Shown: positions 1-64,000 of the stretch, piece after piece
Position numbering within the stretch: position 1 is the first letter of the stretch
Layout of the letters: each line of letters begins with the position of its first letter
Source of the DNA: Eutreptiella sp. 'Long Island Sound 2002'
Taxonomy: Eukaryota > Euglenozoa > Euglenophyceae > Eutreptiales > Eutreptiaceae
Length of the DNA stretch: 64,000 nt
Assembly: GCA_964036045.1 (NCBI GenBank)
Contig: OZ038392.1
Location: 42,033,478-42,097,477, forward strand
Direction of reading: 5' to 3'
The notes under the pieces: generated by a model
The model's input: the letters and a program-made list of their open reading frames with translations, nothing else
Databases searched by the model: none
What the model was told of the DNA's origin: nothing
Translations under genes and position numbers: made by a program

Positions 1-1390
1 TAACACTGAACGATTATGTAATAAAACAGGACATCACAAAGGATGCCTCCTATGGATGCGATGAGCATGCTGTCCACGTAATGCGTCACAAAATACGGAA
101 AGTGTGGGACGTGGTTCCACTCCTCAATAGCACCAGAAGGTTGGCTACATCACCCCTCATAACCGCCGCCTTCTGAGGGATCCCATAGGGGTAGGGATCG
201 AAAATAGCCAAAAAACAGGCCATGCGCGCGCCTAACGCTCCCTCCTAGAAAAGAGTGGATGTGGTGGAGATGAGCAAAAAAGTGTGAAAAAGGGTGGAAA
301 TGGGTGAAATTGGGTGAAAATCCAAAAATGCTATATCCCCAATGTGGAAAAAGCATCAAAACCTACGCCACGGGGCAATGCCGAGTATGGGAGTGCGAAA
401 GGTGATGGGGATGGGAATGGCAGTAGCACACCAGGCGGCACAGGTGGCCATAGATGCCATGAGTAAAACGATCAGTAGGATGCACAAGTTTGCAAACCCA
501 CAAGAACAGTGTAGAAGGGGAAATGGGGGAGACTTAACAAGGAAAATTACAAGATAAAAGAGTTTAAAAGCCTCCTTCTTGAGAGCAAGACATGGAGGTG
601 GATATTGGAGAGTTTACGGTCGCACGTTTGGGCGATGGATGGGGTGAAGGTGTAGCGTGAGCGTGAGTTGGTGTATAGGTTGATAGGGGACCTCAGGTTC
701 GTTGATGTCCATCATGAAATTTTGCATGTTCATCGCAGATTGCATGCAAATATGTATGTTGTGTGAATTTTCCCAACCGCCCGTTTGCTGTACCCGTTTC
801 GGATGGTGGTATTGGCAATCTAATATGTGGCAAGGAAACGCTGATTCCCAAAGAGGTATTGCAAGGCAAGATAGGCACCTGTCGGTGTGTGGTGTGATAC
901 AGCACCGTGGAGTGGACATTCCTACGGACCATCCTATTTGTCTCAATGTATCCCTTCGTGGTGACATCAGCACAATCGGGATCCAAGGAGTTGCATGTCG
1001 TTGTGCAAGTTGTCTCCGCCATTCTAGGTGGGGCCATGCCCCATCACTTGAAGGTAGCACAGTGATCCAGGTGAAGCAACAAGCCACCGCACCCTTCTTG
1101 GGGAGGGGTCTCTGGACCTCTTACCCCTCCTTGTTAGGGACTGGACTGCCTGCCAGCCCACCCCCAATAGTTCTTGACCCTTACAACCCCCCACCTCCCC
1201 AAATCGGCGAAGAATCCCAACAAATCAGCGGAACAAATTGGCGGACCAATTTTTCAGCAAAACAGGTTCCTGGTGCCCTAGATCTCAGTCCTAGGCCCCA
1301 AACACACCTTCCTTTTGGTTGCTCTGCAGTTGGAGTCATGTGGAAAGCCGAAATATGTCTCAACTTTCAATAAAAAAACTTAATGCCTTC
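1..1390. other. Interior of the piggyBac-like element, no recognised gene
   Basis: I see only short overlapping open frames on both strands, none with a recognisable motif or a consistent family. The GT-rich stretch around 380-480 and the remaining sequence look non-coding or decayed. Confidence 0.5.
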
Positions 1391-1392
1391 GG

Positions 1393-1950
1393 CAGTGCAC
1401 CTCGAAGAGATGCTGTGATTGCTGCATTAACACGTTTTGAGACTACGGATGGTGAGATATGTGTGGTCACAGATTCGGAGTATGTGGTGTTAGGGGCGGG
1501 CGGGGGGGGGGGGGGCAGCACACAAATGGCACCAAAATGGTTGGGTGGGCTCCAATGGGCCGTTGGCAAACGTAAGCTTGTGGGTCAAGCTACTAGACAC
1601 CCTGTCTTACATGGGCGACAGAGTGCAATGGGTTCAAGTCCCATCACACGTGGGACTTGAAGGCAAAGAAATTGCCAATGACTTGGCAATTGTTGGCATG
1701 TGCCAGAGTCCTTTGTGGGGGGTGGTACACAGGAGACCGGCCCCACCCCCATTTGTGGGAGCAGTGACGGAGCCGGAAGTCCGGTCCCCTTCGGAGTCAT
1801 CGTTTGAGGGCAGTGACGACGAGTCACTGCGTGAGTTTGCGGCAGATCTTGCGGAACAGAGTTCAGACACTTCAGGTTACAGTTCGGGATCCAGACGATC
1901 CAGCGGGGCATCTGACTTTGCTCCGGCGCAGGATCATGGTCTGTATGCGT
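1393..1950 (+). pseudogene. RNase HI-like fragment, frameshifted
   Basis: Two overlapping frames together resemble the second half of an RNase HI domain. The first (about 1393-1500) has VVTDSEYVV, matching the third catalytic Asp strand. The second (from about 1530) has NGPLANVSLW and then VPSHVGLEGKEIANDLA, the usual handle and the His loop with its final acidic residue. The two frames are separated by a G-run at 1498-1515 that looks like the site of the frameshift. An acidic, Ser-rich tail (SPSESS, DDESLREF) follows to a stop at 1950. The first catalytic Asp strand is not identifiable upstream. It could be a retroelement RNase H or a captured host gene inside the piggyBac-like element. Confidence 0.55.
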
Positions 1951-1952
1951 GA

Positions 1953-3185
1953 CTTGCGGGTCAGAGATAAGTGACTGGTCCCGGATCATGGGATAAATGG
2001 GAAGCACTGACAGTCCCGAACCCCCCAAGTTTTTCAACCCGAACTTGAGAATGGGGCGGGTCAAATTCACGCAGCCCATCACACATAGGATAATCGCCTC
2101 GACGAGTGAAGACGAAACCGCACACTGTCTGAGGAAGGGATGACACGAGGGTCTCTGGGAATGGGGAGACATATAACAGGTATAGCCATCATACTATAGC
2201 GGTATCATCCACGACCCGTGCGCCCAAGGGGGCTTCGATCCCTGGGGAGGCACGGAGACGCGTGTCACGGGGGTGTATGCGAGTCCTGTATCCGTTGCTC
2301 ATGGCCTCGGGCGAATCTTCCGCTCCCAACCGGCAGGGAGGTCATTTTTGTTTCTAAGCTCTTACTTTGGGGTAGCAGGGAATGGGTGGATGGTGGTTGC
2401 CCCATACAGCAAGGTAGAACCGAGGCGGGACCTCTGTCAGTGCGAGACATTGTAAACGGATAGCAAAATATGTATGCGCCCCCGTGAGCTGATGCCCAAG
2501 CTCGCTGGTGTTTGTTTGTAACAGCATTCTTCAGCTGAGGCGAGACCTCTGTAAGTGTGAGTCACCGTCAGCGGGCAGCGAAGCTTTCAAGCACCCTTGT
2601 GAGTTGAAGACGCTTGAACATGAGGCACGGTGCACAATCCTGGACGCGGAACGTTCTGAGTTTGATGCCGTGGTGGGACTTATTGTCGACCTCGTGCCAA
2701 TGACACTAAAAGCACGCGGAACGAACTATGTGCGGGTCACGTTGAGGCAACCGGAAACCGAACAGAGTTTATATTGGCTACTGGCGTCGGTTTTAGGGTT
2801 TTGATAGTGCATTTCCCTGATTTGGCGCTGCAGGTGGAACACAAAGAGAACACTCATGCTTGATACAGGACTTGGTCGGGCCAGGTGCCTACCTATGCGG
2901 GCGTCAAAATGGTGAATGTGAATGGCACGCGAAGCGAAATCAGTGGGGACATGTGGCTATGGGCGTAGGCATGGCGCCTTGCAGTGAATTGTGTCCACCA
3001 TGTGGGGTGCGTCACTAGAAGGTGTGCGCAAGAACCCCCCCCTTTCTAGCGCCCTTTTTGCATGTTTACCCAAGCCACACCACCTTGTGTGGTTGAAAAG
3101 TGGTTTGGGGCCAATCACCACATGTTTACGCCCCTTTTGGTGGCTGATTTTCACTTTTGTCCGAAACGGTCCGTGTTCCCGGATT
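1953..3185. other. No recognised gene
   Basis: The longest frame here is 2508-2804 (+), about 98 codons, with no motif I recognise. A phrase around 2420-2440 (GAGGCGGGACCTCTGTCAGTG) recurs in altered form near 2535, suggesting an old internal duplication. Otherwise nothing stands out. Confidence 0.4.
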
Positions 3186-3189
3186 TTCT

Positions 3190-3365
3190 ACACCCCCCCC
3201 TTTTGCTGGAAGGGGGGTTCTAGCACCCTTTCTGCACCCTTTTTGCACCCTTTGTGCGCCCTTTGTGCACCCCCCTTTCTGCGTTAGAACCCCCTTTCTG
3301 CACCCTTTCTGCACACCCTTTGTGCGCTGGAACCCCCTTTCTGCACCCGTTCTGCGGGGGGGTTT
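3190..3365. repeat. Low-complexity TTTCTGCACCC repeat
   Basis: A degenerate tandem array of an 11-12 bp pyrimidine-rich word (variants of CTTTCTGCACCC and CCCTTTGTGCGC). The open frames across it on both strands are by-products of the periodicity. Confidence 0.8.
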
Positions 3366-3797
3366 CTGCGCCAAGGATTTTTGCAAGAAGGGCACCAAAT
3401 GCATCCACCGGGTTCAAATTTGGCTTCTCAAGCGTACATGCAGTGCCTTTTTCTTCGGTCCCTTGTGGCCCCGCCAAGGGCAAGCCTTTGCCGGGCCGCT
3501 CGGTGTCGTAACCCCACGTCAAGGGTCTTCATGTTCAATACATGGGTGAGACCACGTCGTGAAACGCGTCACACAATCAAGCAAAGCATCAAAGCGTGAG
3601 CACTACGGCTGCAAAGTGGCAGAGCCCTCAGTGGGTTGCCAACGCAAAAACCTGACATCAAGTGACAGAAAGGTCTTCGGTTTTCGCTCACACTGAAGCA
3701 TGGCTACTTATTCGAGTCAACAGATACTACATGGCTGCCCTGACCTGGCATGAGTCACTGCGTCCACGCCGTGCCACCAACAAATATTGGGTCACGT

Positions 3798-4208
3798 CTA
3801 TGCAAACACGGGGAAGGGACAAAGGCGTGGGCGGCGAAGGCACCACCCACGCATGCTGTTTTTGACAGCAAGTTTGAAAGGCTTATGCCTATGTTCCGCA
3901 GGTATACTGCTGAACACATAAAGGTTACGATATTTTTGGAGCACCGCTCCACAATGGGCCACTGTCCAATGGACCCATGGGGTTGACTTCCAACCCAATC
4001 GGAGCCATGCCTCACCGATTTTACGGCAGTGAGTCTTGGCCTCTTGCACCTGACCATTGGTCAATGGTGTCTTTTGCCTCCACAAGGCATACAGGCTACG
4101 CATATTGCGCAGCAACACTTCAATTAGTGTCCACAAGAGGACACCACCAAACAACCACACCAAGACACCACCAAACTTAAGTACTTGATTAGGCAGAGAA
4201 TGGGCCAA
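3798..4208 (-). pseudogene. Remnant of a module-A-like DDE transposase
   Basis: The minus-strand frame ends in a block that aligns by eye with the C-terminal part of the module A transposase: a W-V-H-W-x2-A-H segment, then a run reading FSSIPAEHRHKPFK and a terminal GW motif, against W-I-H-W-C-L-A-H, FSSIPTEYRHGPYK and GW in module A (9746-12935). Spacing is similar and the preceding LWTLIEVLL resembles LWVVVHVMV. The Glu in this block is the likely third catalytic residue of the family. Everything upstream is lost. It is a divergent relative, not a recent copy of U0, U1 or U2. Confidence 0.6.
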
Positions 4209-4385
4209 TTAGTATTGGATCTCATCCACTAGGGTCTACGTATAGGACACCCCCAAAAACAGCGCCAAATGGGCTTATGGACTCATTCATGGGGGTTTTC
4301 GGCCTTTTGGGGGGCGTCTAGTGCGCAGACCCTGGTTGATGAGATCCCATGAATATTGACCCATTCTCTGCTTAATGAAATACTT
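4179..4385. repeat. MITE-like inverted repeat, copy 1
   Basis: Arms of roughly 55-60 bp face each other: AAGTACTTGATTAGGCAGAG at the left and its imperfect inverse ending AAATACTT at the right. No coding capacity. Copy 2 is at 4576-4793. Confidence 0.65.
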
Positions 4386-4442
4386 GAGAGATGGACATTA
4401 CTCCCAGGTTTTAGCGACACACGATGATCGGTAAAAGAGGAA

Positions 4443-4516
4443 GACAAAAAAGTCCAGCCTTGGCAAGGGCCATAGGCTCACTTATGGGGGCCTTCCCAAG
4501 GCTAGACTTTTTTGTC
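4443..4516. repeat. Hairpin repeat, copy 1
   Basis: About 25-bp inverted arms (GACAAAAAAGTCCAGCCTTG against its inverse) around a 24-base loop. Copy 2 at 4854-4927 follows the second MITE with the same spacing. Confidence 0.7.
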
Positions 4517-4575
4517 ATTCTCGTTTACGGAGCATAGTGTCTCGAGGAAAGCTGGAAGCAATGCCCGTCTCTTAA

Positions 4576-4793
4576 GTATTTGATTCAGCAAAGAATGAGC
4601 CGATCAGTATTGGATCTCATCCATTGGGGTCTACGTACAGGACACCCCCAAAAACAGCGCCAAATGGGCTTATGGGCTCATTTATGGGGGTTTTGGGCCT
4701 TTTGGGGGGTGTCTCGTGCGTACACCCTGGTTGATGAGATGCAATATACTCATCGATGAGTATATTGGCCCATTCTCTGCTTAATAAAATACT
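4576..4793. repeat. MITE-like inverted repeat, copy 2
   Basis: Second copy of 4179-4385, same orientation, with diverged arms (left AAGTATTTGATTCAGC, right ending AATACTT). Confidence 0.65.
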
Positions 4794-4853
4794 TAGGAGA
4801 TGGACATCACACTCCCAGGTTTTAGCGACCCCATATGCTCGGTAAAAGAGAAA

Positions 4854-4927
4854 GACAAAAAAGTCCAGCCTTGGCAAGGGCCATAGGCTCACTTATGGGG
4901 GCCTTCCCAAGGCTGGACTTTTTTGTC
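4854..4927. repeat. Hairpin repeat, copy 2
   Basis: Second copy of the 4443-4516 hairpin. With the preceding MITE it makes a direct duplication of a two-part unit of about 340-370 bp. Confidence 0.7.
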
Positions 4928-4929
4928 AT

Positions 4930-5600
4930 TCTTTTTTACCGAGTTGTTCAATGCTGGTCATGCTACCTTTTGGGTAGGGGGCTGTACACCACTTCAGAGG
5001 AAGTTTCGCGGGCTCGTTCTCCCTCACATGCACTGCGTTTGTGCACTTCGGTAGTGGTGACCCCGCAGTTGTCGTGTAAATTATGCATGACAGCCTCTTC
5101 TGTGGATCTTTTGGCTTGTCTCTCAGCGAACAGGCACAGTACAAGTACCTGCCTCCGTGTGTTTGGTTCTTCCGCACTGTGATGATATCAAGACAGCGGA
5201 CTGGGTTCGTGAGTAGTCCAAACTTTCAGCGAGTTGATGCCGAGGTTAACGAATGTTGTCAATAGTCCATTGGCAAACAGTCATCGGCAGTTGACACCAA
5301 GGTAAGCAACAGTCCCTCAGTAGTCCAAAGATCATCGCGTTGACGCCAAGGTTAGCGACTTACTTTGTTCGAACAGTCAGCGTGCGTTTTACACGCGTCG
5401 TGCAACCACACACGCCTGGTGGATGGCAGTCTCTTGGTTTATGGTAACTGCCATTGGGGTCATCTCGTTGTCGGGGTATGAGTGCCCTTTTGTACAACAT
5501 TGGTTGGTGACTAAGCGTTGGTGTGCGCGTTAGAGTATATATTCCTTTATCTACGGTTGCGTCATTCCGTGACCAGTCGGAATGCAACCCCTATTTTGGT
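4930..5600. other. No recognised gene
   Basis: Short frames only. A phrase of the type 'TTGACNCCAAGGTNAGC' is repeated around 5235, 5290 and 5342, so a decayed tandem duplication is likely. Confidence 0.4.
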
Positions 5601-5629
5601 TCTTTCAAAATACTACTTTTCACGTGCAA

Positions 5630-5780
5630 CCGCCTGTTCTTGGGCTTTAAAAATTGTGCAACCGCCTTATGCAACCGGTACCCTATTTTGCAACCGCTTC
5701 ATGCAACCCCTTGTGCAACCCATGGGTATTTTTGTGCAACCACCTTATGCAACCTCCATGCAACCTGCAACCCCTAAGCG
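5630..5780. repeat. TGCAACC-rich array
   Basis: At least ten occurrences of TGCAACC with variable spacers (GTGCAACCGCCTTATGCAAC and variants). The same word reappears at 8590-8700 and 9085-9190. Confidence 0.75.
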
Positions 5781-5807
5781 AAAATCACTGAATCGGGCAA
5801 TGTTCTC

Positions 5808-6602
5808 TTAGGCCAACCCATGGTGTGCCAAGAAACAATTCTTCACATGCAGATGTACACCACAACCCTTGCAGACCCAGCAGGTTGGCTTCCCACACAG
5901 TTTGCAGGTGCCACGGGTAGGAGACTTCACTGGGCAATGGACCTCTTGAGGTGGGACATACATAGGGGGCATCACGGAATGCATGAATCCAAGCTGAAAA
6001 TCCCACAAAGATGTGTTTTCGGGGATCAAATCAATGCTTTTGCATGCAACAAACGAATTAGAGATGGCGTATCTCACGACAAAAGCCCTGAGTGCCTTTG
6101 ACCATGAGCGGAAACGACCTACTTCTCTATGCTGAAGCGCTAATTGATTAGCCGTATCGACGCCCCCGGCCAGTTAACGATACGCCCCTATTTCACACGG
6201 TATTTCGGCAAGCCCCGACCACCACCACCGATTCTGAAATGTACAGTTTGTCAGCAGTGGCACCACACACGGTGGTTTTGACCCAACTTTTGGGTTTTTG
6301 TACACTGCCATACTATAGTGTCCATGCCTATGGGTGGCCGTTGAAACGTGACCGGGTCTTATCCCCTGTCCCATGGTTTGTACACCGAATTCATCGCGTT
6401 TCGTTAAAAACAGGAAAGGCGTGTCCTGTGAAGCACATGCTTTCGCGGTGGCATGGCTACCAAAGTATGAGTCCGCACAAAGTGCAACTCCGGGTGGAAT
6501 TTTTGTGGTCCAGCGACCCACCACTTCGCTGGGTGTTAGTTGCCCTGTGACCCGGGGGTTAGCCCGCCTTACAACACCAGGCTTCGAGCAGTAGAGGAAC
6601 AT
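5808..6602 (-). pseudogene. piggyBac-like transposase, C-terminal half
   Basis: Read on the minus strand from 6602, the frame shows the DDE_Tnp_1_7 core: CADSYFGSH near its start, equivalent to the second catalytic Asp (CDNWF-type) of piggyBac. After a frame change near 6150 comes GGVDTANQL, equivalent to the GGVDxxDQ segment with the third Asp. It ends with a Cys-rich domain, CKLCGKPTCWVCKGC followed by VKNCF and H, typical of the C-terminal zinc-binding domain of this family. The first catalytic Asp and the N-terminus are absent because the right TIR begins directly upstream of 6602. Compared with roughly 550-600 residues in the family, fewer than half remain. It is a clear family assignment but a broken gene. 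Confidence 0.8.
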
Positions 6603-6625
6603 GTCTATTACATAATCGTTCAGTG

Positions 6626-6703
6626 TTAACGCTTATCGTCCTGAAATCTCGGCCCTGTAGGAGCGAAGCGAACGGGCCGAGATTTCAGGACGATAAGCGT
6701 TAA
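6626..6703. repeat. Palindromic TTAA-ended MITE
   Basis: Two perfect 30-base arms (6626-6655 and 6674-6703), each starting TTAACGCTTATCGTCCTGAA from its outer end, around an 18-base loop. It shares its left TTAA with the piggyBac-like element. The arm sequence is a one-base variant of the repeat at 6730-6766 and 8228-8340. Confidence 0.85.
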
Positions 6704-6705
6704 CT

Positions 6706-8360
6706 CTGAACGATTACCTAAAAGTGTTAACTCAAGGGGCGAGATTTCAGGACGATAATCGTTAACTCCATATCAGCGCCACATGCCCCATCCCTCCTCA
6801 AGCACGTGCAAGGCAAAGCAAAGTGAGTGAACGCTTGAAAACCACATTGGGCATGAAAAAAAACCCGTATGGGAAAAAAAAGTCCCACTATACAACAATT
6901 GTTAACATGCAACAATACACATCTCAATTTTTATAGATAGATATATAGATAGATTGATGGGCATACTACTGTGCCTCAAGACAACAAGGGCCCACCCCAT
7001 CCTCTGGCTTCACAACAGAGCTGTAGAAGCATTTCTCATGAAAAGGGGCATTGCAAGCATTGCAAGAAATCCGCTTACCACCACGCAATGGCCGCAAAAC
7101 GAAAATCTCCCTAGAACACTTGTAGCAGATGTTCTCGCGAGGAACGGTCCGAGGAGGAAAGCGCGGTCGCCGCATTTTTTTAAACGGCTGAGGAGTATTG
7201 GACAAGTCCTGATTCACAGGGGAACCTGCTGGTGCTGCGGGAGCTGCCCAAGCGGCTGCACGATAGCTTTCCCTAGCCTCCTCAAGGGACCTTTTGAGAG
7301 AAAGCTGTGTCAATGGGCGCTCCTCATAATCCCACTCCGAGTCTGAGGAAACAACCACAGGGTCATTAGCAAGGACATCCAGAGACTCGGCCATAGACAA
7401 AGCCTCAGAAGCAACACTACCCTCAGCCAGAATGTCTTCGGAAACATTGCTACCCTTACTTGGGGATTCCTGTGCCTCAGGCAACATGTCCTCAGAGACA
7501 ATTGTGTCCTTCGCTGGGGAGTTGTGTGCCTCAGCCACAACATACTCCTTCAAAGATTGCAAGGAAGAGCAAAGAGAGGACTGCGAGGCACGCACATCCC
7601 TGTCCGCAGAAGACTGCACTGCAACTTCGGGCTTAACCTCCGGTTCCTTTGCGGGCTCTGCTTCAACCTTCGGTTTCTCCTCAGGCTCTTGGTATGTGCT
7701 CAACACAGTTGCAGCCCGGTTCGTGGTGTTCAAAGCAGCCCGATGGTACACGCCCAGCGTTTTGGGGCAAACACCCAAATACTTTGCCGCATCCGCCAAA
7801 GTAATTTCCGAATTCGCCAACTTGGTGAAAACAGGGCGTCGCCCTATGTCTTTCCACGTTAGATTTGGACGATCGACAACCTCACCAACCCAGGTAGCAA
7901 CACCACGGCATAGTCCATACCCTCCTCGGGGGGTGTCGGGGTAAAATTTCTTGCTTTGAGGCTTAAGGTGGTGGAACAAGGGGCCCTTCTTTTCGGGAGT
8001 CAAGCTCACCAACTTGTGGTACCACCAAATTGCACAAAACCGATAATCCGGACATTCTGCAACCCGTTGCTTAAATAGGGCTCGGTCTACATTTGCAAAT
8101 GTCCCAGCAAGATTCTTCATGGTTCGGTTGAAAAATGAAAATTCTCCCGGATAGGCTCATTGGAACCGGCTCGAAAAGCCGGTTTTATTGATTGGTCACA
8201 ACCCCAGGTGAATTGGCGGTTGGCCCAGATTTCAGGACGATAATCGTTAACTCTGGCTCGGTCCCTCCAGATTTCAGGACGATAATCGTTAACTCTCCCG
8301 CGAGACGGAGTTAACGATTATCGTCCTGAAATCTCGCCCCTAGTTAACACTTTTAATCAC
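6706..8360. mobile_element. TTAA-bounded inverted-repeat unit carrying a recombinase gene
   Basis: About 50-bp inverted repeats at 6717-6768 and 8308-8358, each containing two TTAA sites (6727-6730 and 6762-6765; 8311-8314 and 8344-8347) and the motif GATTTCAGGACGATAATCGT. Two further direct copies of that motif lie at 8228-8256 and 8268-8296. The unit encloses the tyrosine recombinase frame at 6966-8120. TTAA ends suggest mobilisation by a piggyBac-type transposase, although the enclosed gene is of another class. Confidence 0.65.
6966..8120 (-). CDS. Crypton-like tyrosine recombinase with C-terminal zinc motif
   Basis: A 384-codon uninterrupted frame. Residues 20-125 resemble the catalytic half of Crypton-type tyrosine recombinases: CPDYRFC, then SLTPEKKGPLFHHL, FYPDTPRGGYG, then GRRPVFTKLAN (conserved Arg-helix) and LGVCPKTLGVYHR, where the Tyr sits at the nucleophile position. 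The usual His of the L-G-H motif is replaced (LGV), and the N-terminal part with the first catalytic Arg is not visible, so activity is doubtful. An acidic, Ala/Glu-rich linker (about 130-300) leads to a C-terminal cluster CYKCSREI, then CNACNAPFHEKC, a RING/PHD-like zinc-binding pattern. The gene lies inside TTAA-ended repeats. It may be a domesticated or cargo fragment. The family call is from motif order by eye. Confidence 0.6.
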   Translation of the reverse strand: MKNLAGTFANVDRALFKQRVAECPDYRFCAIWWYHKLVSLTPEKKGPLFHHLKPQSKKFYPDTPRGGYGLCRGVATWVGEVVDRPNLTWKDIGRRPVFTKLANSEITLADAAKYLGVCPKTLGVYHRAALNTTNRAATVLSTYQEPEEKPKVEAEPAKEPEVKPEVAVQSSADRDVRASQSSLCSSLQSLKEYVVAEAHNSPAKDTIVSEDMLPEAQESPSKGSNVSEDILAEGSVASEALSMAESLDVLANDPVVVSSDSEWDYEERPLTQLSLKRSLEEARESYRAAAWAAPAAPAGSPVNQDLSNTPQPFKKMRRPRFPPRTVPRENICYKCSREIFVLRPLRGGKRISCNACNAPFHEKCFYSSVVKPEDGVGPCCLEAQ

Positions 8361-8589
8361 GTAACTCCGGCAAGAGTCCGCTAAAACGTAAAGTTTTAGC
8401 CCGGTGGAGTGGGGCTTTCCCGGTACAAATTGGCGAAGCCGGCCACATCTTTTGCCTTTATGGGGGACAATTGTTTCGTCCCCCGCGTAGCAGGCGCCGG
8501 ATCGCCAGGCGCGGTGCCACTGCCGATTGCACATGTGAAGCAGGTTGCAGATGTCTATGTTCAGCAACCTGCAAGGAAGACAAAAACTG

Positions 8590-8700
8590 TCAAAAAATTG
8601 TGCAACCGCCAAATGACACCGCTTTTTTTCTTTGCAACCGCCCGAAAGAACAATGTGCAACCGCTTTGTGACACCGCTTTTTTTAGTCTGCAACCACTAA
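8590..8700. repeat. TGCAACCGC / ACACCGCTTTTTTT repeat
   Basis: Alternating TGCAACCGCC and TGACACCGCTTTTTTT words, about two and a half units. Copy of the type at 9085-9190 and related to the 5630-5780 array. Confidence 0.7.
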
Positions 8701-9084
8701 CATACTTGTGCAAAGTGTAATACTCTGCTCGTGTGAGCAGTTTGGCGATGTATGCATTTGCACACAGGGCCCCATTTCAGTCCCAAATGTCGTCGACACG
8801 CCTAGGTCGAAGCATGCTTAACCCAAGGCGGAAACACAAATAATTGTCGAGCCGGGGTATGAGGTCGCGTCGGCCAACACGTGGTAATTTGCGGCGTTGT
8901 AAAACTTGGATCGGCCGGACCATGTATCGTAGAACAGACCAACAGTCGCGTATGGGGATGTTCAGGTGTCCCGGGGCTGGATCGTCACGGATGTGGGCTC
9001 TTGCCTCAGACGGTCGCAGGCTACGGCGAACAATGCTCCGCCTTGGCATTGTGATACACCTAAAAAACCATGAAAGGTGAAAAT

Positions 9085-9190
9085 TGTGCAGCCGCCTTAT
9101 GACACCGCTTTTTTTCTTTTGCAACCGCCCCCTGCACTTATGCAACCGCCAAATGACACCGCTTTTTTTGATCTGCAACCCCCCCTTTTG
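9085..9190. repeat. TGCAACCGC / ACACCGCTTTTTTT repeat
   Basis: Same word pair as 8590-8700, with the order GCAGCCGCCTTATGACACCG, poly-T, TGCAACCGCC repeated. Confidence 0.7.
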
Positions 9191-9584
9191 TTCACTGTTC
9201 TGAAATTCGGAGGCAATGGCAAAACACATTGAAACTGCAAACTGCAGCTGTGTGACTGTACATAAAAGACAGCAGTCAAAATCGAGTCAATGTCCTCGTA
9301 AAGGTGAATATACAGCAAACCTCCATTGTCACCTGTCACCTGAAGTGAAATATATAGAAACGGTGATAACGGTGGCGTTCTAGGGGGTGGTGCGGAACCC
9401 CTAGTTAGAACGCAATTTCTGGAACACCCACCTACCCTCAATTTTGGGGCAAACCACCTAAAAAAATGGATTCAGCACCCTCAAAAACCCCCCATCCCCT
9501 TTCTTTCCCCACATAACCCTCATTGTAGGGGTGGTTTTTGGGAGGGGGTCAAAGAGTTAGAGCAAAGTTAGAACAGAGTTAGAA

Positions 9585-9690
9585 CGCAGCTAGAACACCT
9601 TGCTCTAACTAGTTATCGCGCTAGTTATCGCGCGATAACTCAGTTATCGGTCGGTCATCGCGTGTAGTTATCGCGCACCCCTCCTCCCTC
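9585..9690. repeat. Palindromic GATAAC/GTTAGAG array in the 3' region of U0
   Basis: Words GTTAGAACRC, CTAGTTATCGCGCGATAACT and AGTTATCGCG repeated. It lies between the TIR-proximal block (9376-9560) and the A stop codon. Counterparts: 53610-53735 (U1) and 54330-54445 (U2). Confidence 0.8.
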
Positions 9691-10852
9691 CCTCCCTAGG
9701 ACAAACAACACAAAACACTTGGCACAAACCATGTGTGGTCGTTTTTCATACAAAGTCATCAATGTCTGAGGCCTTGGCTGCCTCCAGTCCCAAAAGCCCT
9801 TGCTCCAGGGCGTTCATGGACATGCCATGGTGCATGTGGCGGAGGGACACACTTGGCCTCACCAAGGACCAGCCCTTAAAACAATTTTTGAGCCTTCTTT
9901 TGTAAGGCCCATGCCGATACTCCGTTGGGATGGAGGAAAACTGAAAAATGTTCCTCCATTTCTCGGCAAAAAAGGTGGAATGTGCCAAGCACCAATGGAT
10001 CCACCTGGTGGGGGACCCACCTGAGTCTCCCCACGCTTTTGAAAATTTTGAGGTCAACGCACGGTGGCGTTCCACTTGGGTTAGAGTGTACAACTCCCTC
10101 ACCCTCCAAAGCTCATACAAACCCTCAATGCATTTCACCATGACATGCACAACAACCCATAACATAGGTCCCCCAGGGGTCCTCACTGTGGGGACATGCT
10201 CTTTGAGGCAATCCACAAATTGCCTTTGGAAGGGGGGGGAGGTTAGGAAAACTTTGGTGCTTGTTAGATCGAAATCTTTTTTTGTGGCCCTTGAGGCCGA
10301 AGGGAGGCATTCCCTCAGAGGGATGCCTGGGGTCTCATCCTTGAGGGCTTGTTTGAAGGCCTGCAAAGCTGCAAGAGCTTGGGCCTTACCAGGGGTACCA
10401 GGGGGGAGGGCCTGAAGGGTGGTCTCAATGCGCTTTGCAATGCCGTTTAGGATGCGGCATGCTGCATGTTGGTAGTCCCCCGGCCGCCTATCAGGGGTCA
10501 CACTTCTCAAGAATGCCCCCCATCTTGAGGTGGACTCCACCCCCCTTTGCTCAACAATCCCATTGGGGTTTTTGCACAACCAACACTTAGACCCAGCCCC
10601 CCCCATTGCTTGCATCCCCTTCCCATCCCCTGTCAAAATGACAGTGCAAGTCAAAAATTGGTTTTGAAAGAGGACAACGTCCTCCTCCACATCCCTCACC
10701 TCTTGGTTGAGGTAGGCGGAGATGTTAAGGCTTCTCAAAAAACCCTGTTCATCCCCGCAATCCATGCAAAACCATGAGGCCCATAGCTTCACCTTCGAAG
10801 CATATTTTGCCCTCCCCCATACATTGACCCATGCATCCGCACGGGTGGAGGA

Positions 10853-12360
10853 CAAGGTTGGTACCGTACGGCGTTCATGAACGCGTACCGTCCGCGAACG
10901 CGTACCGTCTGGTATTAATACCGCACAGCACGTGTGCGGTATTGAGATGGTGCCGCAGACAGGCACCGCATTGCAGCACGCGCGCACGCTAGACGGAAAA
11001 TTGCCAGATGAATTGAAATATTGCGAAAAACACGCTGCTGGATCGAAAGTTTACTACCGATGTTGGTAATGAGCATTATTATGCATTACGGCACCACTTT
11101 TAGTCTTGAATCGTAATGTCACCATGCTACCATGTGCCTTGTCCGTGAATTTTTGGAGCGAAACGTGACGAATTCTACCACGGTGAAATCCAGAAAACAC
11201 GAAGACGTCAAAGGAGTGGGGGAAAAGAAGTTGGGAGACCCCTTCAAAACCGCGTCAGAAAAGTTCCACCGACGCCAAGCCCAAATGAAGCAACCCGTCG
11301 CCGAAGCTTGCAGCGATCAGCGTGATGACCACCCTACTGACGAGCGGCGTGTATGTTCGGGCCTCAGCCCCTCTCCCTGTGCAAGCGCAAGCCTCATGCT
11401 CCAGTGATGCGTCCACCAATGTGCAAGCCTCAGCAATGGGCATAGAATCAGGGCGAAGCAGCCCTGCGCGCACTGCGCGGGACTTCAAGGCGAAGCAGCA
11501 CTGCGCGTAAAGTCAAGGCGAAGCAGCACTGCGCGTGAAGTCAAGGCGAAGCAGCACTGAGCGTAGAATCAGAGCGAAGCAGCACTGCGCGCACGGCGCG
11601 TGAAGTCAGGGCGACGCGTGAAGTCAGGGCGACGCAGCACTGCCTGGGGCGACCTCCGCGCTGCGCCCAAGCGCCAAGGTAAATAAGCGTCGTCTGCCTC
11701 CAGTGGTATTCGCCAGAAGTCTTGTTTTCAGTGTGTGTCACGTGCGTGTGCCTGTCATTCACATGCAATGAGTGGATCTGTTAATTTGACTTTGGCCTCT
11801 GTGCCTCCATCAACCCTGAGGCGTGGCATGCATGTGTGTATCGATATCCTGATGTGTAGCCTTGCCTTTGTTTAGCTCTGTTGAATCCCGGGACCCCTCT
11901 TTCAAGGCCCACGCTTAGCGCTGGACCAGGAAAAAGACAGTGTGCAGTAAAGTCGACGTTAAAGTATTCTTTGTGTCTGAGTTGCCGGGCAAGACAGGGT
12001 AGAGCTGAAAAGTCATTTGCACGGTGTTTTAAGAAACATTGTCTTTTTGGCTAAACTGCAGGCAGGGTAGTGCATAAAAGGGAAGCAAACAATTTAAGGT
12101 GTGAATCATTTGCAGGGTGTTTTGAGAAACATTAAAAAGCAGGTCTGTGGTAACAAATATTTGTTGAAATTTTCTGGTGTTTTTGGGACAAAAGTTTGGT
12201 TGTTGGAATCAGCTCAAATATATCGTAAAACCAAGGATTCAGCGCACATTTAGTGGTGCCTACTGGGTCTTCATTGGGGCCAGGCGATACCATACAGGAC
12301 ACCGGAGTACTGTATGGTATCGATACCGAACGGTACACGTACTGTATGGTACCAACCCTG
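10853..12360. mobile_element. hAT-like non-autonomous element, copy A (1508 bp)
   Basis: Termini are CAAGGTTGGTACCGTAC and its inverse ending GGTACCAACCCTG. A perfect 8-bp duplication GTGGAGGA flanks it (10845-10852 and 12361-12368). An 8-bp duplication and CARGG-type ends are hAT hallmarks. The uninterrupted site is visible in U2 near 55190. Subterminal copies of CGTACCGTC and TACTGTATGGTA could be transposase-binding sites. The longest internal frame (11132-11407, 91 codons) has no transposase motif. Copy B (47804-49311) has the same length and only scattered substitutions. Confidence 0.9.
11447..11642. repeat. 28-bp tandem repeat inside hAT copy A
   Basis: About six imperfect units of AAGTCAAGGCGAAGCAGCAC plus TGCGCGTG. 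The same array is at about 48398-48593 in copy B. Confidence 0.8.
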
Positions 12361-12935
12361 GTGGAGGATGCCTTCCACAAGGAAGTCGCATCAACTGAAA
12401 TAACAACAATGGCAACGCCACTAGGGGGGGGTTTCCCGATAACTCGGTCCATAGATATTGCATTTTGCACAATTGATTGCAAAGGCACATGGGCAGCTGC
12501 CCTATTGCAGCATGTGGTAGACTTTACAATGGTTGTTTGGGGAAAGTAGGGCATGATCCGTTGCCGAACGGTCCTTAGGTCCCGTTGTGTGCAACGGCGG
12601 GGCATTCGCAAAAGGGCCCGTTGGGAGAGATGCATGCTGCATGCCATGCGTAGCCTGCTCAGGGCCTCATGCTCCTGAGCTGTTAATGCAAGATGGCCGC
12701 CAAGTGGGCCAGACAGGGCAGTGCACGCCCCACCACTGAAACAAACTTTGCCTTTGGTGTTGGTGCCACACACAACGTTTGGGTCACCCAATGGAACTCG
12801 CACCAGCCGCTGAACCGCCTTCAAACGCCGCCGCCGGGCCTTGGGGCACTGCAGATCGGTGTACCGCCGGAGGTTAGCTGTGTTGAGAGTCCACAGGGCC
12901 TCATTAACAGCAGTATCCATGAGGCATAAGAGGAC

Positions 12936-13176
12936 CTGGGCACGAAATGAGGGAGGGTTTTGAAGCAAGGGCCCAAAAAACACACGCGATAATCCACACG
13001 ATAACCCCCGCGATAACTAGGTTATCGCGCGATAACCCCCGCGATAACCCCCTGCGATAACTAGTTAGAGCGCGATGACCCCCCGCGATAACTAGTTAGA
13101 GCACCCAGTTATCGCGCGATAACCCCCGCGATAACTAGTTAGAGTAGGGGTTAGTGCGCACTAACTGGAGGGGTTA
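12936..13176 (-). repeat. Distal part of the B-A intron of U0, palindromic array
   Basis: From the acceptor CCCAG (12937-12936 on the minus strand) to the LTR1 insertion point. Repeats of CGCGATAACC, CCCGCGATAACTAGTTAGAG and GTGCGCACTAACTGG. The remainder of this intron continues at 43213-43490. Confidence 0.8.
13172..13176. repeat. Target duplication GGTTA, left of LTR1
   Basis: GGTTA precedes the 5' LTR here and follows the 3' LTR at 43213-43217. The unoccupied sequence, GGAGGGATTAGAGCAAGC, is seen inverted in U1 near 51630. Confidence 0.8.
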
Positions 13177-13885
13177 AGTAAGAAAAAGTCACTGCCATGT
13201 CTTTCTTGGAGGGCTTGATCCAGCCCAAGCCCCCCTTAAAACCCTTGTGTTGATGCTAAGACAAACTTAAGTGTTTTTGTCTCTCTTTTGTTGCCTAAAG
13301 TACACTTTCTCAAAGTAACTAGGGTTGTGACCCTAGCCCCCCATGAAGTTCACCCCTACCACTCAACTGAGCGGAGGTATCTTCCTTCATGGAGGATATA
13401 CCGAAATAAAATAGGCATTTCATGCTTTAGGCCTTGGAGGTTAAGCCTAGTGGTCACCCACCCCAAGACCCCTATACTCAATTGCTTCTACCACTTATTG
13501 TGGTCCTACTTTGTAACTGTTTCTGAATTCAGTTGCTTGGCCAAGTCATTTTCTGTGTGGTCCTGACATCTATGCCCCACAGTCCTAACCAGCACCATTT
13601 CACCCAAAAGAGCGCACATGAAGTGCCTAATGCTATCTCTGAGGCAAGAGTGAGACCAATTTTCATATAAAATCTTTTGTATTATCCATTTGTGATTGAA
13701 TCTTTGTGTATAAACCTGCTTTGTCTATCTGCAGCCCTTCTGTGTTACACTGGATTCCAAAACCAATCATTGATTCGATCCACATCCTGTTCTTGCTCTA
13801 CTTGCTGCTTTGGTTTGGGTTTTCAACTACAAAACCTGCAAGATATCATCAAAATATCTAGGGCATAAATCAAGGACATCTTTCC
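13177..13885 (+). repeat. LTR1 5' LTR
   Basis: 709 bp, near-identical to 42504-43212 with scattered substitutions. It ends GACATCTTTCC directly before the primer-binding site. Confidence 0.88.
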
Positions 13886-13900
13886 GGTAGCAGAGGCAGT
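13886..13900 (+). promoter_or_regulatory. LTR1 primer-binding site
   Basis: GGTAGCAGAGGCAG directly after the 5' LTR. The same sequence with an added T (TGGTAGCAGAGGC) follows the LTR of LTR2, so both elements probably prime with the same tRNA, whose 3' end would read GCCTCTGCTACCA. Confidence 0.7.
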
Positions 13901-13967
13901 CCCTTGTGACCTTTTGAACCGACCCTGAGAAGAAGTGCAGCACAAAAAGCTCAACAACAAGTTCATC

Positions 13968-16157
13968 ATGTCCACGCCAAGCGTCACGACCTGGCCCATC
14001 AGAAATGTCCAAGTGCAAATGGGCAGCATGGCCTACCCTATGAGTGAACCACCTTACCGAGCTCCACAACATCTCAGTGGCGCATCTGGGTCCCAAGGAG
14101 ATCCAGAACGCAGAAGGGCGGAAGAAAATAAAGGCCTTACCACCGAGGCCTTAGCGGCCCACGTTGGAGACAGCTTCAGTCATCTCCACAGACGTGTAGC
14201 AGCCTCAGTATCCAGATCCAACTGTCCGGCATCATCCTCAACAGCGATTGAAGGCCCTGAGGAGTATCAGGAACTGAGGAAGAAAATGGATGAATACATC
14301 CTCCATGAGGAGTACTACAAATCCATTCGTGGAGAAGATGGAGAGGAGCCATTGGCAGTACATGGATCCAGACCACGTACAGACCTAGGGTCCTACGCGC
14401 ACTCTGGCCCGCCGTCCGACAGAGGCGAGACTGCATCCCTGCCAAGACTACCAAGACCTGAATATCCAAGAGCATGTTGTCCAACCCAAAGGGCTCCCGA
14501 AGTGGGCCCGACTCGAGTTGAAGAACAACTTCATCCAAGGCAAACCTACGGTGCCCTGGACCATACGGCCGAGCTGTTGGTCAAACTCCTGACTGGATCA
14601 GAAGATCCAGATGTGACGGCCCTATCGGAGGCCATTGAGGCTAAACTGGGTATTGCAGAACGCTTACCCAAGCCAGAGTTGCCCTCTCTCTCTCCAGGAC
14701 TGAGTACCCTGGCCGAAGATCTTAAGAGATCAAGGGTCTCAAGGCTGTTGCCTAAGGTCACCTGCCCCAGCCCCTTTCACCCCCGTGCCAGGACTGTGCC
14801 CATGGCTGAACTACAGGACGTGCCTGTCACAGAGATTGAGAAAAGAGGGCTGTCAGCCCTGGCACCTCTTGCCGGCGTGTCGCCTTCAGGCCTAACTCCG
14901 GGGGGTGGGAAGACGGGCAGACCTATTGCCCAGGCGAACATCCCGCTGGAACTGCCGGAGTTCGACCCCAAAAATCTGCCCGAATGGGCAGAAGAATTTG
15001 CACAGTTCCTTTTGCTGACTGGCCAATCCCATGTGGATGTGGCCACCAAATGCTCACTGCTGAAACGCTCATGCAAAAAGAAATTTTTGCAAAAACAGGT
15101 GAAACAGATTGTGAAAACCTGTTCTACCTGGGCAGAGGTACTCCTTAGGTTGGAGAAAACATTCCCAGTCTATGAGACTGACCTCAGCGTACGCACACAG
15201 ATCGAGGAGCTACCTATGCTCCCTGAGTTTCCATCCGCGGCGCGAATTTCTGAATATGTGTGCGACTTGGAGTACTTGTTTTCGAGGATGAACGTGGGCT
15301 CCTATGGAGCCACTGAGCCCCACCTGTGGCTCATGAGTAAGATCCCCCAACGTACGTGGGATGATTGCCGCTCCACCTCTGAGAGGAAGAGCAGGACCCA
15401 CTCGTACGATGAACTGGTGGACCTCTTGATTGAGCTAGCTCTTGAGAGAGAGAATGACTCCCACATGGAGAAATTCCTCAAGAAGCATTTGGGTCGAGGT
15501 GGTACCCCTACCCCCGAACGTGGCGAAGGGAAAGGGCCTAAAAATCCCACTAACACCAACCAGGGAGGTGGTAAAGGGAGGGGTAACCTACGTGCCATGA
15601 ATGAGGTTAAACCCGATGCAGGTACACCTCCCCTGTTCTACTGCAAACCTGTCAATGACAAGGGGGGACCTTGTCATGCCTTTGACTGCGATCTCCGCAG
15701 TGGCTGTATGCTGCAGATGAAACGTCAGCAGCATACCAAAGATGGGAAACCTGTGACCCATCAGGACAATTTCAGGTGTACCATCACCTGTGGCTACTGT
15801 GGCAAACGTCGTCACTACGAGGACGAATGCCACATCAAGAAACGCGAGAGTGACAAACTCAAGCGTCAGGAAGCGGAACGCCAGAAGACCCAAACGCCCG
15901 CCAGAAATCCCCCGAATGGGGATAAAGGTGGTAAAGGAGGTGGCAAGGGGGGTGGCAAAGGTGGACCCCCTAACCCCCAGAGACGCTCATCAGCGCCCGC
16001 TGCTACTCCCCCTCCTGCCGCAGGTGACCCCAAAAAGCGCCCACAGGGGGATAACGCTTCCCCTGAGGGGAATAACTCCAAGAAGAGGCGACTGGCCTGG
16101 ATGGCCAAGTCCCTCATTGCTGCAGGGGTGGATGTCAAGTTCCCTGATGAGGAGTAG
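13968..16157 (+). CDS. gag: LTR1 Gag
   Basis: A 729-codon frame from the first in-frame ATG (the frame itself opens at 13935) to a TAG at 16155-16157. The middle third (about 15000-15480) has the capsid-like, helix-rich character of Ty3 Gag (PEWAEEFAQFLLLTG, VKQIVKTCSTWAEVLLRLE). A nucleocapsid zinc knuckle, CGYCGKRRHYEDEC (C-x2-C-x4-H-x4-C), lies at 15788-15829, followed by a basic tail of GGK repeats and a KKRR signal. It would form the virus-like particle and bind element RNA. pol continues in the same frame after the TAG, so a Gag-Pol fusion would need readthrough. This Gag looks intact. Confidence 0.85.
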   Translation: MSTPSVTTWPIRNVQVQMGSMAYPMSEPPYRAPQHLSGASGSQGDPERRRAEENKGLTTEALAAHVGDSFSHLHRRVAASVSRSNCPASSSTAIEGPEEYQELRKKMDEYILHEEYYKSIRGEDGEEPLAVHGSRPRTDLGSYAHSGPPSDRGETASLPRLPRPEYPRACCPTQRAPEVGPTRVEEQLHPRQTYGALDHTAELLVKLLTGSEDPDVTALSEAIEAKLGIAERLPKPELPSLSPGLSTLAEDLKRSRVSRLLPKVTCPSPFHPRARTVPMAELQDVPVTEIEKRGLSALAPLAGVSPSGLTPGGGKTGRPIAQANIPLELPEFDPKNLPEWAEEFAQFLLLTGQSHVDVATKCSLLKRSCKKKFLQKQVKQIVKTCSTWAEVLLRLEKTFPVYETDLSVRTQIEELPMLPEFPSAARISEYVCDLEYLFSRMNVGSYGATEPHLWLMSKIPQRTWDDCRSTSERKSRTHSYDELVDLLIELALERENDSHMEKFLKKHLGRGGTPTPERGEGKGPKNPTNTNQGGGKGRGNLRAMNEVKPDAGTPPLFYCKPVNDKGGPCHAFDCDLRSGCMLQMKRQQHTKDGKPVTHQDNFRCTITCGYCGKRRHYEDECHIKKRESDKLKRQEAERQKTQTPARNPPNGDKGGKGGGKGGGKGGPPNPQRRSSAPAATPPPAAGDPKKRPQGDNASPEGNNSKKRRLAWMAKSLIAAGVDVKFPDEE

Positions 16158-19100
16158 GGGGGCGGCTCCGAAGAGGAGGACTTGGTTTTCTGGATCCTCG
16201 TGAAAATTGGGGATCAAGTTTTTCGAGCAGTGCTTGACACCGGTGCAACACTTTCCATAGTGGCCCGGCGCCTGCTAAGGACTTTCAAGAAAACTAAGAC
16301 CGTGGCCATAAGAGTAGGGGATGGGCGTACCATCCATTCCTTGGGGGGAGTCGATGTGACTATATGCTTGGGCGACGAAACTGTGACTCAACACTGCAGA
16401 GTGCTGGACACCGACCCCTTTGACATCGTCATTGGTACCGACTTCCTACGAAGAAACCCCAAGGTAAAAATGCTGTCTCTCCAGCGCCCCTATTCTTTGC
16501 ACTGCGACTTTGGCAGTGGGCTCTTCTCCGTACCTTTGGAACTGTCAGGACGAAAAGAGTCTGGGCTGCGCTACGCACCCAAGACTAACTATCGTACTGA
16601 AAACTACCAATTGGCCCGTCACGTTCTTGAAAATGGACTGGCGGCCCTTCAGGTAAACCTGGATGAGATCAAGGTGGAATTGTTTGCGAGCCAACAACAG
16701 CACATCATGCAGTTGTACTGCTCGAAACAACTGAACAATGCTTTCCGTTTCTTCTTGAAAGCAATGGGCCTAGCGTATGCTAACCCTCCCTTCTCCCTGG
16801 TCGCGAAGGTTCTAACCAAAATCGCTTATGAGGGAGGAAGGGTTGTTATGTGCACCCCTGACTGGGGTTGCTCTGGTGAACATGCTTACTGGCGCTGTAT
16901 GCTAGATCGAATGACCGTGGGAAGAGTGCAACTCCCCGACGGCCCCATCTATGTGCCTGGGGACTCAGACACAGCTATGCAGGCCCCTGAGTGGGCCAGT
17001 TTCCTGTCCATCGTCGACGGATCTCTCAATCCTGTACCCCTGTGTGACCTAGACCAGGTGCTACTGAAAGAGGTCATGGCCGAAAATCGTGGCCTGTCCC
17101 TTTATGATCTCAAAAATCCATCTCCTGAGCACCTATCTGCCACACTTACAGGGTGTGAGTCTCCCGAGGACTATCTGGAACCTGCAGCTGTAAAAGAGGA
17201 TGCTGACGACCAACTATCTGAGATCGCCAGCACTATTCCTTCTGTTGATCCCAGCTGTGTTGACCTAAAACATAGTGCCTTCCTAGCCCAGCTGTTGCTA
17301 GAGGAGGTAGATCTAGAGTCAACCTCTGAACCCGCCTCCCCTGTTGGGAAGCCAGTGCTACACATGCAGCCTATGCACACAGGTGAACCCGTGGCCCGGA
17401 GTGCTGATGCTCTGGCGCGGCCTGCTGCTAATAACATGCCATTGTCTGAGCATGACACTCAGGAACTCCGGCGGCTGTTGTACCTGAAGGCCGAAGGTAT
17501 CAAGCGCCAAGAGCGGCTGCAATACCTCAGACAGACCTGGAAATCCTCCATCTGGTCTGAGGAGGACGATGAGTCCTATACGCTGCCTGATCCTGAGATA
17601 CCTCTAGTGTATTCTCTGCACTATGGGGAGCAATGTCCCCCTGAGTGGGACGATGGTTCTGTGCCTGCCGAAACTGCTGATCGGCAGAAAAAGAAAGAAC
17701 ATGGAAAAGGCAACCTCCATGCTGAGGAGGATTTCCTTCAGAAACTCGAGAGTCTTAACCTTGAACCCCGCCTGAAGAAACTGCTGATAACCTATGAGGA
17801 GGTGTTCGGCGCCTTGCCGCCTCCCCTTTCTTGTAAAAAACTGGTCCAGATGGACCTGAAATTGAAACCAGAATTTGAAAAGACGCGAGTGAGGAGTCGT
17901 CCCTATCCCGCTCCACAGGAACAGGTTGAAGAAATCGAGCGCCAGATCCAGGAATGCATTGATGCTGGCCTCGTTGAAGAGTATAAGCACGGGGACTATC
18001 CCCATCACTGCAGTCCCTGTTTCCTTGTTGCCAAACCAGGGTCGACTACCCTACGTCTTGTTGTAGACTATGGTGAGGTCAACAAGAAAACCCAGAACCA
18101 CTCAGGGAGTATTCCTAACATGGAAAACACCCTGGAGTGTATTGCAAATGCAGGTATAAGACCAAAATGGACAAACGCTCTGGTTTCAGGCAGGTGGACC
18201 TAACCGCCGCAGCTCAGAAGCTGTTGGCCTTTATCACCCCTAAGGGTCGTGTCTTCAAGTGGAAGGTTATGCCTTTCGGGGTGGCTAATGCCCCAGCGCT
18301 CTTCCAGGAGCTTATGAACAAACTTTTGTACATACTGAGGCGCAGGCCTCTAGTACAAGAGTTGATTTCTCGGGGTGCAGAAATGGAGGCTCAGATCGAC
18401 GACGTGAGTTTGGGTACTAATACCAAAGAGGACCATGTCCTTCTCCTCCGTGAATTTTTCATTGTCTGTCAAGAAAACCATCTCCGAATCAAACTCAAAA
18501 AATGTGAGTTCATGAAAGAGGAGATGGAGTGTTTGGGTTTCGACGTGGGGTATGGCTGGTGGGAACCAGCCGCGTCTAAGATGCAGCCCCTACAGGACAT
18601 GCCGATTCGCGATGACCCTAAGAAGGGCCTACACGATGTGAGGAGTTTTGTGGGCGCCTGTAATTTCTATCGGCGTCACATCCACAATTTTACTTACTCC
18701 TCTGCACCCCTCACTGACCTAATCAAGAAAACTACTCCCTGGAGGTGGACCTCCAGAGAGGAAGAGTGTTTCCAAGAGTTGAAGAAGAAGATTGCCTCCT
18801 CCAACTGCCTAGGAGTGCCCCGCCCTGAGGGCGAGATAGTCCTGATCACTGATGCCAGTGATGTAGGGGGGGGAGGTACGATCTACCAATGGCAGGAGCT
18901 TGACCCCGCTGAACTAACCCACTGCCATTATCGTACTACTGGACTGAACCGTGATGGTTCGTTGAAACATGACTATCCTACCAGTGAGTGGCGACTGGTG
19001 CCACTGGGACACTGGAATTGGAAATGGAACCAAGCGCGTTCCAATTACAGCACCTATGACCAGGAACTCCTGGCCGGTATGTTGGTGCTATCGTCACAGT

Positions 19101-20932
19101 CCCGACTCCTGGGATCTAACCCTATTGTCTGGCTGTGTGACCAGGAGCCTGTGAAGTCTTTTCAGAAGGGCCCACCACCAGAGAAAGCAAAGCTAAAACG
19201 GTGGTGGACTTACCTGAGCCAGTTCAGGCTGACAGTGCATCATATCCCCGGGATAAAGAATGAACTGTCTGACTATATATCGCGCAACAACTTCGATGCT
19301 TTATTGGTGAGAGCTTTGAGGCGCTCGCCAGAGAAGCTTTCCAGCGTATGGATGTCCAGCTTGACCTGTCCATGCGCACTGCTGGATTCCTGGAGGGTTG
19401 GAGTCTAACCGACTATCAGTCAGAGTATGAAGAAATTCTCCAAACCCTCAGCACTGGTCTCGAACCCCGTGTCATTGACGGGCATTAGTGGTATAAAAAC
19501 AATCAGTACCTCTTCTACGAGGACCGAGTTGTGGTGCCTGAGGCACGACTGGATGGGTGCCTACAGTGGTCCCATCTCAGTTCTGGTCACACTGGCGCTA
19601 ATCGCTCAGTGGACTTCTTCCGTGAGTGTTTCTACTCTAGTCTAACCCTGACTGAACTGAGGTCGCGTATGCAGACCATTGTGGATGCTTGTGGCTGTCA
19701 TGCCAGCAAGCAGCGCGACAGTAGGGATAGGGGCCTGATCTCCAGCTTACCCATACCCTATTGTGCTAACTCTCTTCTCTACGTGGATTTCATTCACGGC
19801 CTACCACGCTTTGGCGGCTATGATAGTTGCCTCGTGGTCACCTGTGGTCTATCTCGCTTCACCCGTGTGTTCCCTTGCAATAAGAAAATCACAGGTGAGC
19901 AGACTGTGAAAATGTTGGTCGAACAATGGTTAGAACCCTATGGAGCACCTAAGCAGGTGCACTCTGATGAGGATGTACGCATCCGCAGTGACACTGGGTG
20001 GTACAAACGAGTGCTAAATGCCCTCAACGTGGAGGTACCACAGGTGTGCCCTATACCCACACGTCTAACCCTCTCTGTGAGAGACAGAACCGTGTGGTGG
20101 AGCAAAACTTAAGAATCCTGATGAAACAGGAGCGTACCAAGGACTGGGTACGCCTAGTGCCCTCGGCAGTGCTGACCATGAACTCAAAGCGGAGCTCTTC
20201 TACGGGTTTCACCCCCCACGAACTGTTCCATGGAGGACGACCAGCATGGTTCTTCAAAACCCCCTTTCCTGAGGACTTCAAGAGCCCTGTGGGAGATTGG
20301 CTGGAACACAAGCAGTCTCTGGCTAACGAGGCTGGTACTAACCTGACACACATTCGTGACCGTGAACAGAGCCGACGGAGCCGCCTACGGCGACCTGCCA
20401 GCTTCAAGGTTGGTCACCTTGTTTTGGTACAACATTCACGCCTACCCTCCTGGCCACGTAACTGCCTACAGGACCCTTACTTTGGACCCTATCGTATCAT
20501 CAGGATAGATGGATCCAGGATCCATGTCAGGTGCAGTCCACGTCTAGGTGGTGAACTGCTGTGTGCACCTAAGCAGTTGAGGCACTATCACACCCCTGAC
20601 GACTTGTCTTGGGATGAGTGGCGCCTCAGCGACAGTGAGGTTGAACGTATAGACCTAGAGAACGCTGCCAGTCCAGAGGAGGCAGACGAACTCGAAGAGA
20701 TGACTGCCGATGAGATGGCAGTCGATGGTTACTACGTGGTTGCAGGTATTGCTCGCCACGAGTATAAACAGGGCTGGAAATTCCTAACCCTGTGGGATGG
20801 CTATGGGTTGTCTGAGGCGACCTGGGAGCCTATGTCAGCCTTCATACAACCAGATGGGAGTATCAACCCCATCTTCCGCACTTACCTCGTTGAGAACAAC
20901 GAGGGGCACCTCCTAACCCGTGCTGAGACTAT

Positions 20933-21821
20933 TGAAGCGGTATGGGGTGCCTCACCCATACCCGCTGCACAGCCTGTGGCGCTCTTCGCCAGGCTGGATC
21001 AGGAATTTTCCTGTTGATGTTACGACATCCTGATTTCTGTGGGATTTCTGTAAAATACCCCAGAAACCGTCTTTTTTCGTCATTTTTGGGCTGGCGACGA
21101 CAGTCGTCGCCTGCGCGACGCAGCTCCAGATCGAAGTTTTATTCTTCGATTTCTAAAGATTTTAGGCAATTTTATTATTGTTTTATCGTTTTTAGAAATA
21201 AAAGATTGTAGCGTGAACTTTTTCGCGGCGTTCCGCGAAGGTCAATTTTTGCGAAAAAAGTCACGTTCACGCATTTTTCAAAAAATCCTGAGGCGATCCC
21301 AGGAATCGCCCAGGCGCCCATGGTGTGGCCCAACAGTGGGCCTTTTCATATGTAGGTTGAATTGGCACAGAAATGCGTCGTGTCGGCTACGCGATGCGTT
21401 GGGGGGAGACACGCAAAATGAGTGTTTTTGACTCAAAAATCACTATATTTCGTTGTTTTTTCGCCCAAAAACCACTGTTTGGCCCAGTTTGGGCAGGATC
21501 TCAGTGGAGATCCTGTTTGCGACGCCTCGTAGCCGTCAGATTTTCTGATGGCGGCGACGCCGTCGCCTTCATTTCATCTTCCTTTTTATGCTATTTTATA
21601 GTATAGAATTGTTACATATACATATTACTTGTCTACATGTTTATTATTGTCTACATATACCTTCATCTCTTGCCCAGGACGCCAGATTGTGTCATGGCCG
21701 AGGCAAGGATTCCAGAAAACTTTGGAGATACCCAAATTCGAGTTCGCGTCTTGGATTTCGTGGATTTGGGGTTGCGCATGCCAAGGGAGGCTTGGAGGTT
21801 GCCCTCCCCCCAAACGCTTCA
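20933..21821 (+). repeat. LTR3 left LTR
   Basis: 889 bp with TG...CA ends. It is AT-rich with a GGCGACGACAGTCGTCGCC palindrome near 21092. An ATG at 21694 opens a 54-codon frame (MAEARIPENFG) that runs into the interior. Confidence 0.85.
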
Positions 21822-22693
21822 AAAGTTTTCTGCCGACGCCAAGGCCACCAAGGCGGTGTGACGGCCTGCGGACGGCGACAACGCCCAGACTGCAGGAGTA
21901 CGCTGATCGCTGATCGCTGATCGCTGAAGTGGGAAACTGCAGGAGCTAAGGTCCAGGGCATCAACATGATGAAGGAGGAATTCCTTGACTCCGACGATGG
22001 ATAAGACCATGGCTTCCCCATGGACCCTATGGAGCCCCCAAGTCTACACTGGCTTCCCCCCTCTGGGCGACGACCACAGCGACGACGACGCCATCTGCGA
22101 ACCGCACAAGAAGGCGTGTTAATTCGTCGCCTTGGGTTGGTTGACCCTCCGGGAGGTCCCACCCTAAATAGGCGTGGGGCGCCATGGATAGGAAATGACC
22201 CTAAATCCCCCAAATTAGGCGCGTTAATTCGTCGCCCTGGGTTGGGAATCGACCCTAAACAGGCACGGGTTGCCTTGGGCAGGAAATAGCCCTAGATTCA
22301 GGCGCGAGGAAGTCGTTGCCTTGGGTTTGACCCTAAATAATTTTTTCCGAATTTATTGAATTTTTATGTTTCCATGCCCATGCAGAAAAAGGGCCAATAT
22401 GTGCGCCTAAGCGCCATCAGTCAGGGCGGAAGGCCCTGCAGCGCCTCTGTTCATGTAACTACAGGCCACAAGGAGTGCCAGGGACCAGTGTGGACGCCTG
22501 GGGGGCAATTGCCCTATGAATATATCAAGATCAAAAAAAAAATTTACATGTATGTGGCATGTAAATTAATTACGATGCCCCCCCCCCCCACTGTTCTGAT
22601 GAATCAGTTTTGAAACCAGGGCAGTGCAGGGGTCAGAGCGCCTCCTTGGCCTTGTCTTCCTTTGGATATAGGCAAGGCTTCTAAGGAGGGGGG
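21822..22693 (+). other. LTR3 interior, non-coding
   Basis: Holds a GCTGATC triplet of repeats (21901-21925), two or three repeats of GTTAATTCGTCGCCYTGGG (22119, 22223 and a weaker 22309 copy), an 11-base C run at 22579 and the polypurine tract at 22683-22693. No protein motif found. Confidence 0.6.
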
Positions 22694-23581
22694 TGAAGCG
22701 GTATGGGGTGCCTCACCCATACCCGCTGCACAGCCTGTGGCGCTCTTCGCCAGACTGGATCAGGAATTTTCCTGTTGATGTTACGACATCCTGATTTCTG
22801 TGGGATTTCTGTAAAATACCCCGAAAACCGTCTTTTTTCGTCATTTTTGGGCTGGCGACGACAGTCGTCGCCTGCGCGACGCAGCTCCAGATCGAAGTTT
22901 TATTCTTCGATTTCTAAAGATTTTAGGCAATTTTATTATTGTTTTATCGTTTTTAGAAATAAAAGATTGTAGCGTGAACTTTTTCGCGGCGTTCCGCGAA
23001 GGTCAATTTTTGCGAAAAAAGTCACGTTCACGCATTTTTCAAAAAGTCCTGAGGCGATCCCAGGAATCGCCCAGGCGCCCATGGTGTGGCCCAACAGTGG
23101 GCCTTTTCATATGTAGGTTGAATTAACACAGAAACGCGTCGTATCGGCTACGCGATGCGTTGGGGGGAGACACGCAAAATGTGTTTTTTTGACTCAAAAC
23201 TCACTATATTTCGTTGTTTTTCGCCCAAAAACCACTGTTTGGCCCAGTTTGGGCAGGATCTCAGTGGAGATCCTGTTTGCGACGCCTCGTAGCCGTCAGA
23301 TTTTCTGATGGCGGCGACGCCGTCGCCTTCATTTCGTCTACCTTTTTATGCTATTTTATAGTATAGAATTGTTACATATACATGTTACTTGTCTACATGT
23401 TTATTATTGTCTACATATACCTTCATCTCTTGCCCAGGACGCCAGATTGTGTCATGGCCGAGGCAAGGATTCCAGAAAACTTTGGAGATACCCAAATTCG
23501 AGTTCGCGTCTTGGATTTCGTGGGTTTGGGGGTGCGCATGCCAAGGGAGGCTTGGAGGTTGCCCTCCCCCCAAACGCCTCA
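22694..23581 (+). repeat. LTR3 right LTR
   Basis: 888 bp, same orientation and close to identical with 20933-21821; a T-run differs in length and there are scattered substitutions. Confidence 0.85.
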
Positions 23582-23585
23582 CTAT

Positions 23586-23923
23586 GTCCCAGCATAAGAA
23601 GCGAAACTAATTGCCCTGTGTCAGTCTACTGACAGGTGCAGTGAGCACTCTTCTGCAGACGTGCCTGTGTATGGGTGTAAGAGCAGTTGTCACAGTTGCC
23701 CCGCATTGCATCGCAGGACAGGACCGTTAGCCCCCCGTGACAACAACTCCCTGGCCGAAGGCCGTTGGTTTTTTTTCACAGACTACTGCTTACTGAGCAC
23801 TGCACTGACCCTGTCTGTGCCCTGCAGACCCATGCCAATGGTTTCCAGCGTGGGCCAGGTGGCCGCTTATCAGGATTGCAGCCACCCAGCGAGTGTATGC
23901 CCTGTTGACCATGTGTTGCATGG
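23586..23923 (+). other. LTR1 internal region between LTR3 and LTR2
   Basis: After the displaced pol end (TAA at 23608-23610) there is no convincing coding sequence. It continues, after removal of LTR2, at 40105. Confidence 0.6.
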
Positions 23924-26272
23924 TAAAGAAGGTCCCTACCAGGACCGGCCCCCGCTGTGCCCCTTCCGCCTGTAACCCCTGCCGATTTGCTCCTGATCAA
24001 CGATTGCATTTATCAAAATCCAGGGTTCCAAATCCAAAAATATAGAAAATAAAATACAATCCTCCTTCAACCCTGAACAGCAACCAGATCCCACAAATCC
24101 AGCAATAATCCAATCCACACTGCGGGCTTCCGTTCAGCACACCGGTCGTCCCACGGTGGCGGGCATGTACAAGAATTGCACCAAAGAGGAAAGCCCTGAA
24201 ATTGGCATATGAACACAAATAAAGCAAAGTTGGGGAAAGAGGTAAACATACACAATCACAGCCATAAACCCCTCGTTCCCTGGACTCAAGACCTTCCCTT
24301 GACTCACCAACATGTTGCCTTGAACCAGGTCAAATGAGATGGCTAAGTACCATGTGTCAAAAGTCACTACATAAACCCCAAAAATGTGTTCACTCCCAAG
24401 CCTCTAAATCCTAGTCCAATAGGGGAGGTGGCGTGTCATGGCCTAGGATGGCACTCAGGACCATGCCCTACCCTGACATAACCTTGGTTGGACTTGGAGT
24501 CGAATGGGCTTGGAGAACTGCCCCATGATGATGACCTCACAACATGCCAAAATCAGGCAAATCACACCATTATGCCGAAACGTCAATTATATACTCAAAA
24601 ATGCATACGGCAAATATCCAAATGCTCCATGCACGTGTCAAACCGGAAAGTAATATACAAGGGTGATATAGACTAAAGGTCCATGCCCAAGAATATCCCA
24701 TCATTGGCTCCGAAACCTCTCCGGTTATGTACATGGCATGCTTCACAAGTCAGCTCATGAGTTTGAGACCTAATTTTGTGAGGCCTCGTGTGCCAAGCCA
24801 AAGTGACCACGTGATCCGGCATATGGTGAGGTGCAACACCGAAGCATATGCCAACATATAAGCAACATACCATAGTTCACGGATCTCTAGGCACTTTACT
24901 GTTAGCCGACCAGTTGAGCACATAAAACACAAAAATGAGCATAAAATGAGGTCAAAAACATGCAAACATGTCCAAATACAAAGTTGTCATGATAGTATAT
25001 CTCTATGCTCACCCATGATATCCGCGCATGGTTCAATATACAAATGATTGGAACCATTTGCGAACAATTCCCCCACTTGGATTCCCAATCGGGCGCATGG
25101 AGATACCTTCGCCACTCGTATCTACATGCCCCATGAAAATGGGAGTGCACTCATGGATCTCCTTGCCAAACATACCATGAGCAATGCATATGCGGTAGAC
25201 TTAGTCTAGCGCTTTGAATTCCACAATTGGGACATGGGCAAAGCCCTTGTCACGTGTGGCTCGCCATCTCTTCGGCCACACGAAGATATATAACATGGGC
25301 GTGAGCATGTCGAAGCAAATACCATGCATATAGCACATACCCTCAAAAGTGGCTCCCACCATGGTATGCCATGCCCCTCCATGGACATAACTTCACGTTA
25401 AAAATACGTGGGAACCCAAGGAAAGTATCTATGCAACCCCAACACTCATGCGGTACACTCGAAAGTCGCAATAAAATATTCGGTTGCACGGTCCAAGAGT
25501 TATATATCACTTTCTACCCTCTTGACCATTATCCCTTGCTATACCGGGCATGTGTACACACCAAAGGCGTTTGATGCTTCCTAAATTAAGTTGAGACTAA
25601 GGCGCTTGCAACCCAACCTTCCTTATTCTCTTTCCTCACACTCGCGCGTAGATATGGCCCTTCAAAGTGGTCCCACGATTCACTTTTGTTTCCCTTATAT
25701 CTCCAAGTCAAATGGGTGGCAAGTATAAGGGAAACCTGATTCGGGCATAGGGAAAAGAGTATGACCACTGGAAGAAGACCAAATCAAGTGCGGCGATGTC
25801 GAAGTCGAAAATCCGATTTCGACATCGCGAAAAATTCAGATTAAAATTTCGAGTGCTTATTTAGAAAATTGCGGAAGCAACGAAGCCTTTACAGATGAAA
25901 TCTGACCCTTCATCGGAGTTTCCGCCAAAATATCTGGAAATAACAGTTAACCAATCGGTTAACGCAATGTCGCGAGCCAACTGACAGTCGCCGATACATT
26001 GACCATCAGAACGAAAGGCTGAAAAATTACGGAAACATTATGATAATAAAACCCTGTTGATTCCTGATATTCTGATATATAAATCTCAGCTGGCGGCGCC
26101 TCGATACTGAATATGGCCGCTCATAGCCGGAATGGCCAAACCTATCACACTATCACATCAGGTTAGGTCAGGTGGATGGGAGAGTATGATATCAGCCAAT
26201 GGCGGCTTGCCGGCACATAGATACCCACCCCAAGTGACCCCAAGATGGCCACGGGGGTCCGAACCGGCTGCA
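23924..26272 (-). repeat. LTR2 3' LTR
   Basis: 2349 bp, partner of 37752-40100. It contains an inverted repeat of GCGATGTCGAAGTCGAAAAT near 25793-25828. All short frames inside recur in the other LTR and show no protein motif. Confidence 0.9.
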
Positions 26273-26753
26273 CCCGCCTTCTCAGAGCGTTGTTACCGCT
26301 CGGAAGTCATTGAAGAGAGGACGGGAGGACCCCAATGGGCTCCAACCCCCCCCTCCATGTCCCAAGGACACATGGAGGCCCCACACACGTCGTAGGCGCC
26401 CCCCCATGCCCCAAGGGAGGGGTGAGGACACTGAAAATCGGTGCCCTACGCCATATCCGGTCTCCTCTTGATCTACAACATGGACCAAGGGGATCAAAGA
26501 TAGAGAAACGTCGTCGATCGATCTAAATACGTATACCACAATGAAATATATACGTGGAGCTCGAGTGAAGGGGGTATATGGCCAATCAAGGCCGAAAAAT
26601 CCCCGGATGAACGCCCTCACCCGTCTCCTCATTCACAGAAACAAACAAAATGCCAAGGGGGATCCGTTACGGTGCTACAGCAGCAACCAAATGGACCAAC
26701 ACGTCCTTGACATCCAAAGAAATATTCTTTTTCTTCAGGTAGTCCATCCAGAC
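26273..26753 (-). other. LTR2 3' untranslated region
   Basis: Between the end of the displaced chromodomain (stop at 26754-26756) and the 3' LTR. No coding motif. Purine-rich on the minus strand next to the LTR (CTCTGAGAAGGCGGGTGC), a plausible polypurine tract. Confidence 0.5.
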
Positions 26754-26861
26754 CTAGGTGTACCTCGGCACAAAACTGCTCGGAGGCTCCCACGAATCCC
26801 TGGATGCAGCGAATCCCTTCCAACGGACTTTATAAAGCCTACCCCCAGGCGTCCCCGGGTC
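26754..26861 (-). pseudogene. pol: Displaced C-terminus of LTR2 Pol (chromodomain)
   Basis: On the minus strand this reads DPGTP, then LYKVRWKGFAASRDSWEP and a stop at 26754. It has the aromatic-x-V-x-W-K-G-F and D-S-W-E-P core of a chromodomain, which targets chromovirus integrase to modified histones. DPGTP is also where the main pol frame ends its homology at 29849-29862. Removing the LINE and one duplication (3001 bp) brings this frame into exact register with pol, so it is the severed end of that protein. Confidence 0.82.
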
Positions 26862-29760
26862 ACACCACGTGGAGAAGCACAAAATCATGCACCACAGCCA
26901 ACACGGAGGCCTGGCAGCACATCGCACGGCAGACCACATATATCACATAAAAGCACTACAAATCAAAAACAGACAAGCATATCACCTATACATCGACTTC
27001 AACAAGGCCTTCAATAACATACCACAACAGGCACTCATCTACACACTACAATACTACAACTTACCAACACACTTAATAGACACGTTGAAACACTTATACA
27101 CACACCCCTACGAGAGGCCACTCATCAATGGCCAACATATGGGGGAACACAAACAAATCAGAGGAGTGTGACAGGGCTGTCCTCTCTCCCCATTGCTCTT
27201 CAATCTCTACCTAAATATCATATTACACACCCTACCGAAAGTTTGTACCTTCACAGAGAGTGATACCATCCATTCATACATTGATGACATACTTATACGA
27301 TCAAACAGCCCACACATAATCCAGAAAGCATACACATCTTTTCACACAACAGCCAGACAGTTAGGTCTAGACATGAACACAGACAAAACAGAACTACACG
27401 CCATGAATAACATACCACACATAGAACTGCGCATAGACCGAACAACAACACTGTCAACAAAAGACACAAACGGTAAACCACACACACATTACAAATATCT
27501 TGGCATACACCTATTCACAGAAGACTCACCAAGACTGCTACACACACTTCTCATCAATGAAACAAACAGCTACTTCAACAACCTCCAGTCACTTCCCCTC
27601 ACACACTCCGAATACATATCTCTGATCAACACTGTGTTAATACCTACATTACAATACAGGCTCTTGGCACACAACATACATATCACACAGCTGCATTCCA
27701 TCCAATCCCTGATCTGGCGTCGCCTGTGCCAACTGGGACACTTGTCGTCAGTGACGTCACCAAAAGATATATACCAGCGAAGGCCACTGGGTGGTCTCGG
27801 CCTGAAGCACTTTCTGTATGCATATCATGTCCAGAATGTCAATCAGGCTACACGTTTTCTGAGCGGTGAAGGACCAGCGAGTTCTACACAGACGATTTGC
27901 AGCACACTACTCAGTCCCAAAACTAATTTCCTTCAGGAAGCCTTGGTTGATTCATGCTATGCACTCAACCTCCTGATCCATGGTTTCGGTCCCTGGAATC
28001 CCTGCCCCGTGTCTGCATTATCACCAGGGGCCAACATATATGTCGATTTCCAAGTGGTAGGCCCATGCTTGGGCACGATTTCAGAAATCCAGCGGAAAAA
28101 AGCGAAGGTTGACTTCTCAGGCTACTCAGCAGAAATTGCAGACAAACACAATTTCTCCTTCTCATACCCCCACAGCAACCCAAAACCCATCTCACACTTC
28201 TCCCTCTCAGAACTCTCGCCTACTCCCAATGCCAACCAATCCCTCTCTACCTCTGCACCCGCACCACCATTCAGCACAGCAATTTCAGACATGTCCAGCC
28301 TGGGAGCCACAGTTCACCTGCCTGCAACACATCACGTCCTCCTACCATCAGATCTCCTGAGCTGGAACTGCACAGGGGCGCTGGAACTACTTCAGGACCC
28401 TCTCAGCTCATCAGCTGCCTGGACATATCTCGATGGTTCTGCATCCTTTCCTCACTTCGGGTCAGCGTTTGCTGTTTTTGAAGGTTTGAATGCAACGTCT
28501 TGCAACGTCACTGCATCAGTTTCACTTCTACAGTCATCAGGGGGCTCAGAATTCTGGGCCTTACACTTGAAATTACATCATCTGCAAACACACCCAAACC
28601 CTAACCCACTGCAATTTGTCCTCTGCGACAATGCGAATGTGGTAGATTGCTACAGGCTTGCCAAACACCCAGACTTCAATTTATTTCACAAGCATCCTTC
28701 GGGACACTGGATCAAGTCATTCAGGTGAGCCATTGTGCAGTTTTCTGCTCAGGGTGTACGAGTAGAGGTAAGATGGATCAAGGCCCACACAGGATTCAAA
28801 GGAAATGAAATTGCGGACGCTTTTGCCAAATGGGCGAGTTTTGCAATTTTACCAACCTCACTGATCCTTCCACCACCCCAAAAAGGAAGCATCACATGGC
28901 AAGGCATGCCTGTCCTTGGTAAACTTACACAAAAATCATACAGTCATCTCCTCCCCAAGCACATGCACACAGACATCAAGCTGCCCGAAAGCTATGACTG
29001 GTTTCAATCTACTTCCTGGTTCTGGAGTTTGCCATTCAAATGGTCTGCGGGTATATTCTGCACTAAGGGATACAACCCACATTTCAGAATGGAAAAACAC
29101 CCCTGTCCAGCCTGCACACACCCTCACCCCATGGACCCAATATCTGTCACAGCTCTGTGCACTAAGGCAGCTCACCTCCAGCATGAATTTATTCACGCAT
29201 GGCCAGCACCATTCCAGGCCTTGGTGTCAGAATGGTGGCATACAGCCCCCTCAGCCAGACACAAACGCAATTTCATCAGAACACTTCTTCCAATCCCACT
29301 ATATAATCATCTATTTTCCCGCATGGGCCTAACAAAAAAATCATTCAACAGCCAGTTGAGGGCAGCTTTGAAAGAAAGGAGAGACAAGACAACAAAGGCA
29401 GTCAAAGCAGCCAAGGATTGGCTGATTGAAAACCCATTATGCGTCCCACTCTCTCCTGCAGTCAGCCTGAATTTATGGAGTATGAAAGGTTCACCAATGG
29501 GCACATCCCTTTCTTCCGCCCCAAAGCGAAAACCACAGTACCATGAACCTGAACGCCTGCCCTCGAAGGTCACACATAGAGCTGCTACCAGGACACCAAA
29601 GAGGGGCAAAAAAACACCACACAGGCCACTAATTCAGCCTGCCATGCGCCCACAATCATTGCCACCACCACAACCATTCTTCTCTCCTTCCCTCTGGGAT
29701 TTTTTTCAGCTCAGGCCACCACCAGAACCACCTCCAAGTGGGGTTACTGTACATACTTGA
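26862..29760 (+). pseudogene. LINE reverse transcriptase / RNase H, two in-frame stops
   Basis: RT blocks: QHGGLAAHRTADHI, then YHLYIDFNKAFNNIP (block A Asp), QGCPLSPLLFNLYLN (block B), SYIDDILIRS (block C), and KYLGIHLF. An RNase HI domain follows at about 28420-28850: YLDGSA, E in SEFWAL, D in LCDNANVV, and IKAHTGFKGNEIADAFAKWA with the His loop and last Asp. A tail with CPACTHPHP (29104) is typical of some LINE clades. The whole 966-codon frame is kept except for TGA at 27169-27171, where CGA (RGVRQG) is usual, and TGA at 28726-28728. Both could be CpG decay of CGA. It is a dead copy. Confidence 0.85.
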
Positions 29761-29848
29761 ATGTACATACGGTAATGACGGTGTGACATGCACAATGGAA
29801 CAATGATGACGACGTTATGGGTGGCGGCCAACGCCGTGGGAAAAAAAA
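26862..29848 (+). mobile_element. 5'-truncated LINE in the LTR2 chromodomain
   Basis: A 14-bp duplication GGCGTCCCCGGGTC lies at 26848-26861 and 29849-29862, and eight A residues (29841-29848) precede the right copy. These are signs of target-primed reverse transcription. The element starts just before RT block A, so the endonuclease and any ORF1 are absent. One continuous plus-strand frame covers RT, RNase H and a Cys-rich tail, interrupted by two TGA codons. Confidence 0.88.
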
Positions 29849-32800
29849 GGCGTCCCCGGGTCCGGCTTGTCCGCCAGGATCTTCTCAGCGGTGAAGTCGT
29901 CGTCCTCACCCTCGTCGTCCGAGTCCACATCGCCGGCCGTGAACTCGAAGGTGACGGGACGTCCGCTGGGGTCTGGTGCTCGGGGACGAAGCTGGGTATG
30001 GTCGCGGTCCAGGATCTTGTTATCCCCCACACGAACCGCATACACATCCTGCCCGACCTTCCGAATGATTACCCCCGGCACATACCAAGATGCCTGCCGA
30101 TGCCTGGACAGGACATCCTTGTGGTGCCGCTCCACCCACACGGTGTCTTGGAGAGCATACTTCTGGACTTTTCCCTGCTTGAAGTACTTGACCCCCTTGT
30201 CATGCTCGTTATGTAGTGCCTTGCACACCTTGGCCGCCGTGTCGTCCGCCTCAGCCATCATGGCGTTCGCTTCTCGGGCCACTTTGCCATGGTTCAACCA
30301 CGGGAGAGTGCGTGACACTCGATCCCGTAGGAACAGGATGCGATGGGGCGACAGTCCAGTGGGCCCGGGAAGGTCGTGATACGCTTGGAGTACCCTCCAC
30401 AGCGAATTGTACCAATTCCGGCCCGGTTCGTCGATGTGCAGCTTGCGGAATTTCTCGAACATTTGCCGCCCGGCCACCTCAGCCCGGCCATTCGACCGGC
30501 TGTGGTATGCCACGGTCTTGGCGTGCCGAACTCCCATGTGCTTGCACATCGTCTTGAACCATGTCCCCACGAATTGACTGCCCCGATCGCTGCAGATGAC
30601 AGCCGGGACATCAAAAATCGTCAGCCAATGCCTGATCATGGCATTAGCGACGGTCTTGGCCTGCAGCCCCACTCCATGCCTGTCCTTCTTGTCCTTCTTC
30701 TGGGACTTCTTGCCAGGGACCGCCACGATATACCCACTGTGCCTGTCCACCGCCAGGATGACACAGTCGTAGGTCTCCCCTTCCACGGTGACCTCAGGCA
30801 TGGCGAATAGATCCATGGCCACGGACCGCATAGGGGCCTCCGGTATAGCCGTATACACCGGGTTGCCCGCTGTGGAGTGGTTAGGGCTCTTCGTGGCCCG
30901 ACACACGGCACAGTCGCTGCAGTACCTATCCAGGATGGCGTAGTACCCCGGAGGGAACTTGAAACGCCGCTCCAGGTCCTGCTGCATCTTGTCTCGGCCA
31001 GGGTGCATGAGCTGGGCGTTGTGCCAATGGTCAATGAGCTCCTCCACTCGGTTCTCGGGCACCAGCAGCTTGTCCTTGAGGAACAACTTGTCCCCATCCT
31101 CGGTCAAGCCCTCGGGCCATTCGTCGTCGGACGGGGCGCTCACGGCATTCCAGTACTTGCTCCAGTGCTCGGATGCCGCGTAGTCATCCGACCAGTCCTC
31201 TGTGAGCACCGACCTGACTAGCTCTACAGGGGCCACCATCCATTGCTCGAGGGTTTCCTCTCGAAAAGCTTGGACGCGGGCACCCCGGAACTTGGCCAGG
31301 TCCGTACGGTTTGCCATCACCACAAAGCACTTGACCCCCTCTTGTTCCATGGCCTTCTCCATCTCGATGATGCGCTTGGCCTCCTCGGTCTCCTCGGCGT
31401 CGCCACGGATGGATATGTCCATCCACGCCTTGCCCGCGGGGTAGGCCCAGCGACTGAGGCAATCTGCCACAGTGTTGTCCTTCCCCGGGACGTACACGAC
31501 GCTGAGGTCGAACTTGGCGAACGTCTCGTGCCATCGGGCCCTCCTAGCCGCTGGTCCTGAGGGGGTGTCGACATGCTCCTTGTGCCAGCTCTGTAGGGAC
31601 TGGTGGTCCGTGCAAACCACCACCGGCTGCAGTCCGATGTGGCCAGACCACTTCCTGAGCGCACATACAATGGCGTATGTCTCCTTCTCCCTCGCGGTCC
31701 ATGTTCGGCGTTGGCCCTCGGCCAGGATCCTGCTCCAGAACGCCACGGGTACGTGTGACCCGTCGTCCCGGACTTGCTCGAGGACTGCCCCCACGGCATA
31801 GTCCAAGGCGTCTGTCCGTAGCACGAATCCCTTGTCCGGGTCCACCAGGAACAGCCCCAACTGCCCCAGGAGTCGCTCCTTCAGGCGGTTGAACGCATCC
31901 TCAGCCTCAGGGGTCCAGGCAAGCTTCTTCTTGCTCCCCTTCCGGCCATCGAACTTGCCCACTTGCAGCATCTTGTGCAACGGCCCCGACAGTTCTGCAT
32001 ACATTCGGACATAGCCCGAATAGTAGTTGCAGAACCCCATGAAGGATCGGAGTTCGCTGATGGTCTGGGGCTTCTCCCAGTGGTGCAGGGACGCCAGCTT
32101 CCCAGGCATGGGACGGCGTTGCCCGTGACCAACCACGTGACCCGCGAACTCCACTTCCTTCACGAAGAGTGAGGCTTTGGTGGGCTTGCACACCATGTTG
32201 TGCTTGTCCAACTCGCTGAGCACTCGGCGCAGATCCTTCTCATGCGCGTCGATGAGCTCGTCCTCAGTCATGTTCTCCGTGCCGGACCCGATGATGATGT
32301 CATCCACGAAGGAATCGGCACAGTCCCGGACAGGACCGAGTAGGTCCTCCATCATGCGCTGGAAAGTGGCGTTGCCATTCTTGGCGCCCATAGGCACCAC
32401 TTTCCACTGCATGGGCCCCAGCGGCGTCGACATCGCTGTACAGGGCCTGGAGTCCGGGTGTAGCGGCATCTGGTGATAGCCGTGTTTCAGGTCTAACACC
32501 GTGAAAATCCGCTTTTTCTGTTGTTTTTGGAGGATGGAGTCGATCAGGGGAAGCGAGTACGAGTCGTGCTCGGTCTGCTCGTTCAAACCTCTGTAATCCA
32601 CCACCAACCTCCACTCGCCCTTCTCCTTCTTGGGCACGATGAAGGCTGGGCTGGCCCACTCACTGTCGGAGGGTTCGATCCATCCCCGCTCAATGAACTC
32701 GGCCAACAGCTTCTTCATGGCCTCGGCCCGATCGCCCTGAAGTTGGTACTCCCGATGACGATAGATCTTCGGGTTCGGCTTCAGCTTGATCTTCGCTGTA

Positions 32801-34734
32801 CCAAACCTCTCACGATCTGGAGGGTTCTTGTTGGCGACGCCACTGAATAGCCGTGGATAGGCATGGATCAGCGTCTCCTTCAGCTCGGCGACCTTCGGGT
32901 TCTCCTGGGCCTCTTCAGCCGCTTGCTTCGGTATCGATACAACCGACCGCACTGCGGTATAGGCCTCTTCTGGGTCCGAGTCCGACTTCTCCTCGTCTGA
33001 TATGCCGTCTTCATCATCGTGGGTCGCGATTCCCACCGACAATCTTCGAAAATTTGCGGCCTGGGGCTGGTGCTCGTCGCTACCGGTTCCCACTCTTGGA
33101 AAACGCCACGTTGGTGGGTCCGACCCAACCGGACCATCGTATTGGTCCGCGATGTGGTCCATGACCCTCGCCACGAACTCATCCTTCTCGTACTTGCCGG
33201 TGACCAACATCTTGTCATCCCACCAATGCGGAGATGTGACCATGGCTCGCCTCTTCTTGGCTGCCACACGGTCGTGCATCCCCATCCGCATGTAGTTGAC
33301 GACATCGTCGATCTCGGCGTGGGACAGGACGTCAATGCCATCAATAGGCTGATTCGTCCCCTCCTTGGGCTCAAACATGACCTTCATGGGCACCGCCTCC
33401 ACCCTACGGATGAATGCTTCATCACCCGTGGGCTGGGCTTGCACCCCATCCACCAGGAAAGCCTTGGTACCCCACGCTTGACCCGGGGAGGGCATTGATA
33501 CACCCTTGGCGTCGATGAACAACTCCTCCTCTGGCCGGAATGACATCTCGTTCAGGGTGATGGAGTCCAGCGTCGACTTGAGACCCTCCAGCGGACATGG
33601 GGTGGATCCTATGCCGGTTATGACCAGGATCCCCTTCGCCCTATCAGCGATGATCTTCTCCACCGTACGTCTGGTGGTATCCAGGGAGCCATGCCAATAC
33701 ATGGGCCCCCACTCCTTCAAACCCCAATGCCTATGCCGGGCTGAGTCTCCTCGATGCCAATGCCTCCTACACTTCCGCAAAAGTGGGGCATCCCGGGAAG
33801 CAAAGACGTCCGTCTCGGGCGCTTCGGCTCCCAGCGTCTGGATCATCCTGTCATACACCTGCGGCGCCATTCCATACTCCGTGAGCTGAACTTCGCGGTC
33901 TCCTCTGGACTTGGCACCTACAGCTTGCACCACTCGAACGATCCGATCCTCTTCCTCAGCAGTCCATTGGGATGATCCGCATGCATAGTCCGTGGACAGC
34001 CATGTGAGGCATTCATCATCCTCCCGGACCAGCGTTGCACGATGGGGAAGGGCTCCAATGGCGTTTGCCACCATGAAGTCATACCCCATGATCATATCCC
34101 AATCGGTAATGTCGGCCACATAGAAGTTCCCGGATAGAGTGCTTCTCTTCGCCTGATCAGGGCGGTTCAAGCGCTCATGCTCCCAGAATTCCATACTGAT
34201 GGTGGCCTCATGGGTGCCTCCACCCATAATCTCTCCGTTGGCGACCTTCAGGCAAACCGGTCTCCGGCTGGGCTGCAGGAGTTCCTCCTTGAACAACCCT
34301 CTCCGGACCAGGCTCACCTGGGCACCCGTATCCACTAACACATCCACCACCTTCTCATCTCGTCCGCACCGTACTCGCACTTTCAAGTGCAACTGCCGCT
34401 CGTCGCCATGAGGTGTATGGACGACTCTCACGGCATGCAACTCTAGCACGTCTGGGTGCATCAGGACTTCAAGGGTATGGTCACGGATGGTGTAGATCTT
34501 GGGTTGGTCCTGCCCGTCCACGGGGCTCTCCGTGGTCGCTCCTTCCTTCTTGCCATGTCCCGTACGCACATGTACTTCCCTTGGCAGGGCGCTCCAGGGG
34601 TTGGGAGTGGCGAAACTCAGTGGTTTTGGCTCTTCTGGAGCCTTCTTCGGCACCCGATGTGCCTTTGTTTTCTCTGGGATTCCACTGATTTTCGGAGGAG
34701 AGACCTCCGAGGTCCCACTCCCGTGGGGGCTCCT
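29815..34734 (-). pseudogene. pol: LTR2 Pol, main frame (protease to integrase)
   Basis: A 1612-codon open frame from ATG at 34653, open upstream in frame to the Gag TAG. Residues: DTGA protease 108-111; RT with VVDYRGLN (about 684) and FVDD (about 782); RNase H RTDALDYAVG (about 948); H2C2 zinc region from about 1207 (HWHNAQLMH, CSDCAVC); integrase D in AMDLFA (about 1282), D in CSDRGSQ (about 1355), E in NGRAEVAG (about 1392). Its last 16 codons (below 29849) come from the inserted LINE; the true end is the chromodomain at 26754-26847. Apart from that loss it is intact, so the element could have been active until the LINE arrived. Confidence 0.9.
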
Positions 34735-37700
34735 CTAGACTTGGCTTTCCGCAGCCCCTTCCGGCTGCGATCCACCAGGACTTTGTCCACCACGTTGCTG
34801 GGCTTTGAGTTCCTCCAACGTCCTCAACATGTCCTCAGCAACCTCCTCGATCGACCTCACTCGTCGATCTTGGCCAGGTCCACCACCATAGCCTCTTCCT
34901 CCGCCTTTTCCTTGGCCTTTGCCTTGGCCTTTTCCCCCGTCTCCGCCCTTCGCTTTCCAATCAGAAATCCGCTGCTCCTTGGGCTTCTTCTCGGGGTGGG
35001 CGGCGAAGTAGGCCTTCTTGTCCGCCTCATACACCTTGCACTGACGGTGGTCGCGTGCATGGTTGTTTCCCTTGCCATAACAGACCCAGCACCCGTCGTG
35101 CTGACACCTGTACTCTCGGAACGAGAGCGGTGGGTTCCCGATCCTCCTTGGCTCTTTGCCCCTTGGTCCCACCCGGCTCCATCTGGACCGATCCTCCCCA
35201 TTGTTCCTCACGCTGTGCGCCACAAACGCGAAGAAATGGGCCTCCTCGTGATCCTCCCGGGACCAGTGGTCTTGGCCACTTCCACTACCATCCTCCGCGG
35301 AGTTGGCCGTGTCCTCCTGGATCTCCCGATGATGGCGGTCTTCTCGGTGGCCTCGTTGTCCATGACCATGTCAATCCTGCACGTGGGCCTCGTTCTTCGC
35401 ATTGAGCTTCAACTCCACCGTGATGTACTTCACGATCTCGTCCAGGCTCATGCAGGCGAAGATGACCTGCATCCTCAGCGGTTCCCCGCGCCTCCACTCC
35501 ACGTTGTTGAGGCGCAACAACCTTTGCCCCATGGAGTCTCCAAATACCTCCACGTACACGGCGTTCTTCAGTCCCAACATCCGGATGGGTTCGACCAGGT
35601 TCCTCCTGAAGAACTCCATGATACCCGCATGGGTATCTTCCGCCGCCATGATCCTCACCGCCACCCGCTTCTTGGCGCGCTTCTTCTCCTCGTCCTCCAC
35701 TCTCCTCTTCCAGTTGCCGGGGAGGACGTCCTTCAGGAGGTGGCGGATCTCGCTGGCCTCGTTCCAGTCCTCCACCAGCTTGAGGCATCTGCGGTACTTC
35801 CGCAGATACCGGTTCCACTCCCGGACCCGCAGCTCACCGCGGTCCAGCGGCAGCGGGATGGACGACAGGTCCTCCTGCTTCTGGTTCGGAGCGTCCACCC
35901 GCTCCTCATCCTCCGACCACTGGAGGCAGGCCTGCTCCGTACGGATCAATCCTTCCCGGATCTGATCCCGCAGCTCCTCCTTCAGGTCCTGCGCCAGCCG
36001 GTGTGGGAATGTCCGGCATACCCACTTGTCCCGCGGCGCTTCCCGCATCTCGCCGACGACCTCCTCGGCGAAGTCCTCCCAATCCAGGATGAAGTCATCC
36101 AGGTTGGAGGGGTTGCCATCGTACTAGGGGATTTTGATTCCCCTGAGGTCGTCAATCCTGATGGCGTCTCCGACGTCTCCAGCCACCACTCCACCGAGAC
36201 GGATACCACCTGTGGCCGGGGGGTGTGAGTACACTCCCCGTACATCCCTCTCCTCCATGGAGTGCGGTCCAGCTGGGCCTGAACCCATGGGGTTTGGAAT
36301 GCGGGAAGGATTTGCTCCATCGGCCGTCCATATCCCCGTATTGGGGTTCTTCGCCCACAGGTTTCCGCCTGGATGACCTCGACCATGTCCGTCGGCGCTT
36401 CCCATGGTTCGCCCCTGCATGGTCTGGCTCTGGATCTCCTCTTCCGCATAAACTACCATATTCGTCGTGATCGGTACAGCCTGGGCGGCATGGGACATCT
36501 GTACCGTCAGGCTCCTCGGGTCCGTGGTTACATGCCCTTCCCGCATGGACCAAGCCGGCGCCGTTTGTTCCCCGAGCATTGTGGATTCGCTGAACATGGG
36601 ACCAAAAGGCAGCGCACCCGGGTCAACACGCGGAGGCGCGTAGGGTGCCTCTGCAGGGCCGCCCATGGGTTTATCCATGGCGCTCCTGAGGGTCTTAACC
36701 CGCTCCACCAGCTCTGCCGCGGCCGGCTTTGCCGGGAGCTCCGGACCCGAGGCGAGGGGCTGTAGCTCCTCTAGCCTTTTCAGGCGTCCCGACATGTCCT
36801 CCACCAGGTGGAGGAGGCTGTCCACCACTCGCTGCTGCTTCTCCAGGGCCAGCTCCAGATTCTCCCGGTACTGGTCCCGTTCCGCTCGCAGCTCCTCCAT
36901 GTCTTTCTCCGCGGCCGACTGGTCATCCAGGATCCCGGCGACGTCCTCCTCTAGACCGTCCTTCGCGTTGTCCAGGCGGTCTAGGCGATGCACGATGGCG
37001 TCCATCCCCATCTTTGGGTACTTGCCCATGAGGAAGGACACGTGCTCGCAGTGGCACTCAGCCTGCTTTCCGCCTGATCCGGCGCCTCCCACGGTTCCCG
37101 GCACCTCAGACTCGTCGCCCATGGGCGTGTCGCCTATGGCGTCCGTCTCTGGTCCCGTGTGCCGGGGCACAGGTGCCGTCCGGGCCCTGGCTGGCCTCTC
37201 CAAGCCCTCGGCGTCGTGCTTCAGGGCGGGCTCGGGGGCCGTATGCGCCCTGGCGATGGGCGCGGACATCTCCGACTCCGAAGGTGGCTCGTAGGCTGTC
37301 AGATAGCCCTCGGAGTGCCCCTCGGATTCCCACAGCCTAACCGGGCTGGGGTCCGTGTCCATAGCCCCGGCGTCCCTTGCCGCCGACTTGGGTGACCCGC
37401 GCTTCCGGTAGCGCCGGGCCCGTCCTCCACTGCTGCCTGAATGGCAGGCCTCGTCAGAGTCCTCCGCGGCGGAGCGGAGGTTGCATGCCTTTCGGCAGCG
37501 ACGCTCACACATGGAGACCAGGTCCTCCATGTCACGTCCTCCTCTTCCCGAATGTCGTACTTCTCTTCGGGCTTCAACTTCCGGAGTTCGCCATGCTCTT
37601 GAACGTCTCGGTTCTTCTATGGCTCCAATCTCCGGCGTGGTCTCCACCGAGTCCACAATACGCACCCCGGGCCGTCCTTGGGCAGGGCTCATAAGGGCCC

Positions 37701-37752
37701 AAGTCCCCAGGTCGGCGGTAGGTAGGGGCAGCAGGTACGCCTCTGCTACCAT
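34735..37752 (-). pseudogene. gag: LTR2 Gag, two internal stops
   Basis: Three consecutive pieces share one frame: 37752-36124, 36123-35371 and 35370-34735. Internal stops are TAG at 36126-36124 and TGA at 35373-35371. The ATG (37752-37750) uses the last LTR base followed by TG of the primer-binding site, so the start overlaps it. The first part is Pro/Glu-rich with a coiled-coil-like stretch (EELRAERDQYRENLELALEK, about 36860). The second is a helical capsid-like domain (VREWNRYLRKYRRCL, FRRNLVEPIRML). The third carries a zinc-knuckle-like CQHDGCWVCYGKGNNHARDH plus Cys and a basic GKGQ tail. It ends at TAG (34735-34737), beyond which pol continues in frame. Confidence 0.8.
37739..37751 (-). 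promoter_or_regulatory. LTR2 primer-binding site
   Basis: TGGTAGCAGAGGC directly downstream of the 5' LTR on the minus strand, matching the site after the LTR1 5' LTR. Confidence 0.75.
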
Positions 37753-40100
37753 AAAGAAGGTCCCTACCAGGACCGGCCCCCGCTGTGCCCCTTTCGCCTG
37801 TAACCCCTGCCGATTTGCTCCTGATCAACGATTGCATTTATCAAAATCCAGGGTTCCAAATCCAAAAATATAGAAAATAAAATACAATCCTCCTTCAACC
37901 CTGAACAGCAACCAGATCCCACAAATCCAGCAATAATCCAATCCACACTGCGGGCTTCCGTTCAGCACACCGGTCGTCCCACGGTGGCGGGCATGTACAA
38001 GAATTGCACCAAAGAGGAAAGCCCTGAAATTGGCATATGAAAACAAATAAAGCAAAGTTGGGGAAAGAGGTAAACATACACAATCACAGCCATAAACCCC
38101 TCGTTCCCTGGACTCAAGACCTTCCCTTGACTCACCAACATATTGCCTTGAACCAGGTCAAATGAGATGGCTAAGTACCATGTGTCAAAAGTCACTACAT
38201 AAACCCCAAAAATGTGTTCACTCCCAAGCCTCTAAATCCTAGTCCAATAGGGGAGGTGGCGTGTCATGGCCTAGGATGGCACTCAGGACCATGCCCTACC
38301 CTGACATAACCTTGGTTGGACTTGGAGTTGAATGGGCTTGGAGAACTGCCCCATGATGATGACCTCACAACATGCCAAAATCAGGCAAATCACACCATTA
38401 TGCCGAAACGTCAATTATATACTCAAAAATGCATACGGCAAATATCCAAATGCTCCATGCACGTGTCAAACCGGAAAGTAATATACAAGGGTGATATAAA
38501 CCAAAGGTCCATGCCCAAGAATATCCCATCATTGGCTCCGAAACCTCTCCGGTTATGTACATGGCATGCTTCACAGTTCAGCTCATGAGTTTGAGACCTG
38601 ATTTTGTGAGGCCTCGTGTGCCAAGCCAAAGTGACCACGTGATCCGGCATATGGTGAGGTGCAACACCGAAGCATATGCCAACGTATAAGCAACCTACCA
38701 TAGTTCACGGATCTCTAGGCACTTTACTGTTAGCCGACCAGTTGAGCACATAAAACACAAAAATGAGCATAAAATGAGGTCAAAAACATGCAAACATGTC
38801 CAAATACAAAGTTGTCATGATAGTATATCTCTATGCTCACCCATGATATCCGCGCATGGTTCAATATACAAATGATTGGAACCATTTGCGAACAATTCCC
38901 CCACTTGGATCCCCAATCGGGCGCATGGAGATACCTTCGCCACTCGTATCTACATGCCCCATGAAAATGGGAGTGCACTCATGGATCTCCTTGCCAAACA
39001 TACCATGAGCAATACATATGCGGTAGACTTAGTCTAGCGCTTTGAATTCCACAATTGGGACATGGGCAAAGCCCTTGTCACGTGTGGCTCCCCATCTCTT
39101 CGGCCACACGAAGATATATAACATGGGCGTGAGCATGTCGAAGCACATACCATGCATATAGCACATACCCTCAAAAGTGGCTCCCACCATGGTATGCCAT
39201 GCCCCTCCATGGACATAACTTCACGTTAAAAATACGTCGGAACCCAAGGAAAGTATCTATGCAACCCCAACACTCATGCGGTACACTCGAAAGTCGCAAT
39301 AAAATATTCGGTTGCACGGTCCAAGAGTTATATATCACTTTCTACCCTCTTGACCATTATCCGTTGCTATACCTGGCATGTGTACACACCAAAGGCGTTT
39401 GATGCTTCATAAATTAAGTTGAGACTAAGGCGCTTGCAACCCAACCTTCCTTATTCTCTTTCCTCACACTCGCGCGTAGATATGGCCCTTCAAAGTGGTC
39501 CCACGATTCACTTTTGTTTCCCTTATATCTCCAAGTCAAATGGGTGGCAAGTATAAGGGAAACCTGATTCGGGCATAGGGAAAAGAGTATGACCACCGGA
39601 AGAAGACCAAATCAAGTGCGGCGATGTCGAAGTCGAAAATCCGATTTCGACATCGCGAAAAATTCAGATTAAAATTTCGACTGCTTATTTAGAAAATTGC
39701 GGAAGCAACGAACCCTTTACAGATGAAATCTGACCCTTCATCGGAGTTTCCGCCAAAATATCTGGAAATAACAGTTAACCAATCGGTTAACGCAAAGTCG
39801 CGAGCCAACTGACAGTCGCCGATACATTGACCATCAGAACGAAAGGCTGAAAAATTACGGAAACATTATGATAATAAAACCCTGTTGATTCCTGATATTC
39901 TGATATATAAATCTCAGCTGGCGGCGCCTCGGTACTGAATATGGCCGCTCATAGCCGGAATGGCCAAACCTATCACACTATCACATCAGGTTAGGTCAGG
40001 TGGATGGGAGAGTATGATATCAGCCAATGGCGGCTTGCCGGCACATAGATACACACCCCAAGTGACCCGAAGATGGCCACGGGGGTCCGAACCGGCTTCA
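37752..40100 (-). repeat. LTR2 5' LTR
   Basis: 2349 bp, same orientation and length as 23924-26272. It should hold the promoter for gag-pol on the minus strand; I cannot place the start site. Confidence 0.9.
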
Positions 40101-40104
40101 ATGG

Positions 40105-42503
40105 GGACTGCCCTGATGTAATGACCTTGGGGAGCCAACAAAGAACGGTGGCTTACTACACCAGGGGGGAATGACAAGCAAGGTGTTATGAGGCAAGGTG
40201 TGTCTTCCTTCCTTGGGGACAAGCGAGCCCACAGTTAGGACCCCTGACTGGTCCAGATCCATCGGGTTCTACCCTTCCTTACAGGGTTTACCATACCCCT
40301 ATGTGTGCTACGTATGTCTGTGTGTGTCTCACTTCTCTCCCCGGCGTGGCTCCCGGAGACCGGGCTTCGCTGACGTCGGACCAAAGGTCCTAATCAGGTA
40401 CTCTTACCACTCCTATGGCGCCCAATTTCTGTGCTGGCGCCTATCCTTGGGGGAAGACGGCAAAAGCCCTACCTACTAGAGGGGAGGGGTGGCCAAGTGT
40501 GCTAAGGGCATACAAAACGCCCATTTTTGCTACAGGCCAAAAGCTAACGCACTCCCCTGCCCACGAGGAAAAGCACGCGGGACAGGAGACACCACTACGC
40601 TACACTCACTAACGCCAGCACCGGCCTTCGAAGGCAGGGTGAGCACTCATCACTTGCACTCAACTCCTGCCAGGCCTGCTGACCCTAACCCCTACACACG
40701 CTACTGGGTGCTGCTGTCGAAGATGTCTCGGGTCCTAATGACCCTCCTGTGAAGAAGACAAGAGAACACAGCGCTGCTAAGCAACTGTGGCCTAACAGGG
40801 GACGCAACAACGCGTTTCCCCTGCTAGGGCTTGGAGGGAAGGGGTGCTCTTGTTGTGTGCACAGCGCGGATGTCAATGAGGTTGAACTGCCCTCGCCACT
40901 CCTGGCTGAGGCACAGTCAATTGATTTGTGATCAGCGCCCCTGTTTTGCTGGGGCAGAAAAATGGGATAGCCGCCGAAGGCAGCTGCTGCGTGCACCAAT
41001 CACCCTGAACCCCTCCCACCTGTACAACAGAGGCAAATGAAGGGGTGTTTGCGGCGGAGGAACCAAGCCACACTCCGAGTATTTTACGCTTCTCAGTGTG
41101 ACCTATAATACACTGTCCGCAAACACGCTGATTTGTGATCAGCTCCCCTGTCAAGCAAGCAAGCGTTAAGAGACTCCTCAGGTTCTCTTAAAGAACGTAC
41201 CGAGGAGCCCCTGGGTAACCTAAACAAGGTTTACCGTGCGCAATTCGCGTGGCCTACCCTTTGATGCATCATGTGCACGCAGGGAAGGGAGGCGGAACCA
41301 TATCCTCATTGACTCAACCGGGAGGTGAGCTCCTCCTGGGCTAACCTACCTTACTCACCATGCATCGTGTGAATGCCGAAGTGAAACGAACACAAAACAA
41401 GCCTAAGCGTTTTAAGCAACCTTACTTTAACGCTACGGCTACACACGAACAAACACTTTCTTTACTTACCTCTGAAGAGAAAACAAGGGTGAATAGGGGT
41501 ACAGAAAGCGTCACAGCGTGTGAATGCCTCGATTAGGCACATGCATCGCGAGCACAGCGCATATTCTAACCCTACGTGCGCGCTGCGCGCTCCATTCGCA
41601 TCGCATACCTTTCATTCCTGTTTTGACCTGTGCAGAGCACGAGAGAGGAACACCCGACCCCCCAACGAACACAGCGTTGACAACCCTAACGTTTTGACGA
41701 AACAACCAACACGAACGCAATGCGTGCGTGTGAGATGACACTGACATACCTGAGAGGTGGGTTGTTGACCTGCTCTGTGGTGTGGGTTGAATTTGAATAC
41801 TTTTCTCTGAAGTTTATAAAAATTTTGATGCAACTGTGCAAAAATTTCCTTTAGAACTCTAAAAACTACGGCTCATACCTTCTTTTTCAAAAGCCGTTTA
41901 CGCTTGCGCAACCCTTTTCTTGGAGTCCGTTTCCTTTGTGCTTGTCTGCGACCTTGAGTTATGTGTAAAAATGACGATTTCCCGCGTGGTTTTGTCGATT
42001 TTTAACGATTTCACTTGCTAAATTGCAACCCCTTCCGCTAAACCGCAGGAATCACTCCCTTCTGGTTACATTTTCTATTTTTTCCAGCTCCTGGAGATTT
42101 GTGTCCTCCATTGGGAGTATTGCTTCGCCCTGGCCCTTGGTCAGGACGTTTACTAAAACGCTGTTTATACAGCGATAGCCGTCCGCATTAGAGCGTTCGA
42201 CTGTACCCTAGTGGGCAAGCATATGTGCTCTAGGGAGGGAGTCCTGGGTCCAAACCCCACTACCCTCAAACTTTTTCCAAAAGTTTTCGTCGCACGCCGG
42301 CGACTTTTGAGGAATGCCCCATCGAGGGGACATCATTCACGGTACATTACACTGTTTTTCAAGGGTACCTACAGTGTGATAGGCTTCTATGAACTGATGA
42401 GAATGTTTTTGGTAAGTTTAATGCATTTTCTGAGGTAATTTTGGGAATATTTGAGCCTTTTTCCTTGGTCCTACTAGCTTAGCTAACTAGTACTCCAGGG
42501 GGG
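40105..42503 (+). other. LTR1 3' internal region, no gene recognised
   Basis: Between LTR2 and the LTR1 3' LTR. Frames are short and without motif. A phrase GATTTGTGATCAGCKCCCCTG occurs at about 40923 and again at 41130. The A/T-rich stretch 41780-42180 is unremarkable. A polypurine run AGGGGGG (42497-42503) abuts the 3' LTR and is the likely plus-strand primer. Confidence 0.6.
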
Positions 42504-43212
42504 AGTAAGAAAAAGTCACTGCCATGTCTTTCTTGGAGGGCTTGATCCAGGCCAAGCCCCCCTTAAAACCCTTGTCTTGATGCTAAGACTAACTTAAGTG
42601 TTTTTATCTCTCTTTTGTTGCCTAAAGTACACTTTCTCAAAGTAACTAGGGTTGTGACCCTAGCCCCCCATGAAGTTCACCCCTACCACTCAACTGAGCG
42701 GAGGTACCTTCCTTCATGGAGGATATACCGAAATAAAATAGGCATTTCATGCTTTAGGCCTTGGAGGTTAAGCCTAGTGGTCACCCACCCCAAGACCCCT
42801 ATACTGAATTGTTTCTACCACTTATTGTGGTCCTACTTCGTAACTGTTTCTGAATTCAGTTGCTTGGCCAAGTCATTTTCTGTGTGGTCCTGACATCTAT
42901 GCCCCACATTCCTAACCAGCACCATTTCACCCAAAAGAGTGCACATGAAGTGCCTAATGCTATCTCTGAGGCAAGAGTCAGACCAATTTTCATATAAAAT
43001 CTTTTGTATTATCCATTTGTGATTGAACCTTCGTGTATAAACCTGCTTTGTCTATCTGCAGCCCTTCTGTGTTACACTGGATTCCAAAACCAATCATTGA
43101 TTCGATCCACATCCTGTTCTTGCTCTACTTGCTGCTTTGGTTTGGGTTTTCAACTACAAAACCTGCAGGATATCATCAAAATATCTGGGGCATAAATCAA
43201 GGACATCTTTCT
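42504..43212 (+). repeat. LTR1 3' LTR
   Basis: 709 bp, partner of 13177-13885. It is followed by GGTTA (43213-43217), the target duplication, and then by U0 intron sequence. Confidence 0.88.
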
Positions 43213-43490
43213 GGTTAGAGCAAGCGTTGGGCACCCTAAAACCTTCACAGACGTTGATTTTGCACCCAGGAAACCTTGGAGATGTCGACAATGTGCAGGC
43301 ACGGGGCACAATCACAAATTCAAATCAGTCAAATGGACATGTTTCGGGCTAGTTGCCCCTCCTCAGCTGAAAGAGTACACAATGACAAACCATGGTGGGC
43401 ATCACACCAAAGCAGAAAGAAAAGAAACAATGAACAACAATCGAATCACAAATTACACTAGCTGGAGGGGTTAGAGCAAGCATTGGGCAC
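43213..43490 (-). repeat. Proximal part of the B-A intron of U0
   Basis: On the minus strand it starts at the donor GTGCCCAATGCTTGC (43490) and matches the U1 intron 51364-51640. It contains a second copy of the donor region (GGTTTTAGGGTGCCC type) near 43230, so an internal duplication exists. The remainder lies at 12936-13176. Confidence 0.8.
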
Positions 43491-45288
43491 CCTAAAACCC
43501 ATGGACACCAGCTGCTGCCGCCACAGAGGCGTGCAGTGCAGAACCCCCCCCGCACTATAAAAAATCACGCTCCATCGCTCGCCCCCCCATGGAACCCGAG
43601 GGTGTAGTGCCCTGGTGTTGAACAACACCGGGGCTTGGGGGCTGGCGGTGCATGCCCAACCCTCCACCGCCCTACCTTTGCACACACGGGTGTGCCGCTT
43701 TTTTTCCCTCATGGAGGGATTCAGCAGGCCACCACTCTCCACCCAAAACTCACCCCCCGTGAAAGACCCCACACACAAAATAAGCGCCATGGGCGCCACA
43801 TCCCGCAAATGGGAGTGGAGGCCCATGCTGTCCGTCCCTTGGGGGCGAACAACTTGGATGCTACACCATGTGAACCATGGTGGAGCATTGGAGGTGCAAT
43901 ACCCATTGAGGTCTGCAACCAAGGGGGTGAGGGCAGGCCTGAGGGTAGCAGCGGCCATGTGGGTCGCCCTAAAATTAGAGGGGTTGGGGTTTCCACTTCC
44001 CACGAGGCCGAAGTTGCACATGTCCACTTGGGCCCCATATCACTCCTCCCCACGAAAAATGCCCTTGGGCAACCCCCTTAGCAAACCCACGAGTCATTGA
44101 CTCCCACTCCTACTCCCGCTACCCTGACTTTGCACCCCTTGCGGCGCCATCCCCTGCTGGGCGGTGAAGGAGGCACTGAGGGTGGAGGTGATGCTGCGCA
44201 CCTGCGCCTCAGCCACCCCCAAGCGCTGCTGGAGGTCATCCCCCCTCCTCCGCTGCCCCTCCACCTCCACCCTCAGCTGGGCCGCCTCCACACCGCCTTC
44301 CGCCTCCCCTCCTCGGCCTCCCTCAGGTCCTCCCTCATCGCCTCCACCCCCTCCCCCCTCTTGGCGGCCACGTTGAGGGCCTGGTCCAGGGCACGCTGGG
44401 TGTTGCCCTGGACCTTTTCAGCCTTCGTCAAGGCCGACTTGTGGTCGGCCGACCGACCCTTGGCCAGTGCGGCCTCGACCCCCGTGGTGGCCGCCTGCTC
44501 CACCAAAACCTGGCAAGCGTCCGTCACGTGGGTGGCCACACTGGCCCCCAAGGCCTCCACCCCCAGGGCCTCATGGGGGGGCTGGGCCGCCGCCACCTTT
44601 GCCACCTTCGATGGCTTGGGGGAGGGCTTGGGGGCGGGGGTTTGGCCCTTACCCCTAAGGGGGGGGGGGGCATCCGGCTCAACCACCACCACCTCAGGTC
44701 CCCGCTTTGTCTGCTTTCCCGGCCTTTCCCCCTTGGGTGCATACTGCCGAACCCAATCGGTAGGCGTCCACCACAGAAGGGGGGGGGGTCATACCCACCA
44801 ACCTGGTGGATGTCCCCCCCCCTGTGCAGCTTCTGCCACACTTCCCTCCCCGTATACCCCCCCCCCCCAAAAAAACACACCCTCAAAAGGAAAAAAGATT
44901 TCCTTTGGGGGGGGTCGCTCATCCCAAACAAACACAAAAAAGCCGCAACCGTTTCCCCCTCTGCGGCATTCGGCCACTTGGCCGTTTCCCCCCCAACCCG
45001 CACATAGGAGGGGAGGGTGAGGTTGATCTTTCTCTCCACCCCCCCCTCCTTCTCGGTGATGGTGACCTGCTGGTACCATCCCGTCCCCCCCATCCTGCAG
45101 GCCTCATCTGCAGGCTCCCCCCACCGCCACGACGCCCCCTCCGGCGGCCTCTTCTCCGCCTCCAGCTCCACCCGGACCGCCACCGGCTTGGCGGGCCGTG
45201 CCCCTGCTGCTTCTGCTGCTCCTCCTGCTGCCTCGGCTGCCTGGGCGTCGTCCTTGACGAAGATACGGGGCAGCTGCAAGATGGTAGC
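43491..45288 (-). pseudogene. Module B of U0: coiled coil plus 2OG-oxygenase-like domain
   Basis: The exon starts after TTTTTTTCAG (45289-45290) and ends at the donor TTTTAGG|GTGCCC. The N-terminal part (SWRWGEP, WYQQVTITEKEGG, VAAFLCLFGMS) is unrecognised. The middle is Ala/Glu/Arg-rich and heptad-like (44094-44600), ending at a TGA. The C-terminal part (from 44027) has FTGGEFWVE, FNTRALHP and GERWSVIFYS, the layout of a 2OG-Fe(II) oxygenase barrel end (distal His, then Arg in the G-x-R-x-S strand). Frames change at G-runs near 44650 and 44860, so this copy is broken. It is 211 bp longer than the U1 exon, which has lost a segment here. Confidence 0.55.
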
Positions 45289-45529
45289 CTGAAAAAAACA
45301 AAAGAAACAAAAAAAAACACGCGATAACCCGCGCGATAACCCCCGCGATAACTAGGTTATCGCGCGATAACCCCCGCGATAACCCCCCGCGATAACCCCG
45401 CGATAACTAGTTAGAAAGCGATAACCTAGCGCAATAACTAGTTAGAGCACCTAGTTAGAACGCGATAACCTAGCGCGATAACTAGTTAGAGCAGGGGTTA
45501 GAGCAGGGTGTTGTGGGAAGTTTTGACAC
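45289..45529 (-). repeat. C-B intron of U0 (241 bp)
   Basis: Donor CACCAG|GTGTCAAAAC, acceptor TTTTTTTCAG|GCTACC. The interior is a degenerate array of GCGATAACC, CTAGTTATCGC and AGTTAGAGC. Exactly 241 bp, as in U1 and U2. Confidence 0.85.
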
Positions 45530-45582
45530 CTGGTGACATGGACACATGCCTTGGCCCTCCTTCTTGGCGTCGTCCAGCACCA
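45530..45582 (-). pseudogene. Last piece of the C exon of U0
   Basis: Encodes the end of module C on the minus strand (VLDDAKKEGQ, then CPCHQ) up to the donor. It is separated from the rest of the C exon by U1, whose CA duplication (45581-45582) marks the junction. Confidence 0.8.
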
Positions 45583-45760
45583 TGGGATGCAGCATTCTAG
45601 GGCGTGGTGCGGAACGCCCCCAATTGAGGGTGTTGTTAATATGGTTGGAACCCGGAAATTCACATGTTACATGGGTGCACTATGATGCAACAATGTTCCT
45701 TCCATGTTTCGTTTGCTCGATATTGCCCGTTTTGCACTCTTTGCGATTTGATCTTTGTGT
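45583..45760 (+). other. U1 5' leader
   Basis: TIR followed by a block (45610-45755) ending CGATTTGATCTTTGTGTGCT, conserved at the 5' ends of U2 (59400-59540) and U0 (61640-61690). It probably contains promoter and untranslated first exon; no donor is conserved clearly enough to place intron 1's start. Confidence 0.6.
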
Positions 45761-45899
45761 GCTCTAACTAGTTAGAATGGGGTTGGAACGGGGTTAGAGC
45801 ACTAGTTATCGCGGGGGTTATCGCGCGATAACCTAGTTATCGCGGGGCTTATCGCGGGGGTTATCGCGCTTCATTTTATGTTTCTGCTTTTCGCTGTAG
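45761..45899 (+). repeat. U1 intron 1 array and acceptor
   Basis: CTAACTAGTTAGAATGGGG, then repeated GGTTATCGCG words, then a pyrimidine tract ending TTTTCGCTGTAG (45899). The same acceptor context precedes the C exon in U0 and U2. Confidence 0.75.
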
Positions 45900-48800
45900 C
45901 TCTCAAAGCCTTCGTATTCTTTGATAATGGCCCTTGCTGCTGCCCACGCTTGGTGCGAGCACCATCAAAAGCTCCTTGGGGTCCGTCGCCTTGGCGGTCC
46001 TGAGGGGTTTACGAAAGGTGATGCCAATGTGAGGCGCCCCGTGGCGACCCGCTTTGAACATGGTGTGGACTTTGGACTCCTTGTCCATAAGTCCCCCTTC
46101 ATGGCGGACAAGAGAGACCCCCTGGTTCTCAGCAACTACATCTTCGAGTTGCTAGAGGTGAATCCAGGCGTTGCTGGATTTTTGATCCAGCTTCATCCCG
46201 AGAACATGGACGCTGTGGTGGAGTCCGTCACCGCCCATGCCGAGAAGGGTGCGGGGACGAAGACGACCCTCTATGTGGGTCAGGAGGAGGAGGAGGAGGA
46301 AGTGGAGGAGGAGGAGGCGGATGTGGGGGGGTTGGGGGCTGGGGGGAGGAAGGAGAAGCCCCACAACCCCCTTATGATTAGTGTCTAGAAGGTAAGGGTG
46401 AGACCTGGTAAGGGGAAGGGGAAGTCGGATGGTTGGTTCCCCCAACCTCTCACCCACAACACCCGCCACGTATGCACTGACGAACCCAAAAACAAGCTCC
46501 CCATGCACTCCCTTTGCCCCACAAGGGAGTGAGAGCGTGAGTGGTATGGGGTCACCCCTCCCAACATTATTTCAGGGCAGGGGGTGATTCTTTTTCCATT
46601 TGGGGCAACACCCCCCCTTATTGGGGAGGCGGAGGAGGTGGTTGCTGCCGAGCCCTTGGGGGCCTTTAATAGGGACCCCAATCACCTTGTGCTCACGGTG
46701 GGGGGGAAAGCTGATGGTCAACCACCTCCTGGAGCACGATTTTTTGAGTGACATTCAGCTGCAAAGTCTTTTGGAAGATTTGGATAGGGTGCCTCTCCCA
46801 GAGAAAGCACCCATTTTCAATGAGAACCCCCCCATTGTCGGCAGGCCCCAAGATTCTGGGACCCGTCGCACATTGTATGGCAACTATGGGGGCGCCGACC
46901 ACCACAAGCACAACCTCCACAAGCTCCATGATCTGCCAGTCGTGTGCTTGAGACCCCGAAGAAGACTGTGGTGGGGGGTGTCAGATGGAGCTGCACCATC
47001 CTTGACATGGCCGAACTTTCGAGCTATGACCACACCCCCCAGCACCTCCATCGCGACGCCCCTCCCTACACCATTCCTGAAGGCACATTGATTGTCAATT
47101 GCCTTATTATGCTAACCCATAATCATGAGGAGGAGGATGGGTCACATTTTCTCTTTGTGCCCTCCAGCAGTTCGGGGTTCCCTGACCCTTGGGTGGAGAG
47201 GGCTGTGCCATTCAAGAGGGGCACTGCCTTTTTTTTTAATGCCCTTGATGTCCACCGGTGGTCAGGGATTCCCAAGGCCTCCCCCACGGGGGTGAGGGAC
47301 CCCCGCCTCATGGCATTTTTTGCCATTGATCTTCCCATGGGGGGAAAATCTTCGATTCCCCAACCTGCACGTGACGCAGTCCATTAAAAGGCCCCAGCTT
47401 GGGGCACCTGGTGGCCGGGTGGCTTAGACAGTCCAGTGTGATGGGGCGCTTAGGTGTAGGGGGAAGGTGGTAGCCAATTGCTGCGGATGCAATCGGCTGA
47501 TTTTGTGCACGGCCCACCAAGATGGCCTTTGTGTGCCATGCCAGGAGGGGGAGGAGGTGGAGGGGGGGGAGGAGGAGGTGGTGGTGGTGGACCCCAATGG
47601 GGTCAGCATTGAGCAATCTGCTCAGCGCTTGCTCCCGCTGGGAACAACAACCGGGGATTTTTTGTTGTCGGGGTGGGGGATTGGGAGGGAGGTGATTGCC
47701 CCCCTCACTAATGAGGAGGCGGGGGCGGTCGCAGGCCACCCCGATCAGTGCCCCTTGGCCAAGGTGTGCCATGGGGAGGCACTGCCCTGGCCCTCCCTGC
47801 AAGCAGGGTTGGTACCGTACGGCGTTCATGAACGCGTACCGTCTGCGAACGCGTACCGTCTGGTATAAATACCGCACAGCACGTGTGCGGTATTGAGATG
47901 GTGCCGCAGACAGGCACCGCATTGCAGCACGCGCGCACGCTAGACGGAAAATTGCCAGATGAATTGAAATATTGCGAAAAACACGCTGCTGGATCGAAAG
48001 TTTACTACCGATGTTGGTAATGAGCATTATTATGCATTACGGCACCACTTTTAGTCTTGAATCGTAATGTCACCATGCTACCATGTGCCTTGTCCGTGAA
48101 TTTTTGGAGCGAAACGTGACGAATTCTACCACGGTGAAATCCAGAAAACACAAAGACGTCAAAGGAGTGGGGGAAAAGAAGTTGGGAGACCCCTTCAAAA
48201 CCGCGTCAGAAAAGTTCCACCGACGCCAAGCCCAAATGAAGCAACCCGTCGCCGAAGCTTGCAGCGATCAGCGTGATGACCACCCTACTGACGAGCGGCG
48301 TGTATGTTCGGGCCTCAGCCCCTCTCCCTGTGCAAGCGCAAGCCTCATGCTCCAGTGATGCGTCCACCAACGTGCAAGCCTCAGCAATGGGCATAGAATC
48401 AGGGCGAAGCAGCCCTGCGCGCACTGTGCGGGACTTCAAGGCGAAGCAGCACTGCGCGTAAAGTCAAGGCGAAGCAGCACTGCGCGTGAAGTCAAGGCGA
48501 AGCAGCACTGAGCGTAGAATCAGAGCGAAGCAGCACTGCGCGCACGGCGCGTGAAGTCAGGGCGACGCGTGAAGTCAGGGCGACGCAGCACTGCCTGGGG
48601 CGACCTCCGCGCTGCGCCCAAGCGCCAAGGTAAATAAGCGTCGTCTGCCTCCAGTTGTATTCGCCAGAAGTCTTGTTTTCAGTGTGTGTCACGTGCGTGT
48701 GCCTGTCATTCACATGCAATGAGTGGATCTGTTAATTTGACTTTGGCCTCTGTGCCTCCATCAACCCTGAGGCGTGGCATGCATGTGTGTATCGATATCC

Positions 48801-49535
48801 TGATGTGTAGCCTTGCCTTTGTTTAGCTCTGTTGAATCCTGGGACCCCTCTTTCAAGGCCCACGCTTAGCGCTGGACCAGGAAGAAGACAGTGTGCAGTA
48901 AAGTCGACGTTAAAGTATTCTTTGTGTCTGAGTTGCCGGGCAAGACAGGGTAGAGCTGAAAAGTCATTTGCACGGTGTTTTAAGAAACATTGTCTTTTTG
49001 GCTAAACTGCAGGCAGGGTAGTGCATAAAAGGGAAGCAAACAATTTAAGGTGTGAATCATTTGCAGGGTGTTTTGAGAAACATTAAAAAGCAGGTCTGTG
49101 GTAACAAATATTTGTTGAAATTTTCTGGTGTTTTTGGGACAAAAGTTTGGTTGTTGGAATCAGCTCAAATATATCGTAAAACCAAGGATTCAGCGGACAT
49201 TTAGTGGTGCCTACTGGGTCTTCATTGGGGCCAGGCGATACCATACAGGACACCGGAGTACTGTATGGTATCGATACCGAACGGTACACGTACTGTATGG
49301 TACCAACCCTGCCTGCAAGGGCATGTTGGGATTAAGGTGCCGGCGGGCACCATTTTGGTGGTGAGGAGGGGGTTGTATGGGGGAGTGGCAAGGGTGGCCC
49401 AGGGTGGCCCAGGTGGTGGAGTGGCGGCAGGTGGGGGAGTATGCGGCCGTCACCGACTTCGTGTGGCTGCGGAGGCTGGGCCTGGTGCTCGACGACGCCA
49501 AGAAGGAGGGCCAAGGCATGTGTCCATGTCACCAG
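45900..49535 (+). pseudogene. Module C of U1: 2OG-Fe(II) dioxygenase-like protein, split by hAT
   Basis: The exon opens in frame after GTAG (CTCTCAAAG). Parts in order: an unrecognised N-terminus (AHAWCEHHQKLLGVRRLGG) with an acidic run; a GKGKGKSDG linker; a dioxygenase-like domain at 46944-47387 with H-x-D (cat 47049, gac 47055, in LHRDAP), distal His (47253, DVHRW) and Arg (47304, DPRLMAFFAI); a Cys-rich cluster (47430-47545); and a C-terminus resumed after the hAT, 49320-49535, ending CPCHQ at the donor. The H-x-D...H...R order is that of 2OG-Fe(II) oxygenases. A TAG at 46386, frame changes around 46560-46920 and the hAT make it a pseudogene, but the catalytic triad is intact here. Confidence 0.6.
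47804..49311. mobile_element. hAT-like non-autonomous element, copy B (1508 bp)
   Basis: Ends CAGGGTTGGTACC and GGTACCAACCCTG, perfect 13-bp inverse. An 8-bp duplication CCTGCAAG flanks it (47796-47803; 49312-49319). The unoccupied site can be read in the C copies near 54110 and 57722. Same length as copy A and nearly identical, including the 28-bp tandem array. Confidence 0.92.
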
Positions 49536-49776
49536 GTGTGAAAACGTCCCGCAACACCCTGCTCTAACCCCTGCTCTAACTAGTTATCGCGCTAGGTTAT
49601 CGCCTTCTAACTAGGTGCTCTAACTAGTTATCGCGCTAGGTTATCGCTTTCTAACTAGTTATCGCGGGGTTATCGCGGGGGGTTATCGCGGGGGTTATCG
49701 CGCGATAACCTAGTCATCGCGGGGGTTATCGCGCGGGTTATCGCGTGTTTTTTTCTGTTTCTTTTGTTTTTTTCAG
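49536..49776 (+). repeat. U1 C-B intron (241 bp)
   Basis: Donor CACCAG|GTGTGAAAAC and acceptor TTTTTTTCAG|GCTACC. Interior array of TTATCGCG, CTAGTTATCGCGCTAGG and GGGGTTATCGC words. It joins C to B in phase 0. Confidence 0.85.
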
Positions 49777-51363
49777 GCTACCATCTTGCAGCTGTCCGTA
49801 TCTTCATCAACGGACGACGCCCGGGCAGCCGAGTCAGCAGGAGGAGCAGCAGAAGCAGCAGGGGCACGGCCCGCCAAGCCGGTGGCGGACCAGGTGGAGC
49901 TGGAGGGGGAGAAGAGGCTGCCGGAGGGGGCGTCGTGGCGATGGGGGGAGCCTGGGGATGAGGCCTGCAGGATGGGGGGGACGGGATGGTACCGGCAGGT
50001 CACCATCACCGAGAAGTAGGGGGGGGTTGAGAGGAAGACCAACCTCACCCTCCCCTCCTATGTGTGGGTTGGGGGGGGAAACGGCCAAGTGGCCAACTGC
50101 CGCAGAGGGGGAAACGGTTGCGGCTTTTTTGTGTTTGTTTGGGATGAGCGACCCCCCCCAAAGGAAATCTTTTTTCCTTTTGAGGGTGTGTTTTTTTGGG
50201 GGGGGGGCCAAACCCCCGCCCCCAAGCCCTCCCCCAAGCCATCGAAGGTGGCAAAGGTGGCGGCGGCCCAGCCCCCCCATGAGGCCCTGGGGGTGGAGGC
50301 CTTCGGGACCAGTGTGGCCACCCACGTGAAGGACGCTTGCCAGGTTTTGGTTGAGCAGGCGGCCGCCACGGGGGTCGAGGCCGCACTGGCCAAGGGTCGG
50401 TCGGCCGACCACAAGTCGGCCTTGGCGAACGCCGAAAAGGCCCAGGGCAACACCCAGCGTGCCCCGGACCAGGCCCTCAACCTGGCTGCCAAGAGGGGGG
50501 AGGAGGTGGAGGCGATGAGGGAGGCCCTGAGGGAGGCCCAGGAGGGGAGGCGGAAGGCGGAGGTGGAGGCGGCCCACCTGAGGGTGGAGATGCAGGGGCA
50601 GCGGAGGAGGGGGGATGCCCTCCAGCAGCGCTTGGGGGTGGCTGAGGCACAGGTGCGCAGCATCACCTCCACCCTCAGTGCCTCCTTCACCGCCCAGCAG
50701 GGGCTGGCGCCGCAAGCGGTGCAGAGTCAGGGTAGCGGGAGTAGGAGTGGGAGCCAATGACTCGTGGGTTTGCTAAGGGGGTTGCCCAAGGGCATTTTTC
50801 GTGGGGAGGAGTGATATGGGGCCCAAGTGGACATGTGCAACTTCGGCCTCGTGGGAAGTGGAAACCCCAACCCCTCTAATTTTAGGGCGACCCACATGGC
50901 CGCTGCTACCCTCAGGCCTGCCCTCAGCCCCTCTGTTGCAGACCTCAATGGGTATTGCACCTCCAATGCTCCACCATGGTTCACATGGTGTGGCATCCAA
51001 GTTGTTCGCCCCCAAGGGACGGACACCATGGGCCTCCACTCCCATTTGCGGGATGTGGCGCCCATGGCGCTTATTTTGTGTGTGGGGTCTTTCACGGGGG
51101 GTGAGTTTTGGGTGGAGAGTCGTGGCCTGCTGAATCCTTCCATGAGGGAAAAAAAGCGGCACACCCGTGTGTGCAAGGGTAGGGCGGTGCAGGGTTGGGC
51201 ATACACCGCCAGCCCCCAAGCCCCGGTGTTGTTCAACACCAGGGCACTACACGCTCCATTGCCATGGGAGGGCGAGCGATGGAGCGTGATTTTTTATAGT
51301 GCGGGGGGGGCTCTGCACCGCACGCCTCTGTGGCGGCGGCAGCTGGTGTCCATGGGTTTTAGG
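49777..51363 (+). pseudogene. Module B of U1: coiled coil plus 2OG-oxygenase-like domain
   Basis: The N-terminal part is Ala-rich (AAESAGGAAEAAGA) then unrecognised. A TAG at 50017 and G-run frame changes break it. The frame at 50200-50757 encodes an Ala/Glu/Arg heptad-rich stretch (EEVEAMREALREAQEGRRKA), a likely coiled coil. It ends in TGA (50758-50760), with a second TGA at 50812 in the same frame. Both are also present in U0, so they may lie in a short unrecognised intron or separate two proteins. The final part has LHSHLRD (51034-51054), FTGGEFW, distal His 51250 (ALHAPLP) and Arg 51277 (GERWSVIFYS), resembling a 2OG oxygenase core. It joins A in phase 0 at TTTAGG|GTGCCC. Confidence 0.55.
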
Positions 51364-51867
51364 GTGCCCAATGCTTGCTCTAACCCCTCCAGCTAGTGTA
51401 ATTTGTGATTGGATAGTTGTTCATTGTTTCTATTTTTTGTGCTTTGGTGGGATGCTCACCATGGTGTACTCTTTCAGCTGAGGAGGGGTAACTGGCCCGA
51501 AACATGTCCATTTGACTGATTTGAATTTGTGATTGTGCCTCGTGCCTGCACATTGTTGACATCTCCAAGGTTTCCTGGGTGCAAAATCAACGTTTGTGAA
51601 GGTTTTAGGCTGCCCAATGCTTGCTCTAATCCCTCCAGTTAGTGCGCACTAACCCCTGCTCTAACTAGTGAACGCGGGGGTTATCGCGCGATAACCGGGT
51701 GCTCTAACTAGTTATCACGGGGGGTTATCGCGCTCTAACTAGTTATCGCGGGGGGTTATCGCGGGGGTTATCGCGCGATCACCTAGTTATCGCGGGGGTT
51801 ATCGCGTGGGTTATCGCCTGTGTTTTTTGGGCACTTGCTTCAAAACCCTCCCTCATTTCGTGCCCAG
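51364..51867 (+). repeat. U1 B-A intron (504 bp)
   Basis: Donor AGG|GTGCCCAATG, acceptor TTTCGTGCCCAG|GTCCTC. The second half is an array of GGTTATCGCG, TAGTTATCGCGGGGG and CTCTAACTAGTTATC words. A partial duplicate of the donor region lies at about 51600. Confidence 0.82.
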
Positions 51868-53542
51868 GTCCTCTTATGCTCCATGGATAGTGCTGTCAAT
51901 GAGGCCCTGCGGACTCTCAACACAGCTAACCTCCGGCGGTACACCTATCAGCAGTGCCCCAAGGCTCGGCGGCGGCGTTTGAAGGCGGTTCAGCGGCTGG
52001 TGCGAGTTGTTTTGGGTGACCCAAACGTTGTGTGTGGCACCAACACCAAAGGAGAAGTTTGTTTAAGTGGTGGGGCTTGCACTGCCCTGTCTGGCCCACT
52101 TGGCGGCCATCTTGCATTAACAGCTCAGGAGCATGAGGCCCTGAGCATGCTACGCATGGCATGCAGCATGCATCTCTCCCAGCGGGCCCTTTTGCGAATG
52201 CCAACGCGTTGCACACAACGGGACCTAAGGACCGTTCGGCAACGGGTCATGCCCTACGTTTCCCAAGCAACCATTGTAAAGTCTACCACATGCTGCAATA
52301 GGGCAGCTGCCCATGTGCCTTTGCAATCAATTGTGCAAAATGCAATATCTATGGCCCGAGTTATCGGGAAACTCCCCCCTAGCGGCGTTGCCATTGTTGT
52401 TATTTCAGTTGATGCGACTTCCTTGTGGAAGGCATCCTCTACCCGTGCAGATGTATGGGTCAATGTATGGGGGGGGGCAAAGTATGCTTCGAAGGTGAAG
52501 CTATGGGCCTCATGGTTTTGCATGGATGGCGGGGTTGAACAGGCTTTTTTGAGAAGCCTGAAACATCTCCGCCAACCTCAACCAAGAGGTGAGGGATGTG
52601 GAAGAGGACGTTGTCCTCTTTCAAAACCAATTTTTGACTTGCACTGTCATTTTGGCAGGGGATGGGAAGGGGATGCAAGCAATGGGGGGGGCTGTGTCTA
52701 AGTGTTGGTTGTGCAAAGACCCCAATGGGATTGTTGAGCAAAGGGGGGTGGAGTCCACCTCAAGATGGGGGGCATTCTTCAGAAGTGTGACCCCTGATAG
52801 GCGGCCGGGGGACTACCAACATGCAGCATGCCGCATCCTAAACGGCATTGCAAAGCGCATTGAGACCACCCTTCAGGCCCTCCCCCCTGGTACCCCTGGT
52901 AAGGCCCAAGCTCTTGCAGCTTTGCAGGCCTTCAAACAAGCCCTCAAGGATGAGGCTTCAGGCATCCCTCTGAGGGAACGCCTCCCTCCAGCCTCCAGGG
53001 CCACAGAAAAAGATTTAGATCTAACAAGCACCAAAGTTTTCCTAACCTCCCCTCCCTTCCAAAGGCAATTTGTGGATTGCCTCAAAGAGCATGTCCCCAC
53101 AGTGAGGACCCCTGGGGGACCTATGTTATGGGTTGTTGTGCATGTCATGGTGAAATGCATTGAGGGTTTGTATGAGCTTTGGAGGGTGAGGGAGTTGTAC
53201 ACTCTAACCCAAGTGGAACGCCACCGTGCGTGGACCACAAAATTTTCAAAAGCCTGGGGAGACTCAGTTGGGTCCCCCACCAGGTGGATCCATTGGTGCT
53301 TGGCAAATTCCACCTTTTTTGCCGAGAAATGGAGGCACATTTTTCAGTTTTCCTCCATCCCAACGGAGTATCGGCATGGGCCTTACAAAAGGAGGCTCAA
53401 AAATTGTTTTAAGGGTTGGTCCTTGGTGAGGCCAAGTGTGTCCCCCCGCCACATGCACCATTGCATGTCCATGAACACCCTGGAGCAAGGGCTTTTGGGA
53501 CTGGAGGCAGCCAAGGCCTCAGACATTGATGACCTTGTATGA
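51868..53542 (+). pseudogene. Module A DDE transposase of U1, one frameshift
   Basis: 1675 bp from acceptor to TGA, one base more than the 1674-bp U0 exon. The extra A lies near 52563 (CTGAAACATC against CTTAACATC in U0), giving the only break. It carries D182 (52411), D265 (52661), C-x2-C (about 52702), the His-rich segment and E500 (53366) on the same spacing as U0. It is followed by a palindromic array and the 3' TIR. It is the transposase candidate for the whole U family; distant CACTA/KDZ-like resemblance only. Confidence 0.65.
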
Positions 53543-53922
53543 AAAACGACCACACATGCTTTGTGCCAAGTGTTTTGTGTTGTTTGTGCTAGGGAGGGAG
53601 GGAGGAGGGGTGCGCGATAATTACACGCGATAACTACGCGATAACTGAGTTATCGCGCGTTAACTAGCGCGATAACTAGTTAGAGCAAGGTGCTCTAACT
53701 GTGTTCTAACTCTGTTCTAACTGTGCTCTAACTCTTTGACCCTCCCCAAAAAACCACCCCTACAATGAGGGTTATGTGGGGAAAGAAAGGGGATGGGGGG
53801 TTTTTGAGGGTGCTGAATCCATTTGTTTAGGTGGTTTGCCCCAAAATTGAGGGTAGGTGGGTGTTCCAGAAATTGCGTTCCAACTAGGGGTTCCGCACCA
53901 CGCCCTAGAACGCTGCATCCCA
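53543..53922 (+). repeat. U1 3' region: array and TIR-proximal block
   Basis: An array of CGCGATAACTA and GTTAGAGCAAGGTGCTCTAAC at 53610-53735, then a conserved block (53740-53890) shared with 9385-9560 and 54155-54330, then the TIR. Arrays thus occur outside introns too. Confidence 0.8.
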
Positions 53923-54137
53923 CAGGCCCAGCCTCCGCAGCCACACGAAGTCCGTGACAGCCGCATACTCCCCCACCTGCCGCCCCTCCACCACCTGGGC
54001 CACCCCCTGCACCTCAGGGGCCACCCTTGCCACTCCCCCATACAACCCCCTCCTCACCACCAAAATGGTGCCCGCCGGCACCTTAATCCCAACATGCCCT
54101 TGCAGGACGGGCCAGGGCAGTGCCTCCCCATGGCCCA
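53923..54137 (-). pseudogene. Middle piece of the C exon of U0
   Basis: On the minus strand encodes the segment GHVGIKVPAGTILVV to the WLR region of module C. It is bounded on the left by U1 and on the right by U2, each with CA at the junction. It shows that U1 and U2 entered the same exon about 210 bp apart. Confidence 0.82.
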
Positions 54138-54329
54138 TGGGATGCAGCCATCTAGGGTGTGGTGCGGAACCCCTAGTTAGAACGCAATTTCTGGAACACC
54201 CACCTAGCCTCAATTTTGGGGCAAACCACCTAAACAAATGGATTCAGCACCCTCAAAAACCCCCCATCCCCTTTCTTTCCCCACATAACCCTCATTGTAG
54301 GGGTGGTTTTTTTGGGGGGGTCAAAGAGT

Positions 54330-54450
54330 TAGAGCACAGTGAGAACAGAGTTAGAACACAGTTGGAGCACCTTGCTCTAACTAGTTAACGCGCTAGTTAT
54401 CGCGCGATAACTCAGTTATCGCGCAGTTATCGCGGGTAGTTATCGCGCAC
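54330..54450. repeat. U2 3' palindromic array
   Basis: GTTAGAGCACAGTGAGAACA and AGTTATCGCGCGATAACTC words between the TIR-proximal block and the A stop codon. Confidence 0.75.
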
Positions 54451-54517
54451 CCCTCCTCCATCCCCCAGTAGGACAAACAACACAAAACACTTGGCACAAA
54501 GCATGTATGGTCGTTTT

Positions 54518-55765
54518 TCATACAAAGTCATCAATGTCTGAGGCCTTGGCTGCCTCCAGTCCCAAAAGCCCTTGCTCCAGGGCATTCATGGACATGCAAT
54601 GGTGCATGTGGCGGAGGGACATAGTTGGCCTCACCAAGGACCAACCCCTAAAACAATTTTTGAGCCTCCTCTTGTAAGGCCCATGCCGATACTCCGTTGG
54701 GATGGAGGAAAACTGAAAAATGTTCCTCCATTTCGGGGGGTACCAAGGGGGAGGGCCTGAAGGGTGGTCTCAGTGCGCTTTGCAATGCCGTTTAGAATGC
54801 GACCTGCTGCATGTTGGTAGTCCGCCGGCCGCCTGTCAGGGTCACACTTCTCAAGAATGCCCCCCATCTTGAGGTGGACTCCACCCCCATTTGCTCAACA
54901 ATACCATTGGGGTCTTTGCACAACCAACACTTAGACCCAGCCTCCCCCATTGCTTGCATTCCCTTCCCATCCCCTGTCAAAATGAGAGTGCAAGTCAAAT
55001 ATTGGTTTGCAAAGAGGACAACGTCCTCCTCCACATCCCTCACCTCTTAGTTGAGGTAGGCGGAGATGTCCAGGCTTCTCAAAAAAGCCTGTTCATCCCC
55101 GCCATCCATGCAAAACCATGAGGCCCATAGCTTCACCTTTGCAGCATAATTTGCCCCCCCCCATACATTGACCCATACATCTGCACGGGTAGAGGATGCC
55201 TTCCACAAGGAAGTTGCATCAACTGAAATGACAACAATGGCAACGCCGCTAGGGGGGAGTTTCCCGATAACTCGGGCCATGAATATTGCATTTTGCACAA
55301 TTGACTGCAAAGGCACATGGGTGGCTGCCCTATTGCGGCCTGTGGTAGACTTTACAATGGTTGCTCGGGGAAAGTAGGGCATGACCTGTTGCCGAACCGT
55401 CCTTTGGTCCCGTTGTATGCAACGGCGGGGCATTCGCAAAGGGGCCCGCTGGGAGAGATGCATGCTGCATGCCATGGGTAGCCTGCTCAGGGCCTCATGC
55501 TCCTGAGCTGTGAATGCAAGATGGCCACCAAAAGGGCCAGACAGGGCAGCACACGTCCCATCGCTTAAACAAACTTCTCCTTTGGTGTTGGTGCCACACA
55601 CAATGTTCGGATCACCCAATAGAACTCGCACCAGCCGCTGAACAGCCTTCAACCGCCGCTGCCGGGCCTTGGGGCACTGCAAATCAGTGTACCGCCGGAG
55701 GTTAGCTGTGTTCAGAGCCCTGAGGTCCTCGTTAACAGCATTATCCATGAAGAATATAAGAGGCC
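54518..55765 (-). pseudogene. Module A of U2, deleted
   Basis: Starts at the same acceptor context (TGCCCAG, exon from 55765). The N-terminal 233 codons are readable and keep the DATSLW Asp. Then a TAA replaces CAA (55049-55047), a base is missing near 54838, and the region from about the TLQALP segment to the distal FSSIPTE block has been removed, joining at about 54738. The deletion takes the His-rich region, so this copy cannot encode an active transposase. Confidence 0.75.
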
Positions 55766-55809
55766 CTGGGCAGGAAATGAGGGAGGGCTTTGAAGCAAGG
55801 GCCCAAAAA

Positions 55810-56010
55810 ACACACGTGATAACCCACGCGATAACCTCCGTGATAACTAGGTTATCGCGCGATAACCCCCGTGATAACCCCCCGCGATAATTAGTTAGAA
55901 CGCGATAACCCCCCGCGATAACTAGTTAGAGCACCCAGTTAGAGCGCGATAACTACCGCGATAACTAGGTAGAGCAGAGGTTAGTGCACTATGCACATGC
56001 GCACTAACTG
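55810..56010. repeat. U2 B-A spacer palindromic array
   Basis: CGTGATAACCC, GGTTATCGCGCGATAACCCC and AGTTAGAGCGCGATAACTAC words. It is on the intron side of the A acceptor. Confidence 0.8.
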
Positions 56011-56014
56011 GTGC

Positions 56015-56375
56015 TCTAACCCCGTTCTAACCCCGTTCTAACTAGTTAGAGCACACAAAGACCCGTTTCTAACCCTGTTCTAACCCTGTTCTAACTAGTT
56101 AGAGCACACAAAGACCCCGTTCTAACCCCGTTCTAACTAGTTAGAGCACACAAAGACCCCGTTCTAACCCCGTTCTAACGTCGTTCTAACTAGTTAGAGC
56201 ACACAAAGACCCCGTTCTAACCCCGTTCTAACTAGTTCGAGCACACAAAGACCCCGTTTTAACCCCGTTCTAACTAGTTAGAGCACACAAAGGATCCGTT
56301 CTAACCCCGTTCTGACTAGTTAGAGCACACAAAGACCCCGTTCTAACCCCGTTCTGACTAGTCAGAGCACACAAA
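56015..56375. repeat. 42-bp minisatellite
   Basis: About eight tandem units of CCCCGTTCTAACCCCGTTCT followed by AACTAGTTAGAGCACACAAAGA. It is absent from the equivalent place in U0 and U1. The same words occur once at the 5' ends of the elements (45760, 59360, 61600), so the array appears grown from leader sequence. Confidence 0.88.
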
Positions 56376-57246
56376 GATCAAATCGCAAAAAGTGCAAAAC
56401 GGGCAATATCGAGCAAACGAAACATGGGGCTTGGGGGGTGGCCTTGCATGCCCAACCCTCCACCGCCCTACCCTTGCACACACGGGTGTGCCGCTTTTTT
56501 TCCCTCAGGGAGGGATTTAGCAGACCACCACTCTCCACCAAAAAATCACCCCCGGTGAAAGACCCCACACACACAATAAGCGCCATGGGCGCCCCATCAC
56601 GCAAATGGGCGTGAAGGCTCATGGTGTCCGTCCCTTGGGGGCGAACAACTTGGATGCTACACCATGTGGAGGTGAGGGTGCGCACCTGCGCCTCAGCAAA
56701 CCCCCGGCGCTGCTAGAGGTCATCCCCCCTCCTCCGCTGCGCCTGCACCTCCACCCTGAGCTGGGCCGCCTCCACCTCCGCCTTCCGCCTCCCCTTCTCG
56801 GCCTCCCTCAGGGCCCCCCTCATCGCCTCCACCTCCTCCCCCCTCTTGTTGGCAAGGTTGAGGGCCTGGTCCAGGGCAAGCTGGGAGTTGCCCTGGACCT
56901 TTTCGGCGTTCGCCAAGGCCGACTTGTGGTCGGCCGACCGACCCTTGCCCAGTGCAGCCTAAACACCCGTGGCGGCCGCTTGCTCCACCAAAACCTTACA
57001 AGCGTCCGTCACGTGGGTGACCACACTGGCCCCCAAGGCCTCCTCAGGGGGGGGCTGGGCTGCCACCTTCGACACCTTCCACGGCTTGGGGAAGGGGGCG
57101 GGGCCCTTGCCCCTATGGGGGGGGGGGGGCATCCGCCTCAACAACCACCACCTCAGGCCGCCGCTTCGTCTGCTTTCCCGGCCTTCCCCCCTTGGCGCCT
57201 GGGCTTCGTCCTTGACAAGAAAATTCGGCAGCTGCAGGATGGTGGC
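56376..57246 (-). pseudogene. Module B of U2, truncated
   Basis: From the acceptor (57247-57248) the Ala/Glu-rich coil is readable (56713-56916), then a deletion joins TLTST directly to WCSIQVV of the oxygenase-like part. FTGGDF is kept, but the distal His and Arg strand is replaced: the frame runs from ATPQAP into sequence of the 5' leader type (CATGTTTCGTTTGCTCGAT). This is a recombinant or aberrant junction, not a functional gene. Confidence 0.7.
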
Positions 57247-57487
57247 CTGAGAAAAACAAAAGAAACAAAAAAAAACACGCGATAACCCGCGCGATAACCC
57301 GCGCGATAACCTAACTAGAACGCGATAACCCCCGCGATAACCCCCCGCAATGACCCCGCGATAACTAGTTAGAACGCGATAACCTAGCGCGATAACTAGT
57401 TAGAGCACCTAGTTAGAAGTCGATAACCTAGCGCGATAACTAGTTAGAGCAGGGGTTAGTGCAGGGTGTTGTGGGACGTTTTCACAC
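57247..57487 (-). repeat. U2 C-B intron (241 bp)
   Basis: Donor CACCAG|GTGTGAAAAC, acceptor TTTCTCAG|GCCACC, interior array of GCGATAACC and CTAGTTAGAAC words. Third copy of the same length. Confidence 0.85.
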
Positions 57488-59211
57488 CTGGTGACATGGG
57501 CACATGCCTTGGCCCTCCTTCTTGGCGTCGTCCAGCACCAGCTTCATCCCTCTCAGCCACATGAAGTCCGTGACGGCGGCATAGTCCCCGACGTGCCTCC
57601 ACTCCACCGCCTGGGCCACCCCCTCGACCTCAGGGGCCACCGGGCCCTTGCCACTCCTCCATACAATCCCTTCTTCACCACCAAAATGCAGCCCGGCGGC
57701 ACCCTAATCCCAACATGCCCTTGCAGGGAGGGCCACGGCAGTGCCTCCCCATGGCACACCTTGGCCAAGGGGCACTGATCGGGGTGGCCTGTGACCCCCC
57801 CCACCTCGTCATTAGTGAGGGGGGCAATCACCTCCATCCCATTCCTCCACCCCGACAACAAAAAATGCCCGCTGGTTGTTCCCAGTAGGAACAATCTGCT
57901 CAGTGCTAGCACTGAGCACATTGCTCCATGCTGACCCCATTGGGGTCCTCCACCACCACCTAGCTCCTCCTCCCCCCCCTCGACCTCCTCCCCCTCCTGG
58001 CATGGCACACAAAGGCCATCCTTGTGGGCGGCGCACAAAACCGCCCGGTCGTAGCCGTAGCACTTGGTGACGACCTTCCCCCTACACCTAACCGCCCCGT
58101 CACACAGGACTGTCTTGGCCAACCACCCACCAGGTGCAGCTCCATCTGACACCCCCCACCACAGTCTTCTTCGCCTCCTCCAGCACACGATCTGCCACCC
58201 TTTTGAGGACTGGCAGATCATGGAGCTTGTGCGGGTTGTGCTTGTGGTGGTTGGCACCCCCATACTTGCCATACAATGTGCGGCGGGTCCCAGAATCTTG
58301 GGGCCTGCCGACAATGGGGGGGTTCTCATTGAAAATGGGTGCCTTCTCTGAGAGAGGCACCCTATCCAAATCGTCCAAAGGACTTTGCAGCTGCATATCA
58401 CTCAAAACATCGTGCTCCAGGAGGTGGTTGACCACCAGCCTTCCCCCCACAGTGAGCACAAGGTCATTGGGGTCCCTATTAAAGGCCCCCATGCAAGGGC
58501 TCGGCGGCAACCACCTCCTCCGCCTCCCCAGTAAGGGGGGGTGATGCCCCAAATGGAAAAAGAATCACCCCCGCCCCGAAATAATGTTGGGAGTGGTGAC
58601 CGCATACCAGTCACGCTCCAAAAAGGAGTGCATGAGGAACTTGTTTTCGGGGTCGTCAGTGCAAACCCGGCAAGTGTTGTGAGTGAGGGGTTAGGGGAAC
58701 CATCCATCCGACTTCCCCTTCCCCTTACCCGGTTGGATCCTTCCCTTCTGCACACTAATCATGAGGGGGCCGTGGGGCTTCTCCTTCCCCCTGCCAGCCC
58801 CCACCTCCTCAACTTCCTCCACTTCCTCCTGACCCACATAAAGGGTCATCTTCGTCCCTCCACCCTTCTCGGCATGGGCGGTGACAGACTCGAACACGGC
58901 GTCCACATCCTCGGGATGCAGCTGAATCAAGAATCCAGCAACCCCTGGAGTTACCTGTAGCAACTCGAAGATGTAGTTGCTGAGAACAAGGGGGTCTCTG
59001 TGGTCGGCCATGCAGGGGGACTTATGGAGAAGGAGTCCAAAGTCCACACCTCGTTCAAAGGGAGTCGCCACAGGGCGCCTCACATTGGCATCACCCATCG
59101 TAAACCCCTCGGGACCGCCAAGGGGACGGACCCCAAGGAGCTTTTGATGGTGCTCGCACCAAGGGTGGGCAGCAGCCAGGGCCATTACAAAGAATATGAA
59201 AGCTTTGAGAG
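57488..59211 (-). pseudogene. Module C of U2, dioxygenase domain deleted
   Basis: The exon begins after TTTAG (59212-59213) with the same N-terminus as U0 and U1 (AHPWCEHHQKLLGV). Near 58140 the frame jumps from VRWSCT straight to WWVVGQDSPV and the Cys cluster (CDGAVRCRGKVV, CAAHKDGLCVPC), so the whole HxD...H...R domain is missing. The C-terminus continues to the donor. Several frame changes at G-runs are also present. Confidence 0.75.
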
Positions 59212-59570
59212 CTAAAGCGAAAAGGGGAAACATAAAATGAAGCACGATAACCTACGCGATAACTCGCGCGATGACTAGTTATCGCACGATAACCCCCGCG
59301 ATAACCCCCGCGATAACTAGGTTATCGCGCGATAACCCACGCGATAACTAGTGCTCTAACCCCGTTCTAACCCCGTTCTAACTAGTTAGAGCACACAAAG
59401 ATCAAATCGCAAAAAGTGTAAAACGGGCAATACCGAGCAAACAAAACATGCAAGGCACATTGTTGCATCATAGTGCCCCCGTGTAACATGTGAAATTCCG
59501 GGTTCCAACCATATTAACAACACCAAAAATTGGGGGGGTTCCGCACTACGCCCTAGAATGCTGCATCCCA
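59212..59570 (-). other. U2 intron 1 array, leader and 5' TIR
   Basis: Array of CGCGATAACC words at 59240-59400, a leader block (59400-59540) and the terminal repeat, mirroring 45583-45899. Confidence 0.8.
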
Positions 59571-61453
59571 CACCTTGGCCAAGGGGCACTGATCGGGGTG
59601 GCCTGCTACCGCCCCCGCCTCCTCATTAGTGAGGGGGGCAATCACCTCCCTCCCAATCCCCCACCGCGACAACAAAAAATGCCCGGTGGTTGTTCCCACC
59701 GGGAGCAAGCACTGAGCAGATTGCTCAATGCTGACCCCATTGGGGTCCACCACCACCTCCTCCTCCTCCCCCCAGTCCACCTCCTCCCCCTCCTGGCATG
59801 GCACACAAAGCCCATCTTTGTGGGCGTTGCACAAAATTAGCCGATTGCATCCGTAGCAATTGGCTACCACCTTCCCCCTACACCTAAGCGCCCCATCACA
59901 CTGGACTGTCTTGGCCACCCGGCCACCAGGTGCCCCCAGCTGGGGCCTTTTAATGGACTGCGTCACGTGCAGGTTGGGAAATCGAAGATTCCCCCCCTGG
60001 GTAAGCTCAATGGCAAAAAATGCCATGACGCGCGGGTCCCTCATCCCCGTGGGGGAGGCCTCCGGAATCCCCGACCCCCGGTGGACATCAAGGGCATAAA
60101 AAAAAAGGCAGTGCCCCTCTTGAATGGCACAGCCCTCTCCACCCAAGGGTTAGGGAACCCCGAACTGCTGGAGGGCACAAAAAGAAAATGTGACCCATCC
60201 TCCTCCTCATGATTATGGGTTAGCATAATAAGGCAATTGACAATCAATCTGCCTTCAGGAATGGTGTAGGGAGGGGCGTCGCGAGGGAGGTGCTGGGGGG
60301 TGTGGTCATAGCTCCAGATTTCGGCCATGTCAAGGATGGTGCAGCTCCATCCAACCCCTCCCACCACAGTCTTCTTTGCGGTCTCAAGCACACAATCTGC
60401 CGCTGTTTTGAAGACTGGCAGATCATGGAGCCTATGGGGGTTGTGCTTGTGGTGGTCGGCGCCCCCATAGTTGCCATACAATGTGCGGCGGGTCCCAGAA
60501 TCTTGGGGCCTGCCGACAATGGGGAGGTTCTCATTGAAAATGGGTGCCTTCTCTGAGAGAGGCACCCTATCCAAATCTTCCAAAAGACTTTGAAGCTGAA
60601 TGTCACTCACAAAATCCTGCTCCAGGAGGTGGTTGACCACCAGCTTTTCCCCCACCGTGAGCACAAGGTCATTGGGGTCCCTATTAAAGGCCCCCAAGGG
60701 CTCGGCGGCAACCACCTCCTCCGCCTCCCCAATAAGAGGGGGTGTTGCCCCAAATGGAAAAAGTATCACCCCCCGCCCCGAGATAATGTTCGGAGTGGTG
60801 ACCCCATACCACTCACGCTCCCACTCCCTTGTGGGGCAAAGGGAGTGCATGGGGAGCTTGTTTTCGGGGTCGTCAGTGCATACCCGGCGGGTGTTGTGGG
60901 TGAGGGGTTGGGGGAACCCAACATCCGACTTCCCCTTCCCCTTACCAGGTCTCACCCTCACCTTCTGGATACTAATCATAAGGGGGTTGTGGGGCTTCTC
61001 CTTCCTGCCCCCGGCCCCCGACCCCCCCACATCCTCCTCCTCCTCCTCCACTGCCTCCTCCTCTTCCTCCTGACCCACATAGAGGGTCGTCTTCGTCCCC
61101 GCACCCTTCTCAGCATGGGCGGTGACGGACTCCACCACGGCGTCCACGTCCTCGGGATGAAGCTTGATCAAAAATCCAGCAACGCCTGGATTTACCTCTA
61201 GCAACTCGAGGATGTAGTTGCTGATAACCAGGGGGTCTCTGTTGTCCGCCATGAAGGGGGACTTATGGAAAAGGAGTCCAAAGTCCACACCATGTTCAAA
61301 GCGGGTCGCCACAGGGCGCCTCACATTGGCATCACCCATCGTAAACCCCTCAGGACCGCCAAGGCGACGGACCCCAAGGAGCTTTTGATGGTGCTCGCAC
61401 CAAGCGTGGGCAGCACCAAGGGCCATTATCAAAGAATATGAAGGCTTTGAGAG
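59571..61453 (-). pseudogene. Module C of U0, first and longest piece
   Basis: The exon starts after CTGTAG (61455-61454) with CTCTCAAAG. A 463-codon frame (61432-60041) covers the N-terminus, the acidic run (EEEEEAVEEEEED), the GKGKGKSD linker and most of the dioxygenase-like domain. A frameshift at an A-run (about 60100-60108) moves into the frame 60146-59573, which holds DVHRG, DPRVMAFFAI, and the Cys cluster CDGALRCRGKVV, CYGC, CNAHKDGLCVPC. The proximal motif reads LPRDA where U1 has LHRDA, so the first metal ligand is lost. It continues at 54137 after U2. Confidence 0.65.
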
Positions 61454-61690
61454 CTACAGCGAAAGGGGGAAACATAAAATGAAGCGCGATAAACCACGCG
61501 ATAACCCACGCAATAACTAGTTATCGCGCGATAACCCCCGCGATAACCCCCGCGATAACTAGGTTATCGCGCGATGACCCCCGCGATAACTAGTGCTCTA
61601 ACCCCGTTCTAACCCCGTTCTAACTAGTTAGAGCACACAAAGATCAAATCGCAAAAAGTGCAAAACGTGCAATATCGAGCAAACGAAACA
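61454..61690 (-). repeat. U0 intron 1 array and truncated leader
   Basis: Words CGCGATAACC and CTAGTTATCGCGCGATAACC (61480-61590), then the leader segment from GTTAGAGCACACAAAGATCA to CGAGCAAACGAAAC (about 61690), where homology with U1 and U2 leaders stops abruptly. The 5' TIR is missing. Confidence 0.75.
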
Positions 61691-62116
61691 TTGAAGGCAA
61701 CTAGCTCAGCAAGCACACAGGCACCAACTCCTCAGCCAATAACAATATTGCTCATGGTAGGGTCTGAACATGAGTGTGTGCAGTGTGCATACTTCTCTGT
61801 GGGGGAATTGTCACGTCAAGTACATCCTGAAATTTTCACTGCATACACAACCTGCCCAGCCCTCCCTTTCGTGGCACTGCAAAACGTTGCTTCCATCATT
61901 TTATCCTATAGGGCGACTTCGGGTCATGTGTGGCTGGGCCTGTGCGTCTACGTTGGGAGCTAAAAAAATTTCCCTCAGGGCTTCAGCAACAAGCGCACCC
62001 TATCCCTCCCACTGTCCCCCACACTGTCCCTCCCTCAAACAGTTGGGGTCTGCAGGGCGTAGACTGGTCACTCCGCCGAGGCCACATCCCAAATTCATCT
62101 CCTACGACACATATAT
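61691..62116. other. Spacer downstream of the RT-like ORF
   Basis: No gene recognised. Probably the 3' region of the minus-strand RT-like element, whose insertion or a deletion removed the 5' end of U0. No duplication or poly(A) is obvious. Confidence 0.4.
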
Positions 62117-64000
62117 TCACACAGTCACACTGCACTGTGCATTGTGGGGCCCACTGTACTCCTTACCTTCACGAAACCATAAGTCTATGCCTGCATATGT
62201 CACTGTGTCAGTCAAGGACAACTCCATCAGGAAACCTTTGACTGATCCCTTCCACCAGTCTGTTGGGTAATTATGCCACCCTGCTCCCCACACCAGCGAC
62301 CTAACATTAGCAACAAAGCCTTCCCTATTGGTGCAGTAGAGTAAGCTTTTGTGCATTAGTGCAGGAAAGGTGGAGGACAGCACTTGCTTGGCGTTTGGGG
62401 ACGACACAGGTAACCACCTCTGCCACTTGAAATCAGATCTCAATTCTTCAGCCAGACTGAGAACTATCCCTTTTCGCTGTAGGAAAATGGGGGACGCTGG
62501 GACAATCTCACATTCACACAGCTGTGCTACATCCCCATGATCCTCCCATTTCAGACCAATCTGGTATAGACCCTCGAGGAAAGCAGAGAGAACCTGCATC
62601 ATGGTGCCCTGCACATCTGGGGGAATATGTATCAGCCCCATGGGGACATTGTCTTTGAATCTGGACACCACCGCACAGGGGATAGGCAAGGGGTTGTGGT
62701 GCTGAGGGCAAAAAATTTCATGGATTACAAAATCCGCCAGGTTGAACTGGGCAAAGAAATTGGTCAGCAGCCTACGATCCCTCCGAGACGAATACTGTAG
62801 GATAGCCTCTGTTCTCCCCGACGCTGCACAGTCCCAGGCAGTTGAGTAAACAATCGGGAAGTCCTGTCCCTGTAGGGTAACCCATGCAATTAACCGCTCG
62901 GACGGCGCCCAGAAACTGGACGCTGAGCACATATGCCCGTGATGTCGGGCCTTGTCGGGTGCAAACCTGCGCTGAGAATGTGCCCAGACACCATCAAACC
63001 TCACAAAGTCGCCCTGACCCTGCAGCGGGGTGAACTGGCTGGGTCCTGGTACTACCACTGATGCCTGGATTCCGTCCCTTTCCAAAATGCTCTGGACTCG
63101 TGACTGGAAGGGTTGTGTCTCATCATGCAGCGACATGTGTTCGCACCAGATTGCCCAAATTTCAGACTGTGGGGCTGAAAGGCACCCACCAATATGGACT
63201 CCTGCCTTGCCCTGCTCGAGGATCAATGGCCCTAGTGTAAACAGGGTGTTGGTAAAAAGTTCCCAGTGCACATACTTATACACAAAGGACACAGGTACAT
63301 TCCAGAACTGATCCTCAGATCCTTTCCCCATCCTGTCTAACACTCGGTCCCCACCTCTGTGAATGACAAAATATGTTACAGGATGTCTTCTGGTGTCACC
63401 CATGTGTCTGACAGCCCAATTAAAAGAATCGAGCACCTGGCTCTTGGGAATCTCCCAGTACACGTCCTGCATATCTTTTTCTACCACATGGACATGTGTC
63501 GTGTGCGCAGACAAGCGAATACATGTCTGTGCAAAATCACGGGTGCCCAGCATGAGGGGAAACCCAAATGTGGTGGAGTTAAGATACAAAGCCTTGGTGA
63601 GCACCTGCAAACATCGCCCAATCACTCTGGCATACCTTTTCAGCACCACATTGCACAACGCAACCACATCTCTCCACCTGACTAACGTGTTGTTTCCATG
63701 TTCAACAGACTTCCATTTAAGCATCGCAAAGAGAGGTGGTGGGCACAAGGGGGTGGCTAGACGAAGGGTAACATCACCTGTCTTCAGTAAAGTACTGAAG
63801 TATTTGTCTGCCTGGCTGACCTCAATCAATTCTGGGTGTCCGAGCCTCAGGGAACACGCTTGTTCCAACACACCTCCATCCCTGGGCCTGGTGACGATTT
63901 CCCTGAGGGCTGCAACCCTAGCGTGCCTTGGCGATGTACCCCAGCCCCAAGTGCCAAATTTGGGAACAAATATGACATCAAGCAGGAAGTGACTATCAAC
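62117..64000 (-). CDS. Reverse-transcriptase-like ORF, partial (open at window edge)
   Basis: The minus-strand frame is open from the right edge to a stop at 62117, at least 627 codons. Motifs by eye: VEKDMQDVYWEIP (about 63465), resembling RT block A (D-x4-F/Y-x2-I-P); GVHIGGCLSAPQSEIW (about 63180), resembling block B (G-x3-G-x2-S); VVSRFKDNVPMGL (about 62650), a possible block C with F-x-D-N in place of Y-x-D-D. There is no clear protease, integrase or RNase H. It may belong to an unusual non-LTR or other RT clade. Assignment rests on motif order only. Confidence 0.45.
   Translation of the reverse strand, partial: VDSHFLLDVIFVPKFGTWGWGTSPRHARVAALREIVTRPRDGGVLEQACSLRLGHPELIEVSQADKYFSTLLKTGDVTLRLATPLCPPPLFAMLKWKSVEHGNNTLVRWRDVVALCNVVLKRYARVIGRCLQVLTKALYLNSTTFGFPLMLGTRDFAQTCIRLSAHTTHVHVVEKDMQDVYWEIPKSQVLDSFNWAVRHMGDTRRHPVTYFVIHRGGDRVLDRMGKGSEDQFWNVPVSFVYKYVHWELFTNTLFTLGPLILEQGKAGVHIGGCLSAPQSEIWAIWCEHMSLHDETQPFQSRVQSILERDGIQASVVVPGPSQFTPLQGQGDFVRFDGVWAHSQRRFAPDKARHHGHMCSASSFWAPSERLIAWVTLQGQDFPIVYSTAWDCAASGRTEAILQYSSRRDRRLLTNFFAQFNLADFVIHEIFCPQHHNPLPIPCAVVSRFKDNVPMGLIHIPPDVQGTMMQVLSAFLEGLYQIGLKWEDHGDVAQLCECEIVPASPIFLQRKGIVLSLAEELRSDFKWQRWLPVSSPNAKQVLSSTFPALMHKSLLYCTNREGFVANVRSLVWGAGWHNYPTDWWKGSVKGFLMELSLTDTVTYAGIDLWFREGKEYSGPHNAQCSVTV

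Follow-up and report, generated by a model that had tools for sequence, protein, structure and literature searches.

The closest known systems to the element described here are the TET-carrying transposons of fungi, where TET/JBP dioxygenases, which presumably undo DNA methylation, are found in each of several groups unrelated to one another (PMC12730594). Within the CMCT group, the TET-carrying EnSpm, Plavaka, and ESTA elements combine a C(2)C/H(3-4)H DDE transposase with a 2OG dioxygenase gene (Kojima 2025, PMC12730594). Target duplications in this group are 2 to 5 bp long, and the ends are CA..TG in most cases, with TGT..ACA in PlavakaA; for KDZ transposons, 7- or 8-bp duplications are reported for Kyakuja and Dileera (PMC12730594). 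The text of that paper makes no mention of algae or dinoflagellates.

We analyzed a 64,000-nucleotide stretch of Eutreptiella DNA (the window), in which three copies of one element, U0, U1, and U2, share the order C-B-A, as a preliminary description of this DNA had claimed. The copies are nested: U1 and U2 are both inserted into U0, an older, broken copy whose pieces lie on the minus strand from 61699 to 9375 (Table 1). U1 is a complete copy with an exactly defined span and inverted repeats of about 34 bp at its ends, and its coding regions are damaged: C is broken by stops, frame shifts, and an unrelated 1.5-kb insert (47804-49311), B1 has one stop, and A has a frame shift.

Table 1. Features of the three nested element copies, in positions of the window
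Feature	Positions	Strand	Evidence
U1 (C-B1-B2-A) with unrelated 1.5-kb insert	45583..53922	+	ends, CA/CA flanks, copies elsewhere
U1 5' terminal inverted repeat	45583..45616	+	
U1 region coding for C (2OG-oxygenase-like part, Cys cluster)	45927..49535	+	intact relatives P0044, P0045
Putative C-B1 intron, phase 0, with repeat block	49536..49776	+	splice sites
B1, coiled-coil region ending at in-frame TGA	49777..50760	+	
B2, claimed second oxygenase-like region, in the frame of B1	50761..51396	+	
Repeat block and acceptor-like AG ahead of A	51646..51867	+	
A, transposase-like ORF of U1, with frame shift	51883..53542	+	
Repeat block 3' of A	53610..53740	+	
U1 3' terminal inverted repeat	53889..53922	-	
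U0 piece separating U1 from U2	53923..54137	-	
U2, second copy with complete ends, internal deletions	54138..59570	-	
U0 C piece, 5' tip lost	59571..61699	-	
U0 B piece	43216..45582	-	
U0 A, first part	12361..13176	-	
U0 A, second part and 3' end, tip lost	9375..10852	-	

The 2.28-Gb genome holds many copies of the element, some pairs of which are up to 99.4% alike. The order C-B1-B2-A recurs in three fetched genomic copies (L016, L018, and L023); within the limits set by damage or by the extent of the fetched stretch, it is also seen in L015, L022, L025, and L028. Full-length copies keep the C-B-A order, and the shorter copies derive from internal deletion. None of C, B, or A was seen as an independently mobile unit, one of two observations that the preliminary description had set against its own proposal, in any of the 20 fetched stretches, all of which were chosen by C-end similarity. 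The element termini are TGGGATGCAGC..GCTGCATCCCA, and the target duplications are 2 bp long and of variable sequence, matching in 15 of 16 end pairs (the exception being L017). The earlier account of the ends of U1 and U2 is correct as to the TGGGATGCAGC start and the CA/CA flanks of both copies, CA being one case of the variable duplication and no specific target.

Codon-level constraint was evident on A and C and was weaker on B1. Shared variable sites were distributed over the three codon positions as 6/2/19 in A, 21/12/37 in C, and 5/5/13 in B1; the two non-coding controls gave 10/9/8 and 12/21/18. Ratios measured against older copies were 0.50 for A, 0.77 for C, and 0.88 for B1, a weak constraint, and single comparisons exceed 1, as for C in L015 (1.42). 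The copy number and the ends, together with the 2-bp duplications and the codon-level constraint seen for A and C, support the identification of the element as a DNA transposon that encodes a DDE-type enzyme and a single protein resembling 2OG oxygenases. On balance, we favor a high-copy, fairly recently active cut-and-paste transposon in which A would be the transposase, C-B1 an accessory protein, and B2 an addition made by UGA readthrough.

Protein A is 552 aa long and carries the pattern D..D..CxxC..H(4)H..E, as in the CACTA/Transib/RAG1 group. The pattern residues in P0001 are D177, D260, C274/C277, H470/H475, and E495, whose catalytic role is assumed from the pattern; they are retained in P0034 and P0036, and P0003 lacks D260. 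The A cluster comprises 275 sequences, and two metagenomic relatives retain the DDE/C2/H2 residues. Searches of Pfam, NCBIfam, and PHROGs returned no match to A and the PDB no relevant one, and no relatives of A were confirmed in IMG/VR contigs or GTDB genomes. The DDE-type pattern nevertheless supports the transposase originally proposed for A, though no family model matches, and A is probably the transposase of the element. As an enzyme of the D-D-CxxC-H(4)H-E type common to CACTA/EnSpm, Plavaka, Transib, and RAG1, A would carry out both excision and insertion of the element, its staggered cut giving rise to the 2-bp duplications. A Phage_base_V match to part of the A region of U0 (Pfam, E 5.7) was at chance level.

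These features place the element close to the fungal TET-carrying EnSpm, Plavaka, and ESTA transposons, with which it shares the C(2)C/H DDE pattern, a 2OG dioxygenase(-like) gene, and a duplication length within 2-5 bp. In contrast to their usual CA..TG, its ends are TGGGATGC..GCATCCCA. It resembles PlavakaA in its 2-bp duplications and in ends beginning with TG (TGT..ACA in PlavakaA); unlike that system, however, A has no Pfam match, and the TET-carrying Plavaka families all belong to PlavakaB. The preliminary description had instead drawn on the KDZ transposons (Kyakuja, Dileera, Zisupton), a group reportedly named in a 2014 paper, which are likewise DNA transposons with a 2OG dioxygenase, there of the TET/JBP type. 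This comparison does not fit, because KDZ duplications are 7 or 8 bp long rather than 2 bp and because A, which has no Pfam match, shows C(2)C/H(4)H, as CACTA/Transib enzymes do.

Protein C forms clusters of 220 and 491 sequences and is weakly 2OG-Fe(II)-oxygenase-like as judged from its sequence. The Pfam model 2OG-FeII_Oxy_3 matches 8 of 16 C members (best E 3.9e-4) and PhyH 7 of 16, with 3 of the 16 also matching an unrelated Pfam model. P0044 scores 14.6 and 15.8 bits for 2OG-FeII_Oxy_3 and PhyH, respectively, against Pfam cut-offs of 27 and 22, and a C piece tested separately likewise fell below the gathering score. Pfam includes a TET/JBP family model, which was absent from the matches of the 16 C members and of 13 B2 members. 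C thus leans to 2OG-FeII_Oxy_3/PhyH and differs in this respect from the TET/JBP enzymes of the fungal transposons. The HxD...H...R pattern appears as HRD, VHR, and a following R in P0044, P0045, P0046, and others, and a C paralogue within P0035 retains HxD...H...R at 28% identity; several damaged copies deviate from it. For the double-stranded beta-helix fold of 2OG oxygenases, AlphaFold gave no usable model of C (16 sequences, mean pLDDT 26.9). When C was aligned by hhalign with 51 proteins of phage P-SSM2, the five annotated 2OG oxygenases ranked 1, 8, 16, 28, and 46, an uninformative result with all probabilities below 1%. No relatives were confirmed in IMG/VR contigs for C or in phages for C pieces. 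Apart from chance-level hits, family and PDB searches with A, B, and C yielded nothing beyond these weak matches of C. One fragment of C matched 9hcj in the PDB (E 4.1e-5, no stretch passing alone), a match dropped because it was absent when the full C protein was searched, and a Stevor match to one C member (E 0.0053) was at chance level.

We infer that C, comprising the oxygenase-like part and the Cys cluster, may be an active oxygenase within an accessory protein encoded upstream of A. By analogy with the proposal for fungal TET-carrying transposons, it may act on DNA bases or chromatin and so let the element escape silencing. It is quite unlikely, in our assessment, that C is oxygenase-derived but catalytically dead and has been retained to assist the transposase by binding DNA or chromatin: the long non-catalytic regions, the Cys cluster, the attached coiled coil, and the weak Pfam matches would suit such a helper, whereas the recurrence of HRD, VHR, and the next R in intact C proteins and in the 28%-identity paralogue argues against it.

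The claim that C, B, and A form one gene spliced through GT-AG introns holds for one of the three joints, C-B1, and fails at B1-B2, which an in-frame TGA divides, and at B2-A, where A has its own ATG. At C-B1, a donor GT was present in 19 of 20 and an acceptor AG in 19 of 19 of the places found, and this is the only block with clean in-frame GT-AG intron behavior; C would be spliced here in frame to the coiled coil B1. What had been taken for introns are repeat blocks specific to the element (GTTATCGCG/CGCGATAAC), whose 82 matches in the window all fall in 12 blocks, four per copy, with one of the four standing 3' of the last ORF. An AG precedes A, yet A begins with its own ATG. A single gene whose GT-AG-joined exons yield one protein, containing both dioxygenase domains as well as the transposase, would account for the GT...AG boundaries and accompanying pyrimidine tracts at C-B1, the AG ahead of A, and the repeat block at both places. 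We consider it distinctly improbable: B1 and B2 are a single frame, split by TGA, in 10 of 10 fetched copies; the GT-AG pairs that by eye join them in frame all drop a linker kept in distant copies; B2 terminates with TAG ahead of the A block; an ATG opens A in all 15 places, U2 differing by 2 nt in the stretch ahead of it; and B2 has no profile support.

The same blocks could be read as promoters, trans-splicing regions, or transposase-binding arrays rather than introns, with C, B, and A as separate cistrons or genes. A block stands ahead of each of C, B1, and A, the fourth follows A with no exon after it, and A has its own ATG, all of which suits that arrangement; it is unlikely nonetheless, given the conserved, phase 0 splice sites at C-B1 and the lack of an ATG in the first conserved stretch of B1.

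Of the two dioxygenase domains originally described, the one in C stands as a weak 2OG likeness (Pfam in 8 of 16 members, HxD...H...R), and the one in B2 is not confirmed, its resemblance being confined to a distal H...R present in most complete members. B2 has HxH instead of HxD in 39 of 49 proteins, with HxD in one (P0131). No 2OG model was among the Pfam matches of 13 members, no PDB match was obtained, and a profile comparison of B2 with C gave a probability of 0.1%. AlphaFold produced no usable model (15 sequences, mean pLDDT 30.2), and hhalign against the 51 P-SSM2 proteins placed the five 2OG oxygenases at ranks 5, 10, 12, 36, and 50, again uninformatively, with all probabilities below 1%. 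No B2 relatives were confirmed in IMG/VR contigs, nor relatives of B2 pieces in phages. For the coiled coil B1, an ATG16 match in Pfam (0.021) was at chance level, and a BAH-like look, noted by eye, had no Pfam support. Readthrough of the UGA between B1 and B2 may occur, in which case B2 would be a C-terminal extension of the C-B1 protein, made only upon that readthrough.

As a broader and tentative proposal, which we hold to be possible but unlikely, a RAG1/CACTA-type transposon, apparently outside fungi, may have acquired, on its own, a phytanoyl-like 2OG oxygenase that is not of the TET type and has its own zinc-type cluster. Selection would maintain this enzyme against silencing across hundreds of copies, and programmed UGA readthrough into a second, HxH-type domain would give a longer form of it. 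If a different 2OG enzyme does serve the same purpose as the fungal TET enzymes, capturing oxygenases would be a counter-silencing strategy that is both general and convergent, and asking whether C acts on bases or histones would lead directly to the question of what silences transposons in the host. Beyond the fungal TET work, searches of open-licence literature turned up no account of such a capture or of a DNA transposon with an in-frame UGA.

For a DNA transposon, an in-frame UGA at a position like that of the gag-pol stop of retroelements would be an unusual dose control for an accessory domain. The arrangement is like that of retroelement Gag-stop-Pol and of UGA-CUAG readthrough genes in having one in-frame stop between coding parts; unlike Gag-stop-Pol, the element is a DNA transposon, and its readthrough is putative. 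In all 10 copies the TGA is followed by C; it reads TGACTAG, corresponding to the UGA-CUAG of readthrough genes, in four of them, and CUAG is missing in the other six. P0102 and P0103 have a sense codon at this position.

Three copies of the transposon in the window, U0, U1 and U2, are nested within each other, as window self-comparison and the copy ends demonstrated. U0, of which both tips are missing, has received U1, U2, a long stretch and a 1.5-kb element that is also present in U1. An inverted repeat of ~34 bp, TGGGATGCAGC...GCTGCATCCCA, lies at both ends of U1 and U2. U1 is damaged: its oxygenase-like part C contains stops and frame shifts, its coiled coil B1 a stop, and its transposase-like ORF A a frame shift.

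Features of the window and their coordinates
Feature	Position	Strand	Basis or remark
U1, the stretch described earlier, spanning exactly one transposon copy	45583-53922	+	ends and window self-comparison
U2, copy inserted into U0	54138-59570		ends and window self-comparison
U0, oldest copy, five pieces	between 61699 and 9375	minus	window self-comparison
Repeat blocks of U1	45765-45890, 49560-49754, 51646-51828, 53610-53740		equivalent places in U0 and U2
TTAGAACGGGG-type tandem array in U2	56019-56376		longer than in U1
1508-bp element	10853-12360 and 47804-49311		
Long stretch inserted into U0	13177-43215		
2349-bp direct repeats of a second element in the long stretch	23924-26272 and 37752-40100		98.9%
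889-bp direct repeat pair in the long stretch	20933-21821 and 22694-23581		98% identical
Direct and inverted self-matches	4176-4943		overlapping over ~770 bp
627-aa open frame	62117-64000	minus	continues past window edge

In the assembly containing the window (2.28 Gb, 2205 contigs), the first 1001 bases of U1 had at least 42 matches, a lower bound (40 scored of 1884 candidates at first look). Twenty stretches around such matches, and thus chosen via the C end, were taken for comparison. When these loci were compared by tblastn with the four parts C, B1, B2 and A, the previously proposed C-B-A order was borne out, with C-B1-B2-A in L016, L018 and L023; L015, L022, L025 and L028 agreed in part, as far as stretch or damage permits. 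Both ends survive in L013, L014, L017, L019, L020 and L026, but middle parts are missing, so these copies are internal deletions. A check for separately mobile C, B or A units found none among the 20 stretches, a sample confined to copies with the C end.

The CA duplications of the preliminary description are present at U1 and U2, but the duplication is not CA-specific. The same dinucleotide (AT, TG, TA, AA, TT or CG) stood on both flanks in 13 of the 14 left-right end pairs assignable in the 20 stretches, L017 being the sole exception, and in 15 of 16 once U1 and U2 were added; some ends, e.g. in L015, L021 and L028, were left unpaired. Because the dinucleotides match within pairs yet differ between them, the duplication is 2 bp of variable sequence. 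Median identity was 96.2% across 448 pairwise stretches, each 1 kb or longer and possibly including other repeats, and the closest pair, L014 and L020, reached 99.4% over 1.7 kb. High identity between copies points to fairly recent transposon activity.

The earlier reading of C, B and A as one spliced gene stands for the C-B1 junction, a predicted phase 0 intron: C ends in CAG before the donor GTGTGA, B1 starts after TTTCAG, and error-tolerant pattern scans found donor GT in 19 of 20 places and acceptor AG in 19 of 19. It fails further downstream, where a TGA splits B1 from B2, B2 stops at TAG and A has its own ATG. That ATG comes shortly after an AG in 15/15 places (pattern scans), and the stretch upstream of it differs by 2 nt in U2; A is best read as an ORF of its own.

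In 10/10 copies found, one TGA interrupts the frame that B1 and B2 share, and the base after it is C: TGACTAG in L015, L016, L023 and L028, TGACTCG in L011, L018, U1 and U0, TGACCCG in L022 and TGACAAG in L025. TGACTAG may be a single event, because its four copies look like one subfamily. In two database proteins, P0102 and P0103, a sense codon replaces the TGA. The B1-B2 linker is kept with conservative changes in distant copies (P0124 versus P0087), and inspection by eye revealed no GT-AG pair that would connect the two regions in frame without loss of this linker. UGA-CUAG is a readthrough signal shown experimentally in four mammalian genes (PMC4132726), and retroelements use in-frame stops between gag and pol (PMC10085805).

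Counting sites whose minor base was common to at least 3 rows, we found variable sites at codon positions 1/2/3 of 6/2/19 in A, 21/12/37 in C, 5/5/13 in B1 and 4/3/3 in B2, with omega-like ratios of 0.24, 0.43, 0.54 and 0.95, respectively, and control ratios of 1.50 (intron) and 0.87 (B2-A spacer); the rows are not independent, so these are indications, not tests. Pooled ratios in single comparisons with older copies were weaker (A 0.50, C 0.77, B1 0.88), some single values exceeding 1, as expected if post-insertion decay is mixed in.

B divides into B1, a coiled coil with no family assigned, and B2 (211 codons), formerly claimed as a second oxygenase. B2 contains LHAPLPWEGERWSVIFY, which we take to resemble the distal H...R strand of oxygenases. 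Its HxD site reads HxH in 39 of 49 proteins and HxD in one (P0131); nothing came from Pfam scans of 13 members, from PDB or from comparing its profile with that of C; the AlphaFold model was poor (mean pLDDT 30.2); and 10 shared variable sites bore no sign of constraint. For these reasons B2 is not counted as a second oxygenase; a degenerate or HxH relative is a possibility.

Intact C, represented by P0044 (in a cluster of 220) and P0045 (in a cluster of 491), is ~680-700 aa long, with HRD...VHR...PR in its middle and then a Cys cluster. When members were scanned singly, Pfam 2OG-FeII_Oxy_3 was hit by 8 of 16 and PhyH by 7 of 16 (best E 3.9e-4 and 7.8e-3, respectively), and an unrelated toxin-type model was also matched by 3 of 16 (best 0.055); both oxygenase scores of P0044 lie under Pfam's cut-offs. 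AlphaFold confidence (mean pLDDT 26.9) was too low for a usable model. P0035 fuses an A fragment to another C-like protein, whose aligned identity to P0044 is 28%; it retains the HRD...VHR...PR residues and Cys cluster, and ends in CxCxQ, a motif that P0044 carries just upstream of its intron. P0035 points to a second family of transposons in this genome, and we regard residue conservation between P0035 and P0044 across so wide a divergence as the best evidence for C being an old 2OG-type protein. By analogy with fungal TET-carrying transposons, the predicted role of C is most likely oxidation of a silencing mark, either on DNA or on chromatin; the dioxygenase role in those transposons is itself, according to the paper on them, not experimentally validated (PMC12730594).

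A is a 552-aa ORF (P0001; cluster of 275 sequences) with no match to any family model or relevant PDB chain. Its second H and E are 20 residues apart, presumably the same step as in RAG1. D177, D260, CxxC 274-277, H470, H475 and E495 are all kept in the metagenomic relatives P0034 and P0036 (38% and 37% identity in alignment); D260 is lost in P0003, a copy from the same genome. The order D..D..C(2)C..H(4)H..E is the pattern given by Kojima, and PlavakaA, with TGT..ACA ends, shares 2-bp duplications with the U1-type element (PMC12730594). Such duplications do not fit KDZ transposons (Kyakuja, Dileera, Zisupton). By residue pattern A resembles, and it probably functions like, the CACTA/Transib/RAG1 group, of which it is a putative member.

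All 82 occurrences of GTTATCGCG/CGCGATAAC in the window fall within 12 blocks, four per copy: one ahead of C, one within the C-B1 intron and one on either side of A. These element-specific blocks combine palindromic GTTATCGCG/CGCGATAAC with CTAACTAGTTAG repeats. Splicing alone is insufficient to explain them, because one block sits after the last ORF; they may be binding arrays or repeats with a regulatory role.

The 1508-bp element, the 1.5-kb one shared by U0 and U1, is 99.3% identical in its two places; it has CARGGTTGGTACC termini and duplications of 8 bp (GTGGAGGA, CCTGCAAG), and because its longest open frame is only 96 aa, the element is probably non-autonomous and hAT-like. The long stretch in U0 has 712-bp direct repeats at both ends (97.8% identical) and gag-pol-like frames, and the second element within it carries an antisense 1639-aa pol-like frame. 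The 627-aa frame at the window edge had no Pfam match and appears, by eye only, reverse-transcriptase-like.
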